A DNA stretch of 38,199 bases from contig CAISYZ010000236.1 in the NCBI GenBank assembly GCA_903889895.1, forward strand, positions 1-38,199, read 5' to 3'. Source of the DNA: an uncultured Verrucomicrobia subdivision 3 bacterium (lineage in GTDB: Bacteria; Verrucomicrobiota; Verrucomicrobiia; Limisphaerales; UBA11358). Within the stretch, counting starts at the first letter, position 1, and every line of letters begins with the position of its first letter. The notes under the pieces were generated by a model. That model had not been told where the DNA came from and ran no database searches. It worked only from the letters and a program-made list of their open reading frames with translations. Below, piece after piece: positions 1 through 38,199 of the stretch. Made by a program: the position numbers and the translations under genes.

Positions 1-196
1 ATTTTACAGATTTTGAGCCTCACGCTCTTTGAGAAAATGCCCATTTCACAGGCGCTTGCTCAACTTCCACCCACCACACAACCGCCAGACACCGAAAACC
101 ATCAATGTTTACTGGGTTTCTAAACCGGACAGCAGTGATTTCACAATTAGTATTTCTTGCTATAGTGGCAGGCTTTAGCCCGGCCAGAACTGAACT
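1..196. other. Intergenic sequence at the window edge
   Basis: No supported gene. A 58-codon plus-strand reading frame (105-281) runs into the antisense of the neighbouring glycosyltransferase and shows no family features. The sequence is less GC-rich than the genes beside it. It may hold the 3' untranslated region of the minus-strand cluster, but I see no convincing terminator. Confidence 0.4.
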
Positions 197-1216
197 TCAG
201 GGCTTCCCCCGTTGCAAAGCTTGCAAGCAGGCTTGCAGCACTGTTTCCACTTGGATGTTCTTCATGCAAAGAATGTCGTGAGGGCATCCGTCAATCCAAT
301 GTAATCTGGGCTGACGATGATGACAGGCCAGGCACGGCGCACTGCTGGCAAGAAATAATCGCGTTTTTCTTGGCGAGAAACGCAACAAGGGCGCGGTTGG
401 TCCCCATAAGCTAACCGAGGGTATTTGCATCGAAGCGGCGATGTGCAACAGTCCAGAATCGATGCCAATGAACAAATCCGCCTGCGAAATGATGGCGATA
501 GTTTCCGGCAGCGTCAGTTGATCCACCAAAGAAATGGTTCCGGGAATTTCAGGAGCCTTAGCCTCCGTCAGACTCTGGTGACTATTGGTGCCCAGTTGGA
601 AAATCTTCTCAAACCCATTTTCCCGCAGGGCGGCAACCAAATGGATCCAGTTTTGACGTGGCCACTCCCGGATTGGCCAACTGGGGCCGGGGTGAATAAC
701 GATGAGTGCTTTCTGGCGGGATTTGGCAGAGCCAATATCATGGTTGGCCAAGAAAGATTGCATGCTCCGCAACGCAGCAGGATCATTGGTCAATCTCGGG
801 TGGTCATCATCCACCGAAATCTCGTAAGGCCGAGCGAATTCCCGAATCAATATTTCCGTGGAGTTCACACCCGGCAGCCGGTCAATGTATTCAAATGGAT
901 AATAAGGCCCCATCATCCAGCCATACCAATGATGCACAATCTCAAGGTAAGGAGTAGAGGTGACCTGAACCTGCAGGCCAGCCATCGGCGGGAGACATTT
1001 AAATTCAGCATGACAATTAAAAATATGAACCCGGCCGGGATGCCGCTGGATCAAAGGCAGCACAGCCGGAAAACTGCACAGAATGTCACCGATGCCCGCA
1101 TACCGGGAGAAGATAACCGGCCGTTTCCGGAAGCGCAGTATGGCCGGTAGCAGCACCGCGACCACAAACCGCAGGGCTTCCAGATGCCGCCGAAGTAAAG
1201 AAGAGTTTTTTTTCAC
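197..1216 (-). CDS. Glycosyltransferase family 9 (heptosyltransferase-like)
   Basis: A 339-residue protein with the two-domain GT-B layout of the ADP-heptose:LPS heptosyltransferase family (GT9). The N-terminal half has the acceptor-side motif RYAGIGDILCSFPAV (about 38-52), the usual G-x-GD stretch of the family. The C-terminal half has IVIHPGPSWPIREWP (about 172-186) and the donor-binding stretch DLFIGIDSGLLHIAASM (about 246-262), followed by SLWGPTAP. A Cys-rich tail (CLACHHRQPRLHWIDGCPHD) is common in GT9 proteins. It would act on the cytoplasmic face of the inner membrane, adding a sugar to a lipid-linked glycan. It is downstream of the methyltransferase and the Wzt/Wzm exporter on the same strand, which supports a role in surface polysaccharide. 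The sugar cannot be read from sequence. Start ATG at 1216, 51 bases after the upstream stop. Confidence 0.85.
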   Translation of the reverse strand: MKKNSSLLRRHLEALRFVVAVLLPAILRFRKRPVIFSRYAGIGDILCSFPAVLPLIQRHPGRVHIFNCHAEFKCLPPMAGLQVQVTSTPYLEIVHHWYGWMMGPYYPFEYIDRLPGVNSTEILIREFARPYEISVDDDHPRLTNDPAALRSMQSFLANHDIGSAKSRQKALIVIHPGPSWPIREWPRQNWIHLVAALRENGFEKIFQLGTNSHQSLTEAKAPEIPGTISLVDQLTLPETIAIISQADLFIGIDSGLLHIAASMQIPSVSLWGPTAPLLRFSPRKTRLFLASSAPCLACHHRQPRLHWIDGCPHDILCMKNIQVETVLQACLQALQRGKP

Positions 1217-1267
1217 ACGACATCCTCAAACCCAGCCAATGCCATAGCCAGATTGTTTGGTAAACCC

Positions 1268-2176
1268 TCAAGTTTCAGGGTGAGATTCGCCATAAAATTT
1301 GGACGGATGACCAAACCGATAGGTCAGAAAATAGCGGGGTGGTTCATAGTGATTTTCCGCCGTGAATGGGGCTGCGAAATGCTCGCCCACCAGATCATCC
1401 CGCACAAAGAAGGCATTAAGGCCCGTTAGGTCACACCCGACTAGGCTGTAACCCCGCGCTCGGCCCAAGCTTTCATAAGCTTTCAAGCTGGCTCCCTGCG
1501 CTTGGGTGACGTCCCATATCCCCGCATGATCAAAAGGATGAATCCACGCCAGTTCCGGAGGGATTCCGGCATTATATTCCACCACCACCACGCGCGGGCG
1601 GAACTTTTCCAGGGCCGCCCAGATATGATAGGTGTTCAGGTCAATATCCAGGGAAAACAAATCAATCTCAGCGGGCACGCCCAAATTCGCGAGCAACCCG
1701 CCAATCTCATCCGGTTGCGCAAAAGCCTGCCGAAGCTGCAGCCGGGCGGCGAGCGTTGGCATGACGGCGAGCCTTTGGGTAATGGACTGGCAGGATTTTT
1801 CATCGCATTCAATCCACCACCCGCGCCAGCCGGCGGCCAGCAGCGCCGTGGTGTTGTTTTCCGAGCCGTCGCCCACGCCAATCTCCAAAAAAGTTTTGGA
1901 CGTAACGCCAATCCGGCGAAAGATTTCGGCAATCATCCCGTCTTCGTGGTTTTGCGACCAGTATTGGGCCCCATACACCAACAGCCGTTTGGGATCGCGA
2001 TAGCGGGGATTGCCCGCCTTGATGGTCTCCATGGCCGACACCACCGCAGCGGCTTCGACATGGCGCAGATAGCTCGGCAAAATCTGGTTCAATCGCGCTT
2101 CCAGCTTGACCTGCTCGCGAACCAGCGGCAGGGCCTGATAGATTTTTTTGCAGAGGGATTTGATGGGGTTGGCCAT
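1268..2176 (-). CDS. SAM-dependent methyltransferase, FkbM-like
   Basis: A 302-residue soluble protein. The core has a methyltransferase-type nucleotide-binding motif, FLEIGVGDGSENNT (about 91-104), where the acidic residue and glycine-rich turn would hold SAM. This is followed by a strand ending in WWIECDEKSC and later by IDLFSLDIDLNTYHIW, in the position where FkbM-family proteins carry an acidic strand. The N-terminal 80 residues look helical and carry no known domain. It probably methylates a sugar or chain end. The next gene on the strand encodes Wzt with a C-terminal extension, and in some Wzt systems terminal methylation marks the chain for export, so a capping role is attractive but unproven. 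Only 6 bases separate it from wzt, so the two are almost certainly co-transcribed. Confidence 0.7.
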   Translation of the reverse strand: MANPIKSLCKKIYQALPLVREQVKLEARLNQILPSYLRHVEAAAVVSAMETIKAGNPRYRDPKRLLVYGAQYWSQNHEDGMIAEIFRRIGVTSKTFLEIGVGDGSENNTTALLAAGWRGWWIECDEKSCQSITQRLAVMPTLAARLQLRQAFAQPDEIGGLLANLGVPAEIDLFSLDIDLNTYHIWAALEKFRPRVVVVEYNAGIPPELAWIHPFDHAGIWDVTQAQGASLKAYESLGRARGYSLVGCDLTGLNAFFVRDDLVGEHFAAPFTAENHYEPPRYFLTYRFGHPSKFYGESHPET

Positions 2177-2182
2177 AAGAAA

Positions 2183-3460
2183 TTAAACGGTTGCCGCCGG
2201 ACTGACCGGCTTCCATGCCACGGGAATCCGGACAAAGCCCCAGCGATGGGTCTCCATGTGCGAATCGGCGGCCTCGTTGACCAATTCGGGCAATGGGAGA
2301 CCTTCGATAAAATCCCCGTAGCGCGGGCCGTCAAACAGGCCCACCGCCAGGGAATAAGCTTCCAGCTTGAGAAATTTCAAGGGAATGGAAAATTGCACGG
2401 TATATTCCCCGACACCCAGTTGCAGTTTGGGAAACCGGTCGGAATATGATTCGGAAAAAATCTTGATGCCTTCCGCATGGACAATGGCCATGGGAATATC
2501 GAGCGTGTCCGTCGGCTGGTCGATGCGGAACCGGACTTCCACCAGCAGGTCTTCCGTGTGGTTCAGGCGGGCCACCTGCTCGCCCTGCTGGTTCATGAAC
2601 TTCAAGCTCAACAGCCGGCCGACCTCTGCGGCCCGCTGCCGGGGATGGGTGGTCAGGTCGGTGGTGCCCGCCTGCGCCGACGCATTCTGATCCAGATACA
2701 TATTGATGCCCAGGTGGGCTTCGCCCACACAGGCAACCTTACCCTGCTTCAACAAAATGACGCTCCGGCACATCTGGCGGATGGCCTGAAGATTGTGGCT
2801 GACAAACAGCACGGTCCGGCCCGCCTGCGCCACGGTTCCCATCTTGCCCATGCATTTCTTCTGGAATTCCGCATCCCCGACAGCCAGCACTTCGTCCACA
2901 ATCAAAATCTCCGGCTCCAGATGCGCCGCCACGGCGAAGGCCAGCCGCATATACATGCCGCTGGAATAGCGCTTCACCGGCGTGTCCAAAAACTTTTCCA
3001 CCTCGGCGAACGCCACAATCTCGTCAAATTTTTTCCGGATCTCCGCCCGGTGCATCCCCAGAATGGCACCGTTCAGATAAATGTTTTCCCGCCCGGTCAG
3101 CTCCGGATGAAAGCCCGTGCCCACCTCCAGCAGGCTCGCCACACGGCCGCGCAGGCGGATGCACCCGGTGGTCGGCTCGGTGATGCGGCTCAAGATTTTC
3201 AACAGGGTGGATTTGCCCGCCCCGTTGCGGCCAATGATGCCCACCGCCTCGCCCGCCTTGATCTCGAACGACACGTCGTTAAGCGCCCAAAACTCCTCCA
3301 CTGATTTCCGGTTTGCGATTTCTGATTTCCGATTTTGGAACAGGGATCTGGCCTTGTCCGCGAGGACATCACGCAGCGCCACGTAACGCCGGCCCACCGC
3401 CTGATGCCGGAGCAGGTATTTTTTGCCGAGGTTTTCAACCTTGATGGCGTAGTCGCTCAT
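2183..3460 (-). CDS. wzt: ABC transporter ATP-binding protein, Wzt-like
   Basis: A 425-residue ATPase of the polysaccharide exporter class. Walker A is GRNGAGKST (77-85), the signature is YSSGM (165-169), Walker B is ILIVDE (185-190) and the switch histidine is in VLFVSHN. The nucleotide-binding domain ends near residue 250. The rest, rich in beta strands (about 265-425), fits the C-terminal substrate-binding domain of Wzt proteins that read the end of an O-antigen chain. Its partner is the Wzm permease at 3997-4824, separated by a four-helix-bundle gene. Residues 42-53 (QNRKSEIANRKS) match no conserved ABC element and are encoded by a short, repetitive AT-rich stretch like the intergenic filler elsewhere in the window, suggesting an in-frame insertion in a surface loop. 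ATG start overlaps the inverted repeat that borders the neighbouring element. Confidence 0.9.
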   Translation of the reverse strand: MSDYAIKVENLGKKYLLRHQAVGRRYVALRDVLADKARSLFQNRKSEIANRKSVEEFWALNDVSFEIKAGEAVGIIGRNGAGKSTLLKILSRITEPTTGCIRLRGRVASLLEVGTGFHPELTGRENIYLNGAILGMHRAEIRKKFDEIVAFAEVEKFLDTPVKRYSSGMYMRLAFAVAAHLEPEILIVDEVLAVGDAEFQKKCMGKMGTVAQAGRTVLFVSHNLQAIRQMCRSVILLKQGKVACVGEAHLGINMYLDQNASAQAGTTDLTTHPRQRAAEVGRLLSLKFMNQQGEQVARLNHTEDLLVEVRFRIDQPTDTLDIPMAIVHAEGIKIFSESYSDRFPKLQLGVGEYTVQFSIPLKFLKLEAYSLAVGLFDGPRYGDFIEGLPLPELVNEAADSHMETHRWGFVRIPVAWKPVSPAATV

Positions 3461-4003
3461 TTTTTAAAAGCTGAAATCTAAAATTCTAAAAAGCTTAAAG
3501 GTAATATTCCGGTTCGCGGGCATTCTGTTTGAATTTCAGGGTTTTAGCTTTTCAGAATTTAAGTTTTAGATTTTAGGCGAAGCCGCGACACCATGGTTAT
3601 GAAAATCGCCATCAATTCACCGGTTTCACGCTGGAGCTGATCCATCCGCCCGTTTTGGATGCCACAGTCTTCCCGCAGCAGTTCAAGCCATAGTTGTGAT
3701 TCATCCGCCTCCTGCAGCAGTCCATCCAGCTTGGAGCAAAACTCCGAATCGGAACGCGCCCGGGAAGCCTCGCGGGCATGGGCCGCCACCGAGGTCCCCG
3801 AACGCAGCAGTTGGTGGCCGAGCACCTTCACCTCTTCGCGCGCCTTCGGCAGGCTGACATACAAACGAATCATTTCTGATGCGTATTGTTTTGTCCGCTG
3901 GCGCAATTCTTCGGATAAACGGCTCATGTTTTTAAATGCTAAAATGAAAATGTTTAAATAAATTTCAGAGTTTTCAAATTTTAGCATTTCAGCTTTTTAA
4001 ATG
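3459..4003. other. IVS-like element with inverted ends between wzm and wzt
   Basis: The AT-rich ends at 3459-3488 and 3976-4003 are imperfect inverted repeats: AAAAGCTGAAAT followed by CTAAAATT on one side pairs with the complement of the other, with a one-base bulge. They enclose the four-helix-bundle gene and fall exactly between the wzm stop codon and the wzt start codon. Proteins of this fold are known from intervening sequences in bacterial 23S rRNA, where flanking inverted repeats form a stem. Finding the same arrangement between two protein genes suggests a small mobile or formerly mobile unit. The mobility is inference. Confidence 0.5.
3559..3927 (-). CDS. Four-helix-bundle protein (23S rRNA IVS protein family)
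   Basis: A 122-residue protein, almost all helical, of the four-helix-bundle family first seen in 23S rRNA intervening sequences (S23 family). Typical features are the opening RTKQYASEMIRLYVSLPKAREEVKVL pattern split over two helices, then LLRSGTSVAAHAREASRARS (about 43-62) and EADESQLWLELL. The central LLRSGTSV..N/H..EA pattern is the hallmark. Its biochemical function is not established. The frame continues 20 codons upstream, but that extension is AT-rich repeat sequence, so ATG at 3927 is preferred. It sits between wzm and wzt, on the same strand, within inverted repeats, so it would be transcribed with the exporter operon without obviously belonging to it. Confidence 0.85.
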   Translation of the reverse strand: MSRLSEELRQRTKQYASEMIRLYVSLPKAREEVKVLGHQLLRSGTSVAAHAREASRARSDSEFCSKLDGLLQEADESQLWLELLREDCGIQNGRMDQLQRETGELMAIFITMVSRLRLKSKT

Positions 4004-4824
4004 ATATCGGCAAACGCCTTTTCCGTGGCCCGAAAATATTTCAGGCCGGAAAACAGCAGCAGCGCCGTTACCGTCAGCGCGGCGGCCAGGCCCCAGGCGT
4101 CAAACGCCGCCGTGCCGCCCAACGCCCACCGGTAACCATCAATCACCGCCACCATCGGGTTCAGGTCATACCACAGGTAGGCCGGGCCGACGTGCTTGGC
4201 GTGGAACACGCTGCTGGTGAAAAAAACCGGCGAGACAAAAATTCCGAACTGGACGATGAACGGGATGACGTAACGGAAATCCCGGTATTTGACATTAAGG
4301 GCCGAGAGCCACAGACCGACGCCGAACGAGGCGAAAAACGCCAGCCCCGTGAACAGCGGCAGCGTCAGCAGCCGCCACGTCGGCGGCACGTGATACCAGA
4401 CCATCAGCCCGGCCAGGATGACCAGGGAAATCAGCAGGTCGCCGAAGCTGACAATCACCGCGCTGGCCGGCACGATGATGCGGGGGAAATAAATCTTGGA
4501 AATCATGTTGGCGTTGGTGATGAGGCTGTTGCTGTCCTCCGCCAGCGCCGAGGCGAAAAACTGCCACGGCAGCGTCGCGGCACAGATCAACACCGGATAC
4601 GGCAGGCCATCAGACAGCATCCCGCCCATCTTGCCGAAGATGACCGTGCCGATGAGGATGATGAGCAGCGGCCGGATTAGCGCCCACAGCACGCCGATGA
4701 CGGTCTGCTTGTAGCGCACCAGCAGGTCGCGCCACGAGAGGAAGAAGAACAGCTCCCGATAGCGCCAGAGGTCGGCCCAGTAGTGGCGCTCCGTCTTGCC
4801 GGCTTCGATGACCATTTCATTCAT
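3997..4824 (-). CDS. wzm: ABC-2 type polysaccharide export permease, Wzm-like
   Basis: A 275-residue integral membrane protein with about six hydrophobic segments. The N-terminal amphipathic stretch (RELFFFLSWRDLLVRYKQT) followed by VIGVLWALIRPL is characteristic of polysaccharide ABC-2 permeases, as is the late LNPMVAVIDGYRWAL motif. With Wzt it would form the inner-membrane channel that exports a lipid-linked glycan. The open frame extends to 4950, but the extra 42 residues are derived from repetitive intergenic sequence, so ATG at 4824 (or 4815) is the likely start. The stop codon lies inside the inverted repeat of the following element. The exporter sits next to GT9 and methyltransferase genes, which fits an O-antigen or capsule locus. 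Confidence 0.88.
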   Translation of the reverse strand: MNEMVIEAGKTERHYWADLWRYRELFFFLSWRDLLVRYKQTVIGVLWALIRPLLIILIGTVIFGKMGGMLSDGLPYPVLICAATLPWQFFASALAEDSNSLITNANMISKIYFPRIIVPASAVIVSFGDLLISLVILAGLMVWYHVPPTWRLLTLPLFTGLAFFASFGVGLWLSALNVKYRDFRYVIPFIVQFGIFVSPVFFTSSVFHAKHVGPAYLWYDLNPMVAVIDGYRWALGGTAAFDAWGLAAALTVTALLLFSGLKYFRATEKAFADII

Positions 4825-4986
4825 GCGTGAATTAACATCCTGCCAGCCGGCGGCTAAAAGCGGAAGCCAAAACCGGAAAGTTGAGACCGAAAATTTGAAG
4901 CGCCGCGAATTGCTGGTTTCCGGTTTCGAGACGCCGGTTTGTTCGAGCATTTTCCTCCCGGCCCGATTCCGCCGGTCAGCAACCCT

Positions 4987-5610
4987 TCAACCCGCCACCA
5001 CCGTCACGGCGGGCAAGGGATCGCTGCCGCTGACCCGGGTGAAGACGCCGGTCGGGTCGTTGCCGCCGGCCTTGGCGCCGGTCCACACTTCCACCACGGC
5101 CAGCGTGACGAACCGCGTGGCTTCGATGACCAGTTGCCATTGCTGCGGGGCGACGTCGTAAAAAATCCGGGGCGCGGCGCCGGACAACATTTGCGCCGGG
5201 TCGTCGTGGTGCAAATGCGCCCAGCCGGCGCCGAAGTTCAGCCAGAACCCCTGCTTCATGCCGGGCGCGCTGCCGGGCTTGAGATACGCGCTCCAAAATA
5301 ATTCCCCGCCGCCGGCGTAGCGCGCGAGGTCGCGATAAAACGCGCCGTCCCACGTGACGCCGCCGGCCACGCCTCGGCCCCAGCACGGGTCGCCGGGCTG
5401 GAGGTTGTTGGCGTCGGCCCAGCGTAGGCCGGAATCGAAGCGCGGGCGCAACGCCTCGCAGCCGTTCACGCCCACGAGGCCGTCGGCATAATTGGCGATG
5501 CGGTAAACGTCCGCCGTGGGGCCGGACGGTGACGGCGGCGCCAGTTCCTGTGCCAGTAACCGGCGGTGCAGAAACTGGTCGGCGTGTTTTAATTTCGTTT
5601 CGCGTTGCAT
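4987..5610 (-). CDS. Conserved hypothetical protein
   Basis: A 207-residue soluble protein of unknown function. It has no signal peptide or membrane segment. Visible features are a helical, charged N-terminus (KLKHADQFLHRRLLAQEL), then a tryptophan- and glycine-rich middle (WADANNLQPGDPCWGRGVAG; GFWLNFGAGWAHLHHDD) and an ending VEVWTGAKAGGNDPTGVFTR that looks like a beta-rich domain. Codon use resembles its neighbours. It lies upstream of the exporter genes and downstream of the small protein at 5692-6060, separated from it by a palindromic repeat. The reading frame is clean for 620 bases and the opposite frames look like shadows, so I accept it as a gene, but I do not recognise the family. 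Confidence 0.65.
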   Translation of the reverse strand: MQRETKLKHADQFLHRRLLAQELAPPSPSGPTADVYRIANYADGLVGVNGCEALRPRFDSGLRWADANNLQPGDPCWGRGVAGGVTWDGAFYRDLARYAGGGELFWSAYLKPGSAPGMKQGFWLNFGAGWAHLHHDDPAQMLSGAAPRIFYDVAPQQWQLVIEATRFVTLAVVEVWTGAKAGGNDPTGVFTRVSGSDPLPAVTVVAG

Positions 5611-5621
5611 GGAAAATAAGT

Positions 5622-5675
5622 GGTAGGGCGGTGCTGCCGCACCGCCAGCCGGCTGACCGGCAGGTCAGCCCTACC
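5622..5675. repeat. REP-like cloverleaf palindrome
   Basis: The outer arms GGTAGGGC (5622-5629) and GCCCTACC (5668-5675) pair perfectly. Inside are two further hairpins: GGCGGTG with CACCGCC (5627-5633/5640-5646) and CTGACC with GGTCAG (5653-5658/5663-5668, sharing a base with the outer stem). The result can fold as a three-way junction. It lies between two minus-strand hypothetical genes. This form is typical of dispersed intergenic palindromes; I cannot count copies elsewhere in the genome. Confidence 0.7.
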
Positions 5676-5691
5676 GTGTGGTTGTCCCCCG

Positions 5692-6060
5692 TTACTTCGC
5701 CGGGGTGGCGGCTTTCTTGGTCTTGTTGGTCTTGCCTGTGGCGCGGTCGCTTTTGCGCACATAGCCCATGGCGGCATATAATTCGCCGTCTTCGCCTTCG
5801 GTCGGATCACCTTTCACGGCGTTGACCACCAGATTGACCTGCTTCATGCTTTCCACGTCGGCATTGTCGCGGTCAGTCTCGGCGGCAATCCGTTGATCCT
5901 CCAGCGTGTCCAGTTGGGCGCGCGCGTCCAGGCTGGGCTGCACCTTGGCCGTGAACTGCGCGAGCGTCATGCCCGCGAAGCTCTTCGCGGCGCACACGTC
6001 CTTCCACGCTTTCAGCACGACGGCGATTTTATCGCCATAATCTTTGGGACTTCCTGCCAT
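5692..6060 (-). CDS. Small conserved hypothetical protein
   Basis: A 122-residue soluble protein with no recognised domain. It starts MAGSPKDYGDKIAVVLKAW, has a helical, acidic middle (LDTLEDQRIAAETDRDNAD, probably a coiled coil at about 50-75), then VNLVVNAVKGDPTEGEDGEL, AAMGYVRKSDR and a lysine-rich tail. I recall similar small proteins from other bacteria, with the same GDP-x-GED and MGYVRKS motifs, but no function. A strong ribosome site, AGGAGGTG, lies 8 bases before the ATG at 6060, so it should be well translated. Upstream is a ten-copy 21-bp tandem array, an arrangement repeated at the gene at 36478. It may be co-transcribed with the hypothetical gene at 4987-5610. Confidence 0.75.
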   Translation of the reverse strand: MAGSPKDYGDKIAVVLKAWKDVCAAKSFAGMTLAQFTAKVQPSLDARAQLDTLEDQRIAAETDRDNADVESMKQVNLVVNAVKGDPTEGEDGELYAAMGYVRKSDRATGKTNKTKKAATPAK

Positions 6061-6135
6061 ATGTTTTCACCTCCTGTTCACCGAAAAAGCATTGAAAACC
6101 GGTAAATACCGGCGTTGGGATACAAAAGTGGTGGC

Positions 6136-6345
6136 TTCGGTCGCACGCGAGCCGCCTACGATTGCGGTAGCAGGGCTTTCGGTTGCAACCGAGGGCTTTT
6201 CGGTTGTAATCGAGCCGCCTTCGGTCGCGGTAGAAGGGCTTTCGGTTGCGGAAGAGCAGCCTTCGGTCGGGGTAGAAGACCTTTCGGTTGCAAAGGAAGA
6301 GCCGGCTATCGCGGCAGAAGGCCTTTCGCTGGCGATAGAGGCGTC
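6136..6345. repeat. Degenerate 21-bp tandem array, about ten copies
   Basis: Ten units of 21 bases run without spacers. Most begin TTCGGT and continue with a purine-rich half such as GTAGAAGGGCT; units start at 6136, 6157, 6178, 6199, 6220, 6241, 6262, 6283, 6304 and 6325. Because 21 is a multiple of three, all three plus frames and at least one minus frame stay open. The plus frame reads a heptad like LSVAxEG, and the minus frame (6067-6453) a Ser/Thr-rich heptad like ATExPSx. Neither has independent support as a protein, so I list this as a DNA repeat. It occupies the gap between the XRE regulator and the small gene starting at 6060; its near edge is 75 bases from that start. Confidence 0.85.
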
Positions 6346-6373
6346 CGCTGGCGTGGAAAAAAATCCCGCTGTT

Positions 6374-6751
6374 TCAGGGAGCCGCTCGCCGCCTGTTCCG
6401 GAGGCATTCACGGTGTCTATTGAAGCACACCAACTCGCCCCGGTGAATGTCACAATTGTGGCATTTTTGGCAGCCCGCCGGCAGCCGGCGGAGCCAGAAC
6501 TCGGCCTCCAAGGCCAGTTCGCTGCCGGTCAGGCCAAACCCGGCGGCCACCTGTTCCAGTGCCCGCAGACTCAAATGACGCCGGTCATCCTCCACATAGC
6601 CGATGGTCTGGCGCGAGAGGCCGGCCCGGGCCGCGAGTTGCGCGGGTTTCAGGTGGTGCCGTTCGCGCCGGCGGCGGATGACGCCGGCCAGGGCTTCATT
6701 GATAAGGGCGAGCAAGCGGGGCGGTAACGGCGGAAAAACTTTTGCGCGCAT
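6374..6751 (-). CDS. XRE-family helix-turn-helix regulator with Cys-rich tail
   Basis: A 125-residue protein. Residues about 20-80 form a Cro/C1-type helix-turn-helix: RRRRERHHLKPAQLAARAGL, then SRQTIGYVEDDRRHLSLRAL and EQVAAGFGLTGSELAL. This is the usual pattern of an XRE DNA-binding domain. The tail contains a Cys cluster (GCQKCHNCDIHRGELVC) that could bind zinc. The open frame continues to 6799, but ATG at 6751 gives the normal domain start. It lies downstream of the SDR gene on the same strand, about 90 bases away, and next to the 21-bp array, which could be its target or simply a neighbour. I cannot assign regulated genes. Confidence 0.8.
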   Translation of the reverse strand: MRAKVFPPLPPRLLALINEALAGVIRRRRERHHLKPAQLAARAGLSRQTIGYVEDDRRHLSLRALEQVAAGFGLTGSELALEAEFWLRRLPAGCQKCHNCDIHRGELVCFNRHRECLRNRRRAAP

Positions 6752-6840
6752 AAGCCTGAAGGATTGAACCCAACATGACACGCCGGCGGAAAAATTCAAG
6801 CCGCCGCCGCGCGCCGGGCGGGCAAGGGGTCAAATCCCCT

Positions 6841-7551
6841 TCAAACTGGATGATTCTCGCCCTGACCCAGCACGGCAGAATCTTCCACCAACTGGAGGAT
6901 GCGCGCGGCGGCCTCCGTCGGAAGGGTGATCCGTCCGGCATTGGCACGGATGGCCTCGCTCAAGCGGGCATCCCATTGCTGCGTCAACGGCGTTTCCATG
7001 TAGCCCGGCGACACGCTGAAAACCCGGACGCCGCGCGCGGCATATTCGGCGGCGAGCGCCAGCGTGAAACCTTGCAGCGCGTATTTCGCCGTCAAGTAGG
7101 CGGCGAAACCCTTGGGCGGCGCGCCTTCGATGGCGGAAGTCAGGACATTGACGATGGTGCCATAGCCTTTTTTTAGCATGAGCCGGATCAAGGGCTGCGA
7201 GCAGCTCCACGCACCCTTGACCGCGACCAGAAAATTTTTCTCGAAATCCGCCCAGCCCAATTGGTGCAGCGGCATCGGCGAAAACGCGGCGCAGGCATTG
7301 TTCACCAGCGTCAGGCTGTCCGCCGTCTGAATTTCCGGGCGCTGCCACAGCGCCGGGTCGGCGGAGCAAACGTCGTGACGCAAGGCGTGGCCGGAAATTT
7401 TTTCCGACGCCATGAGTTCGACCAGTTCGCGTGCCGCGTTTTCATCGGCGGCATACAACGCCAGCACGTCGTAGCCCGCGCGACCGAAGGCGAGCGCGAT
7501 TTCGCGGCCCAAACCTTTGGTGCCGCCGGTGACGATGACGGTGCGTTTCAA
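6841..7551 (-). CDS. Short-chain dehydrogenase/reductase (3-oxoacyl reductase-like)
   Basis: A 236-residue classical SDR. The cofactor motif TGGTKGLG is at the N-terminus (about 7-14), followed by LVNNACAA in the NNAG position, and the catalytic pair is in AAYLTAKYAL (Tyr-x3-Lys) with the preceding Ser in LTSAIEG. The C-terminal SPGYMETPLT is typical of FabG-like reductases. It probably reduces a 3-oxoacyl thioester or a related ketone with NAD(P)H. I choose the TTG at 7551, read as KRTVIVTGG, because it overlaps the stop of the preceding gene (TTGA) and AGGAGG lies four bases upstream; the longer frame to 7599 runs through the neighbour. This overlap implies translational coupling to the MaoC gene. 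It is last in the acylation locus. Confidence 0.85.
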   Translation of the reverse strand: MKRTVIVTGGTKGLGREIALAFGRAGYDVLALYAADENAARELVELMASEKISGHALRHDVCSADPALWQRPEIQTADSLTLVNNACAAFSPMPLHQLGWADFEKNFLVAVKGAWSCSQPLIRLMLKKGYGTIVNVLTSAIEGAPPKGFAAYLTAKYALQGFTLALAAEYAARGVRVFSVSPGYMETPLTQQWDARLSEAIRANAGRITLPTEAAARILQLVEDSAVLGQGENHPV

Positions 7552-7994
7552 ATTTCCTCCTTGAGCATGACTTGGATTCGCCCGCGCGCCGCCGGGCATT
7601 GGCGCGTGGTGTTGGTGAGCGCGACATCGAGGACGACGACTTTTTGCGCCTCCATTTTTTGGCTGACCGTGGCCGCCAGTTGAATCGTGTCGCCGAGATA
7701 CGAAGGATTGGCAAACCGCAGATCCACCGACAGCAGCAAACTGAACCGGCCCGGAAAGTGCATCCCGACGAAGTGGGAAATAAAACCGTTCAACACAGAG
7801 CCGTGCATCACCTTGCCCGCGAAGCCGCGCGACTTGGCAAACACCTCGTCCACATGAACCGGGCTGTGATCCTGAAACGCGGCGAGAAAGTGCGCATACA
7901 CTTCCGGCGTGATGACGTAATCGTGCGCCACCTTCATGCCCACGTTGATTTCGTGGTAATGAAACGTGCGCAAGGCGTTCGGGGCGTCGCTCAT
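7548..7994 (-). CDS. MaoC-like hot-dog dehydratase/hydratase
   Basis: A 148-residue single hot-dog domain protein of the MaoC family. The active-site segment AAFQDHSPVHVDEVFAKS (about 38-55) carries the Asp-x4-His pair of (R)-specific enoyl hydratases, followed by GKVMHGSVLNGFISHFVG, the long central helix. The strand LLLSVDLRFANPSYLGDTI is also typical. It should hydrate an enoyl thioester or dehydrate a 3-hydroxyacyl thioester, on CoA or ACP. Its ATG lies six bases after the natural end of the MBOAT frame (8001), and its stop overlaps the SDR start. The pair MaoC plus SDR suggests processing of a short acyl chain in the same pathway as the ACP. The exact substrate is unknown. Confidence 0.88.
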   Translation of the reverse strand: MSDAPNALRTFHYHEINVGMKVAHDYVITPEVYAHFLAAFQDHSPVHVDEVFAKSRGFAGKVMHGSVLNGFISHFVGMHFPGRFSLLLSVDLRFANPSYLGDTIQLAATVSQKMEAQKVVVLDVALTNTTRQCPAARGRIQVMLKEEI

Positions 7995-8000
7995 TTTAAC

Positions 8001-8117
8001 TCACCGCAGCGCGGCGAAAATTTCCTTCATTTGCGGAAACGTGTTGGCAAACAAAAACAGGCTCGCGGCGCAGTAGCCAAAAGTCAAGGTCACGGCGACG
8101 GCGCGAATCCAACGGTT
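8001..8117 (-). other. Stranded C-terminal end of the MBOAT gene
   Basis: After the TAA at 8118-8120 the same frame continues for 38 sense codons to TGA at 8001-8003. The peptide runs NRWIRAVAVTLTFGYCAAS, then a hydrophobic LFLFANTF and QMKEIFAALR, which looks like the last membrane segment and tail of an MBOAT protein. The six-base spacing to the MaoC ATG also fits the real end of the gene being here. There is no good separate start codon or ribosome site. Confidence 0.75.
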
Positions 8118-9218
8118 TTAATTGTAGGCTTTGAATTTTTCGCGCCCCAATTTCTTTTTCAGAAAGATGGTGTAGTAATGGTTCGCCACCACGCCGAGCG
8201 CGTGGACTGCGCCGAACGCGGCAAAATTCCAGCCGACCCCGTGCCAGATGCCCACAAGCAGAAACACCACCGTGATCGTCAGCGCTATCGCGTGGTCGGC
8301 CAGCTTGATGCCCATCTTGGTGACGAGGAATTTGGAGAGCGGCGAGAACACGACGTCGCGCATCCACACGGACAGCGTGATGTGCCAGCGATTCCAAAAA
8401 TCCTTCACGTTGCGCGCGGCAAACGGATGGTCGAAATTTTCCGGCACAGGGATGCCAATCAAACCTGCCGCGCCAATCGCCATGTCGCAGAAACCGGAAA
8501 AATTCAGGTAGAGATACAAATAGAAAAACAACATCGCCACCGGCAGGTCCACCCAATGATGCGGGTGGTCGTCCAGCAGCAGGCCGGAATACGTGAGCTG
8601 GTTGCAAAGGCCGGCGAGGAACTGGTATTTGACCGCGCCGACGAGGATGCGGAGCGCGGCGCGGCCGACGGGAACGTCGTAGCGCTCGATGAAGCCGCGG
8701 CGGAAATTGGCGTAGGTGTTGATGGGCCCGACGGACATCGTGGGCAGGAAAAAGGCAAAGTTCACATATTCGAGCAAGCTGGGCATTTTCACCACGCCGT
8801 TGCGGACTTCCAGCACCAGCCGGCTGCAGCGGAAGGCGAGGTAGGAGATGCCAATCATTTGCGGCACGCCGCGCCAGCTCTGGCCAAAGGCGTGGCCGAA
8901 CGCCACATAAAATTCGCCCGGCACATAGCGGATGACGATGAGCGCCGCAATGGGCGCGAAGAACGCCAGCCACGGCCAGGCCCCGCGCTTGTCCGCAAAC
9001 AGCAGCACGACGAGATAAAGGCCGACAATAAGCCCGACATAGATTCCAAATCGCAGGGCGAAGTGCTCCTTGCCGCCGTAAAACAGGAAAAAGAAAACGC
9101 CGCCCAGATTCAAGGCGGCCAGCGCCGCTTCGCGGAGGGCACCGTTAAGCCGGCGCATCACCACGCGGCCCGCCAGAATGTAGGCCAGCAATCCGGCCAG
9201 CTGATAAAGCGAGTTCAT
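8118..9218 (-). CDS. MBOAT family O-acyltransferase, truncated by an in-frame stop
   Basis: A 366-residue polytopic membrane protein of the membrane-bound O-acyltransferase family (DltB/AlgI type). The conserved block FWNRWHITLSVWMRDVVFSP (275-294) and GIWHGVGWNF (323-332) contain His279 and His326, matching the two conserved MBOAT histidines. Other family marks are FFLPTMSVGPI (about 156-166) and LYLYLNFSGFCDMAIG. It should take an acyl group from a cytosolic carrier protein and pass it across the membrane. A TAA at 8118 interrupts the frame 39 codons before the natural stop at 8001, removing the final hydrophobic segment. It begins three bases after a DltX-like microprotein gene and lies in the same run as SGNH and ACP genes. 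Whether the truncation is real or a sequence error is not decidable here. Confidence 0.85.
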   Translation of the reverse strand: MNSLYQLAGLLAYILAGRVVMRRLNGALREAALAALNLGGVFFFLFYGGKEHFALRFGIYVGLIVGLYLVVLLFADKRGAWPWLAFFAPIAALIVIRYVPGEFYVAFGHAFGQSWRGVPQMIGISYLAFRCSRLVLEVRNGVVKMPSLLEYVNFAFFLPTMSVGPINTYANFRRGFIERYDVPVGRAALRILVGAVKYQFLAGLCNQLTYSGLLLDDHPHHWVDLPVAMLFFYLYLYLNFSGFCDMAIGAAGLIGIPVPENFDHPFAARNVKDFWNRWHITLSVWMRDVVFSPLSKFLVTKMGIKLADHAIALTITVVFLLVGIWHGVGWNFAAFGAVHALGVVANHYYTIFLKKKLGREKFKAYN

Positions 9219-9221
9219 AAG

Positions 9222-9353
9222 TTAAAATCCCTGATAGACCACCGTGTTATCCAAGGCATAGGAATACGAGATCACCGTCGCAGTCAGCGCCGCCAAGGAC
9301 AGGACGACCAGCAGACCGACCAGCAAATTTTCAATGATGGGTTGACGTATCAT
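9222..9353 (-). CDS. DltX-like single-span microprotein, copy 2
   Basis: A 43-residue protein. Residues 1-9 are MIRQPIIEN, followed by one hydrophobic segment (about 10-30) and a short tail that ends VVYQGF at the carboxyl terminus. With the charged N-terminus inside, the tail would face the periplasm. Its ATG at 9353 overlaps the end of the upstream SGNH gene by 23 bases in another frame, and its stop is three bases before the MBOAT start, the position DltX genes take beside dltB. The microprotein at 10502-10633 has the same length, a matching R-x-P-hydrophobic-E opening, a shared LAAL core and the same ending VYQGF. In the Dlt system the C-terminal tyrosine of such a motif carries the acyl group. 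That role here is inference from position and motif. Confidence 0.8.
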   Translation of the reverse strand: MIRQPIIENLLVGLLVVLSLAALTATVISYSYALDNTVVYQGF

Positions 9354-10428
9354 AGGCTGATAAAAGGCTGGGGGTAATCAGCGCGGTGAAAAAATCCTGC
9401 CCGTTTTTACTAAAATGATCCGGGCCGGAAAAGCACTTAAACGCGTCCTCATCATTCAGGCCCTGAAACATGGCAGCCGGCGGAACGCCGACCAACCACG
9501 GATGGCCGGCCAAAATTTCCGGCCAACATTCGCGTTCATGAATCAGCGGAGAACGGATTTCGCGGTCGGTGGGGAAATGCAGGAAGACCACCTGAACGTG
9601 ATAAGATTCTGCCAGCGCCATGATTTTGCGGGCAAAATAAAACTGCAGCGGGGTCGTGGCGGGGCCGGTGAATTTGAAGCTGGCCGCGGTGGCCGGGGAG
9701 TAAATGCAGGTGGCGGCCGGGTTGACCCCGGTTGAGGGCTGAAAGGGAACAAAACAACCGCCTACTTGGTAGGGCAGGCAGACGCCCAGCGAACCCATGG
9801 TGGTGGCGGGATTGGCGGCGTGATACTTGTCGTTCAGATAGGGAGTGGCGGTCAGATCGGCGGGGAGATTGGGGCGCACAAGACCCAGCAGGTTGCGCGG
9901 CAAACCCAGAATCGCCCCAGAATAATAGGCCGCCTGGAGCGGCAAGGACAAGCCGGTCAGATCGGCCCAATCATCGCCATAGCGGAACCAGCGGTGGGAC
10001 ATGGTTTGCGGGCGCCGATAGGGAATGGGCTGTTCGTCGCAGATGACCAGCACCTGCAGCCGCCGGTGTTGCAGCAAATCTTTGGCGATGAAATAGACGG
10101 CATCAAACCCCGGCCACTCCCAGCCCAAAGTGACCACCGTGGCCGGCCGGCCCACATGCTGGCTCAAGGCGGCCTGGACATACGGAGCGTTGACGCCCCA
10201 CCACATATGGGAGGAGCCCAGAAAGGCGATGTCGATGGCATTCGTTTCCTTGAAAATTTGCTGCTCCAAGTAGGGATATGCCCCGAAACGCCAGGCGACG
10301 GAAGAATAGCTTTCCTCCCGTGGCGGCAGGAATCTTTGGCCGGCCAGCCAGGGTGCCAGCAGCACCAGCAGCAGCAGCCCAGTAAAGGCCGCAGTCTGTT
10401 TCAGGGATGAAAAGGCCGATCGCATCAT
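9331..10428 (-). CDS. Membrane-anchored SGNH/DltD-like protein, copy 2
   Basis: About 365 residues from ATG 10428, chosen because MMRSAFSSLKQTAAF aligns with the start of the paralogue at 10623-11726 (MMRPAFTSTKQAAAF). The open frame extends to 10590 and another ATG lies at 10443. A hydrophobic segment (about 13-28) anchors it, with the rest outside. The nucleophile motif is in IDIAFLGSSHMWW, where the second Ser of GSSH falls at the GDS position of SGNH hydrolases. The last block is GPDHFSKNGQDFF, giving the His but not the usual Asp three residues before it. By analogy with DltD or AlgJ/X it would move an acyl group to or from an envelope polymer. It is followed by its own microprotein gene, which overlaps it. 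Confidence 0.75.
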   Translation of the reverse strand: MMRSAFSSLKQTAAFTGLLLLVLLAPWLAGQRFLPPREESYSSVAWRFGAYPYLEQQIFKETNAIDIAFLGSSHMWWGVNAPYVQAALSQHVGRPATVVTLGWEWPGFDAVYFIAKDLLQHRRLQVLVICDEQPIPYRRPQTMSHRWFRYGDDWADLTGLSLPLQAAYYSGAILGLPRNLLGLVRPNLPADLTATPYLNDKYHAANPATTMGSLGVCLPYQVGGCFVPFQPSTGVNPAATCIYSPATAASFKFTGPATTPLQFYFARKIMALAESYHVQVVFLHFPTDREIRSPLIHERECWPEILAGHPWLVGVPPAAMFQGLNDEDAFKCFSGPDHFSKNGQDFFTALITPSLLSAYDTSTHH

Positions 10429-10501
10429 GGCTGATTTTGGCATTTCAGGCGGCTGACCCGATGCGATGGAAGTTGAATGCGCACAAGAAAAATTTCCGCT
10501 C

Positions 10502-10633
10502 TCAAAACCCCTGATAGACGGCGTGGGCATCCATAAAATTCGCCGGGACACTCGCTTCCAGCCACAAGGCGGCCAGAGCCAGGATGACAATCAGCGCATA
10601 GATAAGGGATTCAACTACCGGCCTAGTTTTCAT
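10502..10633 (-). CDS. DltX-like single-span microprotein, copy 1
   Basis: A 43-residue protein opening MKTRPVVESL, with a hydrophobic segment (about 10-25, ending in LAALWL) and a short extracytoplasmic tail ending AVYQGF. It is the same length as the microprotein at 9222-9353 and shares the R-x/P-hydrophobic-hydrophobic-E start, the LAAL core and the last five residues. The ATG at 10633 overlaps the end of the upstream SGNH gene by 11 bases, as in the other pair, so each SGNH gene is followed by its own microprotein. Too short for ordinary gene calling, it is supported by the paralogue comparison and conserved position. The predicted function is to carry an acyl group on Tyr40. Confidence 0.8.
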   Translation of the reverse strand: MKTRPVVESLIYALIVILALAALWLEASVPANFMDAHAVYQGF

Positions 10634-11726
10634 AAAGGTTGAGCAACGCTGGAGTGATCAGTGGGGTGAAATAATCTACGCCGTTTTTGTTTAAATGGGC
10701 CGGATTGAAATAGAGCTGGCGGACTTCGTCATCGGTCAAGCTGCCAAACATTTTGGCTGGCGGAACTCCTAGCAGGGTCAGGCCGGGCATGATTTCCGGC
10801 CAGCACCGCCGCTCGCGGATTTCCGGGAGCCGGGCCTCGCCCAGCACTGGAATATGCAGCATCACCAGCTTGCACCCATGATCCCGGGCCAGCGCGGCGA
10901 ACAGTTTTGCAAAATGCAGATGCCAGTCCGGCATGGCCTCGCCGGTAAATCGAAAGTCATTTTTCCGAGCCGGCGAATAAACCTCCGCGTCCGCCGCCGT
11001 CACCCCGGTGGCCGGCTGGTAGGGCAAAAAGAGGGTGAAATCATCCTGATCCAGCCGCCGGGTAAAACCCAGTTCTGAACGGGTGGCTCCGAGCAATTCC
11101 ACGATGCTGGGCGAGCCGTAACTCCGCTCCCAATAATTGGGCTGGGCGGTTACCAGCGGCGCGGCGAGGTTGGGCCGGAATATTTCGATCAAATTGCGCG
11201 GCATGCCGACGATGGCGGAAAAATAAAAATGGCAGGCATCGGCAAACGCCAGACCCTGAAGTGAATCCGCATTCTCGCCGTAGCGAAACAGAAATGTCAT
11301 CAGCGAGTTGCGCGTGTGGAGAACATTATTCTCGTCGTAAAACACCAGCAGCCGCACCCGGCGATGCGTCAGCAAATCCTGAGCGATAAAAAAAAAGGCG
11401 TCGTAGCCACCGCCCGCCCAGCCGATCGTGCGGACGACGGCTGGACGATGCAACTGCTCACTCAGCCGGGCTTGGACATACGGCGTGTCGATGGCGTGCA
11501 AAATATGGGATGAGCCGACAAAGGCGATGTCAATGTCGTTGGTCTCCTCGTAGATTTCATGGCGAATCCACGCCACGGGACCCATGCGCCAACCGCAGGT
11601 GGAGTAAGCCTGCTCCCGTGGTGGCAAAAGATTTTTTCCGACGATTACCGGCGAAAGCAAAACCACCAACAGCAACAACGCGAACGCCGCCGCCTGCTTG
11701 GTGGAGGTGAACGCCGGACGCATCAT
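10623..11726 (-). CDS. Membrane-anchored SGNH/DltD-like protein, copy 1
   Basis: A 367-residue protein, paralogous to that at 9331-10428 throughout (shared PPRE-x-x-YS start of the mature domain, ETN-IDIAF-GSSH, TPYVQARL, and a closing ITPALL). A hydrophobic N-terminal segment (about 12-29) is followed by an extracytoplasmic domain. The nucleophile motif is GSSH at 71-74, with Ser73 at the expected place. The C-terminal block is FNPAHLNKNG, with His344 and Asn341 where a D-x-x-H pair is usual. It probably transfers an acyl group between the microprotein tyrosine and an envelope polymer. The start has no strong ribosome site; about 170 bases of mostly repetitive sequence separate it from the ACP gene, so a separate promoter is possible. 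Confidence 0.75.
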   Translation of the reverse strand: MMRPAFTSTKQAAAFALLLLVVLLSPVIVGKNLLPPREQAYSTCGWRMGPVAWIRHEIYEETNDIDIAFVGSSHILHAIDTPYVQARLSEQLHRPAVVRTIGWAGGGYDAFFFIAQDLLTHRRVRLLVFYDENNVLHTRNSLMTFLFRYGENADSLQGLAFADACHFYFSAIVGMPRNLIEIFRPNLAAPLVTAQPNYWERSYGSPSIVELLGATRSELGFTRRLDQDDFTLFLPYQPATGVTAADAEVYSPARKNDFRFTGEAMPDWHLHFAKLFAALARDHGCKLVMLHIPVLGEARLPEIRERRCWPEIMPGLTLLGVPPAKMFGSLTDDEVRQLYFNPAHLNKNGVDYFTPLITPALLNLYEN

Positions 11727-11894
11727 GCGAAACGGGGAATGCAGAAGGCAGAAACAGTGACCGCAATAAAGCGCAAAAAATGATGGCGGAAATTCAATGT
11801 TAACGCTTTACCCATCGCACAAACATGACGGGGTGCCAGAGAAAAGGTTGTATTCATTTTCTTCGCGTTTTGGCGTCTTGGCGGTTCGTATAAA
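11727..11894. other. Gap between ACP and SGNH genes with a repeat fragment
   Basis: Shorter than 300 bases but worth recording. Bases about 11860-11890 contain TTCTTCGCG, TTTTGGCG and TCTTGGCGG in succession, a low-complexity pattern I recognise as a common dispersed intergenic sequence in planctomycete and verrucomicrobial genomes. No clear promoter or terminator is visible, so whether the ACP and SGNH genes share one transcript is open. Confidence 0.4.
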
Positions 11895-12140
11895 TCACGG
11901 CTCCTGCTTGCGCTTGAGAATCAGGTCGGCAAACTCGCCGACATTTTTGGTGTTCTCCACCTCGCCGACGCGGAAGCGCACGCCGAAAGATTTTTCCACC
12001 GCGACCATCAGCGAGATGTGCGTGAGCGAATCCCATTCCGGCACGTCCTTCGCGCTGAGGGCGGGCGTGAGCACCACCGGTTCCAGAAACACAGTGTCGA
12101 AAATGGTCTGCAATTGGGCGATGACTTCAGCTTGGGTCAT
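11895..12140 (-). CDS. Acyl carrier protein
   Basis: An 81-residue acyl carrier protein. The phosphopantetheine attachment motif is EWDSLTHISLM with Ser38, in the normal place at the start of helix II, and the helix III region is VENTKNVGEFADLI. The overall length and the acidic surface are normal for a stand-alone carrier. It lies 41 bases after an FkbH-type gene and upstream of the SGNH/microprotein/MBOAT genes. FkbH enzymes typically load a glyceryl group from 1,3-bisphosphoglycerate onto a partner ACP, so this is the likely carrier for the MBOAT. It is not obviously the fatty-acid ACP: no fab genes flank it. No DltA-like adenylating enzyme is present in the window. Confidence 0.9.
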   Translation of the reverse strand: MTQAEVIAQLQTIFDTVFLEPVVLTPALSAKDVPEWDSLTHISLMVAVEKSFGVRFRVGEVENTKNVGEFADLILKRKQEP

Positions 12141-12181
12141 AAAATTTCAAAGGATGGATTTCAAGTGGCGAAGCTTCGCGC

Positions 12182-14050
12182 TTACTTTTCCGCATACGCT
12201 TGCCGGACAATTTTTATTTTGGTTTCACGCGGCGCAAAATTTTCCAGCCGCAGTTCAAATTCGCGTTTCGCCTCGGATTCGGCGGTGAGAGTAAATCCCA
12301 TCTTGCCGTAAAAATCACGCACCATTTCGTTCTTCGGCGTCGGCAGGTAAACGCCGGCGAGGCGCGGGCAGTTTTTCCATTTGGCCAGCCGCACCAGCTC
12401 GTTCAAAACGATTTCTTCCACGCCGCGCTTGAGCACGCGGCAGCTCATCAGCCAGGTGTCAATGTTCAGCGTCTCGCCAACTTTTTCACCGATGACGATG
12501 GAAATCAAACCGTGGTCGCCAAACCGATCCTTCAGCCGCACGGAATAGCCGATGAAATTTTCATCGTTCATCACGGCGGTGACTTCCGCCTCGCTGCGGC
12601 GGTGCGTGGTGAGATTGAACTGGTTGCTCTTGTTGATGAGCTGCGACAGGCGCGGCACATCCACCGGCGTGAATTCGCTGATGACCGCCTCCATCTGCAG
12701 CGATTCGAGATACGCGCCCATGTCCGTGACCGACGATTCCAGCGCCTTGCGCTGCACATCGGAACGATACTGGCTCGTGCGCTCGGCGTCCTCGGCGGTG
12801 ATGTTGCGCGGCTCGAACAAACGCGAATCGGCGAGCTGCCCGACGTATTCCGACGGATCGGGGCCGAGCAGAATCGTCGTCACTTCGGGCACAAATTGCC
12901 GGACAATTTCGATCTCCGCCGGGTTGTCGTCCACGAACACAAAACTGTCCAAGCCCAAATTTAATTCCGGCGCCATTGCGCGGATGTTTTCCGACTTCGG
13001 TTCCCAATTCGCCTTGAAGCTTACGATGTCGTCGAGCTTCAGCACCATGTCGGGATGTTTCTGAAACGGCTCCTGCGCCCTGGCCAAATCATTTTTGCTG
13101 CACACGGCCAGCAGCACGCCGCGCTGCTTGAGCGAGGCGATATATTTCTGAAACGCCTTGAACGCCTCGCCGCGCGGCGAGGTGTCGCCGAGTTCGATGC
13201 CGTCCAAACCGTCGTCCGCCACCACGCCGCCCCAGAGCGTGTTGTCCAAATCCAAAACCAAAACTTTTTTCGGCGCGCGCTTGAGCGAAAAAATTAAATG
13301 AGAAACTTCGCGCGCCAGTTCCACGAGCAGCGCGGAGGAACACGGCTGCTTGCTCTCGAACCACCCGCGCTCGTCGCGCGCGGCGAGGCCGCCGTGCCGG
13401 TGCGCGAGAAACGACCAGTCGCAAATGTGCAAATACGACGGCGCGGCGAGGCCGAGTTCCAAGTTGACCCATTTGCGGAACGCCCAGTCCGAGCCAAGCG
13501 TGCGCGAGCGGAACGCGCCGAGGTCGTGCCGCGCGGGCAGCATGAAATTGGTGGTGATGACCTCCGCGCCGGTCTTCTCATTCACCTTGCGCGCGAGTTC
13601 CAGCAGCGAATCCACGGCGCGCTGCGCCTCGGCCTGCACGAGTTCGCGCGGGTCGGTGAGCTTGCCGGTGTAAATACAGCGCCGCTCGGCGGGCAGCATG
13701 AAGACGACCTGCGGCGCGAACGAATAAAGCTCGCTGTCGTCGTCCATGATCTCGGACAGGTAATTGTCGTAATCGCCCTGCCACAGCTCAACCGGGTGAT
13801 TTTCCAGTTCGCACAGATGTTCAATGAGTTCGTGCAGCGGATAAAGGCTATAACCGCCGACAAGCGCGAGGCGCAGTTTTTTGGCGGGCGCATCCGGCTT
13901 GGCTAATTTGCGCGCGTGCGCCTTTTTGCGGAGCGACGAGAGCAAAAACAATTCGCCAAAATCGTGCGCGGATTGGGTGAGCGATTGCAACTGCGCCCAG
14001 AATTCCGGGTCACCCTTGAGCAGCAAAGATTTTAGCTGGTTGATGTCCAT
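12182..14050 (-). CDS. FkbH-like HAD-IIIC protein with C-terminal GNAT-like domain
   Basis: A 622-residue protein with the FkbH layout. An N-terminal domain of about 250 residues includes LALVGGYSLYPLHELIEHL. The HAD core follows, with VLDLDNTLWGG (265-275, Asp267 and Asp269), LLAVCSKND (313-321, with the conserved Cys) and FVDDNPAE (372-379). A C-terminal acyltransferase-like region (about 470-615) ends in an ESEAKREFELRL segment. Known FkbH enzymes take D-1,3-bisphosphoglycerate, remove a phosphate and load the glyceryl group onto an ACP. The ACP gene is next downstream, 41 bases away, which supports that partnership. It is predicted to be cytosolic. Whether it really makes glyceryl-ACP or another acyl donor cannot be read from sequence. 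It is preceded by a GT2 gene on the same strand. Confidence 0.88.
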   Translation of the reverse strand: MDINQLKSLLLKGDPEFWAQLQSLTQSAHDFGELFLLSSLRKKAHARKLAKPDAPAKKLRLALVGGYSLYPLHELIEHLCELENHPVELWQGDYDNYLSEIMDDDSELYSFAPQVVFMLPAERRCIYTGKLTDPRELVQAEAQRAVDSLLELARKVNEKTGAEVITTNFMLPARHDLGAFRSRTLGSDWAFRKWVNLELGLAAPSYLHICDWSFLAHRHGGLAARDERGWFESKQPCSSALLVELAREVSHLIFSLKRAPKKVLVLDLDNTLWGGVVADDGLDGIELGDTSPRGEAFKAFQKYIASLKQRGVLLAVCSKNDLARAQEPFQKHPDMVLKLDDIVSFKANWEPKSENIRAMAPELNLGLDSFVFVDDNPAEIEIVRQFVPEVTTILLGPDPSEYVGQLADSRLFEPRNITAEDAERTSQYRSDVQRKALESSVTDMGAYLESLQMEAVISEFTPVDVPRLSQLINKSNQFNLTTHRRSEAEVTAVMNDENFIGYSVRLKDRFGDHGLISIVIGEKVGETLNIDTWLMSCRVLKRGVEEIVLNELVRLAKWKNCPRLAGVYLPTPKNEMVRDFYGKMGFTLTAESEAKREFELRLENFAPRETKIKIVRQAYAEK

Positions 14051-14094
14051 GCCGGGTGATTCAAGTCTTCAGGTCTCAGATTTCAGCTATTCAT

Positions 14095-15018
14095 TTACCG
14101 TTTGGTGATAAGTTGTTCGAGTTCGAGCAACCGGAGATTCATGCTGTTCAGAATCAGGCCGAGGCCCAGCGAAAAGAATGACAGCATCACCAAGGCCGCC
14201 GCGAGGATGGCGCTGGGCACGCGGTGGACAAAATGGTTCGGGTCGGTAACAAAATCGTAAACCGGCAGCGAACCCGCCGCCAGGCCGAGCAGAAACAAAA
14301 GGATGGCGATGCTGCCGAAAAAGGTCAGCGGCTTGTAGGATTTGACGATGAGAAACAGCCGCAGCAGCACGCGGAAGCCATCGCTAAAGGTGTTCAGCTT
14401 GGAGAAGCTGCCGGCGGGCCGGGCGCGATAGGGAACCGGCATTTCCTTGATGACCTGACCGCGATAGAGTGCCTGCAACGTGATTTCCGTCTCCACATCA
14501 AATCCCTTGGTGGTGACGGGAATTTGGCGCGCCGACTCGCGCGTGAACGCGCGGTAGCCGGAAAAGATGTCCGAGACGTGCGACTTGAACATCCAATTGA
14601 TGATGCCGCAGACCAGCTGGTTGCCGGCGACGTGGAGCGGGCGAAAGGATTTTTCGCCATGGCTCGTCAGGCGCGTGGCCACGGTCATGTCGGCATCGCC
14701 GCGCATAATGGGTTCCAGCATCTGGTGGACGTGGCTGGCCTCGTAGGTGTCGTCGCCATCCACCATCACGAGAATATCCTCCTGAATGTGCTCGAACATC
14801 GCGGCGACAACGTAGCCTTTGCCCTGGCGCTTTTCCCGGCGCACCACCGCGCCGGCCTGAGCGGCGATCTCGGCGGTGCCATCGGTGCAGTTGTTGTCGT
14901 AAACGTAAATGCGCGCGGCCGGCAGCTCACGGCGGAAATCGGCGATGACCTTGCCGATGGTCAGCGCCTCCTGATAACAGGGAATGATGATGGCGATAGA
15001 AGGTTTGGCTTCGGGCAT
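14095..15018 (-). CDS. Family 2 glycosyltransferase with C-terminal membrane segments
   Basis: A 307-residue GT2 enzyme of the dolichol/polyprenyl-phosphate sugar synthase type. It starts SIAIIIPCYQEALTIGKVI, has the YDNNCTDGTAEIA motif and the metal-binding DGDDTYEASH segment (about 87-96), and later FSGYRAFTRE and GFDVETEITLQAL. Two hydrophobic segments (about 230-255 and 270-295) anchor it to the inner membrane. It would transfer a sugar from a nucleotide donor to polyprenyl phosphate or a related lipid. The large membrane protein at 15023-16975, just four bases upstream, could be the enzyme that uses the lipid-linked sugar. A related enzyme is at 19579-20769, so the sugar-lipid pair is present twice. 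Confidence 0.88.
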   Translation of the reverse strand: MPEAKPSIAIIIPCYQEALTIGKVIADFRRELPAARIYVYDNNCTDGTAEIAAQAGAVVRREKRQGKGYVVAAMFEHIQEDILVMVDGDDTYEASHVHQMLEPIMRGDADMTVATRLTSHGEKSFRPLHVAGNQLVCGIINWMFKSHVSDIFSGYRAFTRESARQIPVTTKGFDVETEITLQALYRGQVIKEMPVPYRARPAGSFSKLNTFSDGFRVLLRLFLIVKSYKPLTFFGSIAILLFLLGLAAGSLPVYDFVTDPNHFVHRVPSAILAAALVMLSFFSLGLGLILNSMNLRLLELEQLITKR

Positions 15019-15022
15019 AAAA

Positions 15023-16975
15023 TTATATTCGTTGAGCCGGGTTCAGCTGCACCAGATACCACGATTCGTATTTCGGAGCGGAGTGGGCGTCAAGCATTAC
15101 ATTGCGGGGATAGGTGAAAACAATTTTGCCGCCGACAAGGTCCAGCCAGGTTTTGAGGTCGGTCTGATAACGCTCCATCAGCCCGCGCTCCGTGACCACG
15201 GCGTATTTCAAATCCGCCGGCGGGAGACTACCACTGGCCAACGGCAGGCCCAGTTCAACGATTGTCCGGCGGCCGAAGGGACGAAACAAGCCGTAAGGCG
15301 TATCATGAAAACCGGCGGCATAACCCAAATGCGTAGCGTCCGGCGGCAACTGGTCGCGCAGAGGCGCCAGGTCATCGCGCAAGCCGGCCCAAAAATCATA
15401 TTGATCGGCAATCTTGCCGACCGCCGCACTGCCGGTCAAGTGAGCGAGGGTTCGCGCCGGCACCAGCGGGCGCGTGGGCGTCAAAATAATCACCGGAATC
15501 ACCATGACCGCCGCACCGCCCGCCAGCACGCCAAAAACTTTTTTGCGTTCCAGCACCGCCGCTGGCGGGCAACGGAGCAGCGCAACGAGCAGCAGCGGAT
15601 AATACGCCGCCGCAATGCGGGGCGAATGGTCGGAGCCGAGCTTGGCGAGATACACCGCAAACGCCAGCCACGTCAGCCACGGCATGAGCCGCCACGCCCA
15701 GGGCAGCGAAATAGCGGCCGATGGGGAAGTGCCAGGTTTTAATAGGATGAGTCCGGCGAGCAACAGGGCGAGATAAATTGCGAGACCGAAACCCAGCCCT
15801 GCCGGGCCTTCGTAAGCCATTTCGCCAAAATGAACCCCCATGAACTCCAGATGCGCCTGCCCCAACCGATGAACCAAGGAGCTATGATTGAAGCCGGCCA
15901 GCAGCTCGTTGATATGCTGGCTGCCGGGCAAATAAGGCGGCTGCAAGGCATCCTTGGCAAACAAAATCACATTGGCCGCCGCCGCCCCGACCGCGCCATG
16001 GGTTTTGTTGCCCCATTGATCCACCGGGTCGCCCATCCAGTCGCCCGTGTTTTCCCAAGATAAAAAAGCCAACGGCAAAAACGAGCACCCAACGGCCAGC
16101 AGACCCACGAAAATAATTTTCCAGTTGAACCATGACACACGCGCCAGCACGGGCAGCAAAAGCACGCCCAACGGCAAGAGCAAAGGCAGATTGGAAACTT
16201 TCGCCCCCGTGAGCAACGCCGCCGCCAGCAGGGCAAACCAGAGTCCATCATGGCGGCGGGAATGATACGCGAACGCGGCAAAACCAATGGCCGCGAGCAG
16301 ATAGTTCACCGCGTAGCCGTCATTTTGCAGGCCGCTGGATTGAAGCGCATAACAATAGCCGGACGGCAGCAGCCACATCCAACGCCGCGCGCTCCGGCCG
16401 TTCACACCAAGGGCGCGAAAGGCCAGAAACACCAGCCCCGGCATGAGCACCAACGGCAGCCAGTTCAACAGGAACAAGCAGCGGTCGCTGTGCGTCAATT
16501 CGATGACCGGCAACAACTGCCATTCAAAACCGGCGCTGCTGAAATCCAGCCGGTGATCCAGCGTGCCGATCCAATACCAGTGATGCGCCGACCACCAGTA
16601 AAGCAGGCGCGGCAGCCGGTAAGTCGCAGCATCGAAGCTCCACGGGTGGGGATTCACCAGCGCGGCCAGCAGCGACAAACCGACAATGAGCAGATAAATC
16701 AACGGCAGCGGCCGGAGAAAGCGGCGACGCCACTTGGTAAAGTTGACAGAGTTCCCGCGCGCTGAAGCTGTGGCCTTAAGCCAGAAATAAATTGCCACCA
16801 GCAATACCGGCAGCACCGCCAGGTGCCCCCAGCCGGAAAGCTGGCTGACCGCCGACAATCCCCAGCCGGAAAGTGAACACCACGCCGACCACAACAACCA
16901 ACAGCCAGCCAACCGCAAGGCCAGCGGCAGGGCGCGATGATGGGACTGGTCAATGGACACGAAAAAAGTTAGCAA
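15023..16975 (-). CDS. Large GT-C-type membrane glycosyltransferase-like protein
   Basis: A 650-residue protein with about a dozen hydrophobic segments and a periplasm-like C-terminal domain (about 520-650). After the second membrane segment comes SFDAATYRLPRLLYWWSAHH (about 114-133). The Asp and YRLPR motif is also in the paralogue at 20818-22689 (YDALAYRLPRVLNW) and is in the position of the catalytic acidic loop of GT-C enzymes such as the GT39 family. It may use a polyprenyl-phosphate sugar made by the adjacent GT2. No acceptor can be predicted. It begins the minus-strand run, divergent from the GMC gene at 17102, so the 126 bases between probably hold both promoters, although I could not pick clear boxes. 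Confidence 0.7.
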   Translation of the reverse strand: MLTFFVSIDQSHHRALPLALRLAGCWLLWSAWCSLSGWGLSAVSQLSGWGHLAVLPVLLVAIYFWLKATASARGNSVNFTKWRRRFLRPLPLIYLLIVGLSLLAALVNPHPWSFDAATYRLPRLLYWWSAHHWYWIGTLDHRLDFSSAGFEWQLLPVIELTHSDRCLFLLNWLPLVLMPGLVFLAFRALGVNGRSARRWMWLLPSGYCYALQSSGLQNDGYAVNYLLAAIGFAAFAYHSRRHDGLWFALLAAALLTGAKVSNLPLLLPLGVLLLPVLARVSWFNWKIIFVGLLAVGCSFLPLAFLSWENTGDWMGDPVDQWGNKTHGAVGAAAANVILFAKDALQPPYLPGSQHINELLAGFNHSSLVHRLGQAHLEFMGVHFGEMAYEGPAGLGFGLAIYLALLLAGLILLKPGTSPSAAISLPWAWRLMPWLTWLAFAVYLAKLGSDHSPRIAAAYYPLLLVALLRCPPAAVLERKKVFGVLAGGAAVMVIPVIILTPTRPLVPARTLAHLTGSAAVGKIADQYDFWAGLRDDLAPLRDQLPPDATHLGYAAGFHDTPYGLFRPFGRRTIVELGLPLASGSLPPADLKYAVVTERGLMERYQTDLKTWLDLVGGKIVFTYPRNVMLDAHSAPKYESWYLVQLNPAQRI

Positions 16976-17101
16976 CTGCGAAGGCGAATTAAAGCCTAAT
17001 GTTCAGCGGGTGCCCCCAGCCAGACACGCCATAGGTCTTTCAAGAAAAGATTGTCCATCCGCGCCGGTTGACGGATGATTCTGCCGATATTGACTCCTCG
17101 G

Positions 17102-18712
17102 ATGACTGACGCCCGCGAAACCAATCTGCCTCACTACGTCATCGGCTCCGGCCCGGCCGGCGTGGCGTGCGCCCATGCCCTGTTGCAACGCGGCGCGCGC
17201 GTGGTGCTGCTGGACGGCGGCTTGGCGCTGGAACCCGACCGCGCCAAGCTCGCGGCGCAGCTGGGCGCACAACCGCCGCAAAACTGGACGGCAGCGCAGC
17301 TTCAAGATTTCAAGGCCGGCATGACCGCCGGGGCCAAGGGCATTCCGCTCAAGCTGGCCTACGGCTCGGACTATTCCTACCGCGAAACCGATTTGCACCT
17401 GCCGGCGGATTATCCGGGCGTGGCGCTGCGACCTTCGCTGGGGCGCGGCGGTTTCAGTGCCGTGTGGGGCGCGGCGATGATGGCCTATTCCGACAAGGAC
17501 ACCGCCGACTGGCCGGTGCGCAGCCGCGATCTGGCGGAACATTATGCGGCGGTGGCCAAGTTGACCGGCCTGTCCGCCGTGCGCGATGATTTGGATAAAA
17601 TATTTCCGCTCCACGCGGAACCGACCGCGGCACTGGCCTTGAGCCAGCAGGCGAACATTCTGCACACGCGCCTCGAAAAAAATCGCGCGGCGCTCTCGGC
17701 GGCGGGCATCCATTTCGGGCGGGCACGGACCGCCGTCCGCGCGGGCGAAAACGGCTGTGTCTATTGCGGTCTGTGCATGTATGGCTGCCCTTACGGCTTC
17801 ATCTACAATTCCGAGCAGACGCTGCGGGAGTTGCAAAAAAATTCAAACTTCACCTACCGCCCCGACGTCATCGTCACCGGCCTGCGGGAAACCGGCGAAC
17901 GCGCCGTCATCACCGGCTATGACCGCACGCGCCGAGCGCCGCTGGAATTTTCCGCAAACCGCGTGTATCTCGGGGCCGGCGTGGTGGCCACGGCGAAAAT
18001 CGTTTTGCAATCGCTCGGTATTTACGACCGGCCGGTGCGGTTGAAGGACAGCCAGTATTATTTGTTTCCGCTGCTGCTCACGCGCAGCGGCGGGGATGTG
18101 ACGAACGAGGCGCTGCACACGTTAAGCCAGTTGTTCGTGGAAATTTTTGACGAACGCGTCACGCCGCGCTCGGTGCATCTGCAAATTTACAGCTACAACG
18201 ACCTCGTTGGTCAAGCCGTGCGGCAATCGTTTGGGCCGCTCGCGAAAGTGCTGGAGCCGTTCGCGCGCGGGCTGGAAAAACGCCTGCTCATCGTGCAGGG
18301 CTACCTGCATTCCGACCAATCGTCGCAAATTGCCGTCACGCTGAAAAAAGGAAATCCCGACCGGCTGCAATTATCCCCCGAGCTGAATCCCGAAGTGCGC
18401 CCGGCTATCCGCCGCGTGCTGCGCAAGCTCACGCGGCACGGGCGACAGTTCGGTGCATGGCCACTTGCGCCGATGTTGCAGGTGGCCGAGCCCGGTCGCG
18501 GTTTCCACAACGGCAGTTCGTTTCCCATGCGCGAAAATCCGGGCGAACTGGAAACGGACACGCAGGGCCGGTTGCGCGGCTGGCGGCGCATTCATCTCGT
18601 GGATGCATCCGTGTTGCCGGACATTCCCGCGACGCAAATCACTTTTTCCGTGATGGCCAACGCGCATCGCATCGGTTGGCACACGGCCAACCAGCCGGTT
18701 TCCGAACCATGA
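17102..18712 (+). CDS. GMC-family FAD oxidoreductase
   Basis: A 536-residue flavoprotein. The dinucleotide-binding motif HYVIGSGPAGVACAHALLQ is at the N-terminus, followed by VVLLDGG. RGGFSAVWGAAMM fits the FAD-attachment region of GMC enzymes, and the C-terminal block HNGSSFPMRE to HLVDASVLPDIPATQITF is the GMC C-terminal signature with the active-site His. A Cys cluster, CVYCGLCMYGCPYG (about 219-232), is unusual for simple alcohol oxidases and may bind metal or form disulfides. The substrate is unknown; sugar or lipid alcohol oxidation would fit the neighbours. The frame is open from 17075, but ATG at 17102 begins just before the first strand. Its stop overlaps the next gene's ATG (ATGA), so the two are coupled. 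Confidence 0.85.
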   Translation: MTDARETNLPHYVIGSGPAGVACAHALLQRGARVVLLDGGLALEPDRAKLAAQLGAQPPQNWTAAQLQDFKAGMTAGAKGIPLKLAYGSDYSYRETDLHLPADYPGVALRPSLGRGGFSAVWGAAMMAYSDKDTADWPVRSRDLAEHYAAVAKLTGLSAVRDDLDKIFPLHAEPTAALALSQQANILHTRLEKNRAALSAAGIHFGRARTAVRAGENGCVYCGLCMYGCPYGFIYNSEQTLRELQKNSNFTYRPDVIVTGLRETGERAVITGYDRTRRAPLEFSANRVYLGAGVVATAKIVLQSLGIYDRPVRLKDSQYYLFPLLLTRSGGDVTNEALHTLSQLFVEIFDERVTPRSVHLQIYSYNDLVGQAVRQSFGPLAKVLEPFARGLEKRLLIVQGYLHSDQSSQIAVTLKKGNPDRLQLSPELNPEVRPAIRRVLRKLTRHGRQFGAWPLAPMLQVAEPGRGFHNGSSFPMRENPGELETDTQGRLRGWRRIHLVDASVLPDIPATQITFSVMANAHRIGWHTANQPVSEP

Positions 18713-19572
18713 AAAAAATCTGCGCCATCACCGGCAGCAACGGCTACGTCGGCGGCTGCGTCAAAAATTATTTCGCCGCGCTCGGCTGGGAAATCCGCGA
18801 ACTCACGCGCCGGCCGGAACCGGGCAGCCATGCCGAGGCCTTTCAGCTCGGCGCGGACGTCGCGCCGGCGGCGCTCGCGGGCGCGACGGCGCTGGTCCAT
18901 TGCGCGTATGATTTCCGGCCGCTCACCCAAAAGGAAATCCACGCGGTCAACGTGGCCGGCACGGAAAAATTATTTTCAGCCGCCCGGGCGGCGGGCGTGG
19001 GGAAAATTATCTGCGTTTCCACCATCAGCGCGTTCGCCGGCTGTCGTTCGCTTTACGGCCAGGCGAAATTGGAAATTGAAAAAATCGCGCTCGCCCACGG
19101 CGCGCAGGTCATCCGACCGGGACTGGTCTATGGCGACGGGCCGGGCGGGATGTTCGGCAAACTGACGGCGCAGGTGCGGAAGTCATCGCGCATCCCGCTC
19201 ATCGGTGACGGCTCGCAAATCCAGTTTCTCGTGCATCAGGAGGATTTGTGCGTGTTCGTGGAACGCTGTGCCAACGGCGAGGTGGTATTTTCCGGCAAAA
19301 TTTTGACGGCGGCGAATGCGCAACCGTGGCCGTTCAAGGAACTGCTCCGGGCCATCGCGCACGGCCAGGGCAGGGAAATCAAATTCATCCCGCTGCCGTG
19401 GCGCTGCGTCTGGGCGGGTTTGAAAACGGCGGAGGTGTGCGGGCTGCGGCTGAATTTCCGCAGCGACAGCCTGGTGAGTTTGATGCACCAAAATCCCGCG
19501 CCGGATTTTTCGGCGAATGCCGCTGTGGGATTGATTTGCCGGCCGTTGGAAATCGGCAAACGGCAAATCTAA
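18709..19572 (+). CDS. NAD-dependent epimerase/dehydratase family protein
   Basis: A 287-residue extended-SDR protein. The cofactor motif is AITGSNGYVGG (6-16), the Ser/Thr segment is VSTISAFAG and the catalytic Tyr-Lys pair is in LYGQAKLEIEK. The pattern IRPGLVYGDGPGGMFGKL is typical of sugar-nucleotide epimerases and 3-beta-hydroxysteroid-like enzymes. It may reduce or epimerise the product of the GMC oxidoreductase, to whose gene it is fused by an ATGA overlap. The upstream part of the open frame (from 18457) is the shadow of the GMC gene, so ATG 18709 is the start. It ends six bases from the convergent GT2 gene at 19579, with no visible terminator between. Confidence 0.85.
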   Translation: MKKICAITGSNGYVGGCVKNYFAALGWEIRELTRRPEPGSHAEAFQLGADVAPAALAGATALVHCAYDFRPLTQKEIHAVNVAGTEKLFSAARAAGVGKIICVSTISAFAGCRSLYGQAKLEIEKIALAHGAQVIRPGLVYGDGPGGMFGKLTAQVRKSSRIPLIGDGSQIQFLVHQEDLCVFVERCANGEVVFSGKILTAANAQPWPFKELLRAIAHGQGREIKFIPLPWRCVWAGLKTAEVCGLRLNFRSDSLVSLMHQNPAPDFSANAAVGLICRPLEIGKRQI

Positions 19573-19578
19573 ACCGAT

Positions 19579-20769
19579 TTAGTTCGTCGCCGGTGGCTGG
19601 CGCTTAACGGTCTTCAAACCCAGCACGCTCATAAAAAAACTGGAGAAGACGGACTGGATGCCGAGCAGAATCAGCGTGGCCGCCGGGATGAGCCGGCGCA
19701 GATTTTCCTCGGTGGACGGCAGCAGCCCGAAGTTCGCCTGTTGCCACAGCCACAACGCCCGCGCGAACATCACGAGTCCCGCGAGCAAAATCAGCAAGCC
19801 GGCGACAATGCCTTTTTCCAGCGTGAAAGTTTTGAAAACGCGTGACAGCTTGGGGTCTTCCGGCAGCAGCCCTTCGGCGATGGCAAAAACTTTCGTGAAA
19901 AATGCGAACGCCACCAGTTGAAAGCCAACAACGACGCTCATGCACGCCATCATCAGCGTGCCGACGTTTAATTGGATGCCGCCGAGTTGGATGTCCTGCA
20001 CCGCGAGTGCGGCGGAAAAAATAATTCCCAACGCGGTCAAAAAAATTCCCGGCACGAGAAACAGCCAGCGCGGCGAATAAATGAGCATGAACCGCAGATG
20101 CCGCCAGCCGTCGCGCCACGGTTTCAAATGCGGCGGCCGGGAGCGGCCGTCCTGGTGCAGCGTGATGGGCACCTCGGAAATCTTCAGTTTTTTCAGCGTG
20201 CCCTTGATGGCCATCTCCGACGCAAACTCCATGCCGGTGGTCTGCAATTCCATTTTGTAATACGCCGTCTTGGTGAAGCCGCGCAGGCCGGAATGAAAAT
20301 CGTGCGCGGGGCATTTAAAAAAAATCCGCCCAATGGTCGTGAGCACGGGATTGCCAATCCAGCGGTTTTTCCACGGCATCGCGCCGGGCATGATGGTGCC
20401 GCCACCCACCGGCAGCCGGCAGCCCATGATCAACTCGTCGCCATGCTTGAATTTTTCGACGAACCGGTCGGCCTCGGCAAAATCGTAGCTGTCATCGGCG
20501 TCGCCCATGAGAATCCATTCGCCACGCGCGGCCTCGATGCCGCCGCGCAGGGCGTTGCCGTAGCCTTTTTCCTTCACGGCCACGACGCGCGCGCCAAGTT
20601 TTTCCGCGATGGCTTGCGAACCGTCAGTGCTGCCGTTATCGGCAATGAGGATTTCGCCCGCGACGCCGGCGCGCTCGATGCCGCGCTTGGCTTTTTCAAT
20701 GCAGCGCGCAATCGTCTCCGCCTCGTTGAGGCACGGCATGAGAATCGTAAGTTCGACGTTCTGGCTCAT
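19579..20769 (-). CDS. Family 2 glycosyltransferase with four membrane segments
   Basis: A 396-residue GT2 enzyme. The catalytic domain (1-235) has LTILMPCLNEAETIARCIEK, LIADNGSTDGSQAIAE and the metal-binding GDADDSYDFAEA (about 91-102). Later motifs HDFHSGLRGFTK and LQTTGMEFASEM are typical of polyprenyl-phosphate glucosyl or mannosyl transferases. About four hydrophobic segments (240-385) anchor it. It probably makes a polyprenyl-phosphate sugar in the inner membrane. It is followed, on the same strand, by nothing; upstream is the GT-C-type protein at 20818-22689, 48 bases away, repeating the GT2 plus GT-C pair at 14095-16975. The paralogy is distant, since the membrane region here is longer. 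Confidence 0.88.
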   Translation of the reverse strand: MSQNVELTILMPCLNEAETIARCIEKAKRGIERAGVAGEILIADNGSTDGSQAIAEKLGARVVAVKEKGYGNALRGGIEAARGEWILMGDADDSYDFAEADRFVEKFKHGDELIMGCRLPVGGGTIMPGAMPWKNRWIGNPVLTTIGRIFFKCPAHDFHSGLRGFTKTAYYKMELQTTGMEFASEMAIKGTLKKLKISEVPITLHQDGRSRPPHLKPWRDGWRHLRFMLIYSPRWLFLVPGIFLTALGIIFSAALAVQDIQLGGIQLNVGTLMMACMSVVVGFQLVAFAFFTKVFAIAEGLLPEDPKLSRVFKTFTLEKGIVAGLLILLAGLVMFARALWLWQQANFGLLPSTEENLRRLIPAATLILLGIQSVFSSFFMSVLGLKTVKRQPPATN

Positions 20770-20817
20770 GTGGAAAGCAGGTTAAACATTTTGCGGCGCG
20801 CTTGGCGAGAACGGGTT

Positions 20818-22689
20818 TTAACGCAGCCGCACCAAAAGCCAGTCCGACGCCGGATCAGCGGCGCGCAGGCGCAGGGAAATGGTCTGCGCCACCTCGGCGT
20901 TCATTTGTGTGAGCCACTGCGCGGGCGAGGTTCGAAAAAAAGTTTCAAAGCCGTCGGGGTTCACCAAAATGTATTCGATGCCCTGCGCCTTCAAATCCGC
21001 CGCCCGGTCGCCGGGACAAACGTGAACAATCCGGCGCGCGCCAAACGGCTGCCACAGCGAAGTCTCCGGTTTGTCGAAGGCAACATAACCGAGCGTTGCC
21101 GTTTCCGCCGGCAAAGCGGCCAGCACCGGCGCGAACGCATTGGCGCGGTCGCGATAAACCAAATACACGTCCTCAATGCGGACAAGCCGCGGATGCGCCG
21201 CTTCGTGCGCGTGAATTTTTTCCAGAACCAAATCACGCGGAAACAATGGCCGCGGTGGCAAAATAATCAGCAAGCCGGCCGCCAGCACGAACACCGCCCC
21301 GGCCAAAACACGCCACCAGCAACGGCGCACGAGGGTTTCGTGGCCGGCCACCCCCAGAAAAAGCGCGAGCGGCAAAATATAATATGCCGCAAACAGCCGG
21401 CCGATGGCGGAGATATTTGATTGCGTCAGCAGCGCGAGAAACGCCAGCGCGCCCGCCCAGCGCACCGCTGCCGGCCAGGAAAATTCAAACGGCGCAATAA
21501 TTTTTCCGCGCCGGACGGCGACCACCATCACGCTGATGCCGAATAAAAAAGTCAGGCCAAAGCCGAAGCCCGCGTGTTCTTCCATTTGCATTTGCGGCAG
21601 CGGAAACCAGCAACCGGGCTTTTCAATGAGCGCCTCCAGCTTGCGCGACAACGCCGGCGGGAGATGATTTTTCGCGAGCCGGTTCCATTCTTCCGCCAGC
21701 GGAAATACCGGCGGCACGGCATTTTGCAACGCGAGCGAAACGACGTTTGCGCCGGTGCGATAAACCACCGCGTGCGGCACCGCGCCGGTCGCCAGCCGCG
21801 CGCCGGACCAGTCGCCGGACATTTTCAAATTGAAATAAATCGTCGGCAACCCCGATGCGCCCACGGCCAGCGCGGCCACCAGCAGCGTCGCGAGCGGGCG
21901 GCGCAACATTATTTTCAGCGACGGCAGCAGCGCGACGAAACACGGCAGCAGCAACGGAATATTATTTGTCTTGGCCGACGTCATCAGCGCGGCAGCGAGA
22001 ATGGACGTGAAAAAAGCCGTGGCGCAGCCGGTGGTCCGGGCGCGCAGGGCAAAGTCCACCGCCGCGAGCGCGAAGACCGCGCCGAACAAATCGTTGCCGA
22101 TGCTGCCGGCCTGCAACAGAAAACCGTAGCCCGTCGGGACCAGCCACATCCAATGCCAGGCGACGCGCGGCCGCACGCCGAGCCGGGTGAAGACGCTGAA
22201 GACCAGCCCCGGCAAAAATAGAAACGAAATGAAGTTGATGAGGAACAGCGGGCGCGTTGATTTCAGGAGCGCAATCACCGGCGCGGAAATCCATTCGATG
22301 CCGCAGGAGCGATTGTTCAGCCGGTCGAAGCTGGTGTGAATCCAGTGCCATTGGCCGGCGGCCAGCCAGTTTAGCACGCGCGGCAAACGATAGGCCAGCG
22401 CGTCATAATTCGTCGGCGCATATAAAATACCGCCGAGAAAAACCAGCGCCGCCAAAATTAAAAATCCCAGCGGGAAGCCGCGCCGGAAGCGGCGGGAAAA
22501 TTTTGGCGGATGCCATTTGGGAAAAATTGCCGCACCGGTTTTTTGTTTCCAAACCAGCAGCGCGGCCAGCCAGAGCGCCAGCGCGACCGCGTAGCCGCCG
22601 GCGTTCAACTCATGCAGCGCCGACAAAACCCAGCCCGCGCAGTTGAGATATGCGCAGAGCCAAATCCAGATGAGCGCCAAGGTCGGCAT
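20818..22689 (-). CDS. GT-C-type membrane glycosyltransferase-like protein
   Basis: A 623-residue integral membrane protein, paralogous to the one at 15023-16975. About a dozen hydrophobic segments are followed by a soluble C-terminal domain (about 500-623). The motif TNYDALAYRLPRVLNWLAAG (about 92-111) matches the same place in the paralogue, as does FHHLG/IEWISAPVIALL-like sequence after it. The Asp in the first extracytoplasmic loop is the expected GT-C catalytic site. It probably transfers a sugar from a lipid carrier, with the neighbouring GT2 supplying the donor. The divergent yajQ gene starts 117 bases upstream, and the gap contains an AT-rich repeat (AAAATCGGAAATCG) like the one inside wzt. 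Confidence 0.7.
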   Translation of the reverse strand: MPTLALIWIWLCAYLNCAGWVLSALHELNAGGYAVALALWLAALLVWKQKTGAAIFPKWHPPKFSRRFRRGFPLGFLILAALVFLGGILYAPTNYDALAYRLPRVLNWLAAGQWHWIHTSFDRLNNRSCGIEWISAPVIALLKSTRPLFLINFISFLFLPGLVFSVFTRLGVRPRVAWHWMWLVPTGYGFLLQAGSIGNDLFGAVFALAAVDFALRARTTGCATAFFTSILAAALMTSAKTNNIPLLLPCFVALLPSLKIMLRRPLATLLVAALAVGASGLPTIYFNLKMSGDWSGARLATGAVPHAVVYRTGANVVSLALQNAVPPVFPLAEEWNRLAKNHLPPALSRKLEALIEKPGCWFPLPQMQMEEHAGFGFGLTFLFGISVMVVAVRRGKIIAPFEFSWPAAVRWAGALAFLALLTQSNISAIGRLFAAYYILPLALFLGVAGHETLVRRCWWRVLAGAVFVLAAGLLIILPPRPLFPRDLVLEKIHAHEAAHPRLVRIEDVYLVYRDRANAFAPVLAALPAETATLGYVAFDKPETSLWQPFGARRIVHVCPGDRAADLKAQGIEYILVNPDGFETFFRTSPAQWLTQMNAEVAQTISLRLRAADPASDWLLVRLR

Positions 22690-22806
22690 TTTGCCGGAGA
22701 GTTTCTACCGGCGGCGGTTTTGAAAGCAATCAAATTGGTTCGCTGATTTAAGGTTTGCGCCCGCGCCCAAAATCGGAAATCGTAAATCAGCAATTAAAAA
22801 TTCAAT

Positions 22807-23292
22807 ATGCCTTCATTCGACATCGTCTCGCAGGTCAACTCGATGGAAATCGAGAACGCCGTCAACCAGGCCAAAAAGGAACTCGCCAACCGCTTTGATT
22901 TCAAGGGCAGCAAGTGGGAAATCATTCTCGAAAAAACGGAAATCAAACTCACCGCCGACAACGAGTTCAAGGTCGCCACGCTGAATGAAATCGTCATCGG
23001 CAAACTCGCCAAGCGCGGCATCTCGATGAAAAGCGTGGAGCAGTGCGACCCGGATGTTTCGCCGCTCGGCCACGCGCGGCAAAGCATCAAGATCAAAAAT
23101 GGCATTGAGAGCTCCGTGGCGAAGGAAATTGCGAGCTTCATCCGCGAGAGCAAACTGAAAGTGACGACCCAGATTCAAGGCGACGAAGTGCGGGTGCAAG
23201 GCAAGAGCCGCGATGATTTGCAGGCGGTCATCGCCGCCGTGCGCACGCATGAATTTCCGGTGGCGGTGCAGTTCGTCAATTTCCGGGATTGA
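22807..23292 (+). CDS. yajQ: YajQ-family nucleotide-binding protein
   Basis: A 161-residue protein of normal length for the YajQ (UPF0234) family. It opens MPSFDIVSQVNSMEIENAVN, has NRFDFKGSKWEI (about 28-39), LAKRGISMKSVE, and ends VRVQGKSRDDLQAVIAAVR followed by VAVQFVNFRD. Some homologues bind cyclic di-GMP and act as effectors; in others nucleotide or RNA binding was reported. It is cytosolic. The gene lies between glycan genes, divergent from a GT-C protein and 32 bases before a GT2 gene on the same strand, so a shared transcript is possible. A link to c-di-GMP control of the envelope genes would be attractive but is speculative. Confidence 0.95.
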   Translation: MPSFDIVSQVNSMEIENAVNQAKKELANRFDFKGSKWEIILEKTEIKLTADNEFKVATLNEIVIGKLAKRGISMKSVEQCDPDVSPLGHARQSIKIKNGIESSVAKEIASFIRESKLKVTTQIQGDEVRVQGKSRDDLQAVIAAVRTHEFPVAVQFVNFRD

Positions 23293-23324
23293 ATTTGCGG
23301 CGGTTTGGCCGTTTCATTTTGACC

Positions 23325-24293
23325 ATGCAGAAAAAAATTTCCGTCATCGTGCCCTGTTTCAACGAGGAAGCGGTGCTGCCGAAGCTGTTTGCGCGGCTCG
23401 GCGCGGTGGCCGCGACGTGGCAGGCTGATTATGAAATCATCTGCGTGGATGACGGCTCGCGGGATCACACCTGGGAAATCTTGCAGGCACAAAACGCGAA
23501 AGACCCACGCTGGCGCGGGCTTTCCTTTGCGCGCAATTTCGGGCACCAGACGGCGGTGAGCGCCGGGCTGCATTTCGCCAGCGGCGACGCGGTGGTGGTG
23601 ATTGATGCGGATTTGCAGGATCCGCCGGAGGAGATTGCCCGGCTGCTGGCCAAATGGCGCGAAGGTTTCGAGGTCGTTTTCGCCACGCGCAAAAAACGGA
23701 AGGACCCGCTGCTGAAAACTTTTCTCGCGTGGGGCTTTTACCGGTTGCTGTCCAAAATGACGCCGCTGCCCATGGCGCGCGATGCGGGTGATTTCTGCCT
23801 GCTCGACAAAAAAGTCGTGGCGGTGATGAAGGCGCTGCCGGAGCGCAACCGCTACCTGCGCGGCCTGCGGACATGGTGCGGCTTCCGGCAGACTTCGGTG
23901 GAATTTGACCGGGCCGAGCGCGCCGCCGGCGAGGCGCAATATACCTTTCGCAAATCCCTCCGGCTGGCGATGGACGGGATGTTTTCGTTTTCCATCATGC
24001 CGCTGCGGCTGGCGACGTGGCTGGGGCTGGCGGTTTCCGCCGCGTGTTTCGTCGGCGTGATGGTGACGCTGCTGGAAAAGATTTTTGCGGAGGAGTTCAC
24101 CAAGCTGGGTTATCCGCCCGGGCCGCACGGCGTCACGACGATGGTGATTTCCATTTTGTTCCTCGGCGGCGTGCAGCTCATCTGCCTGGGCATCCTTGGC
24201 GAATACATCGGGCGCATTTACGAAGAGGTCAAAGGCCGGCCGCTCTGGATTCTACGCGACAGCACCAATGTTGTCCCGCCGGAGAAGTCATAG
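23325..24293 (+). CDS. Family 2 glycosyltransferase (polyprenyl-phosphate sugar type)
   Basis: A 322-residue membrane-anchored GT2 enzyme of the ArnC/GtrB/DPM1-like group. It begins ISVIVPCFNEEAVLPKLFAR, with ICVDDGSRDHTWEI, SFARNFGHQTAVSAGL and VVIDADLQDPPEEI (about 91-104) carrying the metal-binding acidic residues. RNRYLRGLRTWCGFRQ is also typical. Two C-terminal hydrophobic segments (about 228-252 and 266-290) follow. GtrB enzymes move glucose to undecaprenyl phosphate and work with GtrA flippases; a GtrA gene begins six bases after this one. The frame extends upstream to 23289, but ATG 23325 begins at the domain. It would act at the cytoplasmic face of the inner membrane. Confidence 0.92.
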   Translation: MQKKISVIVPCFNEEAVLPKLFARLGAVAATWQADYEIICVDDGSRDHTWEILQAQNAKDPRWRGLSFARNFGHQTAVSAGLHFASGDAVVVIDADLQDPPEEIARLLAKWREGFEVVFATRKKRKDPLLKTFLAWGFYRLLSKMTPLPMARDAGDFCLLDKKVVAVMKALPERNRYLRGLRTWCGFRQTSVEFDRAERAAGEAQYTFRKSLRLAMDGMFSFSIMPLRLATWLGLAVSAACFVGVMVTLLEKIFAEEFTKLGYPPGPHGVTTMVISILFLGGVQLICLGILGEYIGRIYEEVKGRPLWILRDSTNVVPPEKS

Positions 24294-24298
24294 TTTTT

Positions 24299-24694
24299 GT
24301 GAAGGTTTTCCTGCGGCAAAACAGACAGCTCCTGCTTTACTGTGTCATCGGTGCGAGTGGTGCTCTGGTGGATTTCACCGTCTATTCGCTGCTTGTGCGA
24401 TCCGGGACGGTCGGTTATCAAGCGGCCAATGCTCTGGGCTATGCCAGCGGCACGGTGCTGTCTTTCATCCTGAACGCAAAATATAATTTCCGCGTGGCCG
24501 ACAAAATCGGGTTGCGACTGGCGTCGTTTTGTGGCGTCGCCCTGCTGGGTTATGTGGTCTCGGCGACTGCATTGCAACTGTTCATCGGCCGCCTGAGCTT
24601 CGATAAATATCTGGCCAAACTCGTCACACTCTTTGTCGTCGTGCTGCTGCAATACAACCTGAACCGCCTGATTTCCTTCCGCAAAGCCAGCTGA
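24299..24694 (+). CDS. GtrA-family membrane protein, GTG start
   Basis: A 131-residue protein with four hydrophobic segments, the usual size and form of GtrA. Segment order begins LLLYCVIGASGALVDFTVYS and ends VTLFVVVLLQYNLNRLISF, with the charged NAKYNFRV in the middle, all typical of the family. GtrA proteins are thought to flip polyprenyl-phosphate-linked sugars. There is no ATG in frame near the start. GTG at 24299 follows GGAGAAG by 11 bases and the previous stop by five, so I choose it. The gene ends in TGATG, overlapping the ATG of the FAD oxidoreductase. The GT2-GtrA pair is a standard unit. Confidence 0.88.
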   Translation: MKVFLRQNRQLLLYCVIGASGALVDFTVYSLLVRSGTVGYQAANALGYASGTVLSFILNAKYNFRVADKIGLRLASFCGVALLGYVVSATALQLFIGRLSFDKYLAKLVTLFVVVLLQYNLNRLISFRKAS

Positions 24695-26006
24695 TGTCTC
24701 CACCAAAAAAAATCCTGATTGTCGGCGGTGGCTTCACCGGACTCACCGCGCACTGCGGCTCTCGGCGGGGAAAAATTATTCCATCACCCTCGTCGAAAAA
24801 TCCGAACAACTAGGCGGGCTGGCGGGCGGCTTTCCGCTGCAAGGCACCTCACTGGAAAAAACTTATCACCATCTGTTTCTCACTGACACGGCGATTCTGA
24901 ACCTGGTCCAGGAACTTGGCGTGGCGGACAAATTAATGTGGTGCGATAGCTCTGTGGGTATTTTTCGCGATGGGAAAATTCATGCGTTCAAGACGCCAAT
25001 GGACTTGCTGCGATTCGCGCCGTGCAGTTTTCTCGGACGGTTGCGCACTGGTTTTGCCGCGCTTTTCCTCAAGCATCGAAAAAACTGGCGCGGCTTCACG
25101 CGCCAAACCGCCCACGCCTGGATGACGCGTGCCTGCGGGCGCAGCGCGATGGCGAGCATCTGGACGCCGCTGCTCAAGGGCAAGTTCGACCGCCACTTCG
25201 ACCAGGTTTCGATGGCGTGGTTCTGGGCGCGCATCCACATCCGCGCCAACTCCCGCGCCGGCGGCGCCGGTGAAAAACTCGGCTACTTTCGCGGCGGCTT
25301 CAAAGTCATCACAACCGCGCTCGAAACGGAACTTCGGCGGCGCGGCGTAAACATCCAAACCGGCGCGACGGTGGAAAAATTTACGGACGGCGAGCGCGCT
25401 GCTTTCATCAGCGGTGAAAAAGTGCGGTTCGATTTCTGCCTTTTTACCGGCCCGTCGCCCGCGCTGGCAAAACTACTGCCCACCAGCGTGGCGTTCAACG
25501 ATTACGCCGCGCAACTCCGCAGCATCGAGTATCTCAGTGCGGCGTGCCTGATTTTTACGAGCGACCAGAGCCTCGGTGATTTTTACTGGATTAACGTCAA
25601 CGAACCCGATGCGCCATTCCTCGTCTTTATCCAGCATACGAACCTTGTGGACAAAAAAAATTACGGCGGGAAAAATGTTTATTATATCGGCGCGTATCTG
25701 CCGCCGGAGGGGAAAACTTATGCGCTGCCCGACGAAGAATTGACCAACCTTTGGTTTAGCTATCTGCCAAAAATGTTTCCCCAGTTTGATTCGGCGCAGG
25801 TGGATGAAACGCAAGTCTTCCGGTTTTCGGCCGCCCAGCACATTGTGGACACGGATTATGAGCAGAAGATCCCCGACTACAAAACCCCCCTGCCGGGCGT
25901 TTTTTTGGCAAACTTCGCGCAAATTTTCCCTGAAGACCGCGGCACCAACTTTGCCGTCCGCGAAGGCGAAAAAATTGCCGCACTTATCCGGCAGGCGGCA
26001 CCATAA
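24694..26006 (+). pseudogene. FAD-dependent amine-oxidase-like protein, frameshifted
   Basis: The gene starts at ATG 24694, overlapping the GtrA stop, and reads PPKKILIVGGGFTGLTA, the Rossmann motif for FAD. The frame then fails. One base appears missing near 24748-24751: adding a base in the ACCGCGCAC stretch would join the start to ALRLSAGKNYSITLVEKSEQ and then LGGLAGGFPLQGTSLEKT, the expected continuation. From there the frame is open to 26006, including GEKLGYFRGGFKVITTALE and a C-terminal FAD-binding end (GVFLANFAQIFPEDRGTNFA). The remaining protein (from about 24921) lacks the cofactor motif. The family resembles protoporphyrinogen oxidases and UDP-galactopyranose mutase-like flavoproteins. 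It follows GT2 and GtrA genes in a tight operon. Sequence error and real decay cannot be told apart. Confidence 0.85.
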
Positions 26007-26038
26007 AACCCGGAGTTAGCACCGGGAACGTCAGAACT

Positions 26039-27814
26039 TCACAGTTTGCTCTCAAACAGGCTCGGCGCCGTCTGGCGGGCGAACTCGATGCAGCGCGCGA
26101 AGATTTCCGTTGGTGATTCACAAGTCAGAGCGAAGGCCGCCAGTTCGCGCGCCTCATCCAGCTTTACTCGGCGGATGATGTATTTCACCTGATCCAATAC
26201 GGCGGGCGCGGCACTCAACTCATCCACGCCGAGACCAAGCAACAGTGGCGTAAGAATGGGGTCACCGGCGATTTCGCCGCAGACGCCAGCCCAGATGCCG
26301 TTCGCATGCGCAGCGTCCACGGTCATCTTGATGAGCCGCAAAATCGCCGGGTGCGTCGGCTCGTAGAGGTGCGAAACCTTCTCGTTCGTGCGGTCGGCGG
26401 CGAGCGTGTATTGAATCAGGTCGTTCGAGCCGATGCTGAAAAATTTGGCGCGCTTCGCCAGCGTGTCGGCAATGAGCACGGCGGAGGGAATCTCGATCAT
26501 CGCGCCGATTTCCAGATTTTCCGCGAACGGAATGTTTTCGGCGCGCAGTTCGGCTTTGCATTCCTCCACATGCGCGTTGGCCCGGTTTAATTCGTCGAGA
26601 CCGGAAATCATCGGATACATCATCTTGATGTTGCCCTCGGCACTGGCGCGGAGAATGGCGCGGAGTTGGGCGCGGAACATTTCCGGCTGCGCGAGGCAGA
26701 AGCGGATCGCGCGCCAGCCGAGAAACGGATTCATCTCCTGCGCGAGCTGGAGGTGCGACGCAAATTTATCGCCGCCCAAATCCAGCGTGCGGATGATGAC
26801 CGGCTGCGGCTTTAGCGCGCCGGCGACCTGGCGATAAACTTCGTATTGCTCTTCCTCGGTCGGCAGCCGGTCGCGGTTGATGAAAAGAAATTCCGTGCGG
26901 AACAGGCCGACGCCTTCCGCGCCGTGCGCGAGGACGGCTTCAATGTCGTTCTGGTCCTCAATATTCGCGGAAAGGTGAATGGCCTTGCCGTCGAGCGTGA
27001 CTGCGGGCTGGTGCTGAACCTCGCGCAGTTTTTCGTCGAGCGACGCCTTGATCTTCGCCAGTTGGCCGTATTCAAACAGCGTCTGGTCGGTCGGGTTGAC
27101 GATGACGGTGCCGTTGTAGCCATCGAGCAACGCGTAATCGCCGGTCTCCAGTTCCTCGCTGATATTTTGCGCGCCGACGACGGCAGGAATATCCAGCGAC
27201 CGCGCGAGAATGGCCGTGTGCGAAGTCTTGCCGCCGATGTCGGTGACGAAGCCGAGGACATATTTCTTGTCCAATTGCGCCGTCATGGACGGACTTAAAT
27301 CATGACCGACCAGAATGCACGGCTCGGTAAGATGCTTCAGGTCGAAAGCATCTTTTACCTCCAGCAAATTATCCAGCACGCGACCGGTGAGGTCCCGCAA
27401 ATCAGCGGCGCGTTCGCGGAGATATTCGTCCTGCACCGTTTCCAGCACGGCAATGTAGCGGTCGGCAGCAGTGTGAAAGGCATAGTCGGCGTTCGCCTTC
27501 TGCTCGCGGATAATTTTGATGACCTCCTCGATCAGCACGCGATCTTCGAGCATCAGCAGGTGCGCGTCAAAGATGTCGGCCTCGTTGGAGCTCATCGTCT
27601 GCGAGACGCGGCGCTGGACTTCGGTGATCTGCTGGCGGGTGCGAACCAGCGACTGCTCAAAGCGCTTGACCTCGGCCTCGATGCCGGCGGCGGGCAGTTC
27701 GCGCCGCGCGATGACGTGACGGGCCTGGTGAAGGAGCAAAACTTTACCCCGGCATACGCCCGCCGAGACGGGAATGCCGCGATAAATTTTTTCGCCTTTG
27801 ACCTGCCCTGACAT
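26039..27814 (-). CDS. ptsI: Phosphoenolpyruvate-protein phosphotransferase (enzyme I)
   Basis: A 591-residue PTS enzyme I of normal length. The N-terminal domain opens YRGIPVSAGVCRGKVLLL. The phosphohistidine site is DIGGKTSHTAILARSLDIPA with His199. The C-terminal PEP-binding barrel has EGVGLFRTEFLFINRD (about 308-323), LDLGGDKFASHL and GSNDLIQYTLAADR, then GVCGEIAGDP. It takes phosphate from PEP and gives it to HPr. No HPr or sugar-specific component is in the window, so it may serve a regulatory PTS or partner with genes elsewhere. It is convergent with the FAD oxidoreductase gene (33 bases) and lies downstream of efp on the same strand, but a terminator between them suggests its own promoter. 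Confidence 0.96.
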   Translation of the reverse strand: MSGQVKGEKIYRGIPVSAGVCRGKVLLLHQARHVIARRELPAAGIEAEVKRFEQSLVRTRQQITEVQRRVSQTMSSNEADIFDAHLLMLEDRVLIEEVIKIIREQKANADYAFHTAADRYIAVLETVQDEYLRERAADLRDLTGRVLDNLLEVKDAFDLKHLTEPCILVGHDLSPSMTAQLDKKYVLGFVTDIGGKTSHTAILARSLDIPAVVGAQNISEELETGDYALLDGYNGTVIVNPTDQTLFEYGQLAKIKASLDEKLREVQHQPAVTLDGKAIHLSANIEDQNDIEAVLAHGAEGVGLFRTEFLFINRDRLPTEEEQYEVYRQVAGALKPQPVIIRTLDLGGDKFASHLQLAQEMNPFLGWRAIRFCLAQPEMFRAQLRAILRASAEGNIKMMYPMISGLDELNRANAHVEECKAELRAENIPFAENLEIGAMIEIPSAVLIADTLAKRAKFFSIGSNDLIQYTLAADRTNEKVSHLYEPTHPAILRLIKMTVDAAHANGIWAGVCGEIAGDPILTPLLLGLGVDELSAAPAVLDQVKYIIRRVKLDEARELAAFALTCESPTEIFARCIEFARQTAPSLFESKL

Positions 27815-27898
27815 AAGATTTTACCAACAAATAACCGAGCCCGATGGCGTTGAAAAGCCTTTCCGCTCAAAAAGCGAAAAATTTCTGGTGACAATGAA

Positions 27899-27921
27899 AA
27901 AGCCCGCGCGTGGCGGGCTTT
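27899..27921 (-). terminator. Intrinsic terminator after efp
   Basis: A perfect nine-base stem, AAAGCCCGC with GCGGGCTTT, and a five-base loop. Read on the minus strand the hairpin is followed by further Ts (TTTTTC overall). It lies 62 bases after the efp stop and 84 bases before the ptsI start, so it probably ends efp transcription. Confidence 0.85.
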
Positions 27922-27982
27922 GAGATTCTTCGACTGCTAACGGCGAATTTTTAAAATTGAAATTCGCCAGTTAAAATTTTCT

Positions 27983-28540
27983 TCAGGCGCGTTCCATGTA
28001 TTTGCGGGTGCGCGTATCAATCTTGATCTTCTCGCCGGTCTTGATGAACAGCGGCGCCTGCACGGTGATGCCGGTTTCGAGGATGATGGCCTTCTGCACG
28101 TTGTTCGCGGAATCGCCGCGCACACCTTCCGGCGCGTCAGTGACGGTGAGGATAACGCTGGCCGGAATTTCCACGCTGACGGCCTTTTCCTCAACGAAGG
28201 TGACGGTCACGGGCGCGTTCTCCACGAGAAAATCCTTCGCGTCGCCGACAAGTTCCGCCGTGAGTGTGACGGTTTCATAGCTTTCCGGGTCGGTGAAGAC
28301 ATAATCCGCGCCGTCCTTGTAGCTGTATTCCATCTTGGTGGTCATCATCGGCACCGGCTCGATTTTTTCGGTGGAGCTGAAGCGCACGTCGGACGCCTTG
28401 CCGGTGCGGATACTGCGGAGCGTGGCCTGCACGAACGCGCGCAAGTTGCCGGGCGTGCGGTGCTGGAAGTCGAGGACGACGGAGATGTCGCCGTTGTAAT
28501 TAATCGCCATGCCACGGCGGAGATCGTTTGCGGTTGCCAT
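27983..28540 (-). CDS. efp: Translation elongation factor P
   Basis: A 185-residue EF-P with the usual three beta-barrel domains. It opens ANDLRRGMAINYNGDISVVL, with the modification loop at HRTPGNLRAFVQ, then a middle OB domain (MEYSYKDGADYVFTDPESYE) and a C-terminal OB domain ending IDTRTRKYMERA. EF-P enters the ribosome at polyproline stalls. In E. coli the loop is KPGKG with Lys34 modified by EpmAB; the aligned residue here is Asn32 (PGN), so beta-lysylation there is impossible. An Arg two residues on (Arg34) is a possible alternative but nothing shows modification. The gene is divergent from nrdR and ends at a clear terminator. Confidence 0.96.
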   Translation of the reverse strand: MATANDLRRGMAINYNGDISVVLDFQHRTPGNLRAFVQATLRSIRTGKASDVRFSSTEKIEPVPMMTTKMEYSYKDGADYVFTDPESYETVTLTAELVGDAKDFLVENAPVTVTFVEEKAVSVEIPASVILTVTDAPEGVRGDSANNVQKAIILETGITVQAPLFIKTGEKIKIDTRTRKYMERA

Positions 28541-28640
28541 AAAATTATTGGTCTGCGTTGTTTGCTCTTAAAATGAGTTGCACAGGATACCCGCAAAAAG
28601 GCTGAACGCAAGACGCTTTTGCCAGAATTGGCGGGATTCC

Positions 28641-28670
28641 TTGACGCCACAAACCTTTGTGTGTTACAAA
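28641..28670 (+). promoter_or_regulatory. Candidate nrdR promoter with internal palindrome
   Basis: TTGACG (28641-28646) and TACAAA (28665-28670) form a plausible sigma-70 pair with an 18-base spacer, 27 bases before the nrdR ATG. Within the spacer lies the palindrome CACAAACCTTTGTG (28648-28661), two six-base arms around CC. It could be an operator. It only loosely resembles the usual NrdR box, so autoregulation is uncertain. Confidence 0.5.
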
Positions 28671-28697
28671 CAGCGAGCCACCATTAGCTGTGGTTTT

Positions 28698-29153
28698 ATG
28701 CGTTGTCCCAAGTGCGGTTGTCAGGAAGATAAGGTTATTGACTCGCGCGCCTCCCGCGAAGGCGCGACCATCCGGCGACGCCGCGAATGTTCCGCCTGCC
28801 AGCATCGCTTCACCACTTACGAAGAGGTCGAGCACGAAGGCCTGATGGTGCTCAAGCGCGACGGCCGCCACGAGGAATTTTCCCGCGAAAAACTATTGTC
28901 CGGCATCCGCAAGGCTTGCCAGAAACGCCCCGTCTCGCCGAAAGCGATGGAAGATCTGGTGGACCACATCGTCGCCACCGTCACGGTGAAATACGAAAGC
29001 GAAGTCCCCGGCGACTTCATCGGCACCATGGTCATGGACGGTCTGCGCGAACTCGATGCGGTCGCCTATGTCCGTTTCGCCAGCGTCTATCGCCGGTTTG
29101 AGGAAGCGAAGGATTTTGTGCACGAAGTGAAAAAACTGGAGGCCATGCAATGA
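28698..29153 (+). CDS. nrdR: Transcriptional repressor NrdR
   Basis: A 151-residue protein of standard length. The N-terminal zinc ribbon is MRCPKCGCQEDKVIDSR (Cys3, Cys6) with CSACQHRFTTYEE (Cys31, Cys34). The rest is the ATP-cone domain: LMVLKRDGRHEEFSREKLLSG, then VTVKYESEVPGDFIG and LDAVAYVRFASVYRRFEEAK. NrdR senses ATP/dATP and represses ribonucleotide reductase genes. The frame is open from 28578, but ATG 28698 gives the conserved MRCP start. No nrd structural gene is in the window. The stop overlaps the next gene's ATG (ATGA), linking it to an unknown protein. Confidence 0.97.
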   Translation: MRCPKCGCQEDKVIDSRASREGATIRRRRECSACQHRFTTYEEVEHEGLMVLKRDGRHEEFSREKLLSGIRKACQKRPVSPKAMEDLVDHIVATVTVKYESEVPGDFIGTMVMDGLRELDAVAYVRFASVYRRFEEAKDFVHEVKKLEAMQ

Positions 29154-29686
29154 TTGCCCTCCGCACCGACTGCCTGCTGTTTCAACTGACCAACGGCGAG
29201 AGCGTGCCCTGCTCATCGGAAATGATCACCGTCGAGATTGTTGGCGAGGCGGAAACCACGCCCGACCAGGAAATGCTCCGGCATGCCGCCGCCAGCGTGT
29301 TTCACTATTTCAAGTTCGAGCTGGAGCGCGAGTCCGTGACCGTTGCGGAATTTTCCCGCGCGCTCGAAAAAGTCCTCGCGCATCTCGGATACACGATACA
29401 CACGCACGAAAGCAGCACCGCCGACCTCGTCCAGCTTTTGCGCGAGGCCGGTGACAGCCGCGAACTGCTGTTCTTCCCGCGCCTGCGGGACGAGCTCCGC
29501 GTCCAGCTCCGCCAGTCGCCGAGCGTCGTGCACTTTCGCGGCCTGCGCGGCTGCGTAAAACAGCTCGCCGGCGTCCGCCGCTGGAGCAGCCGCTGCGAAG
29601 AGTTGCAGGATCAAATCGTCAGCTACCTCCGCGAATGTCTTTCCGCCGAGCCGGAGCCGGCCAAATGCGCGCTGGTGGTGGAGTAA
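29150..29686 (+). CDS. Hypothetical protein coupled to nrdR
   Basis: A 178-residue soluble protein of unknown function. It overlaps the nrdR stop by four bases, so translation is probably coupled. An N-terminal beta-type stretch (CLLFQLTNGESVPCSSEMIT) is followed by a helical middle (MLRHAAASVFHYFKFELERE; VAEFSRALEKVLAHLGYTIH) and a C-terminal part rich in Arg and Leu (FFPRLRDELRVQLRQS). There is no signal peptide and no membrane segment. I do not recognise the family. The nucleotide-stress context of NrdR is only suggestive. Reading frame length and the clean overlap support it as a real gene. Confidence 0.8.
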   Translation: MIALRTDCLLFQLTNGESVPCSSEMITVEIVGEAETTPDQEMLRHAAASVFHYFKFELERESVTVAEFSRALEKVLAHLGYTIHTHESSTADLVQLLREAGDSRELLFFPRLRDELRVQLRQSPSVVHFRGLRGCVKQLAGVRRWSSRCEELQDQIVSYLRECLSAEPEPAKCALVVE

Positions 29687-29799
29687 TTTTCAAACACGAA
29701 ATTCACCAATTAACACGAAGTTTATTGGGTTGATTGGATGTTCGCGCAGTCCGAAAATAATTTGTGAAAATTAGTGTGACTCGTATCTAAATTTTTCCC

Positions 29800-30144
29800 A
29801 TGAGCAAAACCCTTTTTGAAAAAATCATCGCGCGCGAAATCCCGGCTCAAATTGTGTTTGAAGACAATCTCGTGCTCGCCATCCGCGATATCCAGCCGCA
29901 GGCACCGACGCACATTTTGATTTTTCCGAAGAAGCCACTGCCACGCATCGCCGAAGCCACGCCGGATGATCACAAATTGCTCGGCCATCTTTTGCTTAAG
30001 GCCGCTGAAGTAGCGGAATCAGCCGGCCTGAAAAAATCCGGCTACCGGCTCGTCATCAATAACGGCGCGGACGGCGGTGAAACCGTGCCGCACCTGCACT
30101 GCCACATCCTCGGCGGCCGGCATCTCGCGTGGCCGCCGGGTTGA
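29800..30144 (+). CDS. HIT-family (HINT-like) nucleotide hydrolase
   Basis: A 114-residue histidine-triad protein, the normal size of bacterial HinT. It starts TLFEKIIAREIPAQIVFED, has THILIFPKKPLPRI and SGYRLVINNGADGGETVPHL, and the triad HLHCHILGG with His98, His100 and His102. It hydrolyses phosphoramidates such as AMP-linked amines in the cytosol. The start is ATG 29800. The 113-base gap before it holds AT-rich repetitive sequence (AACACGAAG and similar) that I read as dispersed intergenic repeat, and I see no clear promoter. Downstream is a lipoprotein gene, 55 bases away. Confidence 0.94.
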   Translation: MSKTLFEKIIAREIPAQIVFEDNLVLAIRDIQPQAPTHILIFPKKPLPRIAEATPDDHKLLGHLLLKAAEVAESAGLKKSGYRLVINNGADGGETVPHLHCHILGGRHLAWPPG

Positions 30145-30199
30145 CCGCCAGCGTCGCGCGAACCTTGCACGTGCCGGCAAGTTCGTTTAGCTTCGCGCC

Positions 30200-30970
30200 A
30201 TGTCTTTTTTTGGCAAGTTGGGTCTGGTTACGCTGACGGCGACGGCAATGCTCGCCGTCAACGGCTGTCTGCCTTCCGATTCCAGTCCGCAAGATGAGGA
30301 AAAGGAGCCGCATTTCATTCTCGGCAAAAGCCGCGTCAACGCGATGGATTACGCCGGCGCGGTCGAGGCGTTCAACGAGGCGCTGGAGGCCAACCCGCAT
30401 TCGGCCTCGGCGCATTTCCAGCTCGCGTGCCTGTTTGACCAGAAGGAATCCGATCCCGCCGCCGCTGTTTATCATTATCAAGAATTTCTCCGGCTGAACC
30501 CACAAGCCGATAATGCCGAGGTCATCCGCCAGCGGATTTACAGTTGCAAGCAGCAACTTGCCGCCGACGTGCTGCCATTGCCGAGCGCGCCGGCCGCGCA
30601 AAAACAACTAGAAGACCTCGCGGAAAAAAACCGCCAGTTGCAGGATGAAAATGAAAAGTGGCGCGCGTATTACGCCGCGCAGCAGGCCGCGCCCAAAAAT
30701 GTGCCGACGCTGGCCAACCCTGCGTCCGCCGGCAGCGCGGTGCCGGATGATGTTTCCGCCGCGCCGGCCAACCCGCCGCCCACCTCCGCCGCCACGACGG
30801 CGCATCCCGCGCCAAAACCGGCGAAGGCCCGCACTCACACCGTCGCCGCCGGCGAGACGATGGCCGCGATCGCGCGCAAAACCGGCGTCAGTCTTTCCGC
30901 GCTCGAAGCTGCCAATCCCGGTGTAACGCCGAAAAAGCTCCACGTCGGCCAGGTGTTGAACCTGCCGTAA
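30200..30970 (+). CDS. TPR and LysM lipoprotein
   Basis: A 256-residue lipoprotein. A signal peptide ends at the lipobox LAVNGC, so Cys23 would be lipidated. Then come two tetratricopeptide-like repeats (SRVNAMDYAGAVEAFNEALE, about 44-63, and a second at about 71-100), a coiled-coil segment (QLEDLAEKNRQLQDENEKW), a Pro/Ala-rich linker and a C-terminal LysM domain (HTVAAGETMAAIARKTGVSL, about 212-231, ending LHVGQVLNLP). LysM binds peptidoglycan, so the protein probably tethers an envelope complex to the wall or helps organise it. The next gene starts eight bases downstream and is probably in the same operon. Confidence 0.9.
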   Translation: MSFFGKLGLVTLTATAMLAVNGCLPSDSSPQDEEKEPHFILGKSRVNAMDYAGAVEAFNEALEANPHSASAHFQLACLFDQKESDPAAAVYHYQEFLRLNPQADNAEVIRQRIYSCKQQLAADVLPLPSAPAAQKQLEDLAEKNRQLQDENEKWRAYYAAQQAAPKNVPTLANPASAGSAVPDDVSAAPANPPPTSAATTAHPAPKPAKARTHTVAAGETMAAIARKTGVSLSALEAANPGVTPKKLHVGQVLNLP

Positions 30971-30978
30971 TATTTTTC

Positions 30979-31776
30979 ATGGCCGCCCGCCTGAGTTTTT
31001 TTGCCATCGCCATATTCTGGGTGACGATGAATGTGCTGCTCTGGCGGGCGGAATTCGGCACGCAGGGCGGCGATTTGCCGGTGCCATTGCAACTGGTGTG
31101 GCGCAAAATCCTCACCGCGCCGGATGCATCTTCGCTGACGGTTTATCAAAACCACGAGCGCATGGGCTACTGTGAATTTTCCACGAGTGTGGGCCAGGAA
31201 ATGTCCGCCGTGGATGCGGACCGGCCGCCGCCGGAAGGCTTGATTAAACATGCCGGCTATCAGATTCATCTGGCCGGCAACATCGCGCTCGGTGATTTCA
31301 CGAACCGGGTGAAGTTTGACGGGCACCTGCAATTTTCCACCGACCGAAAATGGCGCGAGGTGGCTTTGAAAATCAGTTCCCGCCAGATGGCCGTGGACAT
31401 CCATTCGCTCGCGACCAACCAGACGGTGCAGTTGAAAATCAATGCCGACGGCAGCTTGCTGGAACGTGACCTGACCTTTGCCGACTTGCAAAATCCGAGC
31501 GCCATCGTCCGCGCGCTGATGGGGAACGTCTCCGACAATCTTTTCGGACTGCTGGATTTGCCGAACGCATTCGCCGCCGCCGCACCGCAACAACTGGAGT
31601 GGCACGCCAGCCGCACGCGTGTCAAAATCGGCACCGAGGCCATTCCGGTTTATCAGCTCGAGACGAGCCTGCTCGGCCGCAGCGTGGTGTTAGACGTGAG
31701 CACGCTCGGCGAAATCCTCTCCGTGGAACTGCCGGGCAATATCAGCGCGCGGATTGATGAATGGGGCAAACCATGA
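30979..31776 (+). CDS. Membrane-anchored hypothetical protein
   Basis: A 265-residue protein with one N-terminal hydrophobic segment (about 4-22, LSFFAIAIFWVTMNVLLW) and a beta-rich extracytoplasmic part. Visible stretches include YCEFSTSVGQEMS, IHLAGNIALGDFTNRVKFDG and VLDVSTLGEILSVELPGN, suggesting a series of antiparallel strands as in outer-membrane lipid-handling proteins, but I cannot name a family. Its stop overlaps the start of an ABC ATPase gene (ATGA at 31773-31776), so the two are probably made together. It follows the LysM lipoprotein gene. A role in ABC-linked envelope transport is a reasonable inference, not more. Confidence 0.75.
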   Translation: MAARLSFFAIAIFWVTMNVLLWRAEFGTQGGDLPVPLQLVWRKILTAPDASSLTVYQNHERMGYCEFSTSVGQEMSAVDADRPPPEGLIKHAGYQIHLAGNIALGDFTNRVKFDGHLQFSTDRKWREVALKISSRQMAVDIHSLATNQTVQLKINADGSLLERDLTFADLQNPSAIVRALMGNVSDNLFGLLDLPNAFAAAAPQQLEWHASRTRVKIGTEAIPVYQLETSLLGRSVVLDVSTLGEILSVELPGNISARIDEWGKP

Positions 31777-32507
31777 TTGAACTCGACCATCTCGTAAAAA
31801 ATTTCGGCGACCTCGTTGCCGTCAACGACGTTTCCCTGAAGCTCGGCCGGGGCGAGTTTTTCGCGTTGCTTGGGCCGAACGCCGCCGGCAAGACCACCGC
31901 CATCAAACTGCTGACCGGCTTGATCAAGCCCACGTCCGGCACCGCGCGCATCTGCGGCTTCGACATCCAGGCGCAGGCGCTCGAAGCGCGGCAACGGCTG
32001 GCGTATGTGCCGGATTTTCCGTTCCTTTACGACAAGCTGACGGCGTGGGAATTTTTCCGCTTCACCGGCCAGCTGTTCCGACTCGACGCGGCGCGCATCG
32101 AAAAAAACTCGCGGGAGCTGGTCGCGCGGTTTCACTTGGGCGAATTTGTGGACCGGCCGCTGGAAGGCCTTTCGCACGGCACACGCCAGCGCGTCGCCAT
32201 CGTGTCAGCGCTGATGCACGACCCGGAGGTCTTCGTCATTGACGAGCCGATGGTGGGCCTCGACCCGCAGCACGCGCGCGTGGTGAAAGACGTTTTGAAG
32301 GAACGCTCGTTGGCCGGCATGACGGTGCTGGTCTCCACGCACCAATTAAGCATCGCCGAGGAGATGTGCGACCGCATCGGCATTATCAATGGCGGCAAGC
32401 TTATCGCGGTCGGCACGCACGAGGAACTGCGCCGGCAAAGTGGCAGCACCGGCGCGCTGGAAGAGGTTTTCCTCTCGCTTACCACTGCGGCTGACAACGG
32501 GCGGTGA
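31773..32507 (+). CDS. ABC transporter ATP-binding protein (ABC-2 class)
   Basis: A 244-residue ATPase. It begins IELDHLVKNFGDLVAVNDVS, with Walker A GPNAAGKTT (about 36-44), the signature LSHGTRQRVAI (a variant of LSGGQ), Walker B VFVIDEPMVGLDPQH and the switch His in STHQLSIAEEM. The domain order and the drug/ABC-2-like C-terminus are normal. ATG 31773 overlaps the preceding stop; an ATG at 31761 in frame is possible but less likely. No permease gene is adjacent: the upstream gene is a single-span protein and the downstream one is a secreted protein. The partner may be elsewhere or the single-span protein may belong to an unusual complex. Confidence 0.93.
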   Translation: MIELDHLVKNFGDLVAVNDVSLKLGRGEFFALLGPNAAGKTTAIKLLTGLIKPTSGTARICGFDIQAQALEARQRLAYVPDFPFLYDKLTAWEFFRFTGQLFRLDAARIEKNSRELVARFHLGEFVDRPLEGLSHGTRQRVAIVSALMHDPEVFVIDEPMVGLDPQHARVVKDVLKERSLAGMTVLVSTHQLSIAEEMCDRIGIINGGKLIAVGTHEELRRQSGSTGALEEVFLSLTTAADNGR

Positions 32508-32567
32508 ATTTTCCGGCTGGTTTTGCATTGCCTCGAACGCAGCGCGGTTTAACTTGTCTTTCATCGT

Positions 32568-33449
32568 ATGAAAACTTTTTTGGTGGTTCTGCTGGCGGCC
32601 GTTTGCGCCGGCCGCATTTCGGCGCAGGTGAATATCGAGCTGTCGCTGGAGCAGGAGCAGTTCCTGCCAAGCGAATCCGTGCCGCTGGCGGTGAAAATCA
32701 CCAACCGGTCCGGCCAGCAGCTCCACCTTGGCGCGGACGCGGACTGGCTGACGTTTAATGTGGAGTCCGTGGATGGTTTTGTGGTGCTTAAAAACGGCGA
32801 CGCGCCGGTGCGGGGCGAGTTCAATCTGGAAACGTCGCAGCTCGCCATCAAGCGCGTGGATTTGCAGCCGTATTTTTCGCTGGGCAAACCCGGCCGCTAT
32901 CGCGTCACCGCCACCCTGCACATCAAGGACTGGGGCGTGCAGATTGCCAGCGCGCCGAAAGCCTTCGACGTGATCAACGGCGCGAAGCTCTGGGAACAGG
33001 ACTTCGGCGTGGTGACCGGCACCAACGCCGTGCCCGAGGCGCGCAAATATATGTTGGAGCAGGCGAATTATCTCAAGGAGCAGCTCCGCCTGTATGTGCA
33101 GGTCAGCGATGTGGCGGAGGCGCAAGTGTTCAAGGTGACGGCCATCGGGCCGATGGTTTCGTTCAGCCACCCGGAGGCGCAGGTGGACCGCCAGAGCCGG
33201 CTCAACATCCTCTGGCAAACCGGCGCGCAGGCCTTCAGCTTCGTGATGGTAAATCCGGACGGCTCCGTCACGCCGGTGGAATTCTACGACAATATTTTTA
33301 CGCGCCCGCGCCTCGGCGTGAATGACGACGGCGACGTGATCGTGGTGGGCGGCACGCACCGCGCCAAGCCGGCCGAGTTAACGCCGGTCAAAGCGCCGAA
33401 TGAATTGCCCAACGCGGTCGAGCCAGCCGCACCGGCGGCGAAGAAATAA
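32568..33449 (+). CDS. Secreted hypothetical protein
   Basis: A 293-residue protein with a signal peptide (KTFLVVLLAAVCAGRISA, cleavage likely after Ala at about 19). The mature part looks beta-rich, opening with an Ig-like segment (FLPSESVPLAVKITNRSGQQ; then PGRYRVTATLHIKDWG) that resembles proteins with fibronectin or Ig-like folds. It ends in a Pro/Ala/Lys-rich tail. No catalytic motif is visible. It follows an ABC ATPase gene by about 60 bases and is convergent with trmL, ending six bases from it. Periplasmic location is inferred from the signal peptide only. Confidence 0.75.
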   Translation: MKTFLVVLLAAVCAGRISAQVNIELSLEQEQFLPSESVPLAVKITNRSGQQLHLGADADWLTFNVESVDGFVVLKNGDAPVRGEFNLETSQLAIKRVDLQPYFSLGKPGRYRVTATLHIKDWGVQIASAPKAFDVINGAKLWEQDFGVVTGTNAVPEARKYMLEQANYLKEQLRLYVQVSDVAEAQVFKVTAIGPMVSFSHPEAQVDRQSRLNILWQTGAQAFSFVMVNPDGSVTPVEFYDNIFTRPRLGVNDDGDVIVVGGTHRAKPAELTPVKAPNELPNAVEPAAPAAKK

Positions 33450-33455
33450 ATTCCG

Positions 33456-33935
33456 TCAAGTTGCCGCCGGGAAAAGTTCCCCGGCAAAACTCTGCTGCCG
33501 CAGCGCCTCGAACAACACCAGCGCCGCGCAGTTCGACAGATTCAGCGACCGCGATTCCGCGTTGAACATCGGGATGCGCAGCCAGTGCTCGCGGTGCTGC
33601 TCCAAAAGTTGTTTCGGCAAACCCGCCGTCTCGCGACCGAATACGATATAATCATCCGCCGAAAATTTCGCGTCGCTGTAAAGTTTCGGGCCGCCGCATT
33701 CCACGAACCACAGTTTTGAAGTCGCGGGAATTTTCTCCGCGAACGCATTCCAGTTTTTCCAGCGGTGCCACGTCACCTGCTGCCAGTAATCCATCCCCGC
33801 GCGCTTGAGCTGCGTATCGTCGAGTTTGAAGCCAAACGGCTCGATGAGGTGCAGCGTCGTGCGCGTGGCCGCGCAGAGCCGCGCCACGTTGCCGGTGTTC
33901 GACGGGATTTCCGGTTCGAGTAAAACAATGTTCAT
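33456..33935 (-). CDS. trmL: tRNA (cytidine(34)-2'-O)-methyltransferase
   Basis: A 159-residue SPOUT methyltransferase. It opens MNIVLLEPEIPSNTGNVARL, the normal start of the TrmL/YibK family, with DYIVFGRETAGLPKQLL (about 91-107) and the knotted C-terminal SAM site RIPMFNAESRSLNLSNCAAL. It methylates the wobble ribose of certain leucine tRNAs. The frame extends upstream to 34163, but that part is the shadow of truA and of a repeat, so ATG 33935 is the start. It lies downstream of truA on the same strand, separated by a long imperfect palindrome (33943-34010). Confidence 0.93.
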   Translation of the reverse strand: MNIVLLEPEIPSNTGNVARLCAATRTTLHLIEPFGFKLDDTQLKRAGMDYWQQVTWHRWKNWNAFAEKIPATSKLWFVECGGPKLYSDAKFSADDYIVFGRETAGLPKQLLEQHREHWLRIPMFNAESRSLNLSNCAALVLFEALRQQSFAGELFPAAT

Positions 33936-33942
33936 TGTATTT

Positions 33943-34010
33943 GCCACAGAGACGCAGCGACCCGGAGAATTTATTTTTGTTTTTTCTCGGTGGCTCTGCG
34001 TCGCTGTGGC
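33943..34010. repeat. Imperfect long palindrome between truA and trmL
   Basis: The 27-base arms at 33943-33969 and 33984-34010 are near-inverse copies: the first begins GCCACAGAGACGCAGCG and the second ends CGTCGCTGTGGC. Three or so mismatched pairs occur near the ends. The right arm lies in the last codons of truA and encodes part of its tail (PQRRRATEKK). This is a dispersed intergenic-type repeat and could fold into a hairpin in the transcript. Confidence 0.75.
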
Positions 34011-34756
34011 TTTTTGTAAAAAACTTTCCACAGCACCAGGCCGTGCGCCGGCGCGCTCATGCCGGCGGCGCGGCGGTCCGTCTTCGCGAGCATCAACTTG
34101 ATGTCGCCGGGCGAAAATTTTCCGAAGCCCACCTGCACCAGCGTGCCGACAATCCCGCGGCACATCTTGTAAAGAAAGCCATCGCCGGCGATGACGAACG
34201 TGTATTGCATGCCGGACCGCTTCACGTCGCAGCGCGTCAGCGTGCGCACGGTGCTTTCCATCTCGTAGGGATGATTCGCGGCGAAGGATTTGAAATCATG
34301 CTTGCCGACCAAATATTTCGCCGCCTTTTTCATCGCGGCGTAATCCAGCTCGCGCGGCACGTGCCACGCGTGGCGTTGCAACAGCGGATTCATCGCGTGA
34401 TGGTTCCAGACGAAATAACGATACTCCTTGCCGCCGGCATCGAAGCGCGCGTGGAAATGCTTTGGCGCCCGCGTCGCGTGCAGCACGCGGATGTCGTCCG
34501 GCAGAAACGCGTTCAGCGCGATGGCGAGGCGCGCGAGGGGAATTTTGCATTCGCCCGGCGGCACCTCGAAATGCGCCGCCATGCCGAGCGCGTGCACGCC
34601 GGTATCCGTGCGGCTGCTGCTGTGGAGGCGCGGCGCGCTGGGAAAATACCGCGCCAGCACGGCCTCGACCTTCTCCTGCACGCCGGTGCCGATCTTCTGC
34701 ACCTGCCAGCCCTGGTAGGCCGTGCCGTCGTAGGCGATGACGAGTTTGAATTTCAC
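33971..34756 (-). CDS. truA: tRNA pseudouridine synthase A
   Basis: A 261-residue TruA. It opens KLVIAYDGTAYQGWQVQ, with the catalytic Asp51 in SSSRTDTGVHALG, then ALNAFLPDDIRVL and KEYRYFVWNHHAMNP, GDGFLYKMCRGIVGTL. It makes pseudouridine at positions 38-40 of tRNA. The last 14 residues (PQRRRATEKKQK and the Lys pair before) are unlike TruA and are encoded by the right arm of a palindromic repeat, so the natural end was probably overwritten by repeat sequence. Enzyme function should survive. It lies between ruvX upstream and trmL downstream. Confidence 0.96.
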   Translation of the reverse strand: MKFKLVIAYDGTAYQGWQVQKIGTGVQEKVEAVLARYFPSAPRLHSSSRTDTGVHALGMAAHFEVPPGECKIPLARLAIALNAFLPDDIRVLHATRAPKHFHARFDAGGKEYRYFVWNHHAMNPLLQRHAWHVPRELDYAAMKKAAKYLVGKHDFKSFAANHPYEMESTVRTLTRCDVKRSGMQYTFVIAGDGFLYKMCRGIVGTLVQVGFGKFSPGDIKLMLAKTDRRAAGMSAPAHGLVLWKVFYKKPQRRRATEKKQK

Positions 34757-34768
34757 TTTGGTTAAATT

Positions 34769-34815
34769 GTTGAACCGTTGAATCGTTAAATCGGAAGCTG
34801 CTTCAACGGTTCAAC
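34769..34815. repeat. Perfect 14-bp inverted repeat between ruvX and truA
   Basis: GTTGAACCGTTGAA (34769-34782) and TTCAACGGTTCAAC (34802-34815) are exact inverse copies with a 19-base loop. No T-tract follows on the minus strand, so it is not an obvious intrinsic terminator. Possibly a dispersed palindrome or an mRNA hairpin. Confidence 0.7.
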
Positions 34816-34818
34816 GCT

Positions 34819-35229
34819 TCACTGCCCCATGTCGAGATAGCTTTGCAGCAGAATCGCCGCCGCCATTGCGTCCACTTTTTCCTTCCGCTGGTCGCGGCGG
34901 ACGTTGGCCTGAATCATCACCCGGTTCGCCATCGTGGAGGTCAGGCGCTCGTCCCACGTTTTGATGGGCACGGTCACGGCGGATTTCAGCGCGGCGATGA
35001 ACACCTCCACCTTTTGCGCGGCGGGACCGTAGCTGCCGTCCATGTTGCGGGGCATGCCGATGAGGATGAAATCCACCTCCTTCTCCGCGAGGATTTTTTT
35101 CAGGCGCACGAGAAATTCCGCGAACGGCTCGGCCGGGATGTATTCGAGCGGCTGCGCGAACGTCTTCGTCTCGTCGCTTACGGCGACGCCGATGCGTTTG
35201 GTTCCGTGATCGAGGGCGAGGATGCGCAT
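34819..35229 (-). CDS. ruvX: RuvX/YqgF Holliday-junction resolvase-like nuclease
   Basis: A 136-residue protein of the YqgF/RuvX RNase H-like family. It opens MRILALDHGTKRIGVAVSDE with Asp7 as first catalytic acid, has DFILIGMPRNMDGSYG (about 73-88), then IKTWDERLTSTMANRVM with the later acid, and DAMAAAILLQSYLD near the end. The family is linked to 16S rRNA 5' maturation and to recombination intermediates. The start is ATG 35229; a longer frame to 35265 adds unrelated residues. It is the first gene of the ruvX-truA-trmL run and divergent from the ankyrin gene, with a 12-base palindrome (TTCCCCGGGGAA, 35287-35298) between them. Confidence 0.92.
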   Translation of the reverse strand: MRILALDHGTKRIGVAVSDETKTFAQPLEYIPAEPFAEFLVRLKKILAEKEVDFILIGMPRNMDGSYGPAAQKVEVFIAALKSAVTVPIKTWDERLTSTMANRVMIQANVRRDQRKEKVDAMAAAILLQSYLDMGQ

Positions 35230-35370
35230 GACGCGCAGTTTTGCAGCAAACGGGAAAAAATTCAATGACTCGAATCACCCGAATTTTTCCCCGGGGAATT
35301 CTCCCGGATTCCCGAAACGCCTGGCCAAACAACGCTGGACAGCCGCCGGCGCGCGAAATAAAGTCGCCGC

Positions 35371-36060
35371 ATGAAACCCCGTCTGACCTTCTGGCTGGTG
35401 CTTGCCCTCGCCGTCACCGGGCTGGCTTATTTCGCGGCGGAGACCAATCGGCCCGCCCGCCGCCTGGCCATTGACCCGCGCGCCTACCAGATGCAAGCCG
35501 CCGTCCTCCGCGACCAGGACCTGCAAAAGATTGCGACCCTGCTGCAACAAGGCGTGGACGTCAACGCCCCCATCGGCTGCGGCACGTATGCCCCGCTGGA
35601 TGGCGCCGTTTCGACCGGCAACCTGGACCTGCTCAAATTCCTGCTCGCGCATGGCGCCAAACCGCGCGGGCGCGAACTCGCGAACGCCGCGTTTATGGGC
35701 GGCGATCCCGAGACCGCCGTGAATTTTGCCAAAGCCTTGCTGGCCGCCGGCGTGAATCCCAACGCCACCAACGATTACAGCACGCCCCTGACCTCGGCGG
35801 CTTACCGGGAGAACACGGATTTGGTCGCCCTGCTGCTCGCGCAACCCGGCATCCAGGTGAATGTGACGGATGTGGATGGTTATACCGCGCTGATGTGGGC
35901 GGCCGAACACGCGTCCACGAGCATCGTGGAAATGCTGCTCAAGGCCGGCGCTAATCCCAACCTCGAAAACCGGCGCGGTCAGACGGCCGCGTCTTTGGCC
36001 GAAGACGGAATTACCGCGCGGCAGGCGATTATTTCCAAACTGCAGGCCAAACCCAGATAA
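35371..36060 (+). CDS. Ankyrin-repeat protein with N-terminal anchor
   Basis: A 229-residue protein. A hydrophobic N-terminus (RLTFWLVLALAVTGLAYFAA, about 4-23) is a signal or anchor. Ankyrin-type repeats follow: LQKIATLLQQGVDVNAPIGC, YAPLDGAVSTGNLDLLKFLL, YSTPLTSAAYRENTDLVALL and YTALMWAAEHASTSIVEMLL with KAGANPNLE. It probably mediates protein contacts at the periplasmic side or membrane, but no partner is visible. Downstream (from 36082) is the 21-bp array region. The antisense frame 35275-36156 is a shadow. Confidence 0.88.
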   Translation: MKPRLTFWLVLALAVTGLAYFAAETNRPARRLAIDPRAYQMQAAVLRDQDLQKIATLLQQGVDVNAPIGCGTYAPLDGAVSTGNLDLLKFLLAHGAKPRGRELANAAFMGGDPETAVNFAKALLAAGVNPNATNDYSTPLTSAAYRENTDLVALLLAQPGIQVNVTDVDGYTALMWAAEHASTSIVEMLLKAGANPNLENRRGQTAASLAEDGITARQAIISKLQAKPR

Positions 36061-36081
36061 GGTCTTAAGCAACTGCGGCTT

Positions 36082-36144
36082 TCGCTTCGTCCGCCCGCTT
36101 TTCTCCTCGTTCCGTCGGCTAAACTCCTCATTCCCCCGGCTAAA
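36082..36144. repeat. Short 21-bp repeat cluster, two clear copies plus one weak
   Basis: Units at 36103-36123 and 36124-36144 share CTCCTC, then TTCC and CGGCTAAA, with 21-base spacing; the stretch 36082-36102 is a weak third copy. On the minus strand the frame reads SRGNEEF-SRRNEEK. This is a different sequence from the array beginning 28 bases later, but has the same period. Confidence 0.65.
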
Positions 36145-36171
36145 AAGCGGCTGCACTTCCCTTTTTTACTC

Positions 36172-36381
36172 GTCCCGCAAACGTTGCGGGATGTCCCTGA
36201 ATATTTGCGGGACGTGCCGCCAAAGTTAAGGGAAATGCCTAGTTTTTTATGGGAAATCCCCTGATTGCTGCGGGATGTCCCGCCATGTTATAGGTAATGT
36301 CCGTAAATGTTCCGGCACATCCCGCATAGTTTGAGGCGCGTCCCGCAGAAGTTACGGGATGTCCCGCAAACTTTGCGGGAC
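36172..36381. repeat. Degenerate palindromic 21-bp tandem array, ten copies
   Basis: Ten adjacent units of 21 bases start at 36172, 36193, 36214, 36235, 36256, 36277, 36298, 36319, 36340 and 36361. The best copies (first, ninth, tenth) have arms GTCCCGCAA and TTGCGGGAC or a close variant, so each unit is itself a palindrome. Middle copies are degenerate. Because of the palindrome both strands read a similar heptad, VPQxLRD, but stops occur in the middle copies, so it is not a clean gene. No spacers separate the units, which excludes CRISPR. The array occupies the 417-base gap before the gene at 36478. Confidence 0.88.
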
Positions 36382-36407
36382 GAGCAGAAATGCCGGGGCG
36401 CGACGCT

Positions 36408-36431
36408 AAAATCCCGCCATCCCGGGGTTTT
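36408..36431 (+). terminator. Terminator-like hairpin before the 36478 gene
   Basis: AAAATCCCG (36408-36416) pairs with CGGGGTTTT (36423-36431) through one T-G wobble, and a further T follows. It lies between the array and the ATG at 36478. It may end transcription from upstream or act as an attenuator; evidence is only the fold. Confidence 0.4.
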
Positions 36432-36477
36432 TACCCAAAAACACGAGCAATCCACCTAAAACCTCCCGCATAAACCT

Positions 36478-37194
36478 ATGGCCAAACAAGATTTGATCGC
36501 CAAGAGCGATGTCGCCTTCGCGCAACAACTGCTATTGTTCAAGTTGAACATCGGCAAATACGCCACGCTGCTGGGGTTGACCCCCGAGCAGGTGGCGGAG
36601 CAGGGGGCCGATGCGGATTATTACCAATTCGTCGTGCAATCCCAGCAGGAGATCCTGACTCATGCCAAGGCGAGCAGCGTTTTGCGCAAAACCCTGCGCA
36701 AGGGCGATTCCCTGCGCACCGGCCCGGACGCCAAGCCCGCGGCGGATGCCCTGGAGTATCAGCCGACGGCGCCGGTGCCGCCGGTGGCGTTCGGCATCGA
36801 GGGGCGTTTCCGCCTGCTGGTGCGACAGGTGAAGGCCAGCAAGCATTATACGCGCGCCATCGGTCTGGAGTTGGGCATCGAGGCGGTGGACCACGCCGGC
36901 CCGGACCTCGCCACGGTGCAACCGGTGCTGACCGCGACCGTCAACGGCGATCATGTGTTGCTCGGGTGGGATTGGCAGGGCTGGCGCGCGTATCTGGATT
37001 TGTGCGTGCTGGAGGTGAACCGCCACGATGGCCGGGGTTTTGTGGCGCTGTTCAGCACCACGCGGCCCGGCAGCGTGGACGCGACGCCGTTCCCCGCCGC
37101 GCCGACGCCCTGGCAATACCGCGCGATCTATCAGGTGGGGAATAAATACGTCGGCCAGTGGAGCCAAGTGGTGAGCGTGCTCGTGCCGCAATAA
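36478..37194 (+). CDS. Hypothetical protein downstream of the 21-bp array
   Basis: A 238-residue soluble protein of unknown function. The N-terminal part is helical (KQDLIAKSDVAFAQQLLLF; then GLTPEQVAEQGADADYYQFV). After a Pro-rich linker (about 97-103) comes a beta-rich half with GIEGRFRLLVRQVKASKHYT, LLGWDWQGWRAYLDLCVLEV and YQVGNKYVGQWSQVVSVLVP, reminiscent of a fibronectin-type fold. There is no signal peptide. I recall proteins of this type in other verrucomicrobial genomes but no function. It follows a ten-copy 21-bp array, as does the small gene starting at 6060. Confidence 0.75.
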   Translation: MAKQDLIAKSDVAFAQQLLLFKLNIGKYATLLGLTPEQVAEQGADADYYQFVVQSQQEILTHAKASSVLRKTLRKGDSLRTGPDAKPAADALEYQPTAPVPPVAFGIEGRFRLLVRQVKASKHYTRAIGLELGIEAVDHAGPDLATVQPVLTATVNGDHVLLGWDWQGWRAYLDLCVLEVNRHDGRGFVALFSTTRPGSVDATPFPAAPTPWQYRAIYQVGNKYVGQWSQVVSVLVPQ

Positions 37195-37198
37195 GGGG

Positions 37199-37233
37199 AA
37201 ACGGCGCTCGACAGGAATGGGCGGGGAGGAATA
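37199..37233 (+). promoter_or_regulatory. 35-bp promoter-like direct repeat, copy 1
   Basis: This 35-base stretch differs at only three positions from that at 38026-38060. It contains TCGACA (37208-37213) and, 18 bases on, TAGAGT (37232-37237), which could serve as -35 and -10 boxes, separated by the GC-rich GGGCGGGGAGGA. It lies about 40 bases before the ATG at 37277. The promoter reading is inference. Confidence 0.5.
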
Positions 37234-37276
37234 GAGTTTCAACGTGAAGCCCCTTGTTCGATAATTCTCAGAACAC

Positions 37277-37939
37277 ATGCGCAAGTTTACAAAGTTTTTT
37301 TTGCTTTGGATGCTGCTGCAGGCTTGTGTCGCTGGATTCTTGAGCGGGAGGCGGATAAACCGCGGGCCATTGCCATACGCTCCGGTATTAAGCACCCGTG
37401 CAGATTTAGCTGGTATCAAAACGGCTCTGGATGCATTCGCCGTTGATTGTGGACGTTATCCAAAAACATCAGAGGGTTTGGCTGCACTGTTGAGTTGTCC
37501 AACTAACATTTCCACTGGACTATGGCATGGCCCCTATCGGGAAGAAATCCCTCAAGATATGTGGAAGCATGATTATGTATACCGTTGTCCCGGCATACAT
37601 AACACGCATGGCTTTGATCTTTATACATGTGGTCCCGATGGTATCAGTCAGAGCGGCGGCGCAGATCTCGACGACATCAACAATTGGGATACAACCTCGC
37701 CTCATGGCGGATTTTTTTTAGATTCAAATGAAGACGTTTCGGTAACTTTTGAGATCCTGTTGTCGCTGCTGCCAGTTTCACTTCTTGGCGGAGTTCGAAT
37801 GCTTGCCTCAATTTCTTCTTCGCGCGTCCGCGTCTCGATTGCCCAAAATCCGTTAGCGCATATCATTTGGTTTTTGGTAACGGCGACAGTTGTTTTCTAT
37901 TTTCTGAATTTTGTGCAGCACCCTCCAGTCGGTCGTTAA
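37277..37939 (+). CDS. GspG-domain membrane protein
   Basis: A 220-residue protein. Residues about 40-125 match the type II secretion pseudopilin GspG core: LAGIKTALDAFAVDCGRYPK, TSEGLAALLSCP, GPYREEIPQDMWKHDYVY and FDLYTCGPDGISQSGGADL. The N-terminus is hydrophobic (about 5-22), but the usual prepilin peptidase site (a Gly before Phe-Thr-x-x-Glu) is absent. Two further hydrophobic segments near the end (about 157-175 and 193-212) are also foreign to pilins. It is thus not an ordinary pseudopilin, and may be a fusion or a separate family using the domain. It is AT-richer than its neighbours, a hint of transfer. It lies between the two 35-bp repeats. Confidence 0.75.
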   Translation: MRKFTKFFLLWMLLQACVAGFLSGRRINRGPLPYAPVLSTRADLAGIKTALDAFAVDCGRYPKTSEGLAALLSCPTNISTGLWHGPYREEIPQDMWKHDYVYRCPGIHNTHGFDLYTCGPDGISQSGGADLDDINNWDTTSPHGGFFLDSNEDVSVTFEILLSLLPVSLLGGVRMLASISSSRVRVSIAQNPLAHIIWFLVTATVVFYFLNFVQHPPVGR

Positions 37940-37961
37940 TACTTTTCCGGCGGCGAACAGG

Positions 37962-38020
37962 GTTGGAGTTCAAGCTTCAGCTTGTCGGGCGGGAAACACG
38001 CTCAAGCGTGAGCGCCTAGG
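37962..38020. repeat. Intergenic palindrome cluster
   Basis: The stretch holds AAGCT with AGCTT around TC, then CACGC with GCGTG around TCAA (37997-38010), and an alternative stem CGCTCA with TGAGCG (37999-38014). The two stems exclude each other. It resembles a dispersed intergenic palindrome rather than a terminator, as no T-tract follows. Confidence 0.55.
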
Positions 38021-38025
38021 GAGAC

Positions 38026-38060
38026 AAACGGCGCTGGACAGAAACGGGCGGGGAGGAATA
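38026..38060 (+). promoter_or_regulatory. 35-bp promoter-like direct repeat, copy 2
   Basis: Second copy of the repeat at 37199-37233, identical at 32 of 35 bases. TGGACA (38035-38040) and TAAACC (38059-38064) take the places of the candidate -35 and -10 boxes. It precedes the partial gene at 38140 by about 80 bases. A second weak pair, TTGACT (38099-38104) with TAAACA (38121-38126), lies closer to that gene. Confidence 0.45.
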
Positions 38061-38139
38061 AACCCATATTTCCCAAATAAGCTTCACAAGCTGATGTTAT
38101 TGACTTACACTGAAGCCGCATAAACAAAGGCTTTCATCT

Positions 38140-38199
38140 ATGTCCAACCAACAAAAAACGGCGAATCCAACGGGTGCAGGTAAAAAACCGGGTCTGCGG
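38140..38199 (+). CDS. Partial gene at the window end
   Basis: An open frame from ATG 38140 to the window edge gives 20 residues, beginning MSNQQKTANPTGAG and then a basic KKPGLR. AAAGG (38126-38130) lies nine bases upstream as a ribosome site. The fragment is too short to identify. Confidence 0.5.
   Translation, partial: MSNQQKTANPTGAGKKPGLR

Follow-up and report, generated by a model that had tools for sequence, protein, structure and literature searches.

A nine-gene locus in an uncultured Verrucomicrobia subdivision 3 bacterium (Limisphaerales; UBA11358) probably encodes a trans-membrane acylation machine of the Dlt type in which an FkbH-family enzyme, not DltA, charges the carrier. The architecture is well supported; the acyl group and the envelope target are what we infer. 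It is quite likely that the FkbH protein, the acyl carrier protein (ACP), the MBOAT, a microprotein and an SGNH protein work together as one chain, and reasonably likely that the acyl group is derived from glycerate.

Layout of the locus

The window, i.e., the whole stretch of 38,199 nt that was analysed (contig CAISYZ010000236.1 of assembly GCA_903889895.1), carries nine genes on the minus strand between 6841 and 14050, in the order FkbH, ACP, SGNH1, microprotein 1, SGNH2, microprotein 2, MBOAT, MaoC and SDR (Table 1). Spacing is tight: FkbH and ACP are followed by 41 and 168 bp, three junctions overlap (by 11, 23 and 4 bp), and 3 bp lie ahead of MBOAT. A preliminary description of this DNA had proposed nine same-strand genes in close steps, and their order and overall span were confirmed; it had missed that the MBOAT frame is interrupted by a TAA codon.

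Table 1. Features of the locus and of the adjoining glycan-related genes (positions in the window)
Feature	Position	Strand	Basis and remarks
FkbH-family HAD-IIIC glyceryl transferase/phosphatase (predicted ACP loader)	12182..14050	-	622 aa; TIGR01686
Stand-alone ACP, EWDSL serine	11895..12140	-	81 aa; ACP models below cut-off
SGNH1, membrane-anchored, DltD-like predicted transferase	10623..11726	-	Conserved Ser/His; Foldseek of model
Microprotein 1, one TM helix, C-terminus AVYQGF, putative DltX-like acyl shuttle	10502..10633	-	43 aa; ORF and tail motif
SGNH2, second SGNH copy	9331..10428 (start re-placed at 10428)	-	44% identity to SGNH1
Microprotein 2, C-terminus VVYQGF	9222..9353	-	43 aa; ORF and tail motif; ends 3 bp before MBOAT
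DltB-like MBOAT without fused C-terminal shuttle	8118..9218	-	Pfam MBOAT, TIGR04091; in-frame TAA at 8118-8120
MaoC-type acyl dehydratase, D..P.H residues intact	7548..7994	-	Pfam MaoC 48.2 bits
FabG-like SDR ketoreductase, Y...K intact	6841..7551	-	Pfam adh_short 111.6 bits; TTG start overlaps MaoC stop
GT2 glycosyltransferase with C-terminal TM helices	14095..15018	-	Pfam Glycos_transf_2 69.8 bits; 44 bp upstream of FkbH
Multi-TM protein, probably GT-C glycosyltransferase by eye	15023..16975	-	No Pfam match

The GT2 glycosyltransferase, which we read as GtrB-like, is a likely glycan partner, and a close homologue also adjoins FkbH in four other loci (L027, L028, L136 and L139). The multi-TM protein is a possible partner, and its homologues are found near other copies of the locus. 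A Wzm/Wzt transporter is located nearby.

Predicted carrier charging and acyl relay

That the locus lacks DltA and uses FkbH as its charging enzyme had been proposed before, and this architecture is borne out. FkbH is the one predicted carrier-loading enzyme that the locus encodes, a Pfam scan of 30 window ORFs found no AMP-binding (DltA-type) gene, and the DltA model TIGR01734 exceeded its cut-off in none of 59 genomes (matches below the cut-off occurred in all 59). FkbH would stand in DltA's place, and its sequence predicts that it loads the ACP, which we hold probable together with the explanation as a whole. The protein passes the NCBIfam family test (313.7 bits against a TIGR01686 cut-off of 146.65) and reaches 27.5 bits for Pfam FkbH_N (cut-off 27); 3slr_A is the sole PDB sequence relative found. 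Its HAD motif DLDN.LWGG and Cys317 (AVCSKND) are invariant in the 11 aligned proteins, one of them partial. The top NCBIfam match of the ACP is a general ACP model (E 4e-5, below cut-off), with no Pfam match at 1e-3; its DSL serine and flanking residues are conserved in 12 of 12 sequences.

Part of PMC7489565 describes FkbH as forming glyceryl-ACP, used for tetronate or methoxymalonyl units in polyketide pathways, and an excerpt of PMC7901079 lists FkbH as yielding D-lactate-ACP. The polyketide pairs in that part of PMC7489565 also consist of an FkbH-family enzyme adjoining a stand-alone ACP, whereas the neighbours in the present locus are predicted envelope acyltransferases.

The MBOAT scores 73.8 bits against Pfam MBOAT and 194.8 bits (E 2.6e-57) against TIGR04091 (LTA_dltB), under the equivalog cut-off of 375. 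DltB proteins are the only solved sequence relatives found for this family, and they take the top three Foldseek places for its fold (E 2e-11 to 8e-11, TM 0.67-0.70). His326 of the W-H-G motif, presumably the catalytic histidine, is invariant in 12 of 12 sequences. The MBOATs of these loci have no shuttle motif at their own C-terminus; the host genome's other MBOAT ends in FIYFRF. An ORF scan of the SGNH-MBOAT junctions, made without regard to motif, returned as longest same-strand ORF in 14 of 14 junctions a one-helix protein of 41-46 aa with a C-terminal Y-x-x-F. This DltX-like tail had been missed in the preliminary description, and it suggests that the microproteins may act as DltX-like acyl shuttles. 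The shuttle motif of the DltX tail is given as FxYxxF in part of PMC12148441. All 16 microproteins seen keep the Y and the last F and lack the first F, with V, A, I, L, S or P at that position.

SGNH1 matches neither Pfam nor NCBIfam families. Its fold model (pLDDT 81.9) retrieves only DltD chains at Foldseek ranks 1-12, but weakly (best E 1.5e-3, TM 0.36). The VIA Z against DltD is 9.3-9.9 over 237-243 residues, and generic SGNH esterases score higher Z over shorter lengths. The catalytic residues serine 72 (of the GxS motif) and His343 are invariant in all 17 SGNH rows. The aspartate position is more variable (D in nine rows, N in five, E, G and a gap in one each), the two window copies having N and G.

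A single in-frame TAA cuts the window MBOAT and removes its last 39 residues, the frame being otherwise open to 8001; among 12 genomes compared, only this one has a stop inside the gene. Such a stop, the altered SGNH aspartates of the window copies and a sister genome (G018) whose FkbH N-terminal half directly meets the MBOAT C-terminal half, the pattern expected from an internal deletion, would all fit a locus that is decaying in the window genome and acylates nothing there, while the family works elsewhere. We consider this unlikely: the other locus genes of the window are all open and conserved, and one wrong base is possible since the genome is metagenome-assembled.

Recurrence among genomes and exchange of tailoring genes

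The core FkbH-ACP-SGNH-microprotein-MBOAT recurs in Limisphaerales and related Verrucomicrobia, with one to three SGNH copies per locus. A conserved setting was found in 15 loci (the window and 14 genomes), with FkbH in view beside the other genes in 13 and in fragments at contig edges in the remaining two. Because it recurs in 14 other genomes, the setting is more than chance. The preliminary description had counted a gene order not conserved in relatives as evidence against its reading and had suggested a co-occurrence search; the order is conserved, and among 146 related genomes an FkbH orthologue (at least 65% identity) occurs in 16 and this MBOAT in 15, all of which also have FkbH. In one genome (G034), microprotein, MBOAT and VOC genes are separate from FkbH-ACP and no SGNH match was found.

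A second arrangement, FkbH-ACP beside an MBOAT with a fused shuttle motif, occurs in other phyla, on Sinorhizobium meliloti pSymB and on a plasmid of Rhodobacteraceae SC52, as well as in five of 40 other verrucomicrobial FkbH stretches. The S. meliloti MBOAT and those of several further FkbH loci carry the full FxYxxF as a fusion; the S. meliloti protein (522 aa) ends in FLYQGF and the Rhodobacteraceae one (515 aa) in FIYFNF. These two loci, annotated only as HAD, ACP, MBOAT and others, share with ours the charging pair and an MBOAT; a VOC gene lies nearby, and the shuttle motif ends in YQGF (S. meliloti) or YFNF. They differ in that the motif is fused to a longer MBOAT and the SGNH-like protein comes from a different sequence family.

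An exchange of tailoring genes had also escaped the preliminary description. Seven of the 15 loci, the window included, carry MaoC+SDR, six carry a VOC epimerase-like gene instead, none has both and two have neither, and on an MBOAT tree of 13 loci the two types are intermingled. The MaoC D..P.H residues are invariant in 9 of 9 sequences and the SDR Y and K in 7 of 7. The top NCBIfam family of the VOC gene is methylmalonyl-CoA epimerase TIGR03081 in 8 of 8 cases, at 28.5-58.3 bits, which does not reach the cut-off of 114.95; its H, E, H and E positions, which we take to be metal ligands, are invariant. A MaoC-SDR fusion protein adjoins FkbH-ACP in Niveispirillum, and Subdoligranulum has FkbH-ACP-MaoC-SDR in a row; these two cases independently support a link of MaoC and SDR to the charging pair.

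Since neither of these loci has an MBOAT (the Niveispirillum one comes with WcbI), they also lend something to the idea of two adjoining but separate functions, in which FkbH-ACP-MaoC-SDR makes a secondary metabolite or lipid precursor and MBOAT-microprotein-SGNH acetylates a glycan from acetyl-CoA, like PatA/AlgI. FkbH is, moreover, best known from PKS/NRPS clusters. Speaking against the proposed chain as well, FkbH-ACP stands without MBOAT in G048 too, and 35 of the 40 other verrucomicrobial FkbH stretches lack an adjoining MBOAT, several of them being ORFs of great length, in the PKS/NRPS size range. Nevertheless, we find a division into two functions improbable: all 15 genomes that have this MBOAT also have the FkbH, the gene order is tight and overlapping, the MBOAT resembles DltB, a carrier-protein user, a Pfam scan of 30 window ORFs shows no PKS or NRPS, and FkbH-ACP is coupled to fused-motif MBOATs in Alphaproteobacteria as well. 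Even less probable is a reading in which fatty-acid synthesis supplies the ACP with a 3-hydroxyacyl group, MaoC and SDR do what they usually do, and FkbH works in thioester exchange or as a GNAT-type acyltransferase: the SDR does best match FabG-like 3-oxoacyl-ACP reductases and MaoC enoyl hydratases, but the locus has no ketosynthase, FkbH retains its HAD motif and Cys317, and MaoC/SDR are missing in eight of 15 loci, six of which have the VOC gene, without an obvious role in fatty-acid synthesis.

Proposed pathway and its meaning

We hypothesize that FkbH, judging by its family membership, uses the glycolytic intermediate 1,3-bisphosphoglycerate as its source of glycerate, which it attaches to the ACP in thioester linkage. 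In the window, MaoC and SDR would next modify this ACP-bound C3 acid; the simplest route would be loss of water from glyceryl-ACP, giving enol/pyruvyl-ACP, which is then reduced to lactyl-ACP. That the group is lactyl in this genome is a tentative suggestion. In sister loci, the VOC epimerase-like enzyme may invert glyceryl-ACP at C2. By homology to DltB/DltX and PatA, the MBOAT would pass the acyl group from the ACP to the tyrosine of the microprotein Y-x-x-F, from which the membrane-anchored, DltD-like SGNH protein would move it to a glycan outside the cytoplasm. This glycan is probably made with the help of the adjoining GT2/GT-C proteins or exported through the Wzm/Wzt transporter close by. 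The window's two SGNH-microprotein units may correspond to two acceptors or positions.

With the Dlt pathway (DltA, B, C, D and X; D-alanylation of teichoic acids), the locus appears to share a carrier protein, a DltB-like MBOAT without C-terminal extension, a separate one-helix microprotein ending in Y-x-x-F and a membrane-anchored SGNH protein whose nearest, if weak, Foldseek match is DltD. It differs in its Verrucomicrobiota host, in the added MaoC+SDR or VOC, in a microprotein without the first F of FxYxxF, and in having FkbH and no DltA, so that a hydroxy acid from glycolysis is expected and not D-alanine. PatA-PatB and other MBOAT-SGNH O-acetyltransferases, as presented in part of PMC12148441, likewise relay from MBOAT through tyrosine to an SGNH serine, but use acetyl-CoA and no carrier protein, and it is their MBOAT that bears the tyrosine. 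The same part states that non-Dlt MBOAT/SGNH pathways have neither a similar carrier protein nor a DltX-like microprotein; the present locus has candidates for both.

The literature searched held no description of Dlt-like envelope acylation fed by FkbH, an enzyme known otherwise from antibiotic biosynthesis. It is a serious prospect, if slightly short of an even one, that these loci form a widespread class of envelope acylation that seems not to have been described, with FkbH tapping 1,3-bisphosphoglycerate without an ATP-using ligase and charging an ACP for an MBOAT-SGNH relay. Exchangeable cassettes would set the group (D-glyceryl by default, L-glyceryl with VOC, lactyl with MaoC+SDR), and the class would come in two builds: in Proteobacteria and various Verrucomicrobiota the MBOAT would itself include the shuttle tyrosine, and in Limisphaerales a DltX-like microprotein would carry it. 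If true, the microprotein build would be a Dlt-like system outside Gram-positive bacteria. The Dlt machine would then be modular, with a swappable charging enzyme, surface decoration would draw directly on a glycolytic intermediate, and there would be a genetic basis for the glycerate or lactate esters of bacterial polysaccharides. With its version of the locus, S. meliloti offers a tractable laboratory organism in which the idea can be tested.

The locus and its Dlt-like transport module

The preliminary description placed nine genes, from an FkbH-like enzyme to an SDR, on one strand of the window, and both their order and their strand are confirmed (table below). The window corresponds to contig C236 in a metagenome-assembled genome, and its named relatives belong to Verrucomicrobia subdivision 3/Limisphaerales. 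FkbH scored 313.7 bits against TIGR01686 (NCBIfam cut-off 146.65) and the MBOAT, MaoC and SDR proteins each exceeded their own Pfam cut-offs; the ACP gave weak matches to general ACP models only (E 4e-5), and its DSL serine is kept in 12/12 aligned relatives. The stop codon within the MBOAT frame cuts off the last 39 residues; none of 11 other genomes compared has a stop at this position, and the one in the window may reflect an assembly error, a polymorphism or decay. Long plus-strand ORFs opposite the locus genes were read as antisense of high-GC coding DNA. Past the SDR end of the locus, an HTH gene and the ORF that follows it are separated by a Thr/Glu/Ser-rich stretch.

Coordinates of the locus and of other features in the window, in related genomes and on plasmids
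Sequence	Positions	Strand	Feature
Window	6841-14050	-	FkbH, ACP, SGNH1, microprotein 1, SGNH2, microprotein 2, MBOAT, MaoC, SDR
Window	8118-8120	-	In-frame TAA in the MBOAT frame, otherwise open to 8001
Window	7572-9377	+	Example of a long ORF opposite locus genes
Window	6067-6453		Coding-like repeats rich in Thr, Glu and Ser, made up of ATE-like units
Window	2183-4950 and 197-1216	-	O-antigen-type ABC exporter and GT9 glycosyltransferase, downstream of the locus
L058 (S. meliloti pSymB, CP140883)	6978-8207		Annotated TonB-dependent receptor gene with GGS and DPGH signatures; MBOAT and ACP lie on either side
L056 (Niveispirillum plasmid)	9695-14175		FkbH-ACP-WcbI-(MaoC-SDR fusion); WcbI is a capsule-protein family
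L129 (Subdoligranulum variabile plasmid record)	7764-11235		FkbH-ACP-MaoC-SDR in a row; no MBOAT within the stretch
L033 (genome G041)	7976-9163		AT3 acyltransferase (PF01757, 96.9 bits) directly after MBOAT
L137 (genome G018)	8157-9681		FkbH N-terminal half abutting MBOAT C-terminal half
L025 (genome G028)	9164-10292		SGNH copy 2 split into two overlapping frames; copy 1 intact
Genome G035, contig C8	19682-29635		Second FkbH (39% identical) and second MBOAT, about 8 kb apart

The transport module of the locus is Dlt-like. TIGR04091 (LTA_dltB) was the best NCBIfam model for all ten MBOATs tested, at 180–203 bits for three of the microprotein type, in which a Y-x-x-F tail sits on a separate DltX-like microprotein, and at 113–184 bits for seven of the fused type, in which the motif ends the MBOAT itself; all of these scores, and that of the window MBOAT (194.8 bits), lie below the cut-off of 375. 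DltB is the only solved sequence relative found, and it also took the top three Foldseek places (E 2.4e-11 to 7.9e-11, TM 0.67–0.70) for a fold model built on the MBOAT copy of stretch L037 (pLDDT 74.9). The SGNH proteins matched no family profile in Pfam or NCBIfam, and a PDB profile search with their alignment returned nothing at E up to 1. For the SGNH1 model (pLDDT 81.9), Foldseek ranks 1–12 were all DltD chains, weakly (E 1.5e-3 at best, TM 0.36); VIA-align returned many SGNH esterases at Z 9–11 over about 155–190 residues, and DltD at Z 9.3–9.9 over 237–243 residues, the longest alignments listed. Ser72 and His343 are invariant in 17/17 proteins, and the Asp position holds D in 9, N in 5, E in 1, G in 1 and a gap in 1.

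In the Dlt system, according to PMC12148441, the acyl group is shuttled between DltB and DltD by the tyrosine in the C-terminal FxYxxF of the microprotein DltX; for non-Dlt MBOAT/SGNH pathways the paper places this hexapeptide at the C-terminus of the MBOAT and describes neither a carrier protein nor a microprotein. The hexapeptide is absent from the locus-type MBOATs. Both window microproteins are 43 aa long, with a basic N-terminus followed by a single hydrophobic helix, and end in AVYQGF and VVYQGF; the F that opens the published hexapeptide is absent in 16/16 microproteins. Since the first microprotein set had been picked by motif, the junction scan was repeated without it, and a 41–46-aa ORF ending Y-x-x-F precedes MBOAT in 14/14 junctions. 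At the SGNH1-SGNH2 junction of the window, a different ORF of 46 aa exceeds the 43-aa microprotein in length, and the remaining SGNH-SGNH junctions covered, one in L024 and two in L026, gave no microprotein. The other MBOAT of the source genome, a 483-aa protein encoded on contig C70, itself ends in FIYFRF.

Conservation in relatives and a fused-type build

Gene order is conserved in relatives, as had been asked of the locus. SGNH1 has relatives in 13 of the 146 related genomes (source genome counted) and on two further contigs (L039 and L047), and the SGNH gene has the same setting in all 15 loci. ACP precedes it in 14/15 (the exception is L025) and FkbH precedes ACP in 13/15, G028 and G035 having FkbH fragments at contig edges. 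A microprotein and MBOAT follow SGNH in 14/15; stretch L034 ends before them, and the MBOAT-MaoC-SDR of its genome lies on another contig. SGNH copy number varies from 1 to 3 per locus, and one copy in G028 is split. Co-occurrence of FkbH and MBOAT also holds at the level of whole genomes: among the 146, an FkbH orthologue (at least 65% identity, the next match being at most 42%) is present in 16 and the MBOAT type (E ≤1e-60) in 15, with both in 15. The exception, G048, has GT-C, GT2, FkbH and ACP and no MBOAT of the locus type. The junction in G018 looks as if one deletion had removed ACP, SGNH and microprotein. Across 387 genomes drawn evenly from the phylum, the SGNH alignment found the source genome and one weak 41-residue match only, and the MBOAT alignment (1e-40) the source genome only.

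Fused-type loci were reached by tblastn of FkbH against plasmids. Two of the three FkbH regions first opened are alphaproteobacterial loci with an MBOAT, and the third, from Niveispirillum, has no MBOAT in view. On S. meliloti pSymB the order is VOC, MBOAT (522 aa, ending FLYQGF), a GGS...DPGH protein, ACP and FkbH; in Rhodobacteraceae SC52 it is ACP, FkbH, MBOAT (515 aa, ending FIYFNF), a GSS...DAAH protein and VOC. FkbH matches in Verrucomicrobiota genomes gave 43 places including the source genome's own, from which 40 stretches in 39 other genomes were taken (G384 and G316 were left out). ACP and MBOAT stand beside FkbH in 5/40, and all five MBOATs end x-x-Y-x-x-F; in the remaining 35 no MBOAT adjoins FkbH, which in several lies in ORFs of thousands of residues. 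With S. meliloti and SC52 added to these five stretches, the pairing of FkbH-ACP with an MBOAT is seen to recur. All seven FkbH-ACP-MBOAT cases where no microprotein was found have the motif on the MBOAT, and an SGNH-like neighbour was seen in 4/7 of these loci by a simple pattern, plus L091 by eye. The receptor annotation in S. meliloti is probably wrong, and the gene looks like an SGNH partner. The second FkbH/MBOAT pair of G035 may be an additional copy, of the fused type, within that genome.

Tailoring cassettes and the acyl group

MaoC and SDR flank the core in seven loci (window, G009, G014, G038, G050, G065 and L047, where they lie upstream of FkbH). VOC was looked for because such genes neighbour the loci of S. 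meliloti and Rhodobacteraceae, and it occurs in six (G005, G013, G042, G047, G035, G034). These and the two loci with neither cassette (G028, G041) make up a tally of 15, in which none has both; outside it are L039, whose stretch ends inside MBOAT, the broken locus of G018, and G048, which has no MBOAT. With ancestry ignored, the chance of no overlap between independent sets of 7 and 6 in 15 is 28/5005 = 0.0056 (0.016 for the first 13 loci, likewise ignoring ancestry). On the MBOAT tree of 13 loci the two labels are interleaved, at least three changes per label are forced by well-supported branches alone, and neither label is more clustered than shuffled labels. In G041, the AT3 acyltransferase occupies the place that MaoC and SDR or VOC take in other loci.

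We read MaoC+SDR and VOC as alternatives to each other, with one ACP-bound C3 acid as their common substrate. The MaoC D..P.H and SDR Y...K residues are intact; methylmalonyl-CoA epimerase is the best NCBIfam family for 8/8 VOC proteins, below its cut-off, and their H, E, H, E positions are invariant. The standard proposal for polyketide pathways is that FkbH yields glyceryl-ACP (PMC7489565), and PMC7901079 tabulates FkbH as giving D-lactate-ACP. MaoC+SDR would dehydrate and reduce glyceryl-ACP to lactyl, and VOC would epimerise it to L-glyceryl. The bryostatin loading module is a precedent for FkbH-KR-DH giving lactyl. A MaoC-SDR fusion protein stands beside FkbH-ACP in Niveispirillum and beside FkbH in G361, and the Subdoligranulum row may be an independent module in Bacillota for lactyl-ACP or a similar product. 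In G034 and G048 ACP is followed by a radical-SAM/BATS gene, which was set aside as an alternative partner because its Pfam domain set is ThiH-like.

Relation to known systems and the putative acceptor

The relay of the locus is like that of Dlt/PatAB, and its individual parts are already known. The reading that a DltA is present and went unrecognised was rejected: the source genome has at least five DltA matches below cut-off, the best of those listed being a 1341-aa frame on contig C127, and none of the matches listed is on the locus contig. As the test for DltA was negative, the locus is not a Dlt operon, in agreement with its description as DltA-less, and it plausibly works like one. That FkbH belongs to a PKS or NRPS was rejected, there being no such gene among 30 window ORFs (Pfam). 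In the openly licensed papers searched, we found no description of a DltB/X/D-like relay paired with charging by FkbH, or of MaoC+SDR and VOC as exchangeable cassettes, and FkbH appeared together with MBOAT in aeruginosin work only.

In the window and in L027, L028, L136 and L139, the gene immediately upstream of FkbH encodes a GT2 with C-terminal helices; ahead of this GT2, the window has a multi-TM protein that is probably a GT-C enzyme. The exporter in the window consists of a Wzm-like permease and an ATPase whose Wzt_C match is weak and below cut-off. The likeliest acceptor would be an LPS O-chain or another exported glycan.

Follow-up and report, generated by a model that had tools for sequence, protein, structure and literature searches.

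Conserved YxxF-tailed microproteins beside a DltB-like MBOAT: candidate detachable acyl shuttles of Gram-negative bacteria

In the Dlt pathway, the tail Tyr of the DltX microprotein takes over the acyl group from the MBOAT and gives it to DltD; the microprotein also bridges DltB and DltD (PMC12148441). PatA has the same acyl-carrying tail Tyr, fused to the MBOAT (PMC12148441). From MBOAT/SGNH pathways other than Dlt, carrier protein and DltX-like microprotein are both said to be absent (PMC12148441, 2025), and acyl hand-over by a separate small protein has so far been described only in the Gram-positive Dlt pathway. FkbH-type HAD proteins encoded next to a free-standing acyl carrier protein (ACP) are known from the tetronate and methoxymalonyl pathways (PMC7489565). 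A literature search, with most subscription journals outside its scope, returned no paper on the gene arrangement described here; the mention of DltX in a Bordetella paper is an unrelated clinical abbreviation.

The window, the whole stretch of DNA that was analyzed, comprises 38,199 nucleotides from the draft genome (75.7% complete, 260 contigs) of an uncultured Verrucomicrobia subdivision 3 bacterium. It contains a minus-strand operon with the order FkbH, ACP, SGNH1, microprotein 1, SGNH2, microprotein 2, MBOAT, MaoC and SDR, flanked by glycosyltransferase genes and an ABC exporter:

12182..14050, minus strand, FkbH-type protein with the HAD-IIIC motifs DLDNT and LMSCRV
11895..12140, minus strand, ACP with an EWDSL phosphopantetheine site
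10623..11726, minus strand, SGNH1, 367 aa, predicted DltD-like, GSS block I, NPAH block V
10502..10633, minus strand, microprotein 1, ATG-started, 43 aa (MKTRPVVESLIYALIVILALAALWLEASVPANFMDAHAVYQGF), tail AVYQGF, the extra copy, paired with SGNH1
9331..10428, minus strand, SGNH2, 365 aa, predicted DltD-like, GSS block I, GPDH block V, model pLDDT 90.5
9222..9353, minus strand, microprotein 2, ATG-started, 43 aa (MIRQPIIENLLVGLLVVLSLAALTATVISYSYALDNTVVYQGF), tail VVYQGF, in the conserved place directly upstream of the MBOAT
8118..9218, minus strand, DltB-like MBOAT, 366 aa up to an in-frame TAA, His279 and His326 conserved
7548..7994, minus strand, MaoC-like dehydratase, accessory, in 8/18 relatives
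6841..7557, minus strand, FabG-like SDR oxidoreductase, accessory, in 8/18 relatives
3997-4950, ABC-2 membrane protein of the ABC exporter
2183-3460, Wzt-like ATPase of the ABC exporter

Next to a helix-turn-helix gene (6374-6799), an imperfect short repeat gives rise to low-complexity frames on both strands (6067-6453, minus; 6044-6727, plus).

A preliminary description of this DNA had reported two 43-residue minus-strand frames with a single hydrophobic segment containing LAAL and the end VYQGF, and both are present as described. The opening R-x-P-h-h-E (h, hydrophobic) that they were said to share is found in microprotein 2, whereas microprotein 1 opens with R-P-h-h-E. Each frame does overlap the end of an SGNH gene, microprotein 1 with SGNH1 (end at 10623) by 11 nt and microprotein 2 with SGNH2 (end at 9331) by 23 nt, and microprotein 2 abuts the MBOAT gene, with 3 nt between its end and the MBOAT ATG (9218). 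These overlaps and the short gap suggest translational coupling. The proposed attachment of the microproteins to SGNH genes is seen as overlap in the window, but across relatives the microprotein gene is bound to the MBOAT gene instead. Microprotein and MBOAT are adjacent at locus L034, where there is no neighboring SGNH gene, and at L047, where the SGNH gene lies three genes downstream. That the microprotein stays with the MBOAT when the SGNH is elsewhere or absent fits the MBOAT as its first partner. The second SGNH-microprotein pair is peculiar to the window's genome. Three relatives (L033, L035 and L038) have tandem SGNH genes, two or three of them, upstream of one microprotein and one MBOAT, possibly reflecting diversified acceptor specificity. 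These loci rule out that a microprotein accompanies every SGNH duplication.

Relatives were fetched from genome collections by the neighboring MBOAT alone, without use of the microprotein. In 25/25 relatives with upstream DNA and an undisturbed MBOAT locus, the MBOAT is immediately preceded by a small ORF (mostly 40-50 aa) that ends in Y-x-x-F, and the Tyr and final Phe of the tail were invariant across all of them. These relatives belong to Verrucomicrobiota, Acidobacteriota, Thiotrichales, Melainabacteria, Myxococcota and one deltaproteobacterial lineage. Locus L043 begins at the MBOAT and was left out of the microprotein count. At L128, microprotein, ACP and SGNH are missing and the N-terminal half of FkbH runs straight into the C-terminal half of the MBOAT; this locus was left uncounted because the fusion is a rearrangement or an assembly error. 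An alignment of 21 of these relatives with both window copies showed no variation at the start Met, Tyr40 or Phe43, and almost none at Val39 and one Leu. Four of the 25 were found after the pattern had been fixed and also obey it (L145-L147, from the phylum of L045, and L151, from that of L050).

The tail is rare among short ORFs. Of the 1,929 ORFs of 36-60 aa counted over the window and 26 related loci, 28 end in [VIA]Y..F. The microproteins beside MBOAT/SGNH genes make up 27 of them, and the remaining one is an unrelated DUF5989 protein. A DUF5989 protein (PF19451) at L043:4755-4952 has the shuttle-like tail APFIYTLF and adjoins SxtJ and a carbamoyltransferase-like gene; the tails vary among other members of that family (APFMYPFM, APLLYPLF), which makes DUF5989 a doubtful candidate for a further shuttle family. 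The preliminary description had staked its reading on conservation of tail and frames in related genomes and on protein selection. Tail and frames are kept in the 25 relatives, across several phyla, and the selection is purifying, with a pooled pN/pS for the closest seven sequences of 0.33 in frame vs. 1.03 and 1.93 in the other frames. Microprotein 1, compared with relatives, has a pN well below pS. Chance or non-coding ORFs are ruled out by conservation, selection and the background ORF counts, and by their sequences both microproteins are judged to be real, conserved genes.

Membership of the DltX family by sequence was ruled out. None of the 23 microproteins matched Pfam DltX (PF12459) even at E 1, while 3/3 genuine DltX proteins did, and a profile-profile comparison with DltX gave an E of 0.094 over 1 column; outside the tail, no homology to the DltX sequence is seen. 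The DltX hexapeptide FxYxxF is not reproduced, its first Phe being replaced by V, A, I, L, S or P, with the Tyr and last Phe invariant. As read from their sequences, the microproteins are of the small single-span type (40-50 aa, a mostly basic N-terminus and one hydrophobic segment), and they share with DltX that they are encoded with a DltB-type MBOAT lacking a tail of its own. By analogy, the microproteins most likely work like DltX without being members of its family.

The sole NCBIfam match of the window MBOAT is the DltB model (TIGR04091; 194.8 bits, E 2.6e-57), whose equivalog cut-off of 375 bits is not reached. Phylogenetic comparison with Firmicutes DltB and AlgI-type MBOATs recovers the clade of the window MBOAT as monophyletic (0.996) and joined to Firmicutes DltB (1.0), which places it as the sister group of the latter. 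A model of the L036 MBOAT (84% identical to that of the window; pLDDT 90.2) found the DltB structures 8jem and 6bug as its best solved matches (TM 0.76), so that the MBOAT is predicted to have the DltB fold. Both His279 and His326, the catalytic-region His residues of the DltB type, are invariant. The proteins of the clade end where DltB ends, and a YxxF tail is absent from the C-terminus of 18/18 fetched members. In contrast, 30/30 longer AlgI-type MBOATs of the same phylum have a fused C-terminal FxYxxF tail, among them the second MBOAT of the window's genome (L001), which ends in NPFIYFRF. The tail thus sits either on the MBOAT or on a neighboring microprotein, and the sequences indicate that the tail missing from the clade MBOATs is supplied by the microprotein.

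The window copy of the MBOAT has an in-frame TAA at 8118-8120 (minus strand), at codon 367 and 39 codons early. Relatives have another codon there, mostly GAA or GAC. The remaining 38 codons are open and conserved to a TGA at 8001-8003, giving a full frame of 405 aa as in close relatives. The premature stop would remove the last helix, and the copy may be damaged or misread; since the genome is a draft, the TAA may reflect either an error or a truncation that is real and recent.

SGNH1 and SGNH2 gave no Pfam family match. The SGNH2 model has an SGNH fold, and DltD chains took the first eleven Foldseek places (E 3e-3). DltD aligned with it at Z 10.2-10.4 over 235-252 residues; other SGNH folds reached equal Z over shorter alignments. 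From the model, the SGNH proteins are predicted to be DltD-like in fold. Ser73 and His338 are invariant. The residue three before the catalytic His is Asp in many SGNH enzymes; here it is Asn in SGNH1, Gly in SGNH2 and Asp or Asn in most relatives. A full Ser-Asp-His triad (D-x-x-H) is therefore not found in SGNH1 or SGNH2, and the Asp is not conserved among relatives. The two window copies are not each other's closest in the SGNH tree, where SGNH1 groups with most Limisphaerales copies and SGNH2 weakly with L044 (0.707). The partners strengthen the initial reading of the microproteins as DltX equivalents: the tailless MBOAT resembles DltB in sequence, length, tree position and predicted fold, and the SGNH proteins are DltD-like in predicted fold.

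The locus had been described as lacking DltA, and FkbH and ACP do stand in place of DltA/DltC, which suggests a glycerate-derived acyl group. FkbH scores 313.7 bits, over the curated TIGR01686 cut-off of 146.65. An ACP with DSL lies beside the system in 15/18 loci, and FkbH adjoins it in 13/18. Going by its family membership, FkbH likely loads the glycerate-derived acyl group on ACP, and glyceryl-ACP is the probable donor. MaoC and SDR may modify the acyl group.

We consider it likely that each microprotein serves as a detachable acyl shuttle in an envelope acylation system of the MBOAT/SGNH kind that is fed by a carrier protein. This proposal builds on the genes, their conservation and selection, the fold and family of their partners, and the MBOAT without a fused tail; from these we infer Tyr acylation, the order of transfer, the acyl group and the acceptor. 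Points that weigh against it are the replaced first Phe of the motif, the lack of DltX homology outside the tail, the premature stop of the window MBOAT, the non-conserved Asp of the SGNH triad and the L034 locus with no SGNH neighbor. FkbH would load ACP with an acyl group, most probably a glyceryl derived from 1,3-bisphosphoglycerate, and MaoC/SDR could then change it there. The DltB-like MBOAT would carry the acyl group across the membrane to the tail Tyr (VYQGF) of the microprotein, whose N-terminus would be cytoplasmic and whose tail would be periplasmic. From the MBOAT the tail would swing to the DltD-like SGNH protein and its catalytic Ser, and this enzyme would esterify a cell-surface polymer, probably a glycan made and exported by the surrounding glycosyltransferase and Wzm/Wzt-type genes. 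By its anatomy, with the tail on a separate protein, the system is classed as a split type, and the window possibly encodes two shuttles with private SGNH partners, fed by one MBOAT.

Several readings compete with this proposal. As overlapping or spacer ORFs without protein function, the frames would be expected to be short, to lack a family match and to overlap the SGNH gene ends, as they do, but their conservation in 25 relatives of several phyla, the in-frame purifying selection and the invariant tail leave this reading virtually no chance. Microprotein 1 and SGNH1 might instead form a decaying extra pair without function. In favor of this, relatives that carry two or three SGNH genes have just a single microprotein, and the operon's MBOAT contains a premature stop. 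We nevertheless hold it to be unlikely, as both frames are unbroken, with the full tail, and the pN of microprotein 1 lies well below its pS.

It is rather improbable that the microprotein joins MBOAT and SGNH as a subunit for structure or assembly and is not itself an acyl carrier. Such a role would suit a single-span protein always encoded beside the MBOAT, and the Dlt microprotein does bridge its partners, but invariance is confined to the start Met and the C-terminal tail, the remainder of the protein being variable. The invariant Tyr and Phe occupy the motif positions of known acyl shuttles, and the MBOAT is without the tail that every fused relative has. Very improbable, finally, is a true D-alanine-adding Dlt pathway whose DltA gene lies elsewhere: a DltB-like MBOAT, a DltD-like SGNH and an ACP donor are as in Dlt, but the protein adjoining ACP in 13/18 loci is FkbH and no adenylating enzyme, and the MBOAT score stays under the DltB equivalog cut-off.

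With the shuttle reading preferred, a broader proposal can be put forward, tentatively and with somewhat more doubt than belief: a Gram-negative Dlt-like pathway in at least five phyla, in which FkbH and ACP, with no adenylating enzyme involved, would supply a DltB-like MBOAT with a glycerate-derived acyl group, which an interchangeable microprotein, separate from the MBOAT, would shuttle to one of several SGNH transferases decorating a surface glycan. Contrary to the published account (PMC12148441), the window-type family combines carrier protein and microprotein in Gram-negatives, so that split shuttles are not confined to Gram-positives; they may accompany carrier-protein donors. The system represents an envelope modification that is as yet unexplored and whose acyl group can be predicted, and its presumed active Tyr goes unseen because the microprotein gene is too short for ordinary annotation.

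Compared with DltX-DltB-DltD of Firmicutes, the window-type system has in common a separate single-span microprotein with a C-terminal YxxF tail, a DltB-type MBOAT without a tail, an SGNH transferase and a carrier protein as donor. It differs in that (i) FkbH and ACP are present and DltA is not; (ii) the microprotein gene lies directly before the MBOAT gene; (iii) the tail is mostly VYQGF, vs. FIYNEF in DltX; (iv) it occurs in Gram-negative lineages and its microproteins give no PF12459 match; and (v) the window's genome has a second SGNH-microprotein pair. FkbH/ACP glyceryl-ACP loading modules likewise have an FkbH-type HAD protein adjoining a free-standing ACP (PMC7489565), but those of the tetronate and methoxymalonyl pathways are tied to a polyketide synthase and that of the window to membrane acyl export. 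PatA/PatB and AlgI-type systems share with the window the MBOAT, the SGNH protein, the YxxF acyl-shuttle tail and the Gram-negative cell type. In those systems extra helices fuse the tail to the MBOAT, and acyl-CoA serves as donor (PMC12148441), whereas the window system has an ACP gene and places the tail on a separate protein.
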